This document shows positions 1 through 64,000 of a DNA stretch of 64,000 bases, in pieces. A program made the position numbers and the translations under genes. Position 1 is the stretch's first letter, and each line of letters starts with the position of its first letter. The stretch is from Bolinopsis microptera (lineage: Eukaryota; Ctenophora; Tentaculata; Lobata; Bolinopsidae): contig NC_087072.1 in NCBI RefSeq assembly GCF_026151205.1, forward strand, positions 12,746,169-12,810,168. Direction: 5' to 3'. The notes below the pieces were generated by a model. That model saw only the letters and a list, made by a program, of their open reading frames with translations, ran no database searches and was not told the DNA's origin.

Positions 1-1788
1 GGATTGAGTGTAAATACGGGTGGTACCTACAAGGGGTATTCATGAAGCATTTAGAGATGTAAAACTGCAATTACAATAGTGCTTATAGAATATTTAGTAA
101 TTTCGATCGATATCAAAATAGTAGTACTGAGCACGATAACCCTTGATTCAATTTCACAAATACCCAGCCCCAAAAGTTGTAATGCAATTACGAGGGATGT
201 CAATATGTCATTAGTAATTAGTTAAACAGGTCAATGCGTCGGGAACAGAACACGATGGCCCTCGTTTCCACGTTAAAGTGAGTCATTTGAAAATACCGAA
301 ACTCTTGTGTCTGAGTATTCCGCCCTCGTGTCCGGTTCCCCAATTAAATGGTCTTAGACTGGCGACAATTTATGCTAGTCTGTTCAGTTATGCGCGTTTT
401 ACTGCTCCTCATATTAGAGGGCTTTTTAAAGGCCGTTTACCAGCATTTAGGAACGCTGTGATGGCCTCTACTATGAAATACAGGTTCATTTTTCTACATA
501 ACTAACCAGACTATACCACTATATACCGAAATGTGTGCAAATAAATCACCAGCATTCTGAAGAACGATATTTCAGCCGCAAATAATCACCAATATTTCTA
601 ACAGGGTGAAACTGGCTAGTTGTGGATTTGCTGAGAACCTATCACTAGCGAGCAAGTTCTACACGCTCTACAAACTCTGTGAGGAGCAACTCACCAAACA
701 GGTTTGAAAGGGAATGCAGTGCAGTTTTATACCCCAATCTATGATAACCTCGCCCATTCCGACAAGTTAGACCATTAAAGGTACAAATTGTCGGTGTCAA
801 GCCTGACAATATAAAACTAAATATAAAACCAAGCACTCCTTAAATAGTTATATTTAGCTATTTCAACGTCGAGAATATCTTATGACTGTCATTTAAACTA
901 CAATTTAGCTGACTGAAGCGTGATAAAGTGTCGGAAGAGGTGCGGTTATTGCTGCACCGATATTATCTCTATCATGGTGCAATTTATAATCCTGGAGAGC
1001 ACTGAGATTAACTTTAAGAAGAGACAATTAAACCCACAATATCTGATATTACTGATATGTCGTCAATATGTTGCAATACGAGTAACGACGGTTACCACTC
1101 AGTATCGTCTCCACAGTAACTACCACCTCCCCATGGTAACTACCACTGTAACCTTAGTAACTACCACTGTTGACGCAGGTTCATTACGATTTTGGGCTAC
1201 GAAATATCCTGTCGGTGTTGAGAACCCTTGGACAAAACAAACGAGACAATGCTTCAGATCCTGAGAGCAAAATAGGTACGTTCCCGCCCAGATTCTTATA
1301 CAACAAAATGGATATTTCGACATTTGTTTTTGAAAACAAATGTCGTAAAAAGAAAAGGCTTTATCTTCTGAAAGAAACTAGACATGCGAGTATCTAACAA
1401 ATTTCTCGACCGTTGAATATTTGAGGGCAACAGAGCGTTTGCTAATAGCTTGCACCCGGTGGGATCACTACTATTTTTTACAAGTGTCTAAAATTTGGAG
1501 TTCATAAGTTCAACCAGACGAAGGTAATGGACCGGCACAGACCGAAAGCTTCTCGGCCCTCCAAAACCTATTTACCAATAACGGTGCCAAAACAGACTGT
1601 TTAGTCCAAACACTTTCAATACCGAACCTAGCAAAAATCTGTATTTGAAATTATTATCTAATCTTACCGATAAACCACCATAATTATCAGACATACAAAC
1701 TGTTATCTGTCAGTTGGCACCATTGATCTGGTATCACAACTGATAAACTTAATGTTTCTAAACACTGATTTTGTTCTTCCCAATCCAG
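1..1788. other. Upstream intron or flank, no exon recognised
   Basis: This stretch should be the intron before the first visible dynein exon, because that exon opens with two bases of a split codon. I found no dynein-like translation here in any frame. Positions 1077-1170 hold a loose repeat built on GTAACTACCAC and its complement. The short open frames show no family resemblance and no splice-site support. Confidence 0.5.
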
Positions 1789-3065
1789 TTATGCGAGTGC
1801 TGCGGGACATGAACCTCTCCAAGTTGGTTGATGAAGACGAGCCTCTCTTCTTATCTCTCATATCTGATCTCTTCCCTGCGATCACACTCGACACTGCTGG
1901 TTTGTTAATATTGTGCTAGGCTTGGAAAATTGAGAAAACTGGTGGTAAAAACTTCAACTCTAGGTATCTCAGATAGGGTGTAACCCGTAACCAGGGTAAC
2001 CAGGACTTACTGGTAACTTCGCCAGGGTATCCAGCTCTTGAGAAAGCAATCAAGGACCAATGTGAAGAGGAGAAGCTGATCTACCATCTACCCTGGGTAC
2101 TGAAACTAATCCAGCTATTTGAGACTCAGCGAGTGAGACACGGGATGATGGCTTTGGGCCCCAGTGGGGCCGGTAAGACTGTGTGTATACACGTGCTGAT
2201 GAAAGCTATGAGCACGTGTGGTAGCTTCACTAAAGAGATGAGGATGAACCCTAAAGCTATCTCTTCACCACAGGTACTGTTAAGAGGGCTAATGTTACAT
2301 TGTTAGAATCTCTGATTTATCTGTTCACGGTGGTAGTTGGTAATAGATTGAGAAAAGAAACTTTTTAAAGCGGGTTTTCTGTAGGCTGTTAATTGCTTTG
2401 ATACCGGTTATTTTACTCATACTATAATGAAACCTGTAGCTATAGTCCCTAAAAGTAAAATATTGTTGCAGATGTTTGGTAGGCTTGACGTTGCTACCAA
2501 CGATTGGACGGACGGAATATTCTCTACACTATGGAGAAAAACTCTCAAAACCAAGAAAGGTTATTTTTCGTGCTTTCTTTCAGAAAACGACCTCTCACAT
2601 GCAAATACATTATCTTCCAAGGGCCTTTAACATGGGTTCGCTCACTGACAAACCCTATATCCTCACTCAATAATTAATGCAGGAGAAAATGTGTGGCTTG
2701 TCCTAGACGGACCAGTGGACGCTATCTGGATCGAGAACTTGAACTCAGTGCTGGACGACAACAAGACCCTAACTCTAGCAAACGGAGACCGCATCCCCAT
2801 GTCCCCCAACTGTAAGATCGTGTTTGAGCCCCACAACATTGACAACGCCTCCCCCGCCACAGTATCCCGTAACGGTATGGTGTACATGAGTAGCAGTGCG
2901 CTGGACTGGCACCCTATCTTAGAGGGCTGGCTGAACCACCGACCCCCCACTGAGAGGAAGGTCCTGATGGAGCTGTTCGAGGGCAGCTTCACTGCTGTTT
3001 ATACCTATGTGTGGCAGAGTCTGAACCCCAGGATGGAAACACTGGAGTGCAACTACATACGACAG
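1789..3065 (+). CDS. DNAH5: Dynein exons 1-4: AAA2 module
   Basis: Exon 1 reads [18 protein letters not shown], the conserved lead-in to AAA2. Exon 2 carries the AAA2 P-loop GPSGAGKT at 2157-2180. Exon 3 begins [15 protein letters not shown], and exon 4 holds the Walker B and sensor region ([17 protein letters not shown], then NGDRIPM and [12 protein letters not shown]). The exon 4 wording is nearer to what I recall of DNAH5 than of DNAH8. Exon 1 starts in phase after one base of an unseen upstream exon. Confidence 0.95.
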
Positions 3066-6000
3066 GTATCTATTCGCTATCAACCTGTTTAATACACGGT
3101 TACAAGATTTGATAGTATATTTTTACACAGGAATATAGCAAAGTAAAAATAAGAAACTTTCCTAATGATTGCAGTCGTGTAAAGAGGATCAATATAACAC
3201 TGACCTTTTCCAGGCTTGTGATCTGTTAGAAGGACTGATCCCTGTAAAGATAGACCTGAACTCGGGTCGGGAGGAGATAGCAGTCCTTTCTCCGGAGCAC
3301 TTAGGTCGTCTCTACGTGTTCGCCATCATGTGGTCTCTGGGGGCTCTGCTAGAGCTGGAGGACAGGGAGAAGATGCAGGAGTTCATGGTGGACAGGTGCT
3401 CTGTTGACATGCCTCCTTTCAACAAACATCCACCCGGAACTACTATATTCGAGTTTCTCGTTGACGACAAAGGTTGGTTATTACTGAGGGTGCAAAAATT
3501 GTGGCACAGTTTCTTTGAACTTTTATGCGTCATTAAGTCTCGAAAATAATCGTATTCTCATTTTGGCTGTCAACTGAAGTTATGAAGTGTCAAGCGCAAC
3601 TGACAAAACAAAATGCAGTGAAGTTTAATGATCCTTTGAAGATGTTGATTATCTTGCCCGATCCCTTTATGCTCCGTGACTCTTTATCAAACGTCACGAT
3701 ATTGAAACATTTTGTCTGAAGCAAAGATTGCTTAAATTTAACCATTCCCTGATTCTTGATTTCATGGTCCGGGCGTTATAATTCTAATGCACCCAAAAAT
3801 TTGACAGTCCATATAATCTTGTCTTCCTGTAGCTCGTATTTTTTATCTAGACACTTATTTTACTTCGGTGTATTCCAACAGCCACAATGTTACACAAGTG
3901 CAACCAGCCAATTACAGGAAGCCGAAGGAATTTAATATATATAAATTTAATGAACTGGGAATTTTCTGAAACAAATCGGGCTACGTCAATCGTATACTCG
4001 ACCAATTCTCATTACCTAGTATTCATATTTGATCTCTGAAAATTGCATATTGGCCCTGAAGTTTTTCCCTAGGCCTACTGACTAGCGAGGGTTGATATGT
4101 TAAATGCTTGCTTCATAACGGTTTAAACATTTTCTCACCAACAACTATTGGTCAAACTGGTTGACAACTGACACTTATCTCGATCAGAAAACTGGTCGCT
4201 CGGTAACATTGATATCGCTATGTACCGTAACACTAAATCTAACACGGTGCAGGTAACTCGTTGCTATCTAATACTAATATCGCGCAGGTAACTGGCAGCA
4301 CTGGTTGGAGAGGGTGGAGAATTACCAGTACCCCACGGACCACTGTCCGGAGTACTCTTCTATCCTGGTTCCAAATGTGGATAACGTGAGGATGAACTTC
4401 TTAGTGGAGACCATACACAAGCAGAACAAAGCTGTGATGTTAATTGGCGAGCAGGGGACCGCTAAAACTGTTATTCTCAAGTCGTTCGGGAGCAACGTTG
4501 TCAAGGAAGCCCCTGAGTTAAAACTCTTTAAATCCTTTAACTTCTCATCCGCCACTACTCCTTATCTTTTCCAGGTATTTCTAATACTTTTCTCTTTATC
4601 AACAGAGTGTTATAAATAGCTCAAGCAGAATTCGGTATTCGCTAAATCTAATGAACTACCATCGACCTGTAATGCTGAGGCGAATTTGTTTGAAGTAATG
4701 ACTTGAGCTTAAAATGCGTGGTTATATTTTAATAGATTTTGGTGTTCTGCTCCCATGTACCCAGGTGGTAATGGTAGTGGTGGAATAATTTCAAAAATTA
4801 CCATCAATTTTACGTGAAAATAGTTGAAACTAGAAGTCATGTTTTAGAGGCTAAATCACTGTTGTGACCTGCAGGAACAGTTTACATAAACAAATTACAA
4901 ATTAAAATGTTGGTAGTTTAACCGCACGGGCTCCATGTGAGCATTATAACGTGCCCAAACCCTCCGCAAACCCTCCGCAAACCATCACACCCATGCTTTA
5001 GTATTGGCCTTGAGGCTACTGAAAAGAACAACCTTCCAGAACAACCTTCCCCACTTTGTATGCCTTTTTAACTCTAAACCTCCTCCCAAATCTCAGAAGC
5101 CACTTTAAAAAGAAACCTCTACATCGTTAACACTGTGTACCGCTCCCCAGAGTTAACACTGTATACCGCTCCCCAGAGTTAACACTGTGTACCGCTCCCC
5201 AGAGTTAACACTGTATACCGCTCCCCAGAGTTAACACTGTGTACCGCTCCCCAGAGTTAACACTGTATACCGCTCCCCAGAGTTAACACTGTATACCGTT
5301 CCCCAGAGTTAACACTGTTAACACTGTTAACACTGTATACCGCTCCCCAGAGTTAACACTGTATACCGTTCCCCAGAGTTAACACTGTTAACACTGTTAA
5401 CAATCTATTTCGCTCCCCAGAGAACAGTGGAAGCGTTCGTTGACAAGCGCATGGGGAACACGTATGGTCCACCAGCCGGCAAGAAGATGACTGTCTTTAT
5501 TGATGACATCAATATGCCTGTTATCAACGAGTGGTTAGATCAGATCACCAACGAGATCGTCAGACAGCTCATGGAAATGAACGGTTAGAAACTATTTGTT
5601 GCGATGGCAACCATTCATAGCAACTATTTGTTGGCGTTGCGATGGGCGGTGAGCATTAAAGAGCCTGTGGTGATAAAACAGAACAATTTGTTGATATTAA
5701 TGGCAATACTCCTAATACTAATCAGCAGAGTACAGCTATCCTACTGTCAGCTATCCTACTGACGTGATCTGCTGATTAATCACCTTTTTGATACGACGGA
5801 ATTGTCTCTTGTTTATCCTTACGGCTTACTGACCTATAGACCATCTAGTTTTGCTCGAATAATTAAACTGTACTGGTTCATTTCAGGGTTTTACAGTTTA
5901 GAGAAAATCGGAGATTTTACAACGATTACAGATATGTTCTTTATGGCAGCCATGATTCAACCGGGAGGTGGTAGAAATGACATCCCTCAAAGGTAAAGCT

Positions 6001-9000
6001 AATATCTTAATCTGTACAAGTCATACCGCACGTCTCTCAGTATTTTTGGTAATCAAGTCTAGATACCAGATAAGGACCTTCTAGAACATTCCAGGTATTT
6101 AGTTTCCACTCACTTCAGGTTAAAGAGACACTTCAGTATCTTCAACTGCTGCCTGCCTTCCAACGCCAGCATGGACAAGATCTTCAAGACTATTGGCTGT
6201 GGTTACTACTGCAAGGAGAGAGGCTTCACGGAGGGTGTCATGCAGTTTGTTGAGCAGGTGGTTCCTCTGACCAGGAAACTTTGGCAAGCTGTTAAAATCA
6301 AGATGTTACCGACCCCTGCCAAGTTCCACTACATCTTTAACCTGAGAGATCTTAGCAGGATTTGGGAGGGAATGTTGAAGTGTATCCCGGAGGTAGCGTG
6401 CGAGCCGGCTATTATCCTAAAGCTGTGGAGACACGAGAGCACCAGGGTAATAGCGGACAGATTCACTAACCCTGAGGACCTAGTCTGGTTCCAGAAGACC
6501 ATGCTGAATATAGCTGAGGAGGAGCTGGGAGAGGAGTGTGCTGGTTACGTGCGGGAGGATGACTGGTTTGTCAGCTTCCTCCGGGACGCTCCCGATGTTA
6601 CAGGGGAGGAACCTGATGACCATGACTTTGACGCTCCCTCTATTTACGAGCCTATCGCTGACTTCGTGCAGCTGGAAGCTAGGCTGATCAACTTCATGGA
6701 ACAGTATAACGAGTCTATTAGAGGTGCTCCTATAGATCTAGTCTTCTTCAAGGATGCCATGACTCATCTCGTAAAGGTTAGACAGGATAAGTTGCTTTTC
6801 GAGTGTATAAGTGACATAATGTTTTTAATACACTACTTTCCATCAAGTTTCTTATTTAAAAAGTTTCCTCACTCTCTGGTTGCAATTGGCAGCATTTAGT
6901 TTACACAGCCAATCTCTAACAGGTATCTAGAATCCTACAGACTCCCCGGGGCAATGCCTTGCTAGTTGGAGTTGGAGGGTCAGGTAAACAGTCCCTTACC
7001 AAACTTGCCTCCTTTATCGCGGGCTACAAAACATTCCAGATAACACTGACCAGGTCCTACAACAGCAGTAATCTGATGGATGATCTGAAGATCTTGTACA
7101 GGGCTACTGGACAACAGGGGATACCTATGAGCTTTATATTTACTGATAATGATATTAAAGATGAAGCCTTCCTGGAGTATCTCAATAACATTCTCTCATC
7201 TGGCGAGGTTTGTCAATCAATGGCTCTTTAGCAACTGTTGAAAATGTTGTTGGCAAAAACACAGTGGGCAGAAACGTTCTATTCCTAGGCAGAAACATGA
7301 TCTTCAGAAAGTTGTTCAACTAGAACCTACATAACCCCAATTCTACAGGTTTCTAACCTGTTTGCACGTGACGAAATGGACGAGATTCAGCAGGAGCTAA
7401 TACCTGTGATGAAGAAGGAGCTACCCAGACACCCACCGACTCCGGAGAACCTTTATGAGTATTTCCTCTCTAGAGCCAGGAATAACCTTCACATCGTGCT
7501 CTGTTTCTCACCGGTTAGACCGTGTTTTACTAAGTCGGTTTTTGTAAAGGCGGTTACTTTATTTTCCATCAACCTTGAATTTCTTCAATAAAAGTGTAAA
7601 TAGTTGCAAATTTGTCTTCATCCTCGTATAGCTAACCCGTTTTATACCCAGGTGGGGGAGAAGTTCCGAAACAGAGCCCTCAAGTTCCCAGGACTTATAT
7701 CAGGCTGTACTATGGACTGGTTTGCCAGGTGGCCCAAAGACGCCCTCATAGCTGTGGCAAAGCATTTCTTGTCCTCTTTTGAGATGAGATGCGTTGATGA
7801 GGTCAAGGAACAGATCGTATACAGTATGGGGTGAGTTTAGTTACCATGTCACACTGGTGACAACATTACAGCCAGATTGCACTTAAAAACATTGCGTCAA
7901 CCTTCACAAATAAAAGAGAATCTCTTAATGTTCAGCACGTACATAGTCTTGGTCTAAAACTGACATTAGAGCCAGAAAGTTATTTAAGAGAGAACTTGTG
8001 ACTCATTCAACACATCACACACCCAGAACCCAGATGAATGTTATAACTATGCTTAGGTTACCCGATTCACGTACTGTAGTTCGACAATGTAGTTCGACAA
8101 TGTAGTTCGACAATGTAGTTCGACACTGTAGTTCGACACGCACTAAGGTTTGTCGGACAATAGTGTGTGTCGGACAATAGTGTCGGACAATAGTGTGTGT
8201 TGGACAATAGTGTCGGACAATAGTGTGTGTCGGACAATAGTGTCGGACAATAGTGTGTGTCGGACAATAGTGCGTGTCGGACAATAGTGTCGGACAATAC
8301 GTGTATAACTTTCCCTCAATTTACAGGTATATTCACGACGGGGTGGCTGAAGCTTGTGTCAAGTACTTTGATAGGTTCCGGAGGTCTACCCACGTGACCC
8401 CTAAGAGTTATCTCTCTTTCATCGCCAACTACAAAGAGATTTACATGGAGAAGTGCAAGCAGAAAAACGATATGGCGCAACGCATGAACACTGGTGAGGA
8501 AACTTTTTTCAAAAATTGAAAATAGCAAAATAACAGCTTTGCAACATAATAAAAAGCATCGAAATGTTGATTTCCTCCATCTCAAATTTATACTTTAAAA
8601 AGAGTTTGGGAAAAACTGGAACCTCATAGGACCTACAGAGGCAAATTTCAGTGATATCTCAAAATTAGTAGCTTGTCATTGTCCATGATATAAAAAAAGA
8701 GCTCGAAACATTATGTCCAAGTCTTCTCACATTATCTAATAAATGCAAAAAGCAAACAATTAGTCCACAATATGGTATGAACTGCATTATTACATCAAGG
8801 CCCAAATCGTGATTGTAGTGGACCTTATCTGCCTATATAAATGAATACCAGAAAGAACAGCCCTGTAGCACCGCCATAAGTGATAGCTGACGAAAGCTTT
8901 GTGCAATCTTCACAGTCTAGATTTTGTTGTATCGTACCGCTGGGCGTTCTGGTATCCGTAGCGACTGTATCGACTGTAAATGTGATCTCGGCTATAGTAG

Positions 9001-12000
9001 AGGTAGCCCATACGGTAGCCTCGTCACCCATCATACATGACATACGCAAAGAAACAGCGCCCTTGAGTTTACCCTCCACACTATCCCCGCTCTTCAGATA
9101 GCAGTTGTTATCTGACTCCAGGTAGGTGAGATGAGTGCACATCTCAAAACTCTGACACTCGTACACACAGTCCTCCACAGTTGGCTGGAGGGTTTTGTGG
9201 ATGTCACTCCCTCTTAGATCCCAGTCTTTAAGCAGGCAGTGTTGAACCACTGACAGGTGGTCTAAACAGGCATGATCCCACTCCTCCCAGGGACAGTTGG
9301 TGCTCTGATTGTTCTCACAGCAGGTGCTGAAGGAGAGCAGCGGTCCTCCGTCACACTTCCAACTAGAAGTAGGTACGTTGGAGGATATCCATGGGACACT
9401 GTTCACTGTGCTCGGGTACTTAGCCTCATGGTCGGTCTTGCAGCACTTGGTACCGTACTCGTAAACGTAGGGGTACTCCTCTGTGCACCATCCACCTGAG
9501 AGTTGGGGGAGTTACTAAACGTAGGGGTACTCCTCTGTGCACCATCCACCTGAGAGTTGGGGGAGTTACTAAACGTAGGGGTACTCCTCTGTGCACCATC
9601 CACCTGGGAGTTGGGGGAGTTACTAAAGTTACTAAACGTAGGGGTACTCCTCTCTGCACCATCCACCTGAGAGTTGGGGGAGTTACTAAACGTAGGGGTA
9701 CTCCTCTGTGCACCATCCACCTGAGTTGGGGGAGTTACTAAACGTAGGGGTACTCCTCTGTGCACCATCCACCTGGGAGTTGGGGGAGTTACTAAACGTA
9801 GGGGTACTCCTCTGTGCACCATCCACCTGGGAGTTGGGGGAGTTACTAAACGTAGGGGTACTCCTCTGTGCACCATCCACCTGGGAGTTGGGGGAGTTAC
9901 TAAACGTAGGGGTACTCCTCTGTGCACCATCCACCTGAGTTGGGGGAGTTACTAAACGTAGGGGTACTCCTCTGTGCACCATCCACCTGAGTTGGGGGAG
10001 TTACTAAACGTAGGGGTACTCCTCTGTGCACCATCCACCTGAGAGTTGGGGGAGTTACTAAACGTAGGGGTACTCCTCTGTGCACCATCCACCTGAGTTG
10101 GGGGAGTTACTAAACGTAGGGGTACTCCTCTGTGCACCATCCACCTGGGAGTTGGGGGAGTTACTAAAGTTACTAAAGTTACTAAAGTGGAAAGTTTGAA
10201 ATTAATTGTAGTGACTATCTGGGAGTTGGGGGAGTTACTAAAGTTACTAAAGTGGAAAGTTTGAAATTAATTATAGTGACTATCCCCAAAAAGTGCTGTT
10301 AATTATGTGACACTTGTAATAATAACTGGGTACAATTTAAAGAAAATATGATAATTTGACTTACTTATGGTGAAAAATAGAGCTAGTACTCCGAGCCACA
10401 CATTCATGTTCGCGATACTAACTGTCTGACAATATAACAATCGGAAAGGATATTTGCAGTTTCTTGAGCAATCATGAGCAAAGAGGTTATTATACCGAGA
10501 AAGGTGTCCCAGAATCTCAAAATTTGAATCGTAGGTGAGGTATTTTGAGGATTTAAGAATCCCAAAATTTGAATCATACGTAATTTTTGACTGGGAAAGT
10601 GGGAAGGGCTACTTTTGACTGGGAAAGTGGGAAGGACTACTTTTGACTGGGAAAGTGGAAAGGGCTACTTTTGACAGGGAAAGTGGGAAGGACTACTTTT
10701 GACTGGGAAAGTGGGAAGGGCTACTTTTGACTGGGAAAGTGGGAAGGGCTACTTTTTGCTGAGAGTGAGGGAAGGCCTACTTTTGAATACTTGAATGGGT
10801 GCAAAGTTATCGCGATGGAAATTTGTATACTTTATCTAGAACTTATGAAGTCCTGACTAGTGACGTTATGTTAGTTAAGTTTGTAAGGCTCGTTCCTTTT
10901 CTTTAAAATCAAGGCAAATACTGATCGAAAATATGTACATCAGAAATGTAAAAAATCACTACTCTTCAGATGCAATAACAAAACTGCAAAGAAAGAATAA
11001 GATCTCATTTGATGCTATGCTCTTTCTTTACGCTGCAATAAACTCTCTCAAAGGATAACGTGCCTAATTTTAGAAACGTACATATTTCGAGAAAATCCAA
11101 GAAATTATGATAATAGGATTTCATTTTTTCGATCGATCGCTGAAATATTCTCTGTGCATAGTATATCGCTATTGTTTGTACGACAATAGTCTGCACTGTC
11201 GACTGTCGTCGGTCCATTTAATGTCAGTACCTTGACGAAATCTTAAATCATTAGAACAAATCGCGATCATGAAATATCCGGCAAAATTAACGGATATTTC
11301 ATGAAAATTCGCAACATCATCAACAATTCGTTACACTTATTACACTTGTTACACTTGTTACACTTGTTACACTTGTTACACTTGTTACACTTGTTACACT
11401 TGTTACACTTGTTACACTTGTTACACTTGTTACACTTGTCCGCCATCTCAATGTTGCCTCTGTTATTTAGTAGTGGTATTAACAACTGCCCCTGTTATTT
11501 AGTAGTGGTATTAACAACTACCCCTGTTATCAGGTTTAGTAGTGGTATTAACAACTGCCCCTGTTATCAGGTTTAGTAGTGGTATTAACAACTGCCCCTG
11601 TTATCAGGTTTAGTAGTGGTATTAACAACTGCCCCTGTTATCAGGTTTAGTAGTGGTATTAACAACTGCCCCTGTTATCAGGTTTAGTAGTGGTATTAAC
11701 AACTGCCCCTGTTATCAGGTTTAGTAGTGGTATTAACAACTGCCCCTGTTATCAGGTTTAGTAGTGGTATTAACAACTGCCCCTGTTATCAGGTTTAGTA
11801 GTGGTATTAACAACTGCCCCTGTTATCAGGTTTAGTAGTGGTATTAACAACTGCCCCTGTTATCAGGTTTAGTAGTGGTATTAACAACTGCCCCTGTTAT
11901 CAGGTTTAGTATTGGTATTAACAACTGCCCCTGTTATCAGGTTTGGACAAGCTGAACGAAGCAAGTGAGTCAGTAGCGGAACTCTCGGTAGAGCTTGTCG

Positions 12001-15000
12001 AGAAGGAAAAGGAGCTCGCAGTGTCCTCTGTTAAAGCGGAGAAAGTGCTGGCCGATGTGACTATTCAAGCTGAGGCAGCAGAAGTTGCCAAACAGGAGGT
12101 GCAAAAAAAGAAGGACAAAGCTCAGTCTATATTCGACAGCATCTCAATTGACAAGAAGATTGCGTTGGAAAAACTGGAGAAAGCAAAACCTGCTCTTAAA
12201 GAAGCTGAAGCGGCCCTGCTAACTATAAAACCAGCAGATATAGCGACAGTGAGGAAGTTACCCAAACCACCTCATCTCATTATGAGGATATCAGACTGTG
12301 TGCTGTTGTTGTTGGGCCGCCAAGTGGAACAGGTGGAGATGGACCCGGACAGACCGTGTGTCAAGCCGAGCTGGAGCCACTCTCTCAAGATGTTGAGTGG
12401 CAGCACTTTCCTGCAGTCTCTACAGAACTTTAACAAGGACACCATAAACGACGAGGTGGTGGAGTTGCTGCAGCCCTACTTTGAGATGCCAGACTATTCG
12501 CTTGAAGTTGCCAAAAAGGTTTGATCAGCGAACATTTTGCGTTTTTAATTAAGTTTGTCAATCGTTAAAGAGTTTTTAAACTTAAAAGTTTGCGACAATT
12601 TCGCTGATTAACACCCGTCTCCACGAAATGTTGTCCCCCATAACGATTCGGGTTAAACTCTGTCGATTTCACTCTGATGATTATTTGTCGCGACTAGCTT
12701 AATCAAATTTCAAATCAATATTAAATATTAATCAAGATCATACATATTATGTTGATAAATATAACCACAAATTTGCCTCTCCTAGGTGTGCGGTAACGTG
12801 GCGGGACTCTGTTCATGGACCAAAGCAATGTCCGCATACTACTCCATCAACAAGGAAGTGTTACCACTTAAAGCTAACCTGGCAGTTCAAGAGCGGAGGT
12901 TGGAGGACGCCAACGAGAGTAAGCTCCAGGCTCAGGGACAACTGGACGCTAAGAACGCTGAACTGGACAAGGTTATTACACTGACTATTGTTGTAAGAAA
13001 AGGACGGCCACTTTTATAGAGATTAATTGTTATAAGAAAAGGACTTTTATAGAGATTAATTTATAGAATAACTCTTGAGACGTCTGAGCTCGATACGCTT
13101 TCGGGAGACGACTTCCGGGGAAGTAGTTAGCGACATTAGAGAATATGTCAGTTGTCAAATCTTCTGAAGGATTGGCTTATTTAAGTGCAATATCAATATA
13201 TCAACTTATCCTCGCCACCAGAGTCGCGACACCAAATTGAATGGAGGATTTCTCAATCCTCAGCGTGCGTTGTTACCATTAGATTCATTAAGGTTACCAT
13301 TAGGTTCCATGGTGTGCCACATTCTGGGGAATTATGGGGAAACTCGACGTCAGCGAGCTACGGAATTTAATTATATAATATATAAGATACAAACAAAATT
13401 GAATATGGTCATATTTCGAAATCGCATTCGCTACTGGAATTAATATCAGTATGAACTGCATTCGGACAACATTCTTTACAAGCAGCCAAGTTCAAGCGTC
13501 TTGAATATTTTGACAGCAGTTTGAAAGACTGAAATATAATAGGGTGGTTTCTCTAGTCGCAGAGGTTATCAATAGCCAAATCCCACGATAAGATTTTGTC
13601 CAAAAAATCGTCTTAGATAGTTGTTCACTATTATTAGCTTGATGTTACATTATTGGGCGGCGCTCAGCCTGTCATTCCGCAGAATCTTTATGTTCATGAA
13701 CATTATAGCCTGGGGTCCCCAGGTAAGATGTCTCAATAATCTCAGCTGTTCTTTGAAAAAGTACTTTACTGACCAACTGACTTATCTGCCAACCGAGTTT
13801 ACTATTCAAACAGCTGTCACTGTAAATGAGTCTGGAGAAACTGTACAAATCAGTATGAAGATACTTAGTAGTTAATAGTAGTTAATATGTAGTTGGTTAA
13901 ACTATGCCGGCCCATGATTTTCCGAATCGCTTACCAGTGGAAATCTAGTCAATTCAAATATCTGCTTGCTTGGTACTCATGGTCGATACAATCACAGCCC
14001 AACCGCATTCTTGATCAGACACATGTGCATACGCCATCCTTGGGAGCCGTCAGTTGAGCTTGCTCTCTGACTCGTGGGTTGAAAACATCGTGTACAGTAC
14101 TTCGTGAGTAGTACAGTACTTCACAACGATAATCCGCCTCCCCAATCGCAAAATTAAAAAATAGTAGTTAATATGAATTAAAATACTCACCTAAAGTCGA
14201 AAGAGGGTATAGGGGAGGCGGGAGCGTATGAACTGTAGCTCCACTTTACACTAACCTCGCCACTAACCTCACCACTAACCTCACCACTAACCTCACCACT
14301 AACCTCACCACTAACCCCACCACTAACCTCACCACTAACCTCACCACTAACCTCACCACTAACCTCACCACTAACCTCACCACTAACCTCACCACTAACC
14401 TCACCACTAACCTCACCACTAACCTCACCACTAACCTCACCACTAACCCTACCACTAACCTCACCACTAACCTCACCACTAACCTCACCACTAACCCTAC
14501 CACTAACCTCACCACTAACCCCACCACTAACCTCACCACTAACCTCACCACTAACCTCACCACTAACCCCACCACTAACTTCACCACTAACCTCACCACT
14601 AACCTCACCACTAACCTCACCACTAACCTCACCACTAACCCTACCACTAACCTCACCACTAACATCACCAGTCACCACTAACCTCACCACTAACCTCACC
14701 ACTAACCTCACCACTAACCTCACCATTAACCTCACCACTAAACTCATCACTAACCTCACCAATAACCTCATGTTCAGGTAAGGAAACTGTACGATGACGC
14801 TATGAGGGAAAAGAAGGATCTTGAGAACGATGCTGATACTTGCAAGAGGAGGATGGTAGCAGCTAAAACTCTGATAGATGGACTGAGGGGAGAGAAGATC
14901 AGGTGGACTGAGCAGAGTAAGGAGTTCAAGGCTCAGATAGAGAGGTGAGTTGCTAATAATTTCATTGATAGATAATATGAGGGGTGGTATCTTTGTAAAA

Positions 15001-18000
15001 ATTACAAAAAATTTAAAATATTGGGTTTTCATCGCGGTGGGCTGGTATGTCTCAATTATACGCTATTTTATTAATATTTTTTAATATGAGTTTGGCAGAT
15101 TGGCTTGATATGATGAATAACCACTTCCTAACTTTAAACTTATCGTCGAAATTTAATAAATACTTCCGAGATTTAATTTTAAACGCTGATAGTTAGAATA
15201 AACGAAAAATGACCAATATCCCTAAATTGGATTTAAATATTCATCAAATCCTCTGAAAAATTACTTAAAATAAACTGTTTAACTGTCAAACGATATGAAC
15301 TAACTGAGCAAGATTTTTAATATTCGTTTGAAATATCAAATCAGAAACTGCCATCACGATTGTTCCACCGCGCATATAGGCATGTATTGCCATGTTAACT
15401 CGACAACTCCAATTCATATTAATCACGTCCGAATTCAAGTATGATTAAAAGGAGCACAAGCTCAAAGATGATGATATGTAATATGTATTTATATTAAAAG
15501 TCTGTTAAAATTTCGGGCTAAAAAGTTCATTTGATAGACACGAATCTCTATATGATCTCCATCTCATCAGATTTGGGTCTAATTCAAGTACCAATATGAC
15601 TACCAAATTGGCAAATTGCCAAGATCGACCAATTCCAGTACACGTTTATGATCCATTTCAATTTACTAAAAGCTTATTCGTAGCGTGATATTGTATTGCT
15701 AGAGATGCATTGAGTAAAATATAGAAAGCGACAGCCGTCCATATCAGAATTGACAAATCAAAATGAGAGTTTTCTACAGATGAATCTCGCCTGAATTTAA
15801 GTATGATTGATAAAAGCCCCAAAGCTCAACGCCCAACAAGATTATGTATCTGAACTGATCGATTTATGTTTAAGTGCTGATGTCATTTGATATTTAATTA
15901 TATCACGATTCTCAGTACATTCGCGATTTCATCAAATTTCGACCAGTTCAATCAATCATCTGAAGCGAATGGACATTTTGTCAAGTTCGATCTATTTTCA
16001 GTATAAGTTTTGCTCTATTTCTATTTTAAAAAGCATATTCGTGATATCAAAGTGGAGTTGCTAAGTTGGCATGGTAATATCTGATGTTTTCTGACAAATA
16101 TGCTTAAGGACCAAATTTATTTTGTTGCGTCAAGAATTGTCCATGAAAACATCAGAAACCATTAGAATCGACCGCGTGCCGGCTACCAGAAACCTCCTTT
16201 TTGAACCACCTAAAATGCCAAAATTTATCAGAAACTTAAGCACTTTTGTCGGCAGATATGTGCGGTAGAACAATCTTAATGGCGGTTTCTTATTTGATAT
16301 TCTAATTTCTATTATTATACTACAAAATAAATTTAGAAACAGGTCATATCACTGCCATTGACTGATAAATTTAAATATATGGAGTTCGATGAGTTTGCGG
16401 TTTTTAAGCTGACTGAATTTGCGACTGTTAATGTTAAGTTCAACTCTAAATAGTGTAACTTCCTCAATACAGGGCCCCCAATACATTAAATACTTCCTTC
16501 ATTTTAAATGAGTTGTTCCTCTGAACACTCAACACTAGGTTGTCATGCCAACTAATACTCCTCCACTCACTAGGTTGCCATGCCATTTGCCAACTAATAC
16601 TCCTCCACTCACTAGGTTGTCATGCCAACTAATACTCCTCCACTCACTAGGTTGTCAAGCCAACTAATACTCCTCCACTCACTAGGTTGTCATGCCAACT
16701 AATACTCCTCCACTCACTAGGTTGTCATGCCAACTAATACTCCTCCACTCACTAGGTTGTCATGCCAACTAATACTCCTCCACTCACTAGGTTGTCATGC
16801 CAACTAATACTCCTCCACTCACTAGGTTGTCATGCCAACTAATACTCCTCCACTCACTAGGTTGTCATGCCAACTAATACTCCTCCACTCACTAGGTTGT
16901 CATGCCAACTAATACTCCTCCACTCACTAGGTTGTCATGCCAACTAATACTCCTCCACTCACTAGGTTGTCATGCCAACTAATACTCCTCCACTCACTAG
17001 GTTGTCATTCAACTAATACTCCTCCACTCACTAGGTTGTCATGCCAACTAATACTCCTCCACTCACTAGGTTGTCATGCCAACTAATACTCCTCCACTCA
17101 CTAGGTTGTCATGCCAACTAATACTCCTCCACTCACTAGGTTGTCATGCCAACCAATACTCCTCCACTCACTAGGTTGTCATGCCAACTATTACTCCTCC
17201 ACTCACTAGGTTGTCATGCCAACTAATACTCCTCCACTCACTAGGTTGTCATGCCAACTAATACTCCTCCACTCACTAGGTTGGCAGGAGACGTGTTGAT
17301 GGCGACTGGTTTTCTGTCCTACTGCGGACCCTTTAACCAGGAGTACAGACAGTTGTTACTGCGCAACTGGCAGGGAGAGAATAAAAGCAGGAGTATCCCA
17401 TACACTCACAACTTGGACCTCATCAGCATGTTGGCTGAGAAAACCACTGTGAGTCAGAGTACTTTTATTGACTAGATTAAGACGTGTACTTAAGTACGTG
17501 TTCTATAATTGTGGACACAGCTATGTATTAAGTTGGTAATCTTGTAGCAATGGTGTCTCAATTGAACTGCTGTTTAGTTTTATTTTCAACATACTCTAAT
17601 AAATGTATTTGCAGATATCGGAGTGGAATCTACAAGGGTTGCCTAGTGATGAGCTGAGTATCCAGAACGGTATCATCTGCACCAAGGCCACCAGATATCC
17701 CCTCATTATTGATCCCCAGGTACGCATGAGTTTGGAATTATCTCACTTTCTATAAATAGTTCACTACCAAATAGTTCACCATCAATATTCGAAATTATCC
17801 CCATATAAGGCACTTATTTGTATAACCAGATGACGAAGGCAAAGCACTGGTGGTCAAAGCAATGGTTATAATTATTAATCGAACCGAGTTAGCTCTAAAC
17901 TGTCAACTCAAATAGTGTTACTTCCTCAAATATATGCTCTGTCAGTTTAAACAACTATAATGTGTCACTATATAAGATACTGGGAGAACGTTGGCCTTAC

Positions 18001-21000
18001 CATTTATCGTTTTAATATGAAGTGTCTGAAAGTTGTCTCGGGATTTGATCTCGGCCAGCCTGTCGCATCACAGAAAATCAAATGCGTGACACAAAATTTT
18101 ACTCGATAAACATTTGGGAGTTGAACTGAGAGATTGTTGACAATATTAAGATGTACGGAACTTTTACAGACAGAGTTAAACGGTACGTAACCAAGGTAAC
18201 AAGGTACGTAACCAAGGTAACACGGCTTAAGTTTAGGAGTTATAGCTAAAATCTAAACTTTCAGGGACAAGGAAAGATCTGGATCAAGAACAGAGAAAAT
18301 ACCATACTTACGGTAATTATTAACTAATTAAGTAATTATTAACTTCCTCCCTTTATAGTTTATATCTAGTTTCAGTTCGAGGATCGCAATATCATTCCGA
18401 TAAAGTAACAGTGTATATTATAATGAATGTAAAGGTATCGAGATGAAACGGTTCATTTAATAATAAAATAACATTGTCATCACTCACATCGGCCACACCA
18501 ATGATGTGGTAAATTCCACTGAGTGGTTCAAACTTCAAATAGTTTCATGGTAAAAGTATCTGTAAACATTACTCTAAATTCGAGTCTCCTGCAACCTCTT
18601 CCGTGTTCTCCTTTATCGCTTATATTTGAATTGTAATGATAAACAACATATTTGTTCATTATTTTCAATTTTGTACCAAACGAGTTGAATTAACCATTTT
18701 AGAGCGAGGGAAAGGAGGCAAAAGATTTCTCCGTAAGTCATTCGCCGGTCTTTGATAAGCTTGAATGAACACTCTTCCATTGCTTTAACGAAATGCTAAA
18801 GACTAAAAATCTTTATCGAGTCGTGAAGTCACAATATGATTTGAGATTCATGAATTCGTTCATCGAAAAATCAGTGATTGATTCATATCTGTGGAAAATT
18901 AGCTGATCGATTTTGAAGAGATGATGAATGAAAACTTGCTTGCTTTAGTGATTCACTGTTGGCTGCTAATTGGCCGCTAATTGGCTGCTAATCTCGTTTG
19001 AATATCAGATAATACTTTCCGCATGCCATATCAGTGATTTATTATCAGCATTATATCAGCTGATAGAGAATGAAAACAACGCTGTAATCTCAATATTGTT
19101 ATCTAAAACTCAGATTATAATGTATGGATTTCCTATCACTGGGATAACATTCAAGTCATTGATTTCATAGAATGAAAACTCACCTGCATCGTTGTTACTT
19201 ACTGCTTATACTGTTTTTATACGAATACTGGAGATTTATTTAGTCAGACCACCGTTTTTGTTAAATTGTTCTGCATTCAGCTCATTTAGTTACCTTAACT
19301 ATTAAAGCAACCCTTAAATGAAATATATGTTGAATGATGCTCGTAATCGAAAGCTTGTTGCTGTTGAACCTTTAAACGTCACATATTTTGTAGCTGTGTA
19401 CGTAATAGTTAATACGTAATTAGTCACCATATTATAACTAACAGGTGACATCGCTCAACCACAAGTTCTTTAGAACGCATCTGGAGGACTGTTTGTCGCA
19501 AGGGCGTCCTCTCATGATCGAGGATATAGGTTAGTTCAACGCTTTAACAGTAAAACATTTTATTAAGGTAGCAAACTATCGTTACCGCACACAATCAATT
19601 CCAAAACTTTCCTGCGTCACAATCGCCAACTGTTAAAGTTAATTAAAATGATCTGGTTTTTGTTCCCGACTACAAGGGGTGTATACTGTCTAAGTGGTGT
19701 GATATTGACCCGATTTACCGCGGAGTTTGGGGAAAGGAAACACCCGCGGTAAATCGGGGTTTTGTTTGTTTACATTATAATGCATGTTAAGCCCTATTTG
19801 GGGAAAGGAGATGGCCGCGAATAAATCGGGGTTTGTGGTAAATCGAGGCCGGTAATCGGAGATTTACTTCATAATGACAATGTATAATGTATACAATGTA
19901 TAATGTATACAATTTATACCTGTATAATGACAATTTGAATCTACTGTTGTTCTTTCACAGGTGAGGAATTGGACCCAATTCTTGACAATGTTCTGGAGAA
20001 AAATTTCATTAAGAGCGGCAAATCATTAAAGGTAATCCCAAATTATAGATGTTTTATTGGACAAGTCTCAAATATGAATGATTTTGATCGTAAAGAGAGG
20101 AATCCATATATCTTTTATTTCCTTGGATCTTTAAATCATTTGTCAGAAAAAAAGTTAAGAGCAGATTTGAGGTTTCTTTGATAAATTGATAAAAACAGCA
20201 AAATTATGACAACCCCTCTTTGTGTAGGTTAAAGTGGGTGACAAGGAACTTGATGTGATGAAAGGGTTCCGGATCTACATCACTACAAAACTAGCTAACC
20301 CATCCTACACTCCGGAAATATCCGCTAGAACCAGTATCATCGACTTTACAGTAACGATAAAGGGGCTGGAGGACCAGCTGTTGGGTATTGTTATTCTCAA
20401 GGAGAAGGGAGAGTTGGAGAAAGAGAGGACTAACTTGATAGAGGTTTCAAGATTGTAATATGTTTAATGAAATTTTCAATAAGCCCTGTCAGCTGTTACG
20501 CATTTTGGGTGTTTAATTAAGCCAGTCTTGTGGCCGGTTTACTTCCACAGTATCACTTGCTAGACTAATAAGATACACTCCGTATTTTATAAAGATGGTT
20601 AATTTTGGCGAAGGCTTCGGCATCTTCAATTTTGACCATTTTGAAGGCTTCACCGTCTTTAATTCATCGCAAACCGTCTCAAAATTTTTTGGTAGAAGTA
20701 AGGTCAGTGTGTGAAATATGCTTTATTACATACGATCTATTGTGGCGTCTTTATCTTTTCAATTGTGAAGCCTTGCCATCTTTAATTTTTTTTCATTTGA
20801 GGCTTCGTCTTAATAAAGAGCATCTTTACAAAACATACGGAGTGTACAACAAATAGCCTGACAATCAATAAAACTCCCTCTTCCTCTGCCAGGATGTGAC
20901 AGCTAATAAACGCAAGATGGATGAGCTGGAAGAGAACCTGCTGTTCAAACTAACCAGCATCCAGGGTCCTTTAGTTGATGACGAGTCTCTTATTGAAGTG

Positions 21001-24000
21001 CTCGGTGTCACTAAGATTACATCTGAAGAGGTATTTTCCTTACAGTTTTGACATATTTTAAATATTTAGAACAGGTGATTGCACACTACCCTCGAGTAAG
21101 GTATGCTAACCCTACTCCCCACTCAAGGTATGCTAACAATGTATCTCTTTAGGTAAAGCACAAGCTAGTAACAGCGGCGGAGACGGAAGTGAAGATAAAC
21201 ACAGCCCGAGAAGAGTTCAGACCAGTAGCAACCCGAGGTAGCATCCTCTACTTCCTTATAGTGGAGATGAGCTATGTTAACTCAATGTACCAGACAAGTA
21301 TCAGACAGTTCCTGGCCCTCTTTGATGATAGTATGGAGAAGTGAGTCATTTAAGCGTTTAAATTACACTGCTCCTCAGTCCTCACCTGCGAATAGGAATG
21401 ACGCTATTTATTGTAATGACAAAATGATTATTTTGACAGTTGTTTAAAGGTATTTGGTGAATGCGACAGAATCTCGATTCTCGCTGTTATAGCGCTAAAT
21501 AAACAAGTAACCCAGAAATCATGGTAGCATCGAACGAGTTACTTTGTATTTCTAGAATTCCAGTTTTATAAAAGTTATTTTTGAGCAAGCGGTAAATCCT
21601 TAACTACTTCAGGTCGGACAAATCTCCCATCACGAGTAAGCGGATATCTAACATCATAGACTACCTGACCTATGAAGTGTGGAAATACCAAGTAAGAGGG
21701 CTGTATGAGGAGCACAAGTTCCTGTACACTTTGCTCCTAACCCTCAAGATCTGCCTTCAATCCAACAGAATCAAACCGAACGAGTTCATGACCTTTATCA
21801 AAGGTAAGCGAATCCTGCTTTTTACCCCTTGTCTTACTATAATATATACCGAGACGATAGATATCTGTTGCCATTTTACTGACACCACGACAATCGACAT
21901 CAACTACTTTAACACGACTTCCCGCGAGATATACTATCGAATGCACACTCTCAGACCAAATTGAATATATTGTACGATATTGTTTTTTCACAGGCGGTGC
22001 AGCACTAGACTTAAAAGCCGTGGCACCAAAACCAAAAAACAACTGGATATCCGATATGACTTGGCTAAACCTGGTCGAGCTGTCAAAGATTCCTCAATTC
22101 TCTGAAATCCTAACCCAAGTCTCGTGAGTATATCTTAACTTAATAAACTTCCTAGCTGTTTTAATTCCGTTACTAAGTTTTACAAGTGCCATAGTTTTAC
22201 AGTTTCATCTCACTTTAATTAAAGTACAAAGTCTGAGATCCTTTAACTCTGATACGAAAACCACCAATCCTCAGACGAAACGAGAAAGCATGGAGGCAGT
22301 GGTATGACAGCGATGCTCCGGAAGAGGGCAACATTCCTGACGGTTACCAGAACTCACTTGATATCTTCAAGAGAACACTGCTGGTTAGATCCTGGTGTCC
22401 CGACAGGACTTTAGCTCAGGCTAGGAGGTTCGTTGTGGACGCTCTAGGTCAGAGGTTTGCTGATGGAGTTATCCTTGATTTCTACATGATGTGGGAAGAG
22501 AGCGATAACATGACTCCTCTAATCTGCTTCTTGAGCATGGGATCCGATCCTACTGCTCAGATTGACACCTTAGCTAAGAAACTGAAGGTGGATTGTAAAC
22601 CTGTGTCTATGGGACAAGGTCAGGAGATCCACGCTAGACGCCTCCTCACCAACTCGATGAGTCAGGGAGGATGGGTCCTGCTGCAAAACTGTCATCTGGG
22701 ACTCAACTTCATGGACGAACTACTTCAGACGATCACAGAGCCGGCAGGTCCAGTACACGAGACCTTCAGACTGTGGATGACAACAGAAGGACACCCTCAC
22801 TTCCCTATAAATCTCCTTCAGATTGGTCTGAAATACACCAACGAACCACCTCAAGGGGTTAAAGCTGGAGTTAAGAGAACGTACAACGGAGTGACCCAAG
22901 ATCAGCTTGACATAACCAACATGCCCCAGTGGAAGCCCATGCTCTACACTGTAGCAATCCTCCACACAGTCGTTCAGGAGAGAAGGAAGTTTGGACCACT
23001 CGGCTGGAATATCCCATACGAGTTTAACCAGGCTGATCTGACAGCTTCTATCCAGTTTTTACAGAACCATCTAGATGACATGGATCCTAGACACGGTGTG
23101 AACTGGAGCACGGTGCAGTACATGATAGGGGAGGTTCAGTACGGAGGCAGGGTTACTGATGACATGGACAAGAGGCTCCTCAAAACCTTCTGTAAAGTCT
23201 GGTTCAGGGAGGAGATGTTTCTTCCGGGTTTCCAGTTTTTCACACCAGTTGGGAACAACTGCGATGCTGGCAAGCCTTATACCATCCCACAATGTAAAAC
23301 TGTTCAGCAGTACCTGGACTTCATTGAGAAGCTCCCTCCAGTAGACTCCCCAGAAGTGTTTGGGATGCATCCGAACGCGAACATCACCTACCAGAGTAAA
23401 ACAGCTAGAGATATCCTGGACACTGTCCTGAATATCCAGCCAAAAGAGAGCAGTGGGGGACTGGGGGAGACGAGGGAAGCTGCCGTCTCCAGAATGGCTG
23501 ACGACATGTTGTCAAAGCTACCTGACGACTACATCGCTCATCAGGTCAAAGATAGGATTAACGAGATGGGGGCTCTTTCTTCGATGAACATTTTCCTGAA
23601 GCAAGAGATAGACAGGATGCAGCGAGTGATAACATGTGTTAGGAGCACCCTGACAGATCTCAAGTTGGCGATCGAGGGAACCATAATAATGAGCGAGAAG
23701 TTGAGGGAAGCACTCGATAATATCTACGACGCCAAAGTGCCGCCCTTCTGGACCCGGATCTCCTGGGACAGCAGCACTATTGGCTTCTGGTTCACTGAAC
23801 TGATAGAGAGAAACTCCCAGTTTCACACTTGGTGCTTTAATGGAAGACCTCACGTCTTCTGGATGACTGGATTCTTCAACCCTCAGGTAATTCATAAAAT
23901 TTCCTCACTGATTTTGTTTATAACAATCTATTATAATCAAATCTAATTTTGATTCGTCTTGTTTTAGATTGGGATAAGTTTATCTCGAATCTGGATTATT

Positions 24001-24443
24001 GTATCCCCTAAGTTTGCACACAATTTCAGGGTTTCTTAACTGCTATGAGACAGGAAGTTACGCGAGCTCACAAAGGGTGGGCGTTAGATCAAGTGGTCCT
24101 AAATAACGAGATGACCAAGTCAACAAAGGACGATATCACGGCCCCTCCCCCCGAGGGAGTGTTTGTTCACGGTCTCTTCCTGGACGGAGCGGGCTGGGAC
24201 AGGCGGAACTCACGGCTTATAGAGTCGCCTCCCAAGGTCCTGTCCGCTCCACTACCTGTTATCCGGATATTCGCGGAGAACCAGGTCATGGCGAAGGATA
24301 GCAAGATGTACGAGTGTCCGATCTACAAGAAGCCGCGGAGAACGGACCTGACGTTCATTGCTACGGTCGTTCTGAGACACGGCACTGCCGATGTGGAGAA
24401 GTGGATCATGAGGGGCGTGGCTCTTTTGTGTGATATCAAGTAG
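1789..24443 (+). CDS. DNAH5: Axonemal outer-arm dynein heavy chain, DNAH5/DNAH8 class (3' half, 28 exons)
   Basis: This is the ATP-driven motor subunit of the ciliary outer dynein arm. Exons: 1789-1899, 2026-2273, 2472-2559, 2683-3065, 3214-3472, 4288-4574, 5421-5583, 5887-5992, 6119-6776, 6923-7207, 7349-7513, 7652-7830, 8327-8493, 11941-12518, 12786-12971, 14778-14944, 17280-17448, 17615-17719, 18265-18312, 19445-19529, 19961-20031, 20228-20443, 20893-21030, 21153-21340, 21613-21803, 21994-22123, 22275-23886, 24030-24443. Every junction is AG/GT. The joined length is 7,397 nt, which is 2 nt of a split codon plus 2,465 codons ending in TAG, so all phases agree. About 2,464 residues correspond to roughly the last half of a 4,600-residue family member. 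P-loops of AAA2, AAA3 and AAA4, the stalk with the microtubule-binding region, AAA5, AAA6 and the C-terminal domain are all present. I see no frameshift or stop. The class is recognised from remembered family sequence. The choice of DNAH5 over DNAH8 rests on the AAA2 segment and is less sure. Confidence 0.93.
3214..5992 (+). CDS. DNAH5: Dynein exons 5-8: AAA2 end and AAA3 with P-loop
   Basis: Exon 5 ([12 protein letters not shown] onward) closes AAA2. Exon 6 opens AAA3 with [12 protein letters not shown] and the P-loop GEQGTAKT at 4446-4469. Exon 7 has Walker B in [17 protein letters not shown]. Exon 8 has the conserved [13 protein letters not shown] stretch. Exon 5 is preceded by the acceptor TTTTCCAG at 3206-3213. 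Exon 7 begins directly after the last unit of the 26-bp minisatellite in the preceding intron. Confidence 0.95.
5126..5420 (+). repeat. 26-bp minisatellite of 3' splice-site units, dynein intron 6
   Basis: The unit is AGTTAACACTGTATACCG followed by CTCCCCAG. CCCCAG ends fall at 5150, 5176, 5202, 5228, 5254, 5280, 5306, 5350, 5376 and 5420. The last is the true acceptor of exon 7. Two units are 44 bp, enlarged by extra 9-bp TTAACACTG steps. Each unit has TTAAC, which fits a branch point, a C/T-rich run and CCCCAG, and the next unit begins AG, as the exon does. Confidence 0.93.
6119..6776 (+). CDS. DNAH5: Dynein exon 9: AAA3 to AAA4 bridge
   Basis: This long exon (219 codons) contains the well conserved [19 protein letters not shown] stretch and ends in [11 protein letters not shown], which leads into the AAA4 P-loop of the next exon. 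The open frame runs on past the donor GTTAGA at 6777, but family continuity (K, then [14 protein letters not shown] in exon 10) fixes the border. Confidence 0.94.
6923..8493 (+). CDS. DNAH5: Dynein exons 10-13: AAA4
   Basis: Exon 10 has the AAA4 P-loop GVGGSGKQ (6968-6991), [18 protein letters not shown], and Walker B in MSFIFTDND. Exon 11 runs from [13 protein letters not shown] to [11 protein letters not shown]. Exon 12 has [20 protein letters not shown]. Exon 13 has [19 protein letters not shown] and leads to the stalk. The intron before exon 13 holds two short tandem arrays, but its acceptor CAATTTACAG lies outside them. Confidence 0.95.
8079..8302 (+). repeat. Two short tandem arrays in dynein intron 12
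   Basis: A 13-bp unit GTAGTTCGACAAT repeats about five times from 8079. It is followed from about 8150 by alternating units of CGGACAATAGTGT with or without an extra GTGT. The array stops about 25 bp before the acceptor and does not contain it. It differs in this from the arrays of introns 6, 13 and 16. Confidence 0.9.
8825..10407 (-). CDS. Small secreted or surface protein with PAN/apple domain, nested antisense in a dynein intron
   Basis: There are two exons on the minus strand, 10407-10365 and 9495-8825. Exon 1 encodes [14 protein letters not shown], a good signal peptide, and ends in a GTAAGT donor. Exon 2 joins in phase (split Ser codon) after CTCTCAG. The 714-nt CDS gives 237 residues. 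Residues about 16-95 form a Cys-rich segment with CC pairs (GTKCCKTD, then FSTCCENN). Residues about 101-168 match a PAN/apple fold by cysteine spacing ([15 protein letters not shown], then NNCYLK). The C-terminus has a hydrophobic segment before a short tail, which suggests a membrane or GPI anchor. PAN domains bind proteins or glycans, and the ligand is unknown. The gene lies wholly within dynein intron 13 on the other strand. Its own intron is mostly minisatellite. Confidence 0.8.
9470..10172 (-). repeat. About 54-bp minisatellite copying the acceptor and exon start of the nested gene
   Basis: Read on the minus strand, each unit is TTTAGTAAC, then TCCCCCAACTCCCAG, then GTGGATGGTGCACAGAGGAG and TACCCCTACG. 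The last part matches the first 30 or more bases of exon 2, so each unit copies the intron-exon border and not intron alone. I count 13 copies of the border. Units are about 50 or 54 bp, depending on a short deletion next to the AG. The exon-proximal copy (acceptor at 9497-9496) is the one that opens the reading frame. A diverged remnant extends to about 10284. Confidence 0.92.
10583..10775 (+). repeat. 27-28 bp tandem repeat upstream of the nested gene
   Basis: About seven units of TTTTGACTGGGAAAGTGGGA followed by AGGGCTAC lie 180-370 bp upstream of the nested gene's start codon, in its likely promoter region. Units differ by single bases (AAGGAC or AAGGGC). A TATAATAA-like site on the minus strand sits near 10480, between the array and the start codon. 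Confidence 0.85.
11331..11429 (+). repeat. 9-bp tandem repeat TTACACTTG, dynein intron 13
   Basis: Eleven near-perfect units of TTACACTTG lie just upstream of the 37-bp array in the same intron. The repeat is open in every frame, so long low-complexity frames on both strands are artefacts. Confidence 0.95.
11456..11940 (+). repeat. 37-bp minisatellite of 3' splice-site units, dynein intron 13
   Basis: The unit is GTTTAGTAGTGGTATTAAC followed by AACTGCCCCTGTTATCAG. ATCAG ends recur at exact 37-bp steps from 11533 to 11940 (12 sites), and the last is the acceptor of exon 14. The next unit begins GTTT, as the exon does. ATTAAC is a branch-point match 23 nt before the AG. The first two units lack the CAGGT step, so they are an older form without the acceptor. 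Confidence 0.95.
11941..14944 (+). CDS. DNAH5: Dynein exons 14-16: stalk coiled coil and microtubule-binding domain
   Basis: Exon 14 starts [16 protein letters not shown] and runs as a long Glu/Lys/Ala-rich helix (CC1). It then enters the microtubule-binding region ([18 protein letters not shown], later [16 protein letters not shown]). Exon 15 begins [15 protein letters not shown] and starts the returning helix (CC2). Exon 16 continues it to [18 protein letters not shown]. Exon 14 follows the last unit of a 37-bp minisatellite directly. Exon 16 follows a 12-bp CTAAC array. Confidence 0.95.
13658..13727 (+). repeat. Dispersed repeat R3 in dynein intron 15
   Basis: About 70 bp beginning GCGGCGCTCAGCCTGTCATT and ending AGCCTGGGGTCCCCAGGTAA recurs at 52574-52649, with part of it in reverse at 39834-39860. 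Copies differ by scattered changes. Probably a short non-autonomous transposon; the family is unknown. The rest of this intron (13020-14248) shows no other recognisable structure. Confidence 0.75.
14249..14770 (+). repeat. 12-bp CTAAC array at the 3' end of dynein intron 15
   Basis: About 43 units of ACCACTAACCTC, with rare variants (CCCT, CCCC, CTTC), end 7 bp before exon 16 (acceptor ATGTTCAG at 14770-14777). On the transcribed strand each unit carries CTAAC, a consensus branch-point sequence. The units lack AG, so no spare acceptors are made. The long antisense open frame of alternating SGEV across this array is an artefact of the repeat. Confidence 0.95.
14945..16528. other. Body of dynein intron 16, nothing recognised
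   Basis: AT-rich sequence between exon 16 and the 35-bp array. I see no coding signal, RNA gene or clear repeat in it. Confidence 0.6.
16529..17279 (+). repeat. 35-bp minisatellite of 3' splice-site units, dynein intron 16
   Basis: The unit is GTTGTCATGCCAACTAAT followed by ACTCCTCCACTCACTAG. It holds a CTAAT branch-point match, a C/T-rich run and TAG. CACTCACTAG ends occur at 16573, 16615 and then at 35-bp steps (one 34-bp unit) to 17279, the acceptor of exon 17: 21 sites in all. The next unit starts GTTG, the same as the exon. Single-base variants (CAAGCC, CATTC, CCAATAC, CTATTAC) are scattered. Confidence 0.96.
17280..20443 (+). CDS. DNAH5: Dynein exons 17-22: AAA5
   Basis: Exon 17 ([20 protein letters not shown]) opens AAA5, which lacks a classical P-loop in this family. 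Exon 18 contains [19 protein letters not shown], and exon 19 is a 48-nt exon with [10 protein letters not shown]. Exons 20-21 read [14 protein letters not shown] and [15 protein letters not shown]. Exon 22 has [20 protein letters not shown] and runs into a new helix. Exon 17 starts at the last unit of the 35-bp minisatellite. Confidence 0.95.
18178..18225 (+). repeat. Small duplication in dynein intron 18
   Basis: GGTACGTAACCAAGGTAAC occurs twice in a row about 45 bp before the acceptor of the 48-nt exon 19. Each copy carries a GGTAAC and a GTAACC step. It may be an incipient tandem array. Confidence 0.7.
18313..19444. other. Dynein intron 19, nothing recognised
   Basis: AT-rich intron with short repeats of GGCTGCTAATTGGC around 18960-18990. 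No coding signal or mobile element is recognised. Confidence 0.55.
19708..19760. repeat. Inverted repeat in dynein intron 20
   Basis: CCCGATTTACCGCGG and CCCGCGGTAAATCGGG face each other across about 20 bp. A partial third copy (CCGCGAATAAATCGGGG) follows near 19815. The arrangement suggests a short foldback transposon remnant. Confidence 0.6.
20576..20844. mobile_element. TA-flanked MITE in dynein intron 22
   Basis: Terminal inverted repeats CACTCCGTATTTTATAAAGATG and CATCTTTACAAAACATACGG with AGTG after it bound a 269-bp element flanked on both sides by TA (20574-20575, 20845-20846). This fits a non-autonomous Tc1/mariner-type element. The interior repeats GGCTTCGGCATCTTCAATTT-like steps and has no coding capacity. 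Confidence 0.8.
20893..22123 (+). CDS. DNAH5: Dynein exons 23-26: AAA6
   Basis: Exon 23 ([19 protein letters not shown], then [11 protein letters not shown]), exon 24 ([20 protein letters not shown]), exon 25 ([19 protein letters not shown]) and exon 26 ([10 protein letters not shown], then [19 protein letters not shown]) follow the family order without a gap. Introns here are 122 to 272 bp, the shortest in the gene, and carry no minisatellites. Confidence 0.94.
22275..24443 (+). CDS. DNAH5: Dynein exons 27-28: end of AAA6 and C-terminal domain
   Basis: Exon 27 is by far the largest (1,612 nt). It opens after a split Ser codon with [19 protein letters not shown] and contains [58 protein letters not shown] and [17 protein letters not shown]. 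Exon 28 begins [20 protein letters not shown] and ends at [10 protein letters not shown] with TAG at 24441-24443, the usual family terminus. The jump to one large exon could reflect intron loss at the 3' end. Confidence 0.96.
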
Positions 24444-25609
24444 ACCTAGAGAGCAGCCACCAGTCCACATCAGGCCAAGCTTTGGTAATATATGACATCA
24501 ACTATCAAGTTGAATTATTGAACTGTTGTTCATCTTGACAGGTGTCTTGTGTTGCCTTAAGATTCTCAAGTTCTTCGGGTGAAAATTTCAAATTTTGAAG
24601 TGAGCTTCAGCTGAGTAGCAAACAAGAAAGTATGTCGTCAGAATCAGATATTGACACTGACAGTTCAATTTTTATCCAGCATGTACATTGTACAAAGATT
24701 GTGTTTATAGCAAACTCTTATGTACCTTAATTTGTATTAAATAATATTAATAAGAACTGTTTATTCTTTTATTGTTCATTAATTTACGCTTTATAGTTTC
24801 ACAGTGAATGCAGTTGGGTGTATTTTAGAGCAGCTTTTCATACATGAAACATAAAAGTAGAATAATGATTTTTTTCATTGTTAATCAAAGGAACCATTAA
24901 AAAGGAGAAAATATTTGAGTGTATACAGCATTACGCTCGAAAACATGAACAATGAGTTATCCGTATCAGCGTTTCTGTTTTACCGATCTTAAATCGTTGA
25001 ACTATAATTCCGTGTGTATAGTCCAGTCTTGAATTGGAAATACTTTATATTTTTGTTTCAGTCATTACATGATTACCCTCTTCGATGTTATAGATTAATA
25101 AACTGCGTTGTTGATTGTTCGAGCGAGAAGCTTTCATTCTCTGTTGAAGATGAAATTTCCACGACCAAAATTTTACAGCTTTGACTGAATCTCTCACCCG
25201 CATCCAACTATAGATGGCATACAAGGTTTAGAGAGTTTACAAAGTTTACAAAAAATTGATCTATATTGCAGTGAAATAATGTCAGATCAGAGTTGCTAAA
25301 AAGTCATAGTCCAAAATCCAAGTAGAAAATCCGTTACCATTAAGGTGTTTAAACCAAGAGAAAGTCATGTCGTTCTAAAGGCGAGTGCATATCGTCCAAG
25401 CTTATAGCTAACAAAGAGATAGAAAAGCACGCAAACCCTTATAGAAAAAAAAACGAAGTGAAGAATGAAGATGCTTGAGCTATGTCCGTGTGGGTGTGGT
25501 AAAGGAGTTAAAGATGTGATTGTGGTGGAGTAGAGTGCAAATGAAGGGGCTGCGGAGGAAAGGTGATGTCTCGAACTGTGACACTAATGTTCGTGTTTCT
25601 TCTTTTTAG
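24444..25609. other. Dynein 3' UTR and intergenic DNA
   Basis: The dynein stop codon is followed by AT-rich sequence. ATTAAA at 24736-24741 is the first plausible polyadenylation signal, and AATAAA follows near 25096. I see no further dynein-like exon and no other gene up to about 25.6 kb. Confidence 0.5.
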
Positions 25610-25692
25610 GAAATCGTGTTCTGCATAGCGGAGCGACGAACTTGGTGAATTCCACTATGTGGTCCGGTAGAAAGAGGCTCTTCATGTCATGA

Positions 25693-25989
25693 AATATCAA
25701 TAGTTTATGTAATAAGCGCCATGAGTTGGCACAGAACTTTTTGTTTCTGATTTTGGTAAATTTGGTATCAAAAGTGGCCCCTAAGTGCAGTGTGAATAAT
25801 GAAAATTCACCGTGTAGCACGATAACATCAAGCTGTATGTGGGCCTCCTGTGCATTGCAAGAGTGTAAAAAGGACGAAAAACAGGTAATTTCTTGCTTAA
25901 AATGCATATTGATATAGCTCCTAAAATATCAAATATTTGAAATCATTTTACAGGATTGTAATAACAAATTTGACCAAAACCCATAATCA
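25693..25989 (+). CDS. Possible small secreted Cys-rich peptide, end supplied by a foldback element
   Basis: An open frame from 25693 contains a signal-like stretch (AQNFLFLILVNLVSKVAPKC) followed by spaced cysteines (NSPCSTITSSCMWASCALQE). It ends at a GTAATT donor after KDEKQ (25883/25884). A good acceptor TTTTACAG at 25946-25953 continues in frame to DCNNKFDQNP and TAA at 25987-25989. The last codons and the stop lie in the first bases of the FB element that starts at 25969. No ATG is in frame. ATG at 25721 is one base out of frame, so this may be a pseudogene. It is a coding hint only, without a recognised family. Confidence 0.3.
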
Positions 25990-26325
25990 TGGGTAGAGTG
26001 GACCGCTGCCAGTGTCTCTCTTTCCCAAACAAAAGGCAATGATATCAATTTGAATGACCGTTATCAAATGCAAAATGAATCCGAGAATGAAATCGGTCGC
26101 TCGCTTTTCCCACTCATTCATGGCTTACGAATTGTAATAAGTTTCGATTTATATATGAAATCTATTTCAATTGTAAATGAATGGGAAAAGCGAGCGAGCG
26201 ATTTCATTCTCGGATTCATTTTGCATTTGATAACGGTCATTCAAATTGATATCATTGCCTTTTGTTTGGGAAAGAGAGCCACTGGCAGCGGTCCACTCTA
26301 CCCATGATTATGGGTTTTGGTCAAA
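25969..26325. mobile_element. FB foldback element, copy A
   Basis: This 357-bp near-perfect inverted repeat begins TTTGACCAAAACCCATAATC and ends with its complement. Arms of about 170 bp meet at a short spacer near 26150. It is the best kept simple copy of the FB family. It interrupts the possible peptide exon at its left end. Confidence 0.9.
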
Positions 26326-27357
26326 TATCATCTCTTTTTGATTATAATGTCAGGGTACTTTACAAAGCCGAAATGTAAACTCATAACTTCATTAATATTA
26401 ATAAGGAAGTGATTTCAACGATTTCGAAATTTTTCCTTTTAAAACATTTCCTTGTGTTTAGGTAAGCATACCGGTCGATCACTGACTGAATTTGCCACTT
26501 TATACTCATTCAAGTTGGCATTAAATTCATATATAATGACATTGAACTGTCGTGGCAAAGCAGAATTTGTTCAAAATCACGAATGAGCAAAATTTGAACC
26601 TTTCGCACGTGCAAACCTTGAGCGGAAGTTGCGTGCGCATCCAATATTGAATCACCGTAAATTTTTGCATGATGGTGTTTTATATATAGTTTGATAAGCA
26701 TGAAAAGTTTCAAAGTATTTCAAGAAGAACTGTAATCACAACGGCACTCCAAAGTTGACTGAAATTGGTGAAAACAGCAATTTTCAGTGATTTTAGCAAT
26801 TTTCTATCAATTTGGGCGTGGCCCCACGTATGCAACTTTTCGATTTTCAACTTTAAAACTAGCCTATGACACAATTTAGACCTTTAGAAAGCAAAATTGA
26901 GCTCCACAACCCAAGGGATGGTGCAACACCAGAGAATACTAGAACGTAAAATTAGCGTTTTTATAAAATTATTCTTTAAAAAAGCACTAACTTCAATAGC
27001 GAATATCTTTATGAAGGAGCAAGCTAGAAAAACTTTCCGGTAGATTTTCAGAATGCTTAAACAATTGTCTAAGGTGAAAATGTCCTCAAATTTTGAATAA
27101 AATTACTCCTTAATGGCGTAAAATCGATTTGAAAAATGATTACTTTGTAAAAAATCAAGTTTTAAAAATGGTTAACTTGATGACGTCATCAAGTGGTGAT
27201 GATGACGTTGAATTACTTTTTAACATAATGTAAACTAAAGTCTAAACAATTATCTTTAACACCTGTTGTCCGAAATGGCTGTATCTTTATAACTTCTGAA
27301 TCTACGGACACCTAAATATAGCCTATAATTGACTGGCAAAGCGTCTATCCCTGAATA
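26326..27357 (+). mobile_element. S1 module, copy A
   Basis: About 1.03 kb of non-coding repeat starts TATCATCTCTTTTTGATTAT directly after FB. It includes a TGATGACGTCATCA palindrome near 27180 and ends at TCTATCCCTGAATAT. The same module occurs at 28509-29546, reversed at 30190-31216, and reversed and partial at 34259-35117. Confidence 0.85.
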
Positions 27358-27893
27358 TCACAGTGCTGGCAAGCACGAGCGGTGTCTTTGTTGGGGGTAT
27401 ACTATGTACTCCCTTTACTATTGTACCCCCTTTAATATTATACCCCTTTACTAATATAACCCCTTTTGTACTCGTCGGAAGCCTCTTTCGTGCACGCGAA
27501 GCGTGCACTCCGGCCGGAGGCGGCGGCCTTCGGCCGCCGCCTCCGGCAGGAGTTTTTCAGGCGTTAAGACTCATCGGAAGTCGTTCAGCAGATTTATTTT
27601 TAGTTCAAAACATTCTAATTTGATGTCGAAGATGACAGGAATAAAAAATAGTTATGTTGGGATTTTTAAGAAATTTGCATAAAATACTCGCCAGCACTGT
27701 TATACGAAATTCGGTAAAAAACCCAAAATCGCCATATTCAGGTGCCTTAAAAACCATGTTAAAATTGAGTTAGAGATCTGACATTTTTCAGGGCGTCTAG
27801 ACGTTGACCAAATCGACTGCAAAAAAAGTTTCAGGTTTCAGGAGCATCGGGAAATGGGTTTTCTAGAACCCCTGTTTTACGATAGATTGTCGT
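27358..27893 (+). mobile_element. S2 module, copy A, with GC-rich hairpins
   Basis: About 0.54 kb starts CACAGTGCTGGCAAGCACG. It contains several CCCCTTTACTA-type steps, then GTGCACGC-GAA-GCGTGCAC and a perfect 16-bp stem with a TTC loop (27513-27547, GGCGGCGGCC-type arms), and ends at TCTATCGTGATATATA. Other copies are reversed at 29549-29998 and 39046-39535. Confidence 0.85.
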
Positions 27894-28080
27894 GATATAT
27901 ATATATATATATATTATTTGACCAAAACCCATAATCATGGGTAGAGTGGACCGCTGCCAGTGTCTCTCTTTCCCAAACAAAAGGAAATGATATTAATTTG
28001 ATTGACCGTTCTCAAATGCAAAATGATACCGAGAATGAAATCGGTCGCTCGCTTTTCCCATTCATTTACAATTGTAATAG

Positions 28081-28134
28081 ATTAAGAAGAACTACCCAAA
28101 GGCAGCTAGCTGCCTTTGGGTAGTTCTTCTTAAT
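28081..28134. repeat. Perfect 54-bp palindrome
   Basis: The sequence reads identically on both strands from ATTAAGAAGAACTACCCAAA to its mirror. The centre is AGCT/AGCT at 28107/28108, with no spacer. It lies inside FB copy B. Confidence 0.95.
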
Positions 28135-28142
28135 TATTATTA

Positions 28143-28248
28143 AGTTATTACTTATTGAATTAGCTGAAGTTTATTGAATTTTTTGCCGAGTACAGCTGTA
28201 CTCGGCAAAAAATTCAATAAACTTCAGCTAATTCAATAAGTAATAACT
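28143..28248. repeat. Perfect 106-bp palindrome
   Basis: The sequence reads identically on both strands, centred on TACAGCTGTA at 28195/28196, with no spacer and no mismatch over 53 bp per arm. It is separated from the 54-bp palindrome by only 8 bp. Confidence 0.95.
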
Positions 28249-28508
28249 ACCAACCTTACCCCGAAATACTAGGTATCGACCCGAACGCAACCCAAAGAGA
28301 TTTTTACAGCATCTGATTGATGTAATCAATCGAAACTTATTACAATTCGTAAGCCGTGAATGAATGGGAAAAGCGAGCGACCGATTTCATTCTCGGTATC
28401 ATTTTGCATTTGAGAACGGTCAATCAAATTAATATCATTTCCTTTTGTTTGGGAAAGAGAGACACTGGCAGCGGTCCACTCTACCCATGATTATGGGTTT
28501 TGGTCAAA

Positions 28509-29546
28509 TATCATCGCTTTTTGATTAATGTCAGCGGGTACTTTATAAAGTCGAAATATAAACTGATATCTTCATTAATAAGGAGGAAGTTTCAACGATT
28601 TCGAAATTTTTCCTTTGAAAACATTTCCTTGTGTTTGGGTAAGCATATCGGTCGATCACTGACTGAATTTGCCACTTTATACTCATTCAAGTTGGCATTA
28701 AATTTATATATAATGACATTGAACTGTCGTGGTAAAGCAGAATTTGTTCGAAATCACGAATGAGCAAAATTATCACCTTTCGCACGTGCAAACTATGAGC
28801 GGACGTTGCGTGCGCATCCAATATTGAATCGCCGTAAATTTTCGCGTGTTGGTGTTTTATATATAGTTTGATAAGCATGCAAAGTTTCAAAGTATTTCAA
28901 GAAGAACTGTAATCACAACGGCACACCAACGTTTACAGAAAATGGTAAAAACAGCAATTTTCAGTGATTTTAGCAATTTTTAATCAATTTGGGCGTGTCC
29001 CCACGTGTGCAACTTTTAGATTTTTAACTTTAAAACTAGCCTAATACACAATTTATACCTATAGGAAGCAGAACTGAGCTCCACAACCCAAGGGATAGCC
29101 CAACACCAGAGAATACTAAATCGCAAAATTGACGTTTTTATAAAATAATTCTTCAAAAAGCACAAACTTCAATGGCAAATATCTTTATGAAGGAGCAAGG
29201 TAGAGAAACTTTCCGGTAGATTTTCAGAATGCTTGAACAATTATCTAAGGTGAAAATGTCCTCAGATTTTGAATAAAATTACTCCTTAATGGTGTAAAAT
29301 CAGTTTGAAAAGTTGTTATTTTGTCAAAAATCAAGTTTTAAAAACACTTAATTTGATGACGTCATCAAGTGGTGATGATGACGTTAAATTATTTTTCGAT
29401 ATAATTAAAACTGAAGTGTAAACAATTATCTTTAAGACCTGTGGTCGGAAATTGCTGTATCTTTTATACTTTTGAATCTCCGGACACTTAAATTCAGGCT
29501 ACAATTGACTACATTTGACTGGCAAAGCGTCTATCCCTGAATATAT
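28509..29546 (+). mobile_element. S1 module, copy B
   Basis: This diverged direct copy of 26326-27357 has small indels and substitutions throughout. It ends at CCCTGAATATATG, where a reversed S2 begins. Confidence 0.85.
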
Positions 29547-29548
29547 GT

Positions 29549-29998
29549 ATCACGACAATCTATCGTAAAACAGGGGTTCCAGAAAACCCATTTCCCGATA
29601 CTCCTGAAACATGAAATTTTTTTACAGTCGATTTGGTCAACGTCTAGACGCCCTGCAAAGTTTCAGATCTCTAACTCAATTTTAACATGGTTTTTAAGGC
29701 ACCTGAATATGGCAATTTTGGGTTTTTTACCGAATTTCGTATAACATGCTGGCGCGTATTTTGCGCAAATTTCTTAAAAACCTCCACATAACTATTTCTT
29801 GTTCCTGTCATCTTTAACATTGAATTAGAATGATTTGAACTTAAATATACCTGCTGAACTACTTTCGATGAGTCTTAATGCCCGAAAAACAATAAAGGGT
29901 TATAAAAGTAAAGGGGGTAAATAGTAAAGGGGGTAAATAGTAAAGGGGGTAAATAGTATTGTGAATATAAGAGGCACGGTCATGCTTGCCAGCATTGT
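29549..29998 (-). mobile_element. S2 module, copy B (reversed), without the GC-rich hairpins
   Basis: The reverse of the 27358-27893 module, starting CACGACAATCTATCG and ending GCTTGCCAGCATTGTG. The GC-rich hairpin block is missing. In its place is a short tandem of AAAGGGGGTAAATAGT. Confidence 0.85.
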
Positions 29999-30189
29999 GA
30001 TTAGTTAGCCACAACTATCAGTAAAACAACGCCTTGACTTCAAATGTCGGTAAAATGTACCTTTACAGTCATCCTGATATAAAGACATGTTAGTAAATTT
30101 ATTCAAAATATCAATCCATCAATCAATCAAATAAAAGAAATTTAAAATTTAGAAATTTATGTAACTCAGCAATTCAAGTTATATATATA

Positions 30190-31216
30190 TATTCAGGGAT
30201 AGACGCTTTGCCAGTCAATTGTAGCCTGTATTCAAGTGTCCATAGATTCAAAAGTATAAAAGATACAGCCATTTCCGACCACATGTCTTGCGAATAATTG
30301 TTTACACTTTAGTTTACATTGAATAACAAAATTATTTGACGTCATAAACACCCCTTGATGACGTCATCAAGTTAACCGTTTTTAAAACTTGATTTTTGAC
30401 AAAGTAATAACTTTTAAAATTAATTTTAAACCATTAAGGAGTAATTTTATTCAAAATCTTAGGAAATTTTCACCTTAGATAATTGTTCAAGCATTCTGAA
30501 AATTTACCGGAAAGTTGTTCTAGCTTGCTCCTTCAAAAAAATATTCGTCATTGAAGTTTGTGCTTTTTTGAAGAATTATTTTATAAAAACGTCAATTTTG
30601 CGATTTAGTATTCTCTGGTGTTGGGCCATGCCTTGGGTTGTGGAGCTCCGTTCTGCTTTCTATAGGTATAAATTGTGCATTAGGCTAGTTTTAAAGTTAA
30701 AAATCGAAAAGTTGCACACGTGGAGACACGCCCAAATTGATAAAAAATTGCTAAAATCACTGAAAATTGCTGTTTTCGTCATTTTCTGTCAACTTTAGAG
30801 TGCCGTTGTGATTACAGTTCTTCTTGAAATACTTTGAAACTTTGCATGCTTATCAAGCTATATATAAAACAATTACATGCAAAAATTTACGGCGATTCAA
30901 TATTGAATGCGCACGCAACGTCCGCTCAAAGTTTGCACGTGCGAAAGGTGAGAATTTTGCTCATTCGTGATTTCCAACAAATTCTGCTTTGCCACGACAG
31001 TTTAATGTCATTATATATGAATTTAATGCCAACTTAAATGAGTATTAAGTGGCAGATTCAGTCAGTGATCGACCAATATGCTTCCCTAAACACAAGGAAA
31101 TGTTTTTAAAGGAAAAATTTCGAAATCGTTGAAACTTCCTCCTTATTAATGAAGATATCAGTTTATATTTCGACTTTATAAAGTACCCTGACATCATAAT
31201 CAAAAAGAGATGATAT
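30190..31216 (-). mobile_element. S1 module, copy C (reversed)
   Basis: The reverse of the S1 module, from ATTCAGGGATAGACGC to ATCAAAAAGAGATGATA, directly followed by FB copy C. The part from 30357 on is also the left portion of the 3.9-kb tandem duplication. The 190 bp before it (29999-30189) are not recognised. Confidence 0.85.
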
Positions 31217-31729
31217 TTTACCAAAACCCATAATCATGGGTAGAGTGGACCGTTGCCAGTGTCTCTCTTTCCCAAACAAAAGGAAATGATATTAATTTGA
31301 TTGACCGTTCTCAAATGCAAAATGATACCGAGAATGAAATCGGTCGCTCGCTTTTCCCATTCATTTACAATTGTAATAGATTAAGAAGAACTACCCAAAG
31401 GCAGCTGTACTCGGCAATGAAGATTCAATAAACTTCAGCTTGTTCAATAAGTAATAACTACCACCCTTGTCCCTTACCCCGAAATACTAGGTATCGACCC
31501 GAACGCAACCCAAAGAGATTTTTACAGCATCTGATTGATGTAATCAATCGAAACTTATTTATACAATTCGTAAGCCGTGAATGAATGGGAAAAACGAGCG
31601 ACCGATTTCATTCTCGGTATCATTTTGCATTTGAGAACGGTCAATCAAATTAATATCATTTCCTTTTGTTTGGGAAAGAGAGACACTGGCAACGGTCCAC
31701 TCTACCCATGATTATGGGTTTTGGTAAAA
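31217..31729. mobile_element. FB foldback element, copy C, palindromes collapsed
   Basis: The arms match copies A and B. At the centre, ACTACCCAAAGGCAGCTGTA joins the left half of the 54-bp palindrome of copy B straight to the right half of its 106-bp palindrome (31380 to about 31459). The element ends in GGTAAAAT and abuts the retroelement. Confidence 0.85.
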
Positions 31730-34257
31730 TATATGTATATAGATAGATAGATAGCTCACCCCTGTACTCCGCATCCATTATCATCATGAAAAAGACCGAC
31801 AAGAAACTCGACAGGAGATCGGACCTCTTTAATTCCACGTCTCGAGGGTGCAAGTCAGCTGGATCCACCCCTATTTCGAGCCCAGCTTTAAGCCGAAAAG
31901 TCACTAGCAGAATACATAATAGGAACACAGAGCCAGATGCAGATCTAACATCTGATGGAGACTTTGTAGATGTAGAGAGCAACGAACCAGCATCGATCCC
32001 AGGAACGCTACTCTCTAAGTGTCCCTGCTTTGTAGAGTCAAAGAACCCTGCAATCTTATGTGTTACTTGTAAGCAGACCTTCCATTCTAACTGTGTTAAC
32101 CTTGCTGGCCTCACAGCAACTTCTCTAAAGAAGCTCAGCACTTCCTGGAAGTGCCCGGACTGCTTTATCTTTCCTTACACAAGAAGATTGAAGGAGGAGG
32201 AAAAATCCAAAGCGTTAACAGAATTCTTTAGCAATATTTCTAAGATATCAAAGTGTAATGAGGAACTCAAAGAAAGTACAACAACCATAGAGTTCTTCAA
32301 CGAGCATATCAAACACCTCATACTCAAGGAGGACAGTTTCAAAGAACACTCCAAAAGAACAGAACGATTAGTGACTGGAATTGAAGATATCACTGAAGAC
32401 ATAGCTTCTATACTTATGTATGTTGATCTTTTGGCCCAGGGACGAAACATAGCTGAATTTGAACAAACTATCTACAGTAACAATTTAATCCCTTTGATAT
32501 CGATTGCCACCCATGCCAAGCCGGGTTGCAATGAAAGCTTAATTGATAATATTTTAGTGAACTCTACTGAGCGTGTGTTAGGATCTGGAATTCTTGAATC
32601 CAAGATTTCCCATCATAACCCCATCTTCTGTTTCATATCGTGTAATATTAAAGAGAGTTCAAATACTGCCAAACTTAAACCTAAGTATGATTACTGTGAG
32701 TCTAATATAAAAAGTTTCCTTAATGATATTGGAAAGGATATCTACCAATCGAACTTTTCGTATGATGAGGAAGGTTTTGAAAAATTTGTCGAAACTGTCC
32801 ACGAAAAAATCGAACTGAATTTCAAAGTGGACTGTACTGCTGGTTTTCAATCAAAACGCAATAGATTGATGAATCCATGGATCACTTCTGCGTTAATTAA
32901 ATCTGTGTTTACTAAAGGCTTTCACTACAAGCGATGGAAGGCTTCGTGTACCAAAATCAACCCATTAGGTGAGGAAACTTTATATCTTAAGTATAAGGAG
33001 TATCGTTCTATCTTAAACAAAGCTATAAAATCTGCGAAAAAAGCCCACTATGGGAAAAAATTTGAACTTGCTAAAGGAAATATTTAAAAAACCTGGGAAT
33101 TGATCAACGAACTCAGGGGTAAATCTAAAAAAGATATAAAAGCATCATTCTTAATTGATGGTAGAATTGTAACTGAACGCCGTGAGATTGCCAACGGATT
33201 TAACATCTACTTCTCGTCTATTGCTCGTAATCTTAATTCAAAAGTTCAATCTTCTGTACCATCTCGTACGGTAACTGATGGCAATTTCAATAAAACGAAG
33301 TTTAAACAATACCTCAAGGGCAGAGAAAGAATAGTGAACTCTTTTTTTCTCAGCCCCTGTGACGAGGAAGAGATAAGTAAAATTATTGGTAGCCTTGAAA
33401 ATGGGAAGGCAAGTGATATCTCTGTTAAAGTCTTGAAAAAGAGTGTAAATTATCTGTCTGGTCATATCTCTAGATTCTTTAATTGGTTCTTGGACAATGG
33501 GGTCTTTCCAAACAAGCTTAAAACGGGCTCTATTACACCAATTTATAAAAAAGGAGACTCACGATGCATTGATAACTATCGACCTGTTTCTACATTACCG
33601 ATATTTGGCAAAATACTTGAAAAAATAATTTATAATAGGTTATATAATTACCTCAGTGCTATGAACGTGATTTATGATCGACAATTTGGTTTTAGAAAAC
33701 AACACTCAACATCTCATGCCGTAAACTATTCTGTCAATAAAATACTTAATGAGATTGAACAGCAAAATCATGTAATTGGAATATTTATTGATCTAAGTAA
33801 AGCATTTGACACAATTGAGCACGATAAACTCCTGCATAAACTTGAACACTATGGAGTAAGAGGTATTGCACTAAAAACTCTTGCTAGCTATCTAACAAAC
33901 CGTAGCCAAGTAACTTCTTTTCAAACTGAAAAATTGGACAAGTGTTCAGTTGAGTATGGTGTACCCCAGGGGTCAGTGTTAGGACCTCTACTATTTCTGA
34001 TTTATATAAATGATATTGTGAGCTCCTCAAGTTTGGCTGAATTCGTCCTGTTTGCTGATGATACAAATATTTTTGTGATAGGTCGTTCAGCACAGGAAGC
34101 TTTTGAAAAAGCTAATCATGTAATGAAACAGGTCAGTAACTATATGGAGTCTAACAAGTTACATATAAATGCAGGGAAAAGTTGTTTTATGCATTTTCAG
34201 CCAGGTTTGTCAAGAGCAACACAGACCTGTGCTAGAACACGGCCCTTTAACAGGAAT
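31730..34257 (+). pseudogene. LINE-type retroelement, copy 1: PHD finger plus reverse transcriptase, truncated at 3' end
   Basis: The frame opens at ATG 31786. A PHD-type zinc finger lies at about residues 85-128 (ILCVTCKQTFHSNCVNL, then WKCPDC), followed by a Lys/Glu-rich helix. Only the last part of an AP-type endonuclease remains (NNLIPLISIATHAKPGCNES, later SHHNPIF), joined after ILMYVDLLAQGRNIAEF. The frame meets TAA at 33085-33087 and continues in the same frame into reverse transcriptase, with GVPQGSVLGPLLFLIYINDI and the FADD catalytic motif. It is cut at 34257 by the duplication border, so the thumb and 3' end are lost. It looks like a CR1-type element with a PHD domain. The 5' flank holds ATAGATAGATAG. 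Confidence 0.88.
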
Positions 34258-34258
34258 A

Positions 34259-35117
34259 GATGACGTCATCAAGTTAACCGTTTTTAAAACTTGATTTTTG
34301 ACAAAGTAATAACTTTTAAAATTAATTTTAAACCATTAAGGAGTAATTTTATTCAAAATCTTAGGAAATTTTCACCTTAGATAATTGTTCAAGCATTCTG
34401 AAAATTTACCGGAAAGTTGTTCTAGCTTGCTCCTTCAAAAAAATATTCGTCATTGAAGTTTGTGCTTTTTTGAAGAATTATTTTATAAAAACGTCAATTT
34501 TGCGATTTAGTATTCTCTGGTGTTGGGCCATGCCTTGGGTTGTGGAGCTCCGTTCTGCTTTCTATAGGTATAAATTGTGCATTAGGCTAGTTTTAAAGTT
34601 AAAAATCGAAAAGTTGCACACGTGGAGACACGCCCAAATTGATAAAAAATTGCTAAAATCACTGAAAATTGCTGTTTTCGTCATTTTCTGTCAACTTTAG
34701 AGTGCCGTTGTGATTACAGTTCTTCTTGAAATACTTTGAAACTTTGCATGCTTATCAAGCTATATATAAAACAATTACATGCAAAAATTTACGGCGATTC
34801 AATATTGAATGCGCACGCAACGTCCGCTCAAAGTTTGCACGTGCGAAAGGTGAGAATTTTGCTCATTCGTGATTTCCAACAAATTCTGCTTTGCCACGAC
34901 AGTTTAATGTCATTATATATGAATTTAATGCCAACTTAAATGAGTATTAAGTGGCAGATTCAGTCAGTGATCGACCAATATGCTTCCCTAAACACAAGGA
35001 AATGTTTTTAAAGGAAAAATTTCGAAATCGTTGAAACTTCCTCCTTATTAATGAAGATATCAGTTTATATTTCGACTTTATAAAGTACCCTGACATCATA
35101 ATCAAAAAGAGATGATA
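34259..35117 (-). mobile_element. S1 module, copy D (reversed, partial, duplicated)
   Basis: Essentially identical to 30357-31216, created by the tandem duplication. It starts abruptly at GATGACGTCATCAAG, one base after the truncated retroelement. Confidence 0.9.
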
Positions 35118-35313
35118 TTTTACCAAAACCCATAATCATGGGTAGAGTGGACCGTTGCCCAAAGATTATGGGGAAAAGCGAGCGACCGATTTCATTCTCG
35201 GTATCATTTTGCATTTGAGAACGGTCAATCAAATTAATATCATTTCCTTTTGTTTGGGAAAGAGAGACACTGGCAACGGTCCACTCTACCCATGATTATG
35301 GGTTTTGGTAAAA
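35118..35313. mobile_element. FB foldback element, copy D, left arm mostly deleted
   Basis: Only about 45 bp of the left arm (ending TGGACCGTTGCC) remain before the right arm. About 318 bp present in copy C are missing. Loss of one arm of a long inverted repeat is a common deletion outcome. Confidence 0.85.
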
Positions 35314-38300
35314 TATATGTATATAGATAGATAGATAGCTCACCCCTGTACTCCGCATCCATTATCATCATGAAAAAGACCGACAAGAAACTCGACAGGA
35401 GATCGGACCTCTTTAATTCCACGTCTCGAGGGTGCAAGTCAGCTGGATCCACCCCTATTTCGAGCCCAGCTTTAAGCCGAAAAGTCACTAGCAGAATACA
35501 TAATAGGAACACAGAGCCAGATGCAGATCTAACATCTGATGGAGACTTTGTAGATGTAGAGAGCAACGAACCAGCATCGATCCCAGGAACGCTACTCTCT
35601 AAGTGTCCCTGCTTTGTAGAGTCAAAGAACCCTGCAATCTTATGTGTTACTTGTAAGCAGACCTTCCATTCTAACTGTGTTAACCTTGCTGGCCTCACAG
35701 CAACTTCTCTAAAGAAGCTCAGCACTTCCTGGAAGTGCCCGGACTGCTTTATCTTTCCTTACACAAGAAGATTGAAGGAGGAGGAAAAATCCAAAGCGTT
35801 AACAGAATTCTTTAGCAATATTTCTAAGATATCAAAGTGTAATGAGGAACTCAAAGAAAGTACAACAACCATAGAGTTCTTCAACGAGCATATCAAACAC
35901 CTCATACTCAAGGAGGACAGTTTCAAAGAACACTCCAAAAGAACAGAACGATTAGTGACTGGAATTGAAGATATCACTGAAGACATAGCTTCTATACTTA
36001 TGTATGTTGATCTTTTGGCCCAGGGACGAAACATAGCTGAATTTGAACAAACTATCTACAGTAACAATTTAATCCCTTTGATATCGATTGCCACCCATGC
36101 CAAGCCGGGTTGCAATGAAAGCTTAATTGATAATATTTTAGTGAACTCTACTGAGCGTGTGTTAGGATCTGGAATTCTTGAATCCAAGATTTCCCATCAT
36201 AACCCCATCTTCTGTTTCATATCGTGTAATATTAAAGAGAGTTCAAATACTGCCAAACTTAAACCTAAGTATGATTACTGTGAGTCTAATATAAAAAGTT
36301 TCCTTAATGATATTGGAAAGGATATCTACCAATCGAACTTTTCGTATGATGAGGAAGGTTTTGAAAAATTTGTCGAAACTGTCCACGAAAAAATCGAACT
36401 GAATTTCAAAGTGGACTGTACTGCTGGTTTTCAATCAAAACGCAATAGATTGATGAATCCATGGATCACTTCTGCGTTAATTAAATCTGTGTTTACTAAA
36501 GGCTTTCACTACAAGCGATGGAAGGCTTCGTGTACCAAAATCAACCCATTAGGTGAGGAAACTTTATATCTTAAGTATAAGGAGTATCGTTCTATCTTAA
36601 ACAAAGCTATAAAATCTGCGAAAAAAGCCCACTATGGGAAAAAATTTGAACTTGCTAAAGGAAATATTTAAAAAACCTGGGAATTGATCAACTAACTCAG
36701 GGGTAAATCTAAAAAAGATATAAAAGCATCATTCTTAATTGATGGTAGAATTGTAACTGAACGCCGTGAGATTGCCAACGGATTTAACATCTACTTCTCG
36801 TCTATTGCTCGTAATCTTAATTCAAAAGTTCAATCTTCTGTACCATCTCGTACGGTAACTGATGGCAATTTCAATAAAACGAAGTTTAAACAATACCTCA
36901 AGGGCAGAGAAAGAATAGTGAACTCTTTTTTTCTCAGCCCCTGTGACGAGGAAGAGATAAGTAAAATTATTGGTAGCCTTGAAAATGGGAAGGCAAGTGA
37001 TATCTCTGTTAAAGTCTTGAAAAAGAGTGTAAATTATCTGTCTGGTCATATCTCTAGATTCTTTAATTGGTTCTTGGACAATGGGGTCTTTCCAAACAAG
37101 CTTAAAACGGGCTCTATTACACCAATTTATAAAAAAGGAGACTCACGATGCATTGATAACTATCGACCTGTTTCTACATTACCGATATTTGGCAAAATAC
37201 TTGAAAAAATAATTTATAATAGGTTATATAATTACCTCAGTGCTATGAACGTGATTTATGATCGACAATTTGGTTTTAGAAAACAACACTCAACATCTCA
37301 TGCCGTAAACTATTCTGTCAATAAAATACTTAATGAGATTGAACAGCAAAATCATGTAATTGGAATATTTATTGATCTAAGTAAAGCATTTGACACAATT
37401 GAGCACGATAAACTCCTGCATAAACTTGAACACTATGGAGTAAGAGGTATTGCACTAAAAACTCTTGCTAGCTATCTAACAAACCGTAGCCAAGTAACTT
37501 CTTTTCAAACTGAAAAATTGGACAAGTGTTCAGTTGAGTATGGTGTACCCCAGGGGTCAGTGTTAGGACCTCTACTATTTCTGATTTATATAAATGATAT
37601 TGTGAGCTCCTCAAGTTTGGCTGAATTCGTCCTGTTTGCTGATGATACAAATATTTTTGTGATAGGTCGTTCAGCACAGGAAGCTTTTGAAAAAGCTAAT
37701 CATGTAATGAAACAGGTCAGTAACTATATGGAGTCTAACAAGTTACATATAAATGCAGGGAAAAGTTGTTTTATGCATTTTCAGCCAGGTTTGTCAAGAG
37801 CAACACAGACCTGTGCTAGAACACGGCCCTTTAACAGGAATCTAACGATTTCAATAGATGGCAAAAAGCTAGAAAAAGTTCAATGTACAAAATTTCTTGG
37901 GGTGATAATAGACGAACAGCTATGTTGGGAACCACATCTTAATCATTTATCTTTAAAGCTGAACTCCAGTATTGTATCGATTAAGAGAATTTGCAAATTC
38001 ATTCCCAAATCTGAATATTTGAAACTATACAATGCTCTTTTTATGTCACATCTTAGCTATTGTATAAGTTGCTGGGGTGGGATCCCTAAACATAAGCTGA
38101 ATAAAATCTTTGCTATTCAAAAACGATGTATACGACTGCTATTTGGTAACATTCCCAATTTTGATCATAAAGAATACTACTTAACCTGTGCACGTTCAAG
38201 AACTTATAACGAACATATGGCTAAAAAGAACTACTGTCTTGAACACACTAAACCGCTATTCACTGAGCAGAAAATTATGAACCTGGAGAATCTGCACATG

Positions 38301-39041
38301 TACCATACATCTATGGAGCTATTCAAAATTCTTAAATTTGATGTCCCCAGTCGATTAAAGATCTTTTCAAGTTCTGTCCTAGAAATGAAAAACTTCGTCT
38401 GATTGTCCCATTACTGAGGTTAGATATCTCCCAACAGAACTTTTTGTACACCTCTACGAAAATATGGAATGATCTCATCCCCTATGTATTCGAAATATGT
38501 GATGCTAATGTAGATGGGATAATAATCCCGGGGTCTTCCAAAAATTCAGACTTATCAGCCTCGTCAGGTATTATTAAATCTAACCTTAAAAAGCACTTGC
38601 TATCCCTCCAAAATCGAGGTGACCCTAATATATGGTAACTAATCTATATTATATCTCAAATTCTACATCTGGTACGGCTCTGCACACATGATATCTCTCT
38701 CTGCCATGAAACATGGCTAACCTTTCAAACTATGATTTAAAACATAAACCTAAACTAAAACTCAACTGGGCTCTCCTATGTCACCAAACTAGACCAATAA
38801 GCAATTTTAGCTTAGATAATTATATTTTTCTATATTTGTATAATAAGTATTATATTGACGTAGTGGATGGTTGAGGGGGTTTCAAGCACAGGTCACTCTC
38901 AAATCCTAAAGATAAGCAGTGGCCTTCGGCACTTGAAACCTCTTCAAACCTCCCCTGATTTATTTATTATTGATATTGTTTGATTGTGCCGTAAAAATAA
39001 ATATTTGTTTTATTAAATAAATAAATATTTGTTTTATTAGA
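35314..39041 (+). pseudogene. LINE-type retroelement, copy 2: PHD finger plus reverse transcriptase, full length but inactive
   Basis: The 5' part matches copy 1 (ATG at 35370, same endonuclease deletion, same TAA at 36669-36671). A second in-frame stop is at 36693-36695, where copy 1 has GAA. Reverse transcriptase continues through FADD to the thumb (CISCWGGIPKHKLNKIFAIQ). A frameshift near 38355 separates this from the end of the protein (FCPRNEKLRLIVPLLRLD, then YTSTKIWNDLIPYVFE), which stops at 38638. The 3' end holds two copies of AAATATTTGTTTTATTA and ends at about 39041, where a reversed S2 resumes. Two stops, a frameshift and no endonuclease core rule out autonomous activity. Confidence 0.9.
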
Positions 39042-39045
39042 TATA

Positions 39046-39535
39046 TATCCCGACAATCTATCGTAAAACAGGGGTTCTAGAAAACCCATTTCCCGATGCT
39101 CCTGAAACCTGAAACTTTTTTGCAGTCGATTTGGTCAACGTCTAGACGCCCTGAAAAATTTCAGATCTCTAACTCAATTTTAACATGGTTTTTAAGGCAC
39201 CTGAATATGGCGATTTTGGGTTTTTTACCGAATTTCGTATAACAGTGCTGGCGAGTATTTTATGCAAATTTCTTAAAAATCTCAACATAACTATTTTTTA
39301 TTCCTGTCATCTTTGACATCAAATTCGAATGTTTTTAACTAAAAATAAATCTGCTGAACGACTTCCGATGAGTCTTAATGCCTGAAAAACTCCGGCCGGA
39401 GTGCACGCTTCGCGTGCACTAAAGAGGCTTCCGACGTGTACCAAAGGGGGTATAATAGTAAAGGGGGTACAATAGTAAAGGGGGTACATAGTATACCCCA
39501 AATAAAGACACCGCTCGTGCTTGCCAGCACTGTGA
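39046..39535 (-). mobile_element. S2 module, copy C (reversed)
   Basis: Reverse of 27358-27893, from CCGACAATCTATCGTAAAAC to GTGCTTGCCAGCACTGTGA. It keeps one of the GC-rich hairpins (GTGCACGC-TTC-GCGTGCAC near 39400) and lacks the larger GGCGGCGGCC one. The retroelement sits between FB and this S2. Confidence 0.85.
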
Positions 39536-40270
39536 TAAGCTTGTTATGTAGCGTGATGCGTTACTGTGCCGCGCCGCGCACTCGATGAGGCTTCTCCTGG
39601 CTAGATCGGCGAGTGGCGGCGAAATGCGCTACTGTGTACTGTGCCGCGCCGAGCTGCCATGAATTGACATCTGCATCGTCAATTAACAAATAAGCTTAGT
39701 CAGACGCAACTTTTGGTACCAAAATTATAATATTTGAAGAACAAAATTTTTCAAAAATTTGTTCAAAATTTCACACAAGGGGGGATGGGGGAACCCTTGA
39801 ACATTGTATTGAAAAAATTATATTGTGCGAAATGACAGGCTGAGCGCCGCCCAGTAAGTATATAAACATAATTATATACGCTAATCTAACTGCGTATAAT
39901 GCGATTACACTATTAATTGCACGAGCCGCAGCCGATTGGAAATTGATACAATAATCGCACGAGGCGAAGCCGAGTTCGATTATTACATTTACAGTTATGT
40001 CACGAGGTGCAGCCGAGTTAAGTGCAATAACTGGTGTAATCGTATTATACATGCAGTTAGATTCGCATATAACTCCACGCCTCTGATGTTATAACCAGTG
40101 TAATTAGTTTATAATTATTTGTAATCGCACCGACTTTGTTGTTAAAAGTTGCTCTCAAAACAATGCGATTATAAACTAATCGCACTGTTTTGACTTTGAG
40201 AGGCTGAGAAGTTTTTATTTTGATTTCCGGAGTGTACTCACAAAAAAATGAAACAGTCATTAGATAAACA
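39536..40270. repeat. Mixed short repeats and a hairpin
   Basis: CTGTGCCGCGCCG occurs twice near 39567 and 39640. A reversed piece of R3 is at 39834-39860. Three degenerate GCACGAGGCGAAGCCGA-type steps lie at 39918-40016. A near-perfect inverted repeat, CTCTCAAAACAATGCGATTA against TAATCGCACTGTTTTGAC, spans 40152-40202. Related single arms occur near 43608 and 45034. Probably MITE debris. Confidence 0.65.
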
Positions 40271-40274
40271 AATT

Positions 40275-41272
40275 TCAAAAGTCGATCAATGTTTCATAAA
40301 TCTTACAATATTGTGAGGAAGACAGTATGTTGTTTGAAGGGGACAGCCTGTTGCTACTATGTGAAGATGACGGTCTGCTATCAGCCTCACTCAGTGAGGA
40401 TATTAATCTGCTAACAGTCCTCCTCTTTTTTGGCGAGATAGTCATTGATATATCCGTAAAGAGTCTTTTCCTTGATTTGGGTGTGAAATCTTCACTGGTA
40501 GTGGTACTGGTATTGTCAAAGGAACCTCTGTTTGCTTGCGGTGGACTTTGAGGTGATCCTACAAATACCGGCGGAGCTGATTGCCTCTCGTATGTGCTGT
40601 TCGTCTGGAACAATAGGTTAAATATCTTTGTGCCGACTTCATGATCCATTGTGTCATATAGTTTATCAAAGACGTAGCGCTCTCATGTCCGGTGTAGGCC
40701 ATAATTTGCTTTAGCGGAACATTTTTCCTCATCAAACTTGACACCACCATTTTCCTGATGGAGGTATTGGATATTTTGCGATCCCCGACATCAATCTCCG
40801 AGACAACAACCATCTTTTTCACAGCTCCTGCTATTTTGTTCACTCCCGAAGGGCTGTTTATGAACCAGGGACCGTCCTTCAGACAAGCTTTACGGGGATC
40901 TTTTGACGTTGTTCTTGCCAGGTTGAGAAACATGGGCGCATCCTGATCGTCGGCAACCCCTGCCCCCTGGTCTCATGGAGGAGTACTTCAAGAAGGTCGC
41001 AACGGGACAGAAGTGTAAACAGTCCGGATCAGCAGAAAGAACTCCGACTCCATAGTCCATGTCTCATATTCCGTGGATCTTCCCCCTGCCGTGTCTTACT
41101 GAGGCGTTCTTTATCCAACGTGATAAATTGGTTCCCATCAACCACCTCAATTATCAAATCCCCGTATCTGGTTTCTCTCAGCTCAGTTCTTGCCCTCTGT
41201 CCCAGCCGCAGACATATGATGACCATTGAATTCCACAGTGCTGCTGGACTGTGTGTTCCAACTTAGGATATG
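40275..41272 (-). pseudogene. Tyrosine recombinase pseudogene, Crypton-like
   Basis: Minus-strand pieces fit the catalytic domain of the eukaryotic Crypton-type tyrosine recombinases, which cut and rejoin DNA through a covalent tyrosine link. The first piece (about 41272-41046) reads LWNSMVIICLRLGQRARTEL and later KERLSKTRQGEDPRN. After a frame change comes DPDCLHFCPVATFLKYSS. After another near the G-run at 40960 comes the C-terminal part NTSIRKMVVSSLMRKNVPLK followed by QIMAYTGHES and LINYM, the Arg, Gly-His and Tyr region. A further shift near 40650 leads to a Ser/Pro-rich tail with SPKKRR. At least three frame changes make it inactive. Recognition is by remembered family pattern. Confidence 0.7.
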
Positions 41273-41352
41273 GCGCAGTACTACTACTTGCAATTAAAAT
41301 ATCAAAATGTATTAATATTATTATTTCAAACTATGGATCGTTCACATATTAC

Positions 41353-41533
41353 GGGTCGTTCACATATTACGAATTCATTTTTTGGAACATTTTTACCCCC
41401 CCCCCCCCCCCCTCTCCGTAATAAGTTTTACAAATAGTTATTGTGTCGAAATTGCAGTAGAGCAATCATTTTGAAACCCCCCCCCCCCCCCCCCCCCCCC
41501 CATTCGGCTGATTACGTAATATGTGAACGACCC
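41353..41533. mobile_element. MITE with inverted ends and poly-C tracts
   Basis: GGGTCGTTCACATATTACG (41353-41371) faces CGTAATATGTGAACGACCC (41515-41533). An extra copy of the left end lies just outside at 41335. The interior has C-runs of about 17 and 25 bases (41396-41412, 41477-41501), which are prone to sequencing error. No coding capacity and no family assigned. Confidence 0.75.
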
Positions 41534-41724
41534 CCTATTGAAAGCAATTGAATTGGCGGGCAAACGATCCGTTTCATGATGTGTATAATACAATGCCAAT
41601 CAAATGCAATTGCATTAAAATACATTTCCATGCAACTATCAAATGTTATTGTACCACCCAACTGGTGTAAAATTGGAAAACGGCTATAACACGGCAACCG
41701 GCTTGACTGGTCAAAGCCTTGGGC

Positions 41725-42215
41725 GACTGTAGTTGTTGCAAACAAACTACTTCTAACAATCTACGTACGCAGCTCCCGATAAACGAGGAGTAAGGAACGA
41801 TGTATCTGTTTGAAACGAGAATCGAGATATGCGCTGATAAGTTAGTGACAACTCCTGATGAACGAGAAAATAACACTACTAGAGCTAAAATGAACCTGTA
41901 TTAAACAAGGTCTTAAACCTACTGGCTGCTCCTGATGAACGAGGAGTTAACAAATAAAGGTGACTGTCTGAAACAAGCTACGGGTGCAGGTGTACCTGTC
42001 TAAAACAAGATAGTGATACGATCTTAATATTTAAACTCCCGATAAACGAGGAGATGAGAAGTCTGTAACTCGCGACGGTTATAGTGGCTGTACGAAGCAC
42101 TGACAGTGAACTCCGGTGAGCTGTAATTCCCGATGTGATGGCTCAGTCTGTTTATAAACAAGAAAGGTGGAAGGCTAACGGAGTCTGTATTTAAACAAGA
42201 CTTAGACTTAGAGTA
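41725..42215 (+). other. Series of short hairpins with conserved loops
   Basis: Two loop types recur on short complementary stems. Type 1 is CTCC, then YGATRAACGA, then GGAG near 41772, 41929 and 42036, with a weaker one at 41853. Type 2 is a stem around GTNTNAAACA, for example AGTCT-GTATTTAAACA-AGACT near 42190, ACCT-GTATTAAACA-AGGT near 41896 and GTAGTT-GTTGCAAACA-AACTAC near 41729. Poorer copies are near 41806, 41968, 41997 and 42148. The types roughly alternate with about 80-bp spacing. Stem sequences change while loops stay. It could be a degenerate tandem repeat or a structured RNA. No known family is recognised. Confidence 0.45.
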
Positions 42216-43600
42216 TGGTTCTAATACTAAATGAAACGCTCTCGTAACGCTAGAAACTTAATAATTCAAAGCCCGACGAATACTCGGTGACAATTTCAGA
42301 AGTGCTTATCTCCCAAAAACCTTATCTCTTAAAAAAAAGGGCTCGCAAAATCTGATTGTTTGTTTGGGGCTGGCTTTTACACCAGTCAATGTTTACTCAA
42401 AATATATAATAATTGTAATAATCAATATTAATCCCCGAAGGGCACGCAAATTACATGTCATCGAACTCATAGTTATTTCGTCTAGATTTTATCAGTTGAT
42501 TCTGATGTCGATGACCCTGATCTGCAAACACATTTAAAAGCTTAAACTTTTATATGAAATTATTTACTTGATAATAATGTCGTAGGTGTTTTATCAGTAT
42601 AGGTTTGCGCTAGTTGGCAGTGAAATATGGAATGTGCTGTCAGGATGGCACGATAAGTGATTTAGATGGGACAGTGGACACTGATATAATAGTGAAAGTT
42701 GAGCTGCATATGTTAGGTTGCTATTAGTATTAAGTGTCGGCTGTTCTTTTTGATTTACGAAATCCTGGTTAGTTATGGAGTGGAAACTTTTTGTTTGAAG
42801 TTAAAATATTTAAAGTAATTGAGCCCATGTCTTATCAGCACCTGCTTGTGCTATCTTGACAGTGAGAAGACAGTGAAAAATGTGGCATATGGTTGATAGT
42901 GACTAGTGTGCTAACCGTCTAGTTAAAGTTTTACTTATTCCTTAGGTTATTCTCGGTAGTTGATTTGTTGAGTGCCTGATCTTGCTGATTTACGTAGCCC
43001 GGGTAAATTATGTAACAGAAAAGTTGGCCATTCTTCATCGTTTCCTGAGCTTTGTAGTTCTATCATTACACGCTTTGCTGATTTCTTATAAATGCTTATT
43101 GAGAAAATGCTAGATGGGCAAGTTATGCGACTAATGTTGTGCTCGGTAATAGCTAATATAGGACCTTTATACAGAACACTAGCGCGTAGATCTGGTTGAG
43201 AGTACGTTGTTAGCCAGTCGATATTGTCGTCATAAGACGTGCCATGATAAATATAAAAAAGGCCGAAGAACTATAGATAAGAAGGTAATGGTTCGAATAT
43301 AAAATAGATGCATGAGATAAAATTAAAATTAAGAACTGGCAAAAAAACGGTGAATTAAAATATTAAAATGTAAAATTTAAGCCTAGCAACATTGTGGAAT
43401 GTGGATCTACTAAACTAGTTAACTACACCAAACACGGCAGCAAACAATCAACTTTCTCAACTACCTCAGGTAGTTGATTTAGGTCAATACTTGAATCATC
43501 ACCTCATAGTAGTAAAATACTCGGTTTGAGTTAGGTCCTCATTTTACGAGGTGCTCTCTTTGAATCTAATTATCTGCCTGAGCCATGATTTACAGCATCT
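42216..43600. other. AT-rich spacer, nothing recognised
   Basis: I see no coding frame, hairpin series or transposon end in this stretch. Confidence 0.5.
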
Positions 43601-43641
43601 TTCAGGGAATCAGTGCAATTAGTTTAGTAATCGTACCTAAT

Positions 43642-43711
43642 TTGACCATTGTTAATGGTCTGGCCCGGCGCGCGCTACTTCGAAGAAATTTAGACGAGTA
43701 ACATCCGTCAA
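43642..43711. mobile_element. R2 MITE, short copy
   Basis: It begins TTGACCATTGTTAATGGTC and ends GAGTAACATCCGTCAA, with the GGCGCGCGCTACTTCGAAG core between. A fuller copy lies reversed at 45724-45838, and partial copies lie at 52475-52520 and 52805-52875. Its right end is split by the MULE element that follows. Confidence 0.75.
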
Positions 43712-44039
43712 TGGGTGGCAGACAACTGAACCCAATTGAACCTAGTTCCCACGCAGTTAACAGGCACCCAATCAGCTTAATTGGGTGACCAATCAGCTTA
43801 AATCCCAAAACGACAACTGAACCCAGGTCATATCACAACTGCGCCCAAATTGAAAATACGACAACTGAACCCAATGAAATACGACAACTGAAACCAACGA
43901 TCGGATTTTCAGTGATATGACTGTGGTCATTATCACTATATGATAGATCATGACCACTGTATTTTAGAGCATTGGAGCCCTGTGCTTACCCCGGAAAAAT
44001 ATCAATACATACATGCTACATGAAGATTGAAGAGGTCTC

Positions 44040-44500
44040 CTCCTAGTCGTTGGAGTGGCCTGCATCACACGCATCTCTTCTACGGTGTTCCACTAGTTTT
44101 AGAGCTAACTGTTTTACTGCGTCTCTGCTGATGTTATCGACACCTGTCAGCCGCATCCTCGAGAACACAGGCCATCCAGCCTTTACGGAGTCATCCTCTC
44201 AGTCTCTTCCCATAGTTTGGTTTCTAATCCAGTAAAAAATTGGGAAACTGTGTCTCTGGCATTCTGACAACGTGTCCGTCTTGCTTTGAAAGTTAGCCTT
44301 GTAGATACGGATCTTGATGGGCGTTCTTATAGTTCCACTGTTTCATGTCTTCCGAAGCTGATGGAACGCACCATTAGCACGCTGGATACTTGGCTCAGGT
44401 TACTTGACTCAGATCTCGTGACTCCTGATGCTTTGGGAGGGCCCTGGGTCGGATCTCGATGCTTGAGGAGCAGTGGATCGTATCCTTTTTGGCACGCTTC
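44040..44500 (-). pseudogene. LINE 3' end fragment (reverse transcriptase C-terminus), minus strand
   Basis: The translated minus strand shows GHVVRMPETQFPNFLLD and WMACVLEDAAD in different frames. This is the same order as the better kept fragment at 45990-46401 (FGHVSRMPDTRLPKYLFDW, then WRTCVLEDAV). Several stops and frame changes make it a dead copy. Confidence 0.65.
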
Positions 44501-44559
44501 TTGAACACGTAAGCTTGTTAGATCAGATCTCGCGATCGAAAGGCACCTGAGACCTTGTC

Positions 44560-44870
44560 ATCTATTAGTACGCTTGTTATACCCTGACAACTTAGTAGCT
44601 GAGAAAGCAGAGTTCAGAGCAGAATTGAAGCGGAAAGCTGCCGACCAACACCTCCCAGCAACACAAAACCTCCTCACCGAAGCCTTATCTACATGCCCAT
44701 CCGAAATCAACGTGGTACTACCTAAACTAAAATCCCTCGCCAGAATTGTCCAACGATCACGAGCAGAAAAGTCCGGATCTGCCAACCACTCCGAAGCACC
44801 AACCTCAACTGACCGAAATTATAGCACTAGAAACCAGGCAGCAGCTAAACTTCCCAAGCTACCCTGTCTA
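44560..44870 (+). pseudogene. FLYWCH/MULE-type transposase fragment
   Basis: The frame YPDNLVAEKAEFRAELKRKA, then LPATQNLLTEALSTCPSEIN and LARIVQRSRAEK, fits the segment after the FLYWCH zinc finger in animal Mutator-like proteins. The zinc finger and the DDE catalytic part are absent. It lies inside the inverted-repeat element 43713-44906, which explains its origin. Confidence 0.6.
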
Positions 44871-44917
44871 GGAAAAGTCCAAATTGGGTTCAGTTGTCCG
44901 GTAGCCCCGTCAATACC

Positions 44918-45018
44918 TTGTCATACGTTGTATGACCCGCCACGCACGAGTGCGCGGTTCACCCTGTATCGTCGAAACTCTATAGTGAAGCGACAGTGGG
45001 GGTCACCACGTGATACAA
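44918..45018 (+). mobile_element. TTGT multi-hairpin MITE, copy 1
   Basis: This 101-bp element runs from TTGTCATACGTTGTATGAC to CACCACGTGATACAA. The flanks are TCAATACC and TGAATACC, an 8-bp target duplication with one mismatch. It sits just right of the MULE remnant. Confidence 0.85.
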
Positions 45019-45105
45019 TGAATACCTAATAAGATTTCGGTCACTCTCAAAACAGTGCAATTAGTTTTGTAATCGCACCCCCTGGAAAAAAAACTACCCA
45101 AAACC

Positions 45106-45212
45106 TTGTATCACGTTGTGACACCCACGGTCGTTTCACCCCTTTATCGTCCTGACGCGATACAGGGGGAGCCGCGCACTTCGTGCGCGGCGGGTCATAC
45201 AACGTATGACAA
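45106..45212 (-). mobile_element. TTGT multi-hairpin MITE, copy 2
   Basis: Reversed copy, 107 bp, flanked by perfect 8-bp duplications CCAAAACC (45098-45105, 45213-45220). It keeps the CCGCGCAC-TTC-GTGCGCGG and GTCATAC-AAC-GTATGAC hairpins. Confidence 0.9.
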
Positions 45213-45310
45213 CCAAAACCGGTGCAATTATGGAATTAATAAGTGGCCGCCAAATAGGTCAAAAGTGGAGTTATAATTATAAATATAATATGATTTCCAC
45301 ACAACTTTAA

Positions 45311-45543
45311 CCCATTAGGGACGATAGGGTCGTTTTTATGACCCACCTTTTCTAGACGAAAAACCAAATTACTAAACGCTTTAACGAATCTATAGCATAT
45401 ATACTCAAAATTTATTGGGCTTCATTATACGTAGCCCAATAAATTTTGAGCATATATGCTATAGATTCGTTATAGCGTTTAGTAATTTGGTTTTTCGTTT
45501 AGAAAAGGTGGGTCATAAAAACGACCCTATCGTCCCTAATGGG
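45311..45543. mobile_element. piggyBac-type foldback MITE
   Basis: TTAA flanks both ends (45307-45310, 45544-45547). The element starts CCCATTAGGGACGATAGGGT and is an inverted repeat of about 112-bp arms with only a few mismatches around a short centre near 45428. TTAA target sites and CCC ends are typical of piggyBac-derived non-autonomous elements. Confidence 0.88.
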
Positions 45544-45723
45544 TTAAAGTAGTTTAATTTATAACGACCTTGTGGACTTAACACGTTTTCAAAATTAAAA
45601 CTGGAAAATTACGTAGCTTTGGAATTATAAAATGGATAATAAATATATATATATATATTATAATAAACAACTAAATCGTTGTGTTAAGATCAATACCAAA
45701 TTGCAAATACAGTTTGATTATGA

Positions 45724-45838
45724 TTGACGGATGTTACTCGTCTAAATTTCTTCGAAGTAGCGCGCGCCGCTTTCTTCTCGAAATATTATTGGCCCGATGG
45801 CAAGTGCTACGCTGGGCCAAACCACTAACAATGGTCAA
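45724..45838. mobile_element. R2 MITE, longer copy
   Basis: It begins TTGACGGATGTTACTCGTC and ends CACTAACAATGGTCAA, the reverse of the ends at 43642-43711. The flanks GATTATGA and AATTATGA suggest an 8-bp target duplication. The core CTTCGAAGTAGCGCGCGCC is shared by all copies. Confidence 0.78.
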
Positions 45839-45989
45839 AATTATGATCGGTCAGATATAAAAAAATTTAACAAAAAGTATAATACCTTTAAGATATCGGT
45901 TAAAAATTTTCTAGCATAGACTAAAAATGTTATTTATTGAAATTTTAGTTATGACATGAATGTTGACGGATGATGATTAAACCCGGTTA

Positions 45990-46401
45990 TAACCTACATC
46001 AGTGCCAACCGTCTTCGCTGGTTTGGACATGTTTCTAGAATGCCGGACACCAGGCTACCAAAGTATTTATTTGACTGGACACCTGCTCACGGCCGAAGAT
46101 CACGTGGGCGGCCAAAAAAGAATTGGCGAACCTGTGTCCTAGAAGACGCAGTAACATTTACAGGAGATCCAGACATTGTATTTGATTGTCATACGTTGTA
46201 TGACCCGCCGCGCACGAGTGCGCAGCTCCCCCTGTATCGTCGAAACTCCCCCCCCCCTGTATCGTCGAAACTCCACTATAGTGAAGCGACAGTGGGGGTC
46301 ACCACGTGATACAAGTATTTGATAAGGTCCGAGAGTTGTCAGGAAACCGCAAGCACTGGAGAGAGATGATACGACATAAGCGGCAATTCCTTGGCATGTA
46401 G
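45990..46401 (+). pseudogene. LINE 3' end fragment split by a MITE
   Basis: The frame reads RLRWFGHVSRMPDTRLPKYL and RPKKNWRTCVLEDAV, the usual C-terminal segment of one class of LINE reverse transcriptase proteins. It is broken at 46186 by a TTGT MITE with its target duplication. After it the frame continues KVRELSGNRKHWREMIRHKR and stops at TAG 46399-46401. Without the MITE and one target copy the ends are in frame, so the insertion came after the LINE fragment. The polymerase core is absent. Confidence 0.75.
46186..46314 (+). mobile_element. TTGT multi-hairpin MITE, copy 3
   Basis: This 129-bp element has perfect flanking duplications GTATTTGA (46178-46185, 46315-46322). The CCTGTATCGTCGAAACTC segment is doubled inside. 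It lies in the LINE fragment, which gives an independent check of its borders. Confidence 0.92.
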
Positions 46402-46577
46402 GCCACTAGCACTCGAATGATTGAGGAGACCTTATCAAGTAAGATGATTAATCACTCTACGCTCGATCGACTGTCATGTCACGTAACTTTTTCAACCCGT
46501 TCTCTAGCTGACCCTGAACGATTTTTCGAAACCCTTACCCTCTTAATTTGTAATTATCTGATCCCAACTCTAACCCT

Positions 46578-46701
46578 TTGTATATCACGTGGTGACCCCC
46601 ACTGTCGCTTCACTATTGTGAAACCCCTGTAGAGTTTCGACCCCTGTATAGTTTCGACGATACAGGGGGAGCCGCGCACTCGTGCGCGGCGGGTCATACA
46701 A
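46578..46701 (-). mobile_element. TTGT multi-hairpin MITE, copy 4 (end lost)
   Basis: Starts TTGTATATCACGTGGTGAC and has the CCCACTGTCG and GCCGCGCACTCGTGCGCGGC parts, with a doubled AGTTTCGA segment. It stops at GGGTCATACAA, so the last half of the terminal hairpin is missing. Confidence 0.8.
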
Positions 46702-46949
46702 GGTAGACGTTAAAAACTAGTGGAGCCGCGGCAAAGTAGCAAAATGCGCGGGCAGTTCTAAAATTTATAATGTCGCCGCGCCTCACGTCTTGTATCTTTG
46801 TATTATTAGACAACAACATCAAATTCACTGTCCATATTTTGTAACAAAATCTAAAATTTCATAATACATTGTGTTGTATATGTTTTAATATCACTATAAC
46901 TAAAGCGGACAAGCTTTTTATTTTACAACAATATCATTCGGTCTCCTTG

Positions 46950-47480
46950 TCACTGTAACACTTTGAAAGAAACACGAAGATTGAACAGCGAGACAGAGAA
47001 TGGACAGTGAGACAGAAATTGAACAGTCAGACAGAGAATGAACACCGAGAAAGATTGAAAGGTAAGACAGGGAATTAACTCTAAAATAGAGAATGAACAC
47101 TGATGCAGAGATTGAATAATGAGACGGAGAATTAACGTCGAGACAGGAATGAACAGTGATTTAATAGTTAAACAGAGAATGATCACTGAGAAAGAGATTG
47201 AATAGTTAAACACATAATGAACGTTGAGACAGATTGAATATTGAGACGGAGAATGAACGTCGAGACAGAGAATGAACATTGAGACAGATTGAATAGTGAG
47301 ACGCAGAATGAACGTCGAGACAGAGAATGAACATTGAGACAGATTGAATAGTCAGACGGAAAATGAATGTCGAGACAGAGAATGAACGCTGAGACAAAGA
47401 TTGAATAGTTAAACAGAGAATGAACGTTGAGACAGATTGAATAGTGAGATGGTGACAGATCGAATAGTTAGACGGAGAAT
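46950..47480 (+). repeat. Degenerate purine-rich minisatellite
   Basis: Irregular repeats of GAGACAGAGAATGAAC and GAGACAGATTGAATAGT run for about 530 bp. In wording it resembles the larger satellite at 48.6-50.8 kb (GAAGACAGAGAGTTAATACT), and the two may share an origin. Confidence 0.85.
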
Positions 47481-47594
47481 ATCATAATATGGTTAGTTTA
47501 ATATCTAATATCTAAAATGATTGCACGGCTTTTAAAGTAATATATTATCAAACATAATCTTATCTATGTTATCTATATTAGTTTCTTTTGTAAA

Positions 47595-47890
47595 TATAGG
47601 ATGCCACATCATTGGCGGTATCTGACAGTTTCTTATATAATAATGCACGGACATCATCGTCCATCACGTCAAACTCGGGATCATTAACGAAGGAAGTTAT
47701 TCTGTTTGAAAGCTCCCACCAATCTCCTTTATATAGTCTATGTCCCGTTTCTTCTTTCTTTTATCCCCATTTCCTCCAACCTCATCATCTTCTACTTCTT
47801 CATCCTCGTCTTCTGATGCTGGATAATCGCAGCATTTGTTTACATCTGCATCAGCTGGCCATATCCCAATATCACTTCCTGCAAAAATAA
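47595..47890 (-). CDS. Possible coding exon(s), unidentified
   Basis: After a minus-strand acceptor TTTTGCAG near 47885, one frame reads SDIGIWPADADVNKCCDYPA and then an acidic run and GDKRKKKRDIDYIKE. In another frame the sequence continues WWELSNRITSFVNDPEFDVM, then DDDVRALLYKKLSDTANDVA and stops after YKRN near 47600. The change of frame, the acidic and basic blocks and the ordered composition suggest a protein, perhaps the remains of a transposon or retrocopied gene. I do not recognise the family. Confidence 0.3.
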
Positions 47891-48636
47891 TATCGGATTT
47901 TATATTTTGACTATTATAAGAATTGGAAGCAAAGCAATAGGGAAAACCTTGCAAACCCTGCGGAGATGTGATTTATGACTCTGATGGCAGAGAGTGATAA
48001 CCCACTTTAACAGACAAAATTATCTTTGTCTTTCCAACCCTGATAACAACCAGAGTCCACACGGATAACTCGCCTCGGAGGTCGAAGTAATGCCCTGCCT
48101 TTGATATTGATAATAATATTTACTGTAGGAAACTTCATATTTTCTCTACAAGCAGGCTCCACACCTCCTACATCGACGCGGACGCACGGCCATAGCACAT
48201 GAACGAGTTATGAACCTCAATTTTGTCTTGTCTATTCAAATTGGAATGTAAACATGCATACAGATCAATTTAACAGACCTTTATCTTTTACGAAGAACGG
48301 TATGTTTCTGTAATCTTCAGGTAGGTCCTCCCATTTCATTAAACCATCATCGATAGCTTGAAAAATATGTCTGCAGGGGATGTGAGTCTGCTGAAGTTTC
48401 TGCAGGTGCAAGTTGGTCCTCTGATGTTCAGTTGGTGGGGCTCAGACTGGTGAGAGGATTTCACATGGAATACTCCATCAACGACTTTGCACACTTTGCT
48501 TGACCGTTTACCTTCTAAAATTACTGGCTGTTATTCAAAAAATCAAACCAAGAGAGAACACATAATATTTTGTCGCTTTATAATTCAAATTATTACTACA
48601 AAAAAATACTCGATTCTCCAGAAATTCGCCTTGCAC

Positions 48637-50795
48637 ATATAATGTAGTAAGGAGAATAACTACTGAGCTAAATATAGAGTAACACTGACGAAGACAGAGA
48701 GTACTTACTGTTCTCAGGAGAAGGAAACCCTTGGTCTACTGTTTTGAAGAGAACTAGAGCGTTACTACTTACTACACTGATGAAGACAGAGAGTTGATAC
48801 TGAGTCGGAGAATAATTACTGAGGGAAATGTCTAGAGTAACATTGATGAAGACAGAGATTTAACACTGAGTGGGAGAATAACTACTGAGAGAAATGTAGA
48901 GTAACACTGATGAAGACAGAGAGTTGATACTAAGTGGGAACTGGGAGAATAACTACTGAGCGAAATGTAGAGTAACACTGATGAAGGCAGAGAGTTAATA
49001 CTGAGTGGGAGAATAACTACTGAAGGAATGTCTAGAGTAACACTGATGAAGATATAGAGTTAACACTGAGTGGAAAAGTACATATAATGTAGTAAGGAGA
49101 ATAACTACTGAGCTAAATATAGAGTAACACTGACGAAGACAGAGAGTACTTACTGTTCTCAGGAGAAGGAAACCCTTGGTCTACTGTTTTGAAGAGAACT
49201 AGAGCGTTACTACTTGTCACTTGTCAGAGAGTTAATACTGAGTGGAACAATAACTGCTGAGAGAAATGTAGAGTAACACTGATGAAGACAGAGAGTTAAT
49301 ACTGAGTGGGAGAATAACTACTGAGAGAAATGTAGAGTTACACTGATGAAGACAGAGAGTTGATACTGAGTCGGAGAATAATTACTGAGGGAAATGTCTA
49401 GAGTAACACTGATGAAGACAGAGAGTTGATACTGAGTCGGAGAATAATTATTGAGGGAAATGTCTAGAGTAACACTGATGAAGACAGAGAGTTACCACTA
49501 AATGAGAGAGTAACTACTGAGGGAAATGTAGATTAACACTGATGAAGGCAGAGAGTTAATACTGAGTGGGAGAATAACTACTGAAGGAATGTCTAGAGTA
49601 ACACTGATGAAGATATAGAGTTAACACTGAGTGGAAAAGTAACTACTGAGGGAAATATAGAGTAACACTGACGAAGACAGAGAGTTAATACTTTAATACT
49701 GTGTGGGAGAATAACTTCTGAAGGAAATGTCTAGAGTAATACTGATGAAGATAGAGAGTTAACACTGATTGGGAGAATAACTACTGAGGGAAATATAGAG
49801 TAACACTGACGAAGGCAGAGAGTTAATACTGAGTGGAAGAATAACTGCTGAGAGAAATGTAGAGTAACACTGATGAAGACAGAGAGTTAATACTGAGTGG
49901 GAGAATAACTACTGAGAGAAATGTAGAGTTACACTGATGAAGACAGAGAGTTGATACTGAGTGGGAGAATAATTACTGAGGGAAATGTCTAGAGTAACAT
50001 TGATGAAGACAGAGATTTAACACTGAGTGGGAGAATAACTACTGAGAGAAATGTAGAGTAACACTGATGAAGACAGAGAGTTGATACTAAGTGGGAACTG
50101 GGAGAATAACTACTGAGCGAAATGTAGAGTAACACTGACGAAGACAGAGAGTTAATACTGAGTGGGAGAATAACTACTGAGGGAAATGTAGAGTAATACT
50201 GACGAAGACAGAGAGTTAATACTGAGTGGGAGAATAACTACTGAGCAAAATATAGAGTAACACTGACGAAGACAGAGAGTTAACTCTCAGTGTGAGAGTA
50301 ACTACTGAGGTAAATATAGAGTAACACTGACAAAGACAGAGAGTTAATACTGAGTGGGAGAATAACTAAGTTGAGAGAAATGTAGAGTAACACTGATGAC
50401 GACAGAGAGTTAAAACTGAGTGGAAGAGTAACTACTGAGAGAAATGTAGAGTTACACTGATGAAGACAGAGAGTTAATACTGAGTGGGAGGGTAGCTACT
50501 GAGGGAAATAAAGAGTAACACTGACGAAGACAGAGAGTTAATACTGAGTGGAAGAATAACTGCTGAGAGAAATGTAGAGAAACACTGATGAAGACAGAGA
50601 GTTAATACTGAGTGGGAGAATAACTACTGAGAGAAATGTAGAGTTACACTGATGAAGACAGAGAGTTGATACTGAGTGGGAGAATAACTACTGAGAGAAA
50701 TGTAGAGTTACACTGATGAAGACAGAGAGTTAATACTGAGTGGGAGAGTAATTACTGAGAGAAATGTAGAGTAACACTGATGAAGAGAGAGAGTG
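48637..50795 (+). repeat. 64-bp satellite array with a longer internal duplication
   Basis: Units follow GAGTAACACTGATGAAGACA, GAGAGTTAATACTGAGTGGG, AGAATAACTACTGAGAGAAA, TGTA with many variants, about 33 copies. A divergent block (ACTGTTCTCAGGAGAAGGAA, then ACCCTTGGTCTACTG) occurs twice, near 48707 and 49154, about 445 bp apart. A longer segment was therefore duplicated as one piece. Every frame is broken, so the array is not coding. Confidence 0.93.
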
Positions 50796-50829
50796 AACAT
50801 CGAGTAGGGGGACATAAAATATGAAGTGC

Positions 50830-51930
50830 ATGATTGTTGAATTACTCACACTGTAAGTTTGATGTTATTCGATGAACCAAAAAATCTCACATCTAGGCAC
50901 AGAATTTAGTGATCGTTTTATCGTTTGCAACACCAATAAAAACCTGAAAAATGGAAGTAATGATGTATTATATAATTATGTAGGGGACAAGGTTTCAACG
51001 AAACAGAACATGTTACAATCATCAAAAAGCGAGGATTTTATATCAAGATTAATATACAATGTAATATATTATATTTTATGTAATATATTAATATTATTAT
51101 ATAAAGGATCATAGCAAGTATGTTGAACCTGATCATAACAATTTGAGGTTTCAATACTTACGTCTTACATACCTAAAGCCAGTCAATATCTGTTTCAATG
51201 TTTCTATCATGGCAGTCCAGAGTAACTATAGCTGTATTCTCTTGCATGTTTATTATCAGTTTCGCATCAATGAGGCAGAAGGAAGTCACTGACGAAACGT
51301 ATGCATTCAGCATTGCACAACTTGCAATGCACCTATTATGTTGGTAACCGTTGATGCTGTCTGTCACAGCATATGAAAAAGCACTCGAAACAACGACCAT
51401 GTAGCTCTTTCAAATTCAAGCTGTATAACTATAGTCTATAATGCATATTATAATATGATCTAATGATGCAGGCGAAGCTAGGTCAGGAACGCAGCAATGT
51501 GAACCGACGAAACCGGAAACAGGTAACCAAAGATCTCTGAATTCTCTGGTCCATTATTCAGTTCTGATGTTTCACACACATACCTAAAATGAAGTAAATG
51601 TTATGAACAGTTATTTTTAAAAGAATACTAACTTGTATTATTTTTCTTCCCAATATAATGATATACCAGTAGTTTGGCAGTCCAATATATTTTGTTATAT
51701 AAGATAACTGTATCGAGTGTACTTCTATATATAACAAGAATCAGCTCTACAAAAGAGAATTGGAGTTGCTAAAAATAGCAAAAAAAACAAATACATCTAA
51801 GTTGAGGTCAAACACAATGAAAAGTTTTCCAATGTGAAATTAATAGAAACATTTCCAATGGGAGTTTTTTAGAGGGTGAGACCTTTTTTAAATAAATTCA
51901 ATGTCTAAAACAGAATTGCATATACTGCAT
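50830..51930. other. AT-rich spacer, nothing recognised
   Basis: Positions 51050-51110 are a TAATATATTA-rich stretch. No gene, RNA or transposon end is recognised. Confidence 0.5.
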
Positions 51931-51931
51931 A

Positions 51932-52198
51932 GGCTCAATAAAATGTGACCTCCAGATCAGTAAAATTAGGGGCTCTGGGAGAGCTGCATAGAGTCCACTA
52001 GTATTTAATATTAGCCTGTACTGGCTCAATAAAATGTGACCTCCAGATCAGTAAAATTAGGGGCTCTGGGAGAGCTGCATAGAGTCCACTAGTATTTAAT
52101 ATTAGCCTGTACTGGCTCAATAAAATGTGACCTCCAGATCAGTAAAATTAGGGGCTCTGGGAGAGCTGCATAGAGTCCACTAGTATTTAATATTAGCC
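51932..52198 (+). repeat. 91-bp unit in three near-identical tandem copies
   Basis: GGCTCAATAAAATGTGACCT begins at 51932, 52023 and 52114. The third copy ends at ATTAGCC, where a TTGT MITE end starts. I see no differences between the copies, so the triplication is recent or an assembly effect. Confidence 0.93.
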
Positions 52199-52218
52199 GT
52201 CATACAACGTATGACAAC
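52199..52218 (-). mobile_element. Solo end of a TTGT MITE, then a short TTAGGG-type tract
   Basis: GTCATACAACGTATGACAA matches the right end of copy 2, and the rest of the element is absent. Near 52256 follows AAACCCTAACCCTAACG, two to three telomere-like TTAGGG repeats on the other strand. This is too short to mark a telomere. Confidence 0.65.
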
Positions 52219-52474
52219 TAACCCTTACCCAATCCCTAACAAAAGCATATGCTAAAACCCTAACCCTAACGAGAAATTCGACCAACTTCCTTATACGGCG
52301 CGGTCATATCACGTGATCAAGACAGTTTTTTGCCAATATCTCGGCAGGGGAGCATTTTGTGATTCTGGATCAGCGTCCGAAAATACATCGATTCAAGCTG
52401 GTTTGAACTGTCGGGAGCCCCTTTAGAACAATTTCTCGAAGATCGATTTTAGAGTGATTTAGTACGTTCGAATG

Positions 52475-52880
52475 TTGACTATTGTTAATCATTAATGGTC
52501 TGGCCCGGCGCGCGCTACATAAATGGTGAGAAAACTAAGATTTTCTAGAATTGTCCAAAAAATGCAAATGTTTCCTGGGCCGCGCTCAGCCTGTCATTGA
52601 TCCGCCGAATCTCTATGTTAATGAACATGATAGCCTGAGGTCCCCAGGTAAAAAATATTTGTATCACGTCGTGACCGGCCCCATTGTGCTTTGTTGTTTT
52701 ACTAACCTGGGGACCCCATGCTATATATTATGCTCACAAACAGAGTCTGGCGTATTTGAACCTTCTCAAACGCGCAAGCGGGCGCGTTTTTGCGATTTTA
52801 TTGACAAATATTACTCGTCTAAATTTCTTCGAAGTAGCGCGCGCCGATTTCTTCTCGAAATATAATTGGCCCGAAGCAAG
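52475..52880. mobile_element. Mixed R2 and R3 transposon debris
   Basis: R2-like ends lie at 52475-52520 (ATTGTTAATCATTAATGG, GGCGCGCGCTAC) and 52805-52875 (TTACTCGTCTAAATTTCTTC, GAAGTAGCGCGCGCC). Between them is R3 (52574-52649), and GGTCCCCAGGTAAAA faces TTTTACTAACCTGGGGACC across a TTGTATCACGTCGTGAC step near 52660. This suggests nested insertions. Confidence 0.65.
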
Positions 52881-53442
52881 TTGCTCTATCTAAAGCCCTT
52901 GCGCTTACAGTGGCGCGCGCCGCGGCGCCCGCCTCCCAGCTAGAACAAGCGCGCTCGCAGTGGCGCGAAAGCACATGGTTAGCAGTTAGGTGCACGAGGC
53001 AAGTGCTACGAAGTAGCGCGCACCAGGCTAGTCCATAAACAAGAAACAACGATTTTATAATACAACTATATAGAAAACCCGTGGTCACAGGGAGGAAGCT
53101 AATAGTATTTTTTGTTAGTAAGTTTAAATCGCGTCAAAAAATATCCTACACAACCGAAGATACAGCCGATTAAAAAGTTTCTCGCACTAAACACAACGTA
53201 ATATCAGCAAAACAGATTAAAATGCCGTTTTTACAATCTTTGCACGTGCACGTGCGTGTTACAACTTAATAACCCTCGTTACCATGCATGCATGGTTACT
53301 AGACTACGCAAGTTCATATTTTTCGTTTGATTTGCACGTGGGCGGTCGTACGTACAGAATTTTCTGAATTATAGTAGAGCTGAGATAATAAGATTTTACA
53401 ATTTAAATCAGCTTGTAGGTTTACAACATACCAGGACGCGCG

Positions 53443-54745
53443 CCGAGTTGGACTCGTCGACGGTCCTGATATATAGAACAAATATTTTACAAGTACAAAG
53501 TATCACCCGTTAAAAATCAGCGCGCGGTCTGCTCTTATATGTTATAGCGTTTACAGTTTACGTCACTTCGGTTTCCAATTTACAATTGGTAGTTCTAATT
53601 ATCCAAAAAACCTTACTGGCTAGGGCGTTACCTTAAAAGCGAAAGAGATATAGCAAATTCAGGTTTTTAGAAAAAATGATCGCTTTGTTGTTTGTAAAAA
53701 TAACGTTTCCTCCCCAGGAGCAAAATTGGGGACATTGTACATTTTAAGTTATTCCGAAAGGTATGATTTTGGGCCGAATAAAAGCAAAAAGGTCGCCGCT
53801 TTATCATTTATAACTTTGCAAATTAATATGATTAGTTGTTTAAAAAAATTAAATTTATAAAAAAAATTAAAACAATTAAAAAAAAGATTAAAAAATTAAA
53901 AAATATGATTAGTTGTCGGTCATGACTTTGTAGGTTTATAACCTACTAGAGGTGACCAATGAAATCACGGCATTAAAAACACGTGATAGCGCGCTGGCGA
54001 GTGAATTAGTAGAATCCCGCCGAGTTGGACTCGTCGACGGTCCTGTACGGTGACCGACAACTAGGAACCTCTCATTTCGGCCTCCCACAGGTATCACATC
54101 ACATGGCCCAATCAGTGACGTATCATTTGTGATGTGATCCATATTATAACCATCCTAACAGCCGGACAACCAAGAACCTGGGTAGGGTTCACATGACAGT
54201 TTAGTAAGTAGCTGTGTATTATGAAGTTTGAGCTCTCGGTATGTGTTCACATTACGGATGTGAGCCGGGTCCGAAAGGGGCTGGTTCTCGTATCCAAGGA
54301 TCAAAGGATGTGAGCTGAGCATGCAATGGGAGTGATACGAGACATACAATCACAAGTGCGAGAGTTGATCAGCTGTTAATATACAACCGCACTTCTGGTA
54401 TATATACTGAAACGAGAACATGAAGAGTATCGGTTTCAATTCAACATGCCTGCTTTCTCCAAATTCATCTAAGGACAGAGAGGATCTCAACAGCTGGTGG
54501 ACACGGATGACGGACGGGTACATCTACTCGGGTACATCTACTCCAAATAACATACTACATCCAAGCTAACTATCCTCAGTTAATGGTTGTGGTAAATTAT
54601 TTCGAGAAAATCTACCTTGGGTCAGTAACTGTCGACAGTGACGAAAGGGTTCCTCCCCTAGTTGTCCGTCAGCCGTCCTGTATATATATAACAGATATTT
54701 ATATATATGTGGAACAGATATTTTACGAGTATCACCCGTTAATCA
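53443..54745. repeat. Dispersed short repeats in AT-rich DNA
   Basis: GCCGAGTTGGACTCGTCGAC with GGTCCTG occurs at 53443-53469 and 54019-54046. A segment with ATATTTTAC and TATCACCCGTTAA occurs at 53475-53512 and 54709-54745. TATCACATCACA faces TGTGATGTGAT at 54092-54142. Probably fragments of one or more MITEs. Confidence 0.6.
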
Positions 54746-54749
54746 TGAC

Positions 54750-57300
54750 TTCATGGATGAATTCAAATTATAACACGAGTGCAGAGTAGCGAGCTTTACG
54801 TCACGCGCGACAACAAACAGGCTATTGAAAAATATCACCTCTAGTAACGCCAGGTGATTGAAGAAGGAGTCGAAGCGATATGTTTTGAAGTCGGAAGAGT
54901 CTTGAGGCGTAAGGGGTTTCTGGGCTATGGGGTTGAGGAAAAGATGCGAGGACTTTTGGGAGGGGCTTGGTGGGGGTGATGAAGAAGCTGACTACGGGAA
55001 ACGGAAGTGCGCCGGTTTGGTATATCTTAGGTTGTCCGAAAGTTTGAGCCATCTGGATGTAGGTTGCGCATCTTGTGGTATAGGTCGGTTCGTGATCCTT
55101 CTTGTCGGGTGGTAGTTTTCTTGAGGAACATTCTGTAGTAAAGTGGTTAACGGATTGAGGGTCCTTTCGTTAAGAGGGTGTAACTACCTGAGGATAAGTG
55201 GTGTCGTAACTATGGTTATGTATTGACGTGAGTCAGTACAACATGGCGTTGCCCTATCAGCAGGAAGAAAATACAATTCCAGATTTTCTTAGATTTTAAA
55301 GATTTTAAGAGCGGTACGATTTGTTGTTGGAGTCCAAATTGTCGGGTGTCATGTCACGTTTATTGTAAATTTTAGATAATAACAGAGGTGACCTGATATG
55401 AGGCTGAGGCTTCCATGCCTCACTAGTGTTTAGTGATATTCTGTATGAGGGGAGCCAGGTCGGGGGTAGGATACTGAGGTGGTGTCGGGACGAACACCCA
55501 CCTCAGATCCTATACAAATGTATGTGACAAAGTTTACTCATTTCTGCCTTCTGTATTTGTAATTGCCTAAAACAATGAAATATGTGAACAATTCCAAACA
55601 CATTCAGCTTCACAAAATAATGCTAGAACTATCGGCATTTCTTGTCAGGATGACATAAAACAATAAAAACATCCCTCATAAAATTCTTAAATGGTGACAG
55701 AGTTTACATGGTGCTAAAACGCATATAACGAAAAAAGTCGCTAAATATTGTAAGATAATATTCCATATGCAACTATCCTATAAATTTGAAATCGAAAATT
55801 TGGTCAACACGGGCAACAAGGGGTCCATATAAACTCGTCACTTTTTATAGTGTGACAAAAGATTACAACCACTGCCGGCCGCCTTTACGCTGATATCTTA
55901 TCGTCCTGATAAAGATATCGTTATGCGACAAAGTTTAATCTAGAGAGAAAAGATTATCCTCACCATTGAGGGATTATATAGATTTTATAGTGTGACACAT
56001 TTTACATCATCGACCATTTAGTAGGGTCACTAATATTTCCCAATAACCTCAAACTTCAATGAACGTGTCCATATACTGTGTATTGTTCATGTTTCCTCTG
56101 AAACGTCAGTAGGTCATGTTTTGGCAGTTTGTTTTGTGTGTTGTTTTCCTCAAGTATGAATTTATTGTTATGTATGTATTGGCAGTACAATTTGTTACGT
56201 GGTTTAATTATGCTCACTTTAGATGTTAATGAAGAGTAAAACACCTAGCCTCTTAAATTATATTTAGGCAAGTTAATGCCTGGGACATATATTCCCACGG
56301 CAATCTACAGACCGTTCCAGAGATTTCTTTCTTCCTCAAGAAAAAATGTGGCTGAACAAAAAGCTCTTGTATATTTAGTTGCCTGAACAGCATGGGTGTT
56401 TGTAATTTTTGGTATGTTAACTAAGTTTTCTATTAGATTAAATATGTTACTGTAAAGGGATTGCTGCAGTTTTCAAAAGAAAAATTGCACCATTATTCGA
56501 TTTGTTAAACTTTAGCACGATTGGTAAGTTATAATTAATTGATGATAGATATATAACTAATATTAAGTAATAATTAATAACTGTACCTGTTAATTGCCTT
56601 GACACGTGATCCTAGAGATACTCTCTGATTGTAAATGCAGGCAAATGTATAATGTTTAAATCATGTAGCCCCATTATCTTGTCGACTGATTGGAACTGGA
56701 AATTAGAACTGTTATTTCTCTCCTACCTCTGTAGTTTTAATTCATAGATGTCTGCAGCTTTGATTGCATAGTGTCAAAAATTCATTCAAACCTTTTCAGA
56801 TTTATCAGATCAGAGTTTTGCATTAAAATGGTTTTGGTTTTCATAATTGTATGATATTAGCTCCTCAATCATTAAGTAAATTTTGGATAATTTTAGGTGG
56901 ATTAAAAACCGATAAATTTATCATGTTTGCCTTTCCTCCATCCGATGATAGGTGGCTCCACATTTGGGCATTTCTGTACAATGATGGTTGTGATATATTT
57001 ATTTATGTTCACCGACTGTTCTGGGTTTGTGTTCATTAATGTTTGAAAGTCGAGTTTAAAAAGCTGTAGTTTCCAGCTCGTTTCTTTGTAAAAAATGACA
57101 GGAATATTTCGATATATCATTCAGTAATTATGGTTTGTGTTTTAATTTCGTCGTAAAAAAAGATGAATGGCTTTGCTTGTCACCTAAATTTAATGATTCC
57201 AGCATAATATCATAAATAGTAAAGTGGATATTGAATTGACAACATTGATTCAAAATTAAGAAATAAATCAAACCCCAGTATTGCTAATTATTTTTCAAAC
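54750..57300. other. Spacer, nothing recognised
   Basis: I find no supported gene here. Short open frames have no family resemblance or splice context. Confidence 0.5.
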
Positions 57301-57310
57301 TAACAACAGG

Positions 57311-58275
57311 ATGTCACACCAAAAAGTTTTGCACCGCAGTAACAATAGCGGGAACAGACAAGGTGGCGGAGGGTTTCGTGTCGCCAACCAGCCTGCGGTC
57401 AACAGAAACCGAAGCCCACCGAGCCTTCCTTACATCGTCCTTCGAGGGCAATCTGCCGACGGTTGTGTTTCAGGGGGACTTGGAGATGAATATTCAGAGG
57501 TCTGACTAACAAGAACGTGAGGTTGATCAGATAAGAAACTGATCAGTTTAAGGGATTTTGTTATGTTGAGTTTCAAGAGTTGGAGGAGCTGAAGGAAGTC
57601 TTTATCGTTTCATGGAGCATTGAGTTTATGGAGCGTCCCCTTATATGGTGGACAATGGCGGGAGGCCCAAGAGGAACAAACGCTAACAGCAGAGGAGGCA
57701 GCAGAGAGGCAGACAGGACAACAGAGGATTGGCTGTTTCATTAGAGACCGGGTGACCGTGGAGGCCGGGTAGGTTAACCCAAGGGAACCACCCAAAGGGT
57801 CCTTCCGGGAACCAGGATTCCTGTTGGATGGTTCACCCAGTGGGCGGGGTTGGTAAACCGAACTCCATGAATGATTCAGCCCACACCATCAGAGGTAGCA
57901 ACCAACCACGAGGTCTGCAATCCCTACCAGGGAGCGAGGTACTGGTAGCAACTCCTACCAGAGTCGGGGCAACAACAACAGGTTTCTTAACGAGCACGAG
58001 ACCGGTCCGGCCGAGGTGGACCTCAACAGCCGATCTCTAGCAGTTCAGAGAGCGAGGAAATGTGATTCAGACCAACCGCCGAGGAGATGCAGGCGACCCA
58101 AACTGAAACTTGCTCCCCGCCACGAAAGAAGGTAGAAGTGTATGCTCAACTTGCTGAGGGTGTGAAAAAGGCAAGCATATCGGACTCAGGGAAACCAAGA
58201 AATCTAATGATCCGGCACATGGAAGCAAAGAAATGAGGCAATTGAGAAGAAAAAAGAGAGGGCCAGATAGCATCG
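57311..58275 (+). pseudogene. EIF4H: Processed pseudogene of an eIF4H-like (eIF4B/eIF4H) RNA-binding translation factor
   Basis: ATG at 57311 opens MSHQKVLHRSNNSGNRQGGG and reaches PPSLPYIV. After a frame change comes EGNLPTVVFQGDLE, then IFRGLTNKNVRLI, then ETDQFKGFCYVEFQELEELK. This is an RRM whose RNP1 is KGFCYVEF and whose start matches the GNLP and QGD steps of eIF4H. Further on are MAGGPRGTNANSRGGSREAD and, near 58090, RPKLKLAPR and YAQLAEGVKKASI with SGKPRN, matching the C-terminal R-P-x-L-x-L-x-P-R and GKPR steps. No introns are present, and at least four frame changes and several stops occur. This fits a reverse-transcribed mRNA copy that has decayed. The parent gene is not in the window. 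Confidence 0.72.
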
Positions 58276-58329
58276 AGGAGAAAACGGAAATGGGTGCTGA
58301 AAGTAGGGTTCCGGACGTATGGGGCGGAG

Positions 58330-61300
58330 TATGGGTCTATCCGACGATAACAATGTCGCGGATGATTTTTATTCTCTTTATTTAAGTATGTGTAGATTTT
58401 TCTCCTAACATAAGTAATTTGGTATTAACACGGCCCATTTAAGAAACCTGCAAATAATCAAAACTACAGGTAAGACCTTATTCTTATTTCCCCATGTAAA
58501 TCCAGGGTGAATGTTATTTAAACTTTAAAAGTAGGTCTTCATGTCTGATCATCATGATACTCTATAACACACACAAAGAGAAGAGATTTAATAAACAAAA
58601 GTCATTTTGATTAATTTGAGCAGAGCAGCTTATACTGTTTTGTGTGATAAAGATATATACGTTGGCTACATCACTTTCCCCACTCCGCCTGTTAACCGAG
58701 TAAAAAAACGTAGATCAATCCATTACATGAGGAACTGCTTTTGAACTCATATATGAAAACGATAGCATATGATTAAATTGTTAAATAAGACAATGATCAG
58801 TCAAAATTCTAATTAAATGGTAACGTTGTGCTGCCTACACAACTGAAAGATTGTATTAAATGCCCGCCTTTTAATACGGTTGTATTGTAACCCGAGTGCA
58901 GTGCAGTATAATAGTAATATACTTGATTACAGATAAATATTGATAATTCAGGTTTTAGTGCCTAACAAATAATACAAAAGATTGACAGTCACAAGTTGTA
59001 TTATCTACACCCAGGTTAATGCCTTTAAAAAAGAAAAGCGGCTTCATATTACGTTTTATGTAGCAGTACTCCAATTTGCTATTTTGCGAATGTATTCTTT
59101 AAACGTGCGTATTATTCCTTTTTGGACCCTTCTATCTATCTACCGTCCATTATTGAACAAGTAATTTGATACGCACCCAACTCCCCATCCAGAGAAAGAA
59201 ATTGTTATTAGTAAATATGCCTTCAATAGACTAATCAATTTCTGAGAATTTGAACTTACGAGTGCTTTGTAGTGTAACTGCAACTTGGCATTTGGATTAA
59301 GCTATTTAAATGAAGACAATAAAGAATTTTGCGAAACTAGCAAGCCATGGAAAATGTATGAAGCAGTATACTTGATCAGGACAAATAATTTTATAAAATT
59401 ACTTTAATACTATGGGAACATTATGTGGTCATTTCCAGTTATTAATTGAATTACATTTAAAATCAACCGTATCAAAGATCACTCAATTGCCTCAGTTTCC
59501 GAAAATAATTTATAAGAGCTATAAAGCATATCCTTAATAACTTTACATAAGCCCATGGAGAAGTGTTTTTTATTAGCAAAAAATAGATTTATTGATTTGG
59601 TTTAAATGTCAACCCGGTAACTTGAGATTTTATTGACTTCTGATGGTACAAACAAAATAAGAATCCCGAAAATTATATAGCAATGTTAACTTAGTAAAAA
59701 TGAGAAACACGAATTTTGGCTTCGAATGATTTTTGAAGATTGCTGGTTGCTTGTAGCAGATCCCTAAGCTAAGTCATGAATTGATCATCTTCCAGTATCA
59801 CTGAGCATTGCAATGACAAGGTTTTCACACCCGCGAAAAATGTCGCATACCAGGCATGGCCATCCTTGCAAATTGCAATGATGCTTCAATCGATTTTGTG
59901 AGGTCGAGAAATGGTAGTTTTCTTTTGAAATTGAAGAAAATCTTGTTTTTATTCGTGACTTCCATATTAGTAGTTTCTAATGACAAATCACAACCTGCAT
60001 AACTTGCGTACCTAAAAGTCGGAATAGACCAAGCTGTCAACACGATAAAGCATCTAGCGCTACTAGCTGACAACGTCCCAAGTTAAACTAAGAAACAGAG
60101 TAAACCTCAACGGCGGCGCGCACTTACTGTTTTAATGCCCAAATTGTTCACCTTTCTCACGTGGATACAGACTGGGCTGCCGCAAGCAATCGCTACATGT
60201 GATATTTAAGCCTATTTTATGTTTAAGATAGCAGCAGCGTGACATCAACAAAATGTTCCATGATAAATTTACTAGGTGCCAGTCAAGATCGCACCCTGAT
60301 AGTCCGTCGCTAAGAAACGGAGTCTTTTTTAGCTCATGCACGTGCATTTAAGTTAACACGGTATCATTTGTTCGAGAAAGCCACATCATTGAGATTTGAT
60401 GCGGTTCTCATAACTCGTTGCCTACAGGAATATTTTCTCCAAATCAACTTTTAGCTACAGAGAACTTAGACAAAAGCTCTCCCACGAGATTTTTATAAAA
60501 GCAGACATGGCGTCAACCATTCTTGCATTCTAATGCGAGACCGCCACCGATCGAAGCAGAGATGTATGTCGAGAATGTCTGAACACCCGTTTACTAAAGC
60601 CCGTACTAGTGTGTCAGCTAGCAACGTCCCTGACGAATAATCAATTTAAGTCCCCAGACCAGTTAAAGAAAAAAACAGCACGGTAATGTTACCATAGACT
60701 TCATCAATGATACTGGGTTTCGTAACTATCAGTATTTAAATTACACATACAGAGAAAGTTTGTTGACTAATACTAAAATTATTAATTTAGATTACTTCAA
60801 ACTCAACAAATTTTTTAAGGAGATCTCTGGCCCAGGGTATTTAAAACCACACAAGAAAGGAGAAAATCGAAGCGCGACAGTTTAGACATTCCTGGAAATG
60901 TATTCATGAACGATTATTGAGGATTGAAGATGCATCAAGGATTAAAATTCCGGTTGTTGATAATTCTCCGAAAAATATTTACTTCGATTTAAAATTTCCG
61001 TTACTGTTACCAAGAGCCGTATAGCCTAACCAGTTATGCTAAACGCAGATTTAGGCCTAAATTAAAGGCTGTAGGCCTAACGCATCTTGGTGACAGTTAT
61101 CTGATCAGACTCGTTTAAGGTTATTATTATAAAGTACTGCAGTTCGAGCTGTTTGCTACATTTTTCTGGATTAATATTAATAACTTTTTGCAATGCAAAA
61201 CCGAAGTTGTAATGTGTTAACCTATTATAATGTAGGTTATTACGAGCCTCCCACCCAGGAGAAGATGGTTCAAAACTCAACAGGTGGGGGTGATCAACAA

Positions 61301-62290
61301 ACAAAACACCAACCACGTCACCCATTCGACCTCAAGGAATCCCAACGCACCAGCTACAAATATAGCTGCTACTACGATAAGCAACTCAGAAACTTCTTCG
61401 CAGAACCTGGAATCAGGAAAAGCTTATTGAGCAAGTTTTTCTCGCGCTCAACGGTTTTTACATAATCAATTCTGTACACAAAATACGGCGTTGGCACGGG
61501 AAATACTATAAGTTTATAGAATTGAACCATGCTAAATTCTGTATGAAGCGTTAAGATGGCTTTATTGGACATAATTCCACATAACTTTCAGGAATTATTA
61601 CTGAGGAGTTTTATCCGAGAGCCTTACAAACATTCAAAGAGTATATACTGATAAAGAATTACCTTATCGGGACTAAAACCCCATTCTCGCCAGCCCTCCA
61701 CCGAGGTTGGTGAGGCACGTAAATTAAAAAAACTTCTAATGCTAATAAATATCAAATTAAATATTTGGTTGCAGGTCATGCCTTTTAAAACAGTTTCTTT
61801 CCTTGGCACATTTCTAATCATATGCACTCTGCATATCTATTCATAGGGTCACTTAGTGCAACTCATATGACTATGATAGTACTTGTGGTCAATGACAACC
61901 ACCTGAACAAAGTTTAAAATAACATTACATTTACACTTACATATTGCATTGAACAACAGTGAAACCAAAGAAGAGACAAGTGATGGAACAATTTTCCTGA
62001 GAATCTGTGAAGCAGTTTTTTGGAGAAAAGTTTAATGTTGAAACCAGCTCTTGTTTGACGAGATTTAACAGGGCAAGAAAATCTGTGATCCCACTTGGTG
62101 GTTTGTAACTTATCCTATTATGCTGCTTTAGCCTTTAAACACACTGACTACGAGTGTACAGGCGATCACTGTTACTGATTTCAATTTCAGCTCCCCCAAC
62201 CTTAGTCTAACTTAAATGAATTGTCGTACCGCTCTCTATAATATTAATACAAATGGTGTTAGTAACATTCACAGGAAATTAAATTAGCGG
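58330..62290. other. AT-rich spacer, nothing recognised
   Basis: No supported gene, RNA or transposon end in about 4 kb. Confidence 0.5.
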
Positions 62291-62337
62291 GTTATTTTCC
62301 CATAATTGGTTTAAATTCTCGAAAATGAGCAGGAGAA

Positions 62338-63650
62338 ATAATGAATGCGGAAGAAGAGACCCCACAAATTCTTTGCCAGTCATTCCGGTGCAAACACTCC
62401 AAACAACTGAAAGCTTTCGAGAAAGGAGCTGCTGAGTCTCTGCACCACAGCCGATGAAGGTGGTTCCTTTGCCGGAGAAACAGCTTTCTTGCCGTTGAGA
62501 AGAAGTCCAACGTCATCGAGCAACGGATACACAAGGAGAAAAAGTTGACTGACAAAAAGAAACAGTAATGAATTTTGGTGTAATTTAGGTCCAAAATTGC
62601 AGAAATATAGGGTGGCCCAAAATGATTTTCTTTCACAACAAAACGATACAATTTAGAGCCGGTATAACTAACCTCCTCATCCATGGCCAAAACAATGTAA
62701 GATTAATTTAAAACTTAACAACAGTTTATCCTTCCCCTTAACGTCTCAATGCCGGATTTGGTTGCTACACGTTGCACACCTCTCGTGTAGGCCGGGTGAT
62801 CAAAAGGGGTTGATCACCGCGATCAAAAGGTTGCCAGCGTGTGTCAAAGGATTTGGGTGGTTTTCATGATCAAAATTCCGACAAACAGCTCGATTGAACC
62901 TTGTAAACCAGGATTATAAAGTTTAGAAATTGTCTTCCTCAGGCGTCTGCTTTCGTCGACGCTCAAATCAAATAAGAGTTCAGCTAAATCTGAAATCGAT
63001 AAAGGGACAGAGGGCGCTTATCAGTCTTTTTGTAGCGACTGTTTAGTATTTTTGTGTCCGTTCCGATCCCTTGAGGGGAACATGTTCCAAACGTTAAATT
63101 GTGAAGTTGCAAACTGCGGTCATATCATTTAAACCTAATTACTAGTCTCTTACTTTAACAACTGTAAACGTTCCCAGATGGAATAAGGACGTTGGGACGC
63201 CCGTCTTAACAAAATGATCACCACTTTTGACCGTAAGAAGAAATCGATCATCAAACAGACTGACGGATATTGAGGAAGATAAGTTTGCGAACAAGAAGAA
63301 AAAAGGACTGAAGTGACAAATTGGAAAAAAAAATTTTGCGCTTTATTTCATCAAACACAGTATTGCTGAGAGAAACATACGGAAGAAACGACAAGAGCTG
63401 AAAAGGAGTCAAGAAATCGCAACAATGCATGCTTCAGAACCAAAAAAGAGGACGGGAAAATTATTGAGGAAGTCAGGATTATGCAACGCGAACTCAAATC
63501 TCCGGTCTTGCCAAGCTTTCGTCTGAAAAAGCGAAAGGAAGCAAAGCACCATTTTGAAGTTGAGCTTTCCGAACAACCTTAGAAAGCCTTAGAGAAAGAG
63601 GAAATGTTGTGAATGGAGGGAAAGAGCACATACACTACAAGAAGAGCACA
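62338..63650 (+). pseudogene. Lysine-rich coding-like traces, unidentified
   Basis: From 62341 a short frame reads MNAEEETPQILCQSFRCKHS and stops. From about 62495 another frame reads VEKKSNVIEQRIHKEKKLTD and ends KKKQ with a stop. Around 63220-63560 are further Lys/Arg/Glu-rich phrases broken by stops. The make-up is like the basic coiled coil of a nuclear or ribosome-assembly protein and could be another retrocopy. I do not recognise it. Confidence 0.2.
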
Positions 63651-64000
63651 AGAATCTAACAATAACCTCTGAGATTTTAATCGCGATGATCTTTAGTTTT
63701 ATCTTTTAATTTAAATATCTAGATTATATATTATAAGCATGAAAGTTTTATATCCAGTTACCTTATATCCAAATAACGGAGTTAGTTCGCTGTTTATTTA
63801 GTCTCCTGAATTGGAAATACTAATCTGGATATATATAGTAGTATTCAAAGTTTAAATCCTTCAACACTACATAAAACAAAAATTTAGCCGAAGAAGGCGT
63901 AGACGCCGAAATTTGCCCTTACCCTAACTCCTTGTTTCACTTGTCCTGTCCTCTTTCCAACCGGATAATATCCAGAAATCAGTAAATTAAATCCATGCCA

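What the first reader, a model, noticed from the sequence alone, without database searches (positions are those of the whole stretch)
4575..17279. Introns of one locus repeatedly end in minisatellites made of their own 3' splice site
Three dynein introns (6, 13, 16) and the intron of the nested antisense gene each end in a tandem array. In each, the unit contains a C/T-rich run and an AG, with a branch-point-like motif, and the last AG is the true acceptor. Unit sequences and lengths (26, 37, 35, about 54 bp) are unrelated, so the arrays arose independently by a shared process that starts at the acceptor and grows into the intron. This points to a mechanism tied to intron 3' ends. Options are slippage or R-loop breakage at splice sites, or selection for spare branch points. 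Intronic minisatellites called mirages have been reported from amphioxus Adh. Whether they have this geometry needs checking.
Basis: partly seen in the sequence, partly recalled or inferred. Interest (0 to 1): 0.92.

Follow-up and report, generated by a model that had tools for sequence, protein, structure and literature searches.

The report
Branch-point minisatellites beside intron acceptors
In an animal genome that looks like a comb jelly, several introns end in long tandem repeats of their own splicing signal, mainly the branch point; this is a cousin of the "mirages" known from lancelets, and similar repeats also sit at intron starts, so it is not a process exclusive to intron ends.

Summary
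Three introns of a DNAH5-type dynein gene and the intron of a nested antisense gene end in minisatellites whose last copy carries the predicted acceptor. In 37 further loci (295 kb), chosen by Pfam hits and not by repeats, arrays end within 30 bp of an acceptor about twice as often as random placement gives (11 of 57 against 4.6; P 0.0015). Donor-side arrays are also somewhat enriched (7 of 57 within 20 bp against 3.4; P 0.03), and acceptor does not significantly exceed donor (P 0.096), so an acceptor-only mechanism is not supported. Acceptor-side units of 60 bp or less carry TAAY on the sense strand in 9 of 10 cases, against 3.7 expected from local sequence. Boundary-spanning arrays are known from amphioxus as mirages, at both boundaries. 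Best explanation: local tandem duplication at intron boundaries, filtered so that the exon-proximal copy still works; other copies nearly neutral. A paralogue has one of these introns without the minisatellite, so that array is younger than its intron. New here: the branch-point-only class and the likely ctenophore host.

The parts
5126..5422 (+). 26-bp minisatellite ending at a dynein acceptor; unit = branch-point-like GTTAAC + C-rich tract + CAG
11466..11944 (+). 37-bp minisatellite, 13 copies; unit = TATTAACAACTGCCCCTGTTATCAG|GTTT...; includes 4 exon bases
14249..14770 (+).
16533..17283 (+). 35-bp minisatellite, 21 copies; unit = CAACTAATACTCCTCCACTCACTAG|GTTG...; includes 4 exon bases
9462..10168 (-). 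54-bp minisatellite in the intron of the nested antisense gene; unit = 20 bp of intron end (branch point, C-rich tract, CAG) + 34 bp of exon 2 start
8151..8298 (+). 13/30-bp array 28-36 bp upstream of an acceptor; no TAAY in the unit (the natural TATAAC lies outside it): counter-example
606..21803 (+). 27 exons of an axonemal dynein heavy chain, DNAH5 type; coding predicted on to about 24440
8825..10407 (-). nested antisense gene model, two exons (10407-10365 and 9495-8825), 237 residues, PAN-domain match, signal-peptide-like start by eye

Best explanation
These are mirage-type minisatellites. A short segment next to an intron boundary was duplicated in tandem and then amplified into the intron by slippage or unequal exchange. 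At 3' ends the segment usually holds the branch point and C-rich tract, sometimes also the AG and up to 34 exon bases. Selection keeps the exon-proximal copy because it is the working splice site; the upstream copies are largely neutral, probably because the acceptor beside the exon is chosen by exon definition and misuse of an upstream AG nearly always meets a stop. Arrays that overwrote the branch-point region persist only if their unit carries a branch point, which gives the sense-strand motif. The same kind of duplication occurs at donors, so the process belongs to intron boundaries in general. Shown: geometry, motif, excess near boundaries, copy-number difference between paralogues, and array younger than its intron in one case. 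Inferred: the duplication mechanism, neutrality of extra copies, and which acceptor is used.
For: Acceptor excess in the sampled loci under two nulls: uniform-in-intron after dropping paralogous copies, 11 of 57 within 30 bp against 4.6, P 0.0015; random relocation, 15 of 80 within 40 bp against 5.9, P 0.001. Donor excess weaker: 7 of 57 within 20 bp against 3.4, P 0.03, but 8 against 5.8 within 40 bp, P 0.18; 10 of 80 against 5.7, P 0.05. TAAY on the sense strand in 9 of 10 acceptor-side units of 60 bp or less against 18 of 40 other units, Fisher 0.011; same-length local segments of 195 array-free introns would give 3.66, P 0.0004; with the two longer units 10 of 12. Array-free introns show TAAY peaking at -20 to -16; at 17 of 23 junctions printed a TAAY starts at -28 to -15 (four of the 17 are the ABC paralogues; in some it lies between array and exon). 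Length differs between paralogues: one array in four ABC-transporter paralogues at 312, 65, 1147 and 177 bp; another in two ion-channel paralogues at 293 and 3716 bp; homology. The C11 dynein paralogue has the same intron at the same codon boundary without the 26-bp array. Exact-motif upstream acceptor copies meet a stop in 9 of 9 (26 bp), 9 of 11 (37 bp), 19 of 20 (35 bp) and 12 of 12 (54 bp).
Against: No RNA data, so the used acceptor and neutrality are inferred. A TRF-free scan of 59 introns found tandem coverage near acceptors (3-9% in the last 70 bp) below mid-intron (14%) and similar to donors (2-9%). Exons come from a small gene finder trained on the window dynein. The TAAY motif was chosen after I had seen arrays, and in the window alone it is not significant (4 of 5 against 2.3, P 0.14). 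In AG-free acceptor-side arrays, substitutions that make an AG are fewer than expected (1 against 8.0; 1 against 3.0 when each variant is counted once), a hint that upstream copies are not wholly neutral.
Confidence: 0.6

Rival explanations
1. One reading: a mutational process specific to acceptors (R-loop breakage or slippage at splice sites) starts arrays at intron 3' ends only.
For: The five near-boundary dynein arrays in the window and the nested gene's array are at acceptors, none at donors; acceptor excess is the stronger of the two in the other loci.
Against: Donor-side arrays are nearly as frequent (10 against 15 of 80), acceptor minus donor P 0.096; donor-spanning arrays exist: L010 2621-2748, L011 4043-4927, L011 431-483.
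Confidence: 0.12
2. Extra branch points are selected: each copy raises splicing efficiency or gives redundancy, so arrays are retained at acceptors.
For: Branch-point motif far above local expectation; the (AGTGTAAC)n array is kept in four ABC paralogues whose aligned blocks are 73-99% identical, although a separate TTAAT lies next to the exon; AG-making changes scarce.
Against: Branch-point columns are not more conserved overall (6.0% against 3.5% mismatch; 2.2% against 3.1%, P 0.07, without the ABC paralogues); array length is erratic, 65 to 1147 bp in the same intron.
Confidence: 0.2
3. The arrays are ordinary random minisatellites of a repeat-rich genome and the acceptor position is chance plus purifying constraint.
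For: 39 of 61 bracketed arrays outside the window lie outside both 40-bp zones; no extra repeat coverage near acceptors.
Against: Two placement nulls reject it for acceptors at P 0.001 to 0.004, and the motif content is not explained by location alone.
Confidence: 0.2
4. The arrays are traces of intron gain by tandem duplication of an AGGT-bearing exon segment.
For: Three window units carry AG|GT in nearly every copy (12, 22 and 13 AGGT in the 37-, 35- and 54-bp arrays); the amphioxus globin paper proposes this model.
Against: The intron at 4575-5420 exists at the same codon boundary in the C11 paralogue without the 26-bp array; 6 of 19 acceptor-side units lack AG.
Confidence: 0.08

Closest known systems
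Amphioxus 'mirages' (Adh3, globins BflGb6 and BflGb9; PGBD5; troponin C)
   Same: Minisatellite-like tandem repeats at intron/exon boundaries; units of 10-72 bp in Adh3, 150-160 bp in BflGb6; many units carry AG/GT; length instability; splicing reported undisturbed; boundary copies escape homogenisation in BflGb6 (PMC3087553, passages; PMC3902484, passages)
   Different: Different animal: scaffold number and size fit a ctenophore, not a lancelet. Most acceptor-side arrays here stop before the AG and repeat a branch-point segment, up to 61 copies; the passages read do not describe this class.
Intron gain by tandem genomic duplication (PMC4974935, seen only as a search listing with the start of its abstract)
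   Same: Tandem duplication of splice-site-bearing DNA
   Different: Here at least one array sits in an intron that already existed, shown by the C11 paralogue; the other array introns were not tested.
Ordinary intronic minisatellites
   Same: Period, homogeneity, copy-number change, many mid-intron arrays
   Different: Excess of ends near exons and strand-specific branch-point content.

Membership tests
Amphioxus-type mirage | Tandem repeat unit spans an intron/exon boundary | tested here: met
   Clearly met by the nested-gene array (34 exon bases), L028 (array overlaps the exon by 30) and L036 (10); weakly by the 35- and 37-bp arrays (4 bases each). NOT met by 14249-14770 nor by 10 of 12 acceptor-side arrays of the other loci after dedup, which stop 3-36 bp before the exon. 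So membership holds for part of the arrays only.
Amphioxus-type mirage | Occurs at both 5' and 3' boundaries | tested here: met
   Donor-side arrays at L010 2621, L011 431 and 4043, L002 6784, L013 5021, L016 2401
Amphioxus-type mirage | Length instability | tested here: met
   Paralogue comparison only; alleles and somatic change not testable
Amphioxus-type mirage | Regular splicing from the true boundary despite repeated AG/GT | not testable with these tools
   No RNA data; the homologous reading frame needs the last acceptor
Intron gain by tandem duplication | Intron absent in relatives without the duplication | tested here: not met
   Same intron present in the C11 paralogue without the 26-bp array; the other array introns were not tested
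Branch-point array (class proposed here) | Sense-strand TAAY in the unit and a copy at branch-point distance | tested here: met
   10 of 12 acceptor-side units after dedup; 17 of 23 printed junctions have a TAAY starting at -28 to -15. Units without TAAY: L029 8615, L036 425 and window 8151

The most novel reading that the evidence does not exclude
Branch points themselves nucleate or favour tandem amplification in this lineage, giving a distinct class of branch-point minisatellites, the longest seen a 1.8-kb array of an AG-free unit, that buffer 3' splice-site choice and are kept across gene duplications.
Probability: 0.2. Interest if true: 0.8.

Novelty: new variant of a known kind. Interest (0 to 1): 0.5.

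Why it matters
Mirages are described from amphioxus in the two papers whose passages I read. Finding the same geometry in a genome that looks like a ctenophore suggests a recurrent way in which intron boundaries grow, and arrays made of bare branch points offer natural experiments on how the spliceosome picks one of tens of equal branch points. The claim can be tested at once in an RNA-annotated ctenophore genome.

Tried and rejected
Dynein paralogues as an intron sample: dropped, because eight paralogous loci match in one uninterrupted stretch over more than 900 residues. Genome-wide scan: not possible, since G000 gives no file and allows 300,000 letters; replaced by 37 loci from five Pfam family searches (PF00063, PF00664, PF00176, PF00118, PF00520). 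Some of these are paralogous or near-identical loci; L014/L015 and L016/L017 were taken knowingly as pairs. Intron gain as origin: rejected for one intron. Selection on every spare branch point: no consistent column conservation. AG avoidance: suggestive only. TRF-free coverage test: went against an acceptor-specific effect. Dispersal of the array units: a query of four units found only the window (the 12- and 13-bp units were not queried), though a query with flanks finds arrays 70-75% like the 26-bp array at C1:4.86 Mb (27-bp unit x66), C2:0.19 Mb and C12:14.7 Mb. Species: likely, not proven (see report). Literature on branch-point arrays: nothing on this class in what was listed for (5 of 5 papers; 20 of 67; 15 of 15; 12 of 159); titles and abstract starts only, open-access library only.
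Full report
OBSERVATION. The window lies in a 264.65-Mb genome of 232 contigs. I spliced 27 consecutive dynein exons that read through without a stop; 1462 of 1464 residues submitted match a solved dynein axonemal heavy chain 5 (8j07_n0). The 26-, 37- and 35-bp arrays end at the acceptors at 5421, 11941 and 17280, with 0, 4 and 4 exon bases matching one unit upstream; the nested antisense gene's 54-bp array includes 34 exon bases. Each of these units holds TAAY, a C/T-rich stretch and AG. A further intron ends in 43.9 copies of CACTAACCTCAC, no AG in the unit, 7 bp before the acceptor at 14778. A sixth array (8151-8298) near an acceptor has no TAAY in its unit.

SAMPLE. Because the genome gives no file, I cut 37 loci (L001-L037, 295,400 letters) around matches to PF00063, PF00664, PF00176, PF00118 and PF00520, chosen from the match tables for dense exons, before seeing their sequence. 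A small exon-chaining gene finder trained on the window dynein gave 314 introns in chains scoring 30 or more, 285 of them outside the window. Predicted proteins of seven loci (two of them in part) were checked and match the expected Pfam families; the others rest on the gene finder and the family matches. TRF arrays of score 80 or more and at least 45 bp were used.

PLACEMENT. Of 61 bracketed arrays outside the window 15 end within 40 bp of an acceptor (7.1 expected by uniform placement in the same intron, P 0.0007) and 8 within 40 bp of a donor (7.1 expected, P 0.41); one (L028 2809) counts at both; 39 at neither. After dropping four paralogous copies: 57 arrays, acceptor within 30 bp 11 against 4.6 (P 0.0015), within 20 bp 8 against 3.5 (P 0.0075); donor within 20 bp 7 against 3.4 (P 0.03), within 40 bp 8 against 5.8 (P 0.18). 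A stricter set of 32 gives acceptor 8 against 3.3 (P 0.009) and donor 6 against 3.4 (P 0.09) within 40 bp. A second null that moves arrays within each locus gives acceptor 15 of 80 against 5.9 (P 0.001), donor 10 against 5.7 (P 0.05), difference P 0.096. Six paralogous arrays were dropped there; two of the 15 (L016 2126 and 4268) lie beside weak exon calls on the other strand and are probably spurious, one of the 10 (L020 241) overlaps a weak exon, and L011 4043-4927, a donor array, is missed because the finder read through it. A TRF-free test on 59 introns of at least 400 bp (loci L013, L014, L015, L029 left out) finds tandem coverage of 3-9% in the last 70 bp before acceptors, 2-9% after donors and 14% mid-intron. 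So array ends are enriched beside exons, more surely at acceptors, but array mass is not, and the two ends cannot be told apart statistically.

MOTIF. In 250 array-free introns TAAY starts peak at -20 to -16 (61 against 15-35 in the other 5-base bins upstream of -10; the antisense motif has its own highest bin, 40, at -25 to -21); I read this as the branch point. For units of 60 bp or less outside the window, acceptor-side units carry TAAY on the sense strand in 12 of 13 (4 of 13 antisense; 3.5 after shuffling), donor-side in 2 of 7, mid-intron in 16 of 34 (9.6 after shuffling). After dedup 9 of 10, where same-length segments at the same distance in 195 array-free introns would give 3.66 (P 0.0004); in the window alone 4 of 5 against 2.3 (P 0.14). 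With the two longer acceptor-side units it is 10 of 12. TAAY was picked after I had seen arrays, but its peak in array-free introns is independent of them. Examples: (TAACCCCAG)x56 touching the acceptor in L030 (not in the placement test, as no upstream exon was found); (ACACACTAACT)x27 in L031; a 30-bp CTAAC unit x61 (1.8 kb) in L025; (GTTACCCCTCACTAATC)x6 in L002. Units without TAAY: L029 8615, L036 425, window 8151.

EVOLUTION. Four ABC-transporter paralogues keep the (AGTGTAAC)n array in one intron at 312, 65, 1147 and 177 bp; two ion-channel paralogues share a (TGTTTCACAAG)n array of 293 and 3716 bp with nearly the same flanks (74-78 bp to the donor, 166 bp to the acceptor). The C11 dynein paralogue has the intron of the 26-bp array at the same codon boundary (MFQ|ASIESY against LFQ|RTVEAF), 0.66 kb long, with only a 50-bp ATTGTAC array 49 bp from the acceptor. 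The 26-bp minisatellite is thus younger than the intron.

FUNCTION. Using an upstream exact copy of the acceptor motif would meet a stop in 9 of 9, 9 of 11, 19 of 20 and 12 of 12 cases for the 26-, 37-, 35- and 54-bp arrays (one search had a wrong phase for the 35-bp case). Branch-point columns mutate more than others overall (6.0% against 3.5%) or slightly less without the ABC paralogues (2.2% against 3.1%, P 0.07). AG-making substitutions in the six acceptor-side arrays with AG-free units number 1 against 8.0 expected, or 1 against 3.0 counting each variant once; mid-intron arrays 10 against 14.7, or 5 against 4.6. This leaves near-neutral spare copies as the simplest reading, with weak hints of constraint.

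KNOWN. [quoted passage not shown] PMC3902484, passages). The original Adh report did not come up in one search and is known here only through these papers. The boundary-spanning arrays here fit that kind; the branch-point-only arrays are a variant that I did not find described in the listings of searches (open-access library; titles and abstract starts).

SPECIES. Contigs C1-C13, 15-26 Mb each, sum to 97.5% of the assembly; the other 219 hold about 6.6 Mb together (lengths). Bolinopsis microptera is reported with 13 scaffolds holding 97.23% of bases and a k-mer size of about 254 Mb (PMC10232365, passages). The identification is likely, not proven.

Noticed in passing
G000 C1:6095458, C11:10284224, C9:13502334, C3:8956236, C4:10072300, C6:18650095, C8:1762005, C2:8722355: Eight dynein heavy-chain paralogues match in one uninterrupted stretch over more than 900 residues, while the window dynein has dozens of introns; suggests retrocopies or wholesale intron loss.
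   Followed up: no
L016 2401-2593, 4268-4581, 6299-6382; L017 987-1092, 1723-1829: Closely similar 21-bp units (such as GTAGTTGTCATGGTAACC) form arrays at several places of one ABC-transporter gene; the unit resembles an RFX X-box (recalled, not tested).
   Followed up: partly
L039 211-1997 (C1:4.86 Mb), C2:0.19 Mb, C12:14.7 Mb: Arrays 70-75% like the first dynein array (27-bp unit x66 in L039); in L039 one array end looks donor-like on the minus strand by eye.
   Followed up: partly
L011 4043-4927: 40-bp unit x22 without mismatches, spanning a donor and about 30 bp of exon end: looks like a 5' mirage.
   Followed up: partly
window 46978-47480, 48774-50794: Large arrays (19-64 bp units) rich in GTTAATACTG and GTAACACTG, similar in flavour to the first dynein array; not in an identified gene.
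   Followed up: no
C13:13.53 and 16.22 Mb; C3:18.56 and 21.28 Mb; C12:14.37 and 14.88 Mb: Pairs of similar loci on one chromosome, either recent duplications or uncollapsed haplotypes.
   Followed up: partly
dynein acceptors; 81 of 314 predicted exons: Exons often begin with GT, giving AG|GT at the acceptor (16 of 26 dynein acceptors).
   Followed up: no
window 31746-32457 and 35330-36041: Two blocks 3584 bp apart with identical coding-like translations, probably a repeated mobile element.
   Followed up: no
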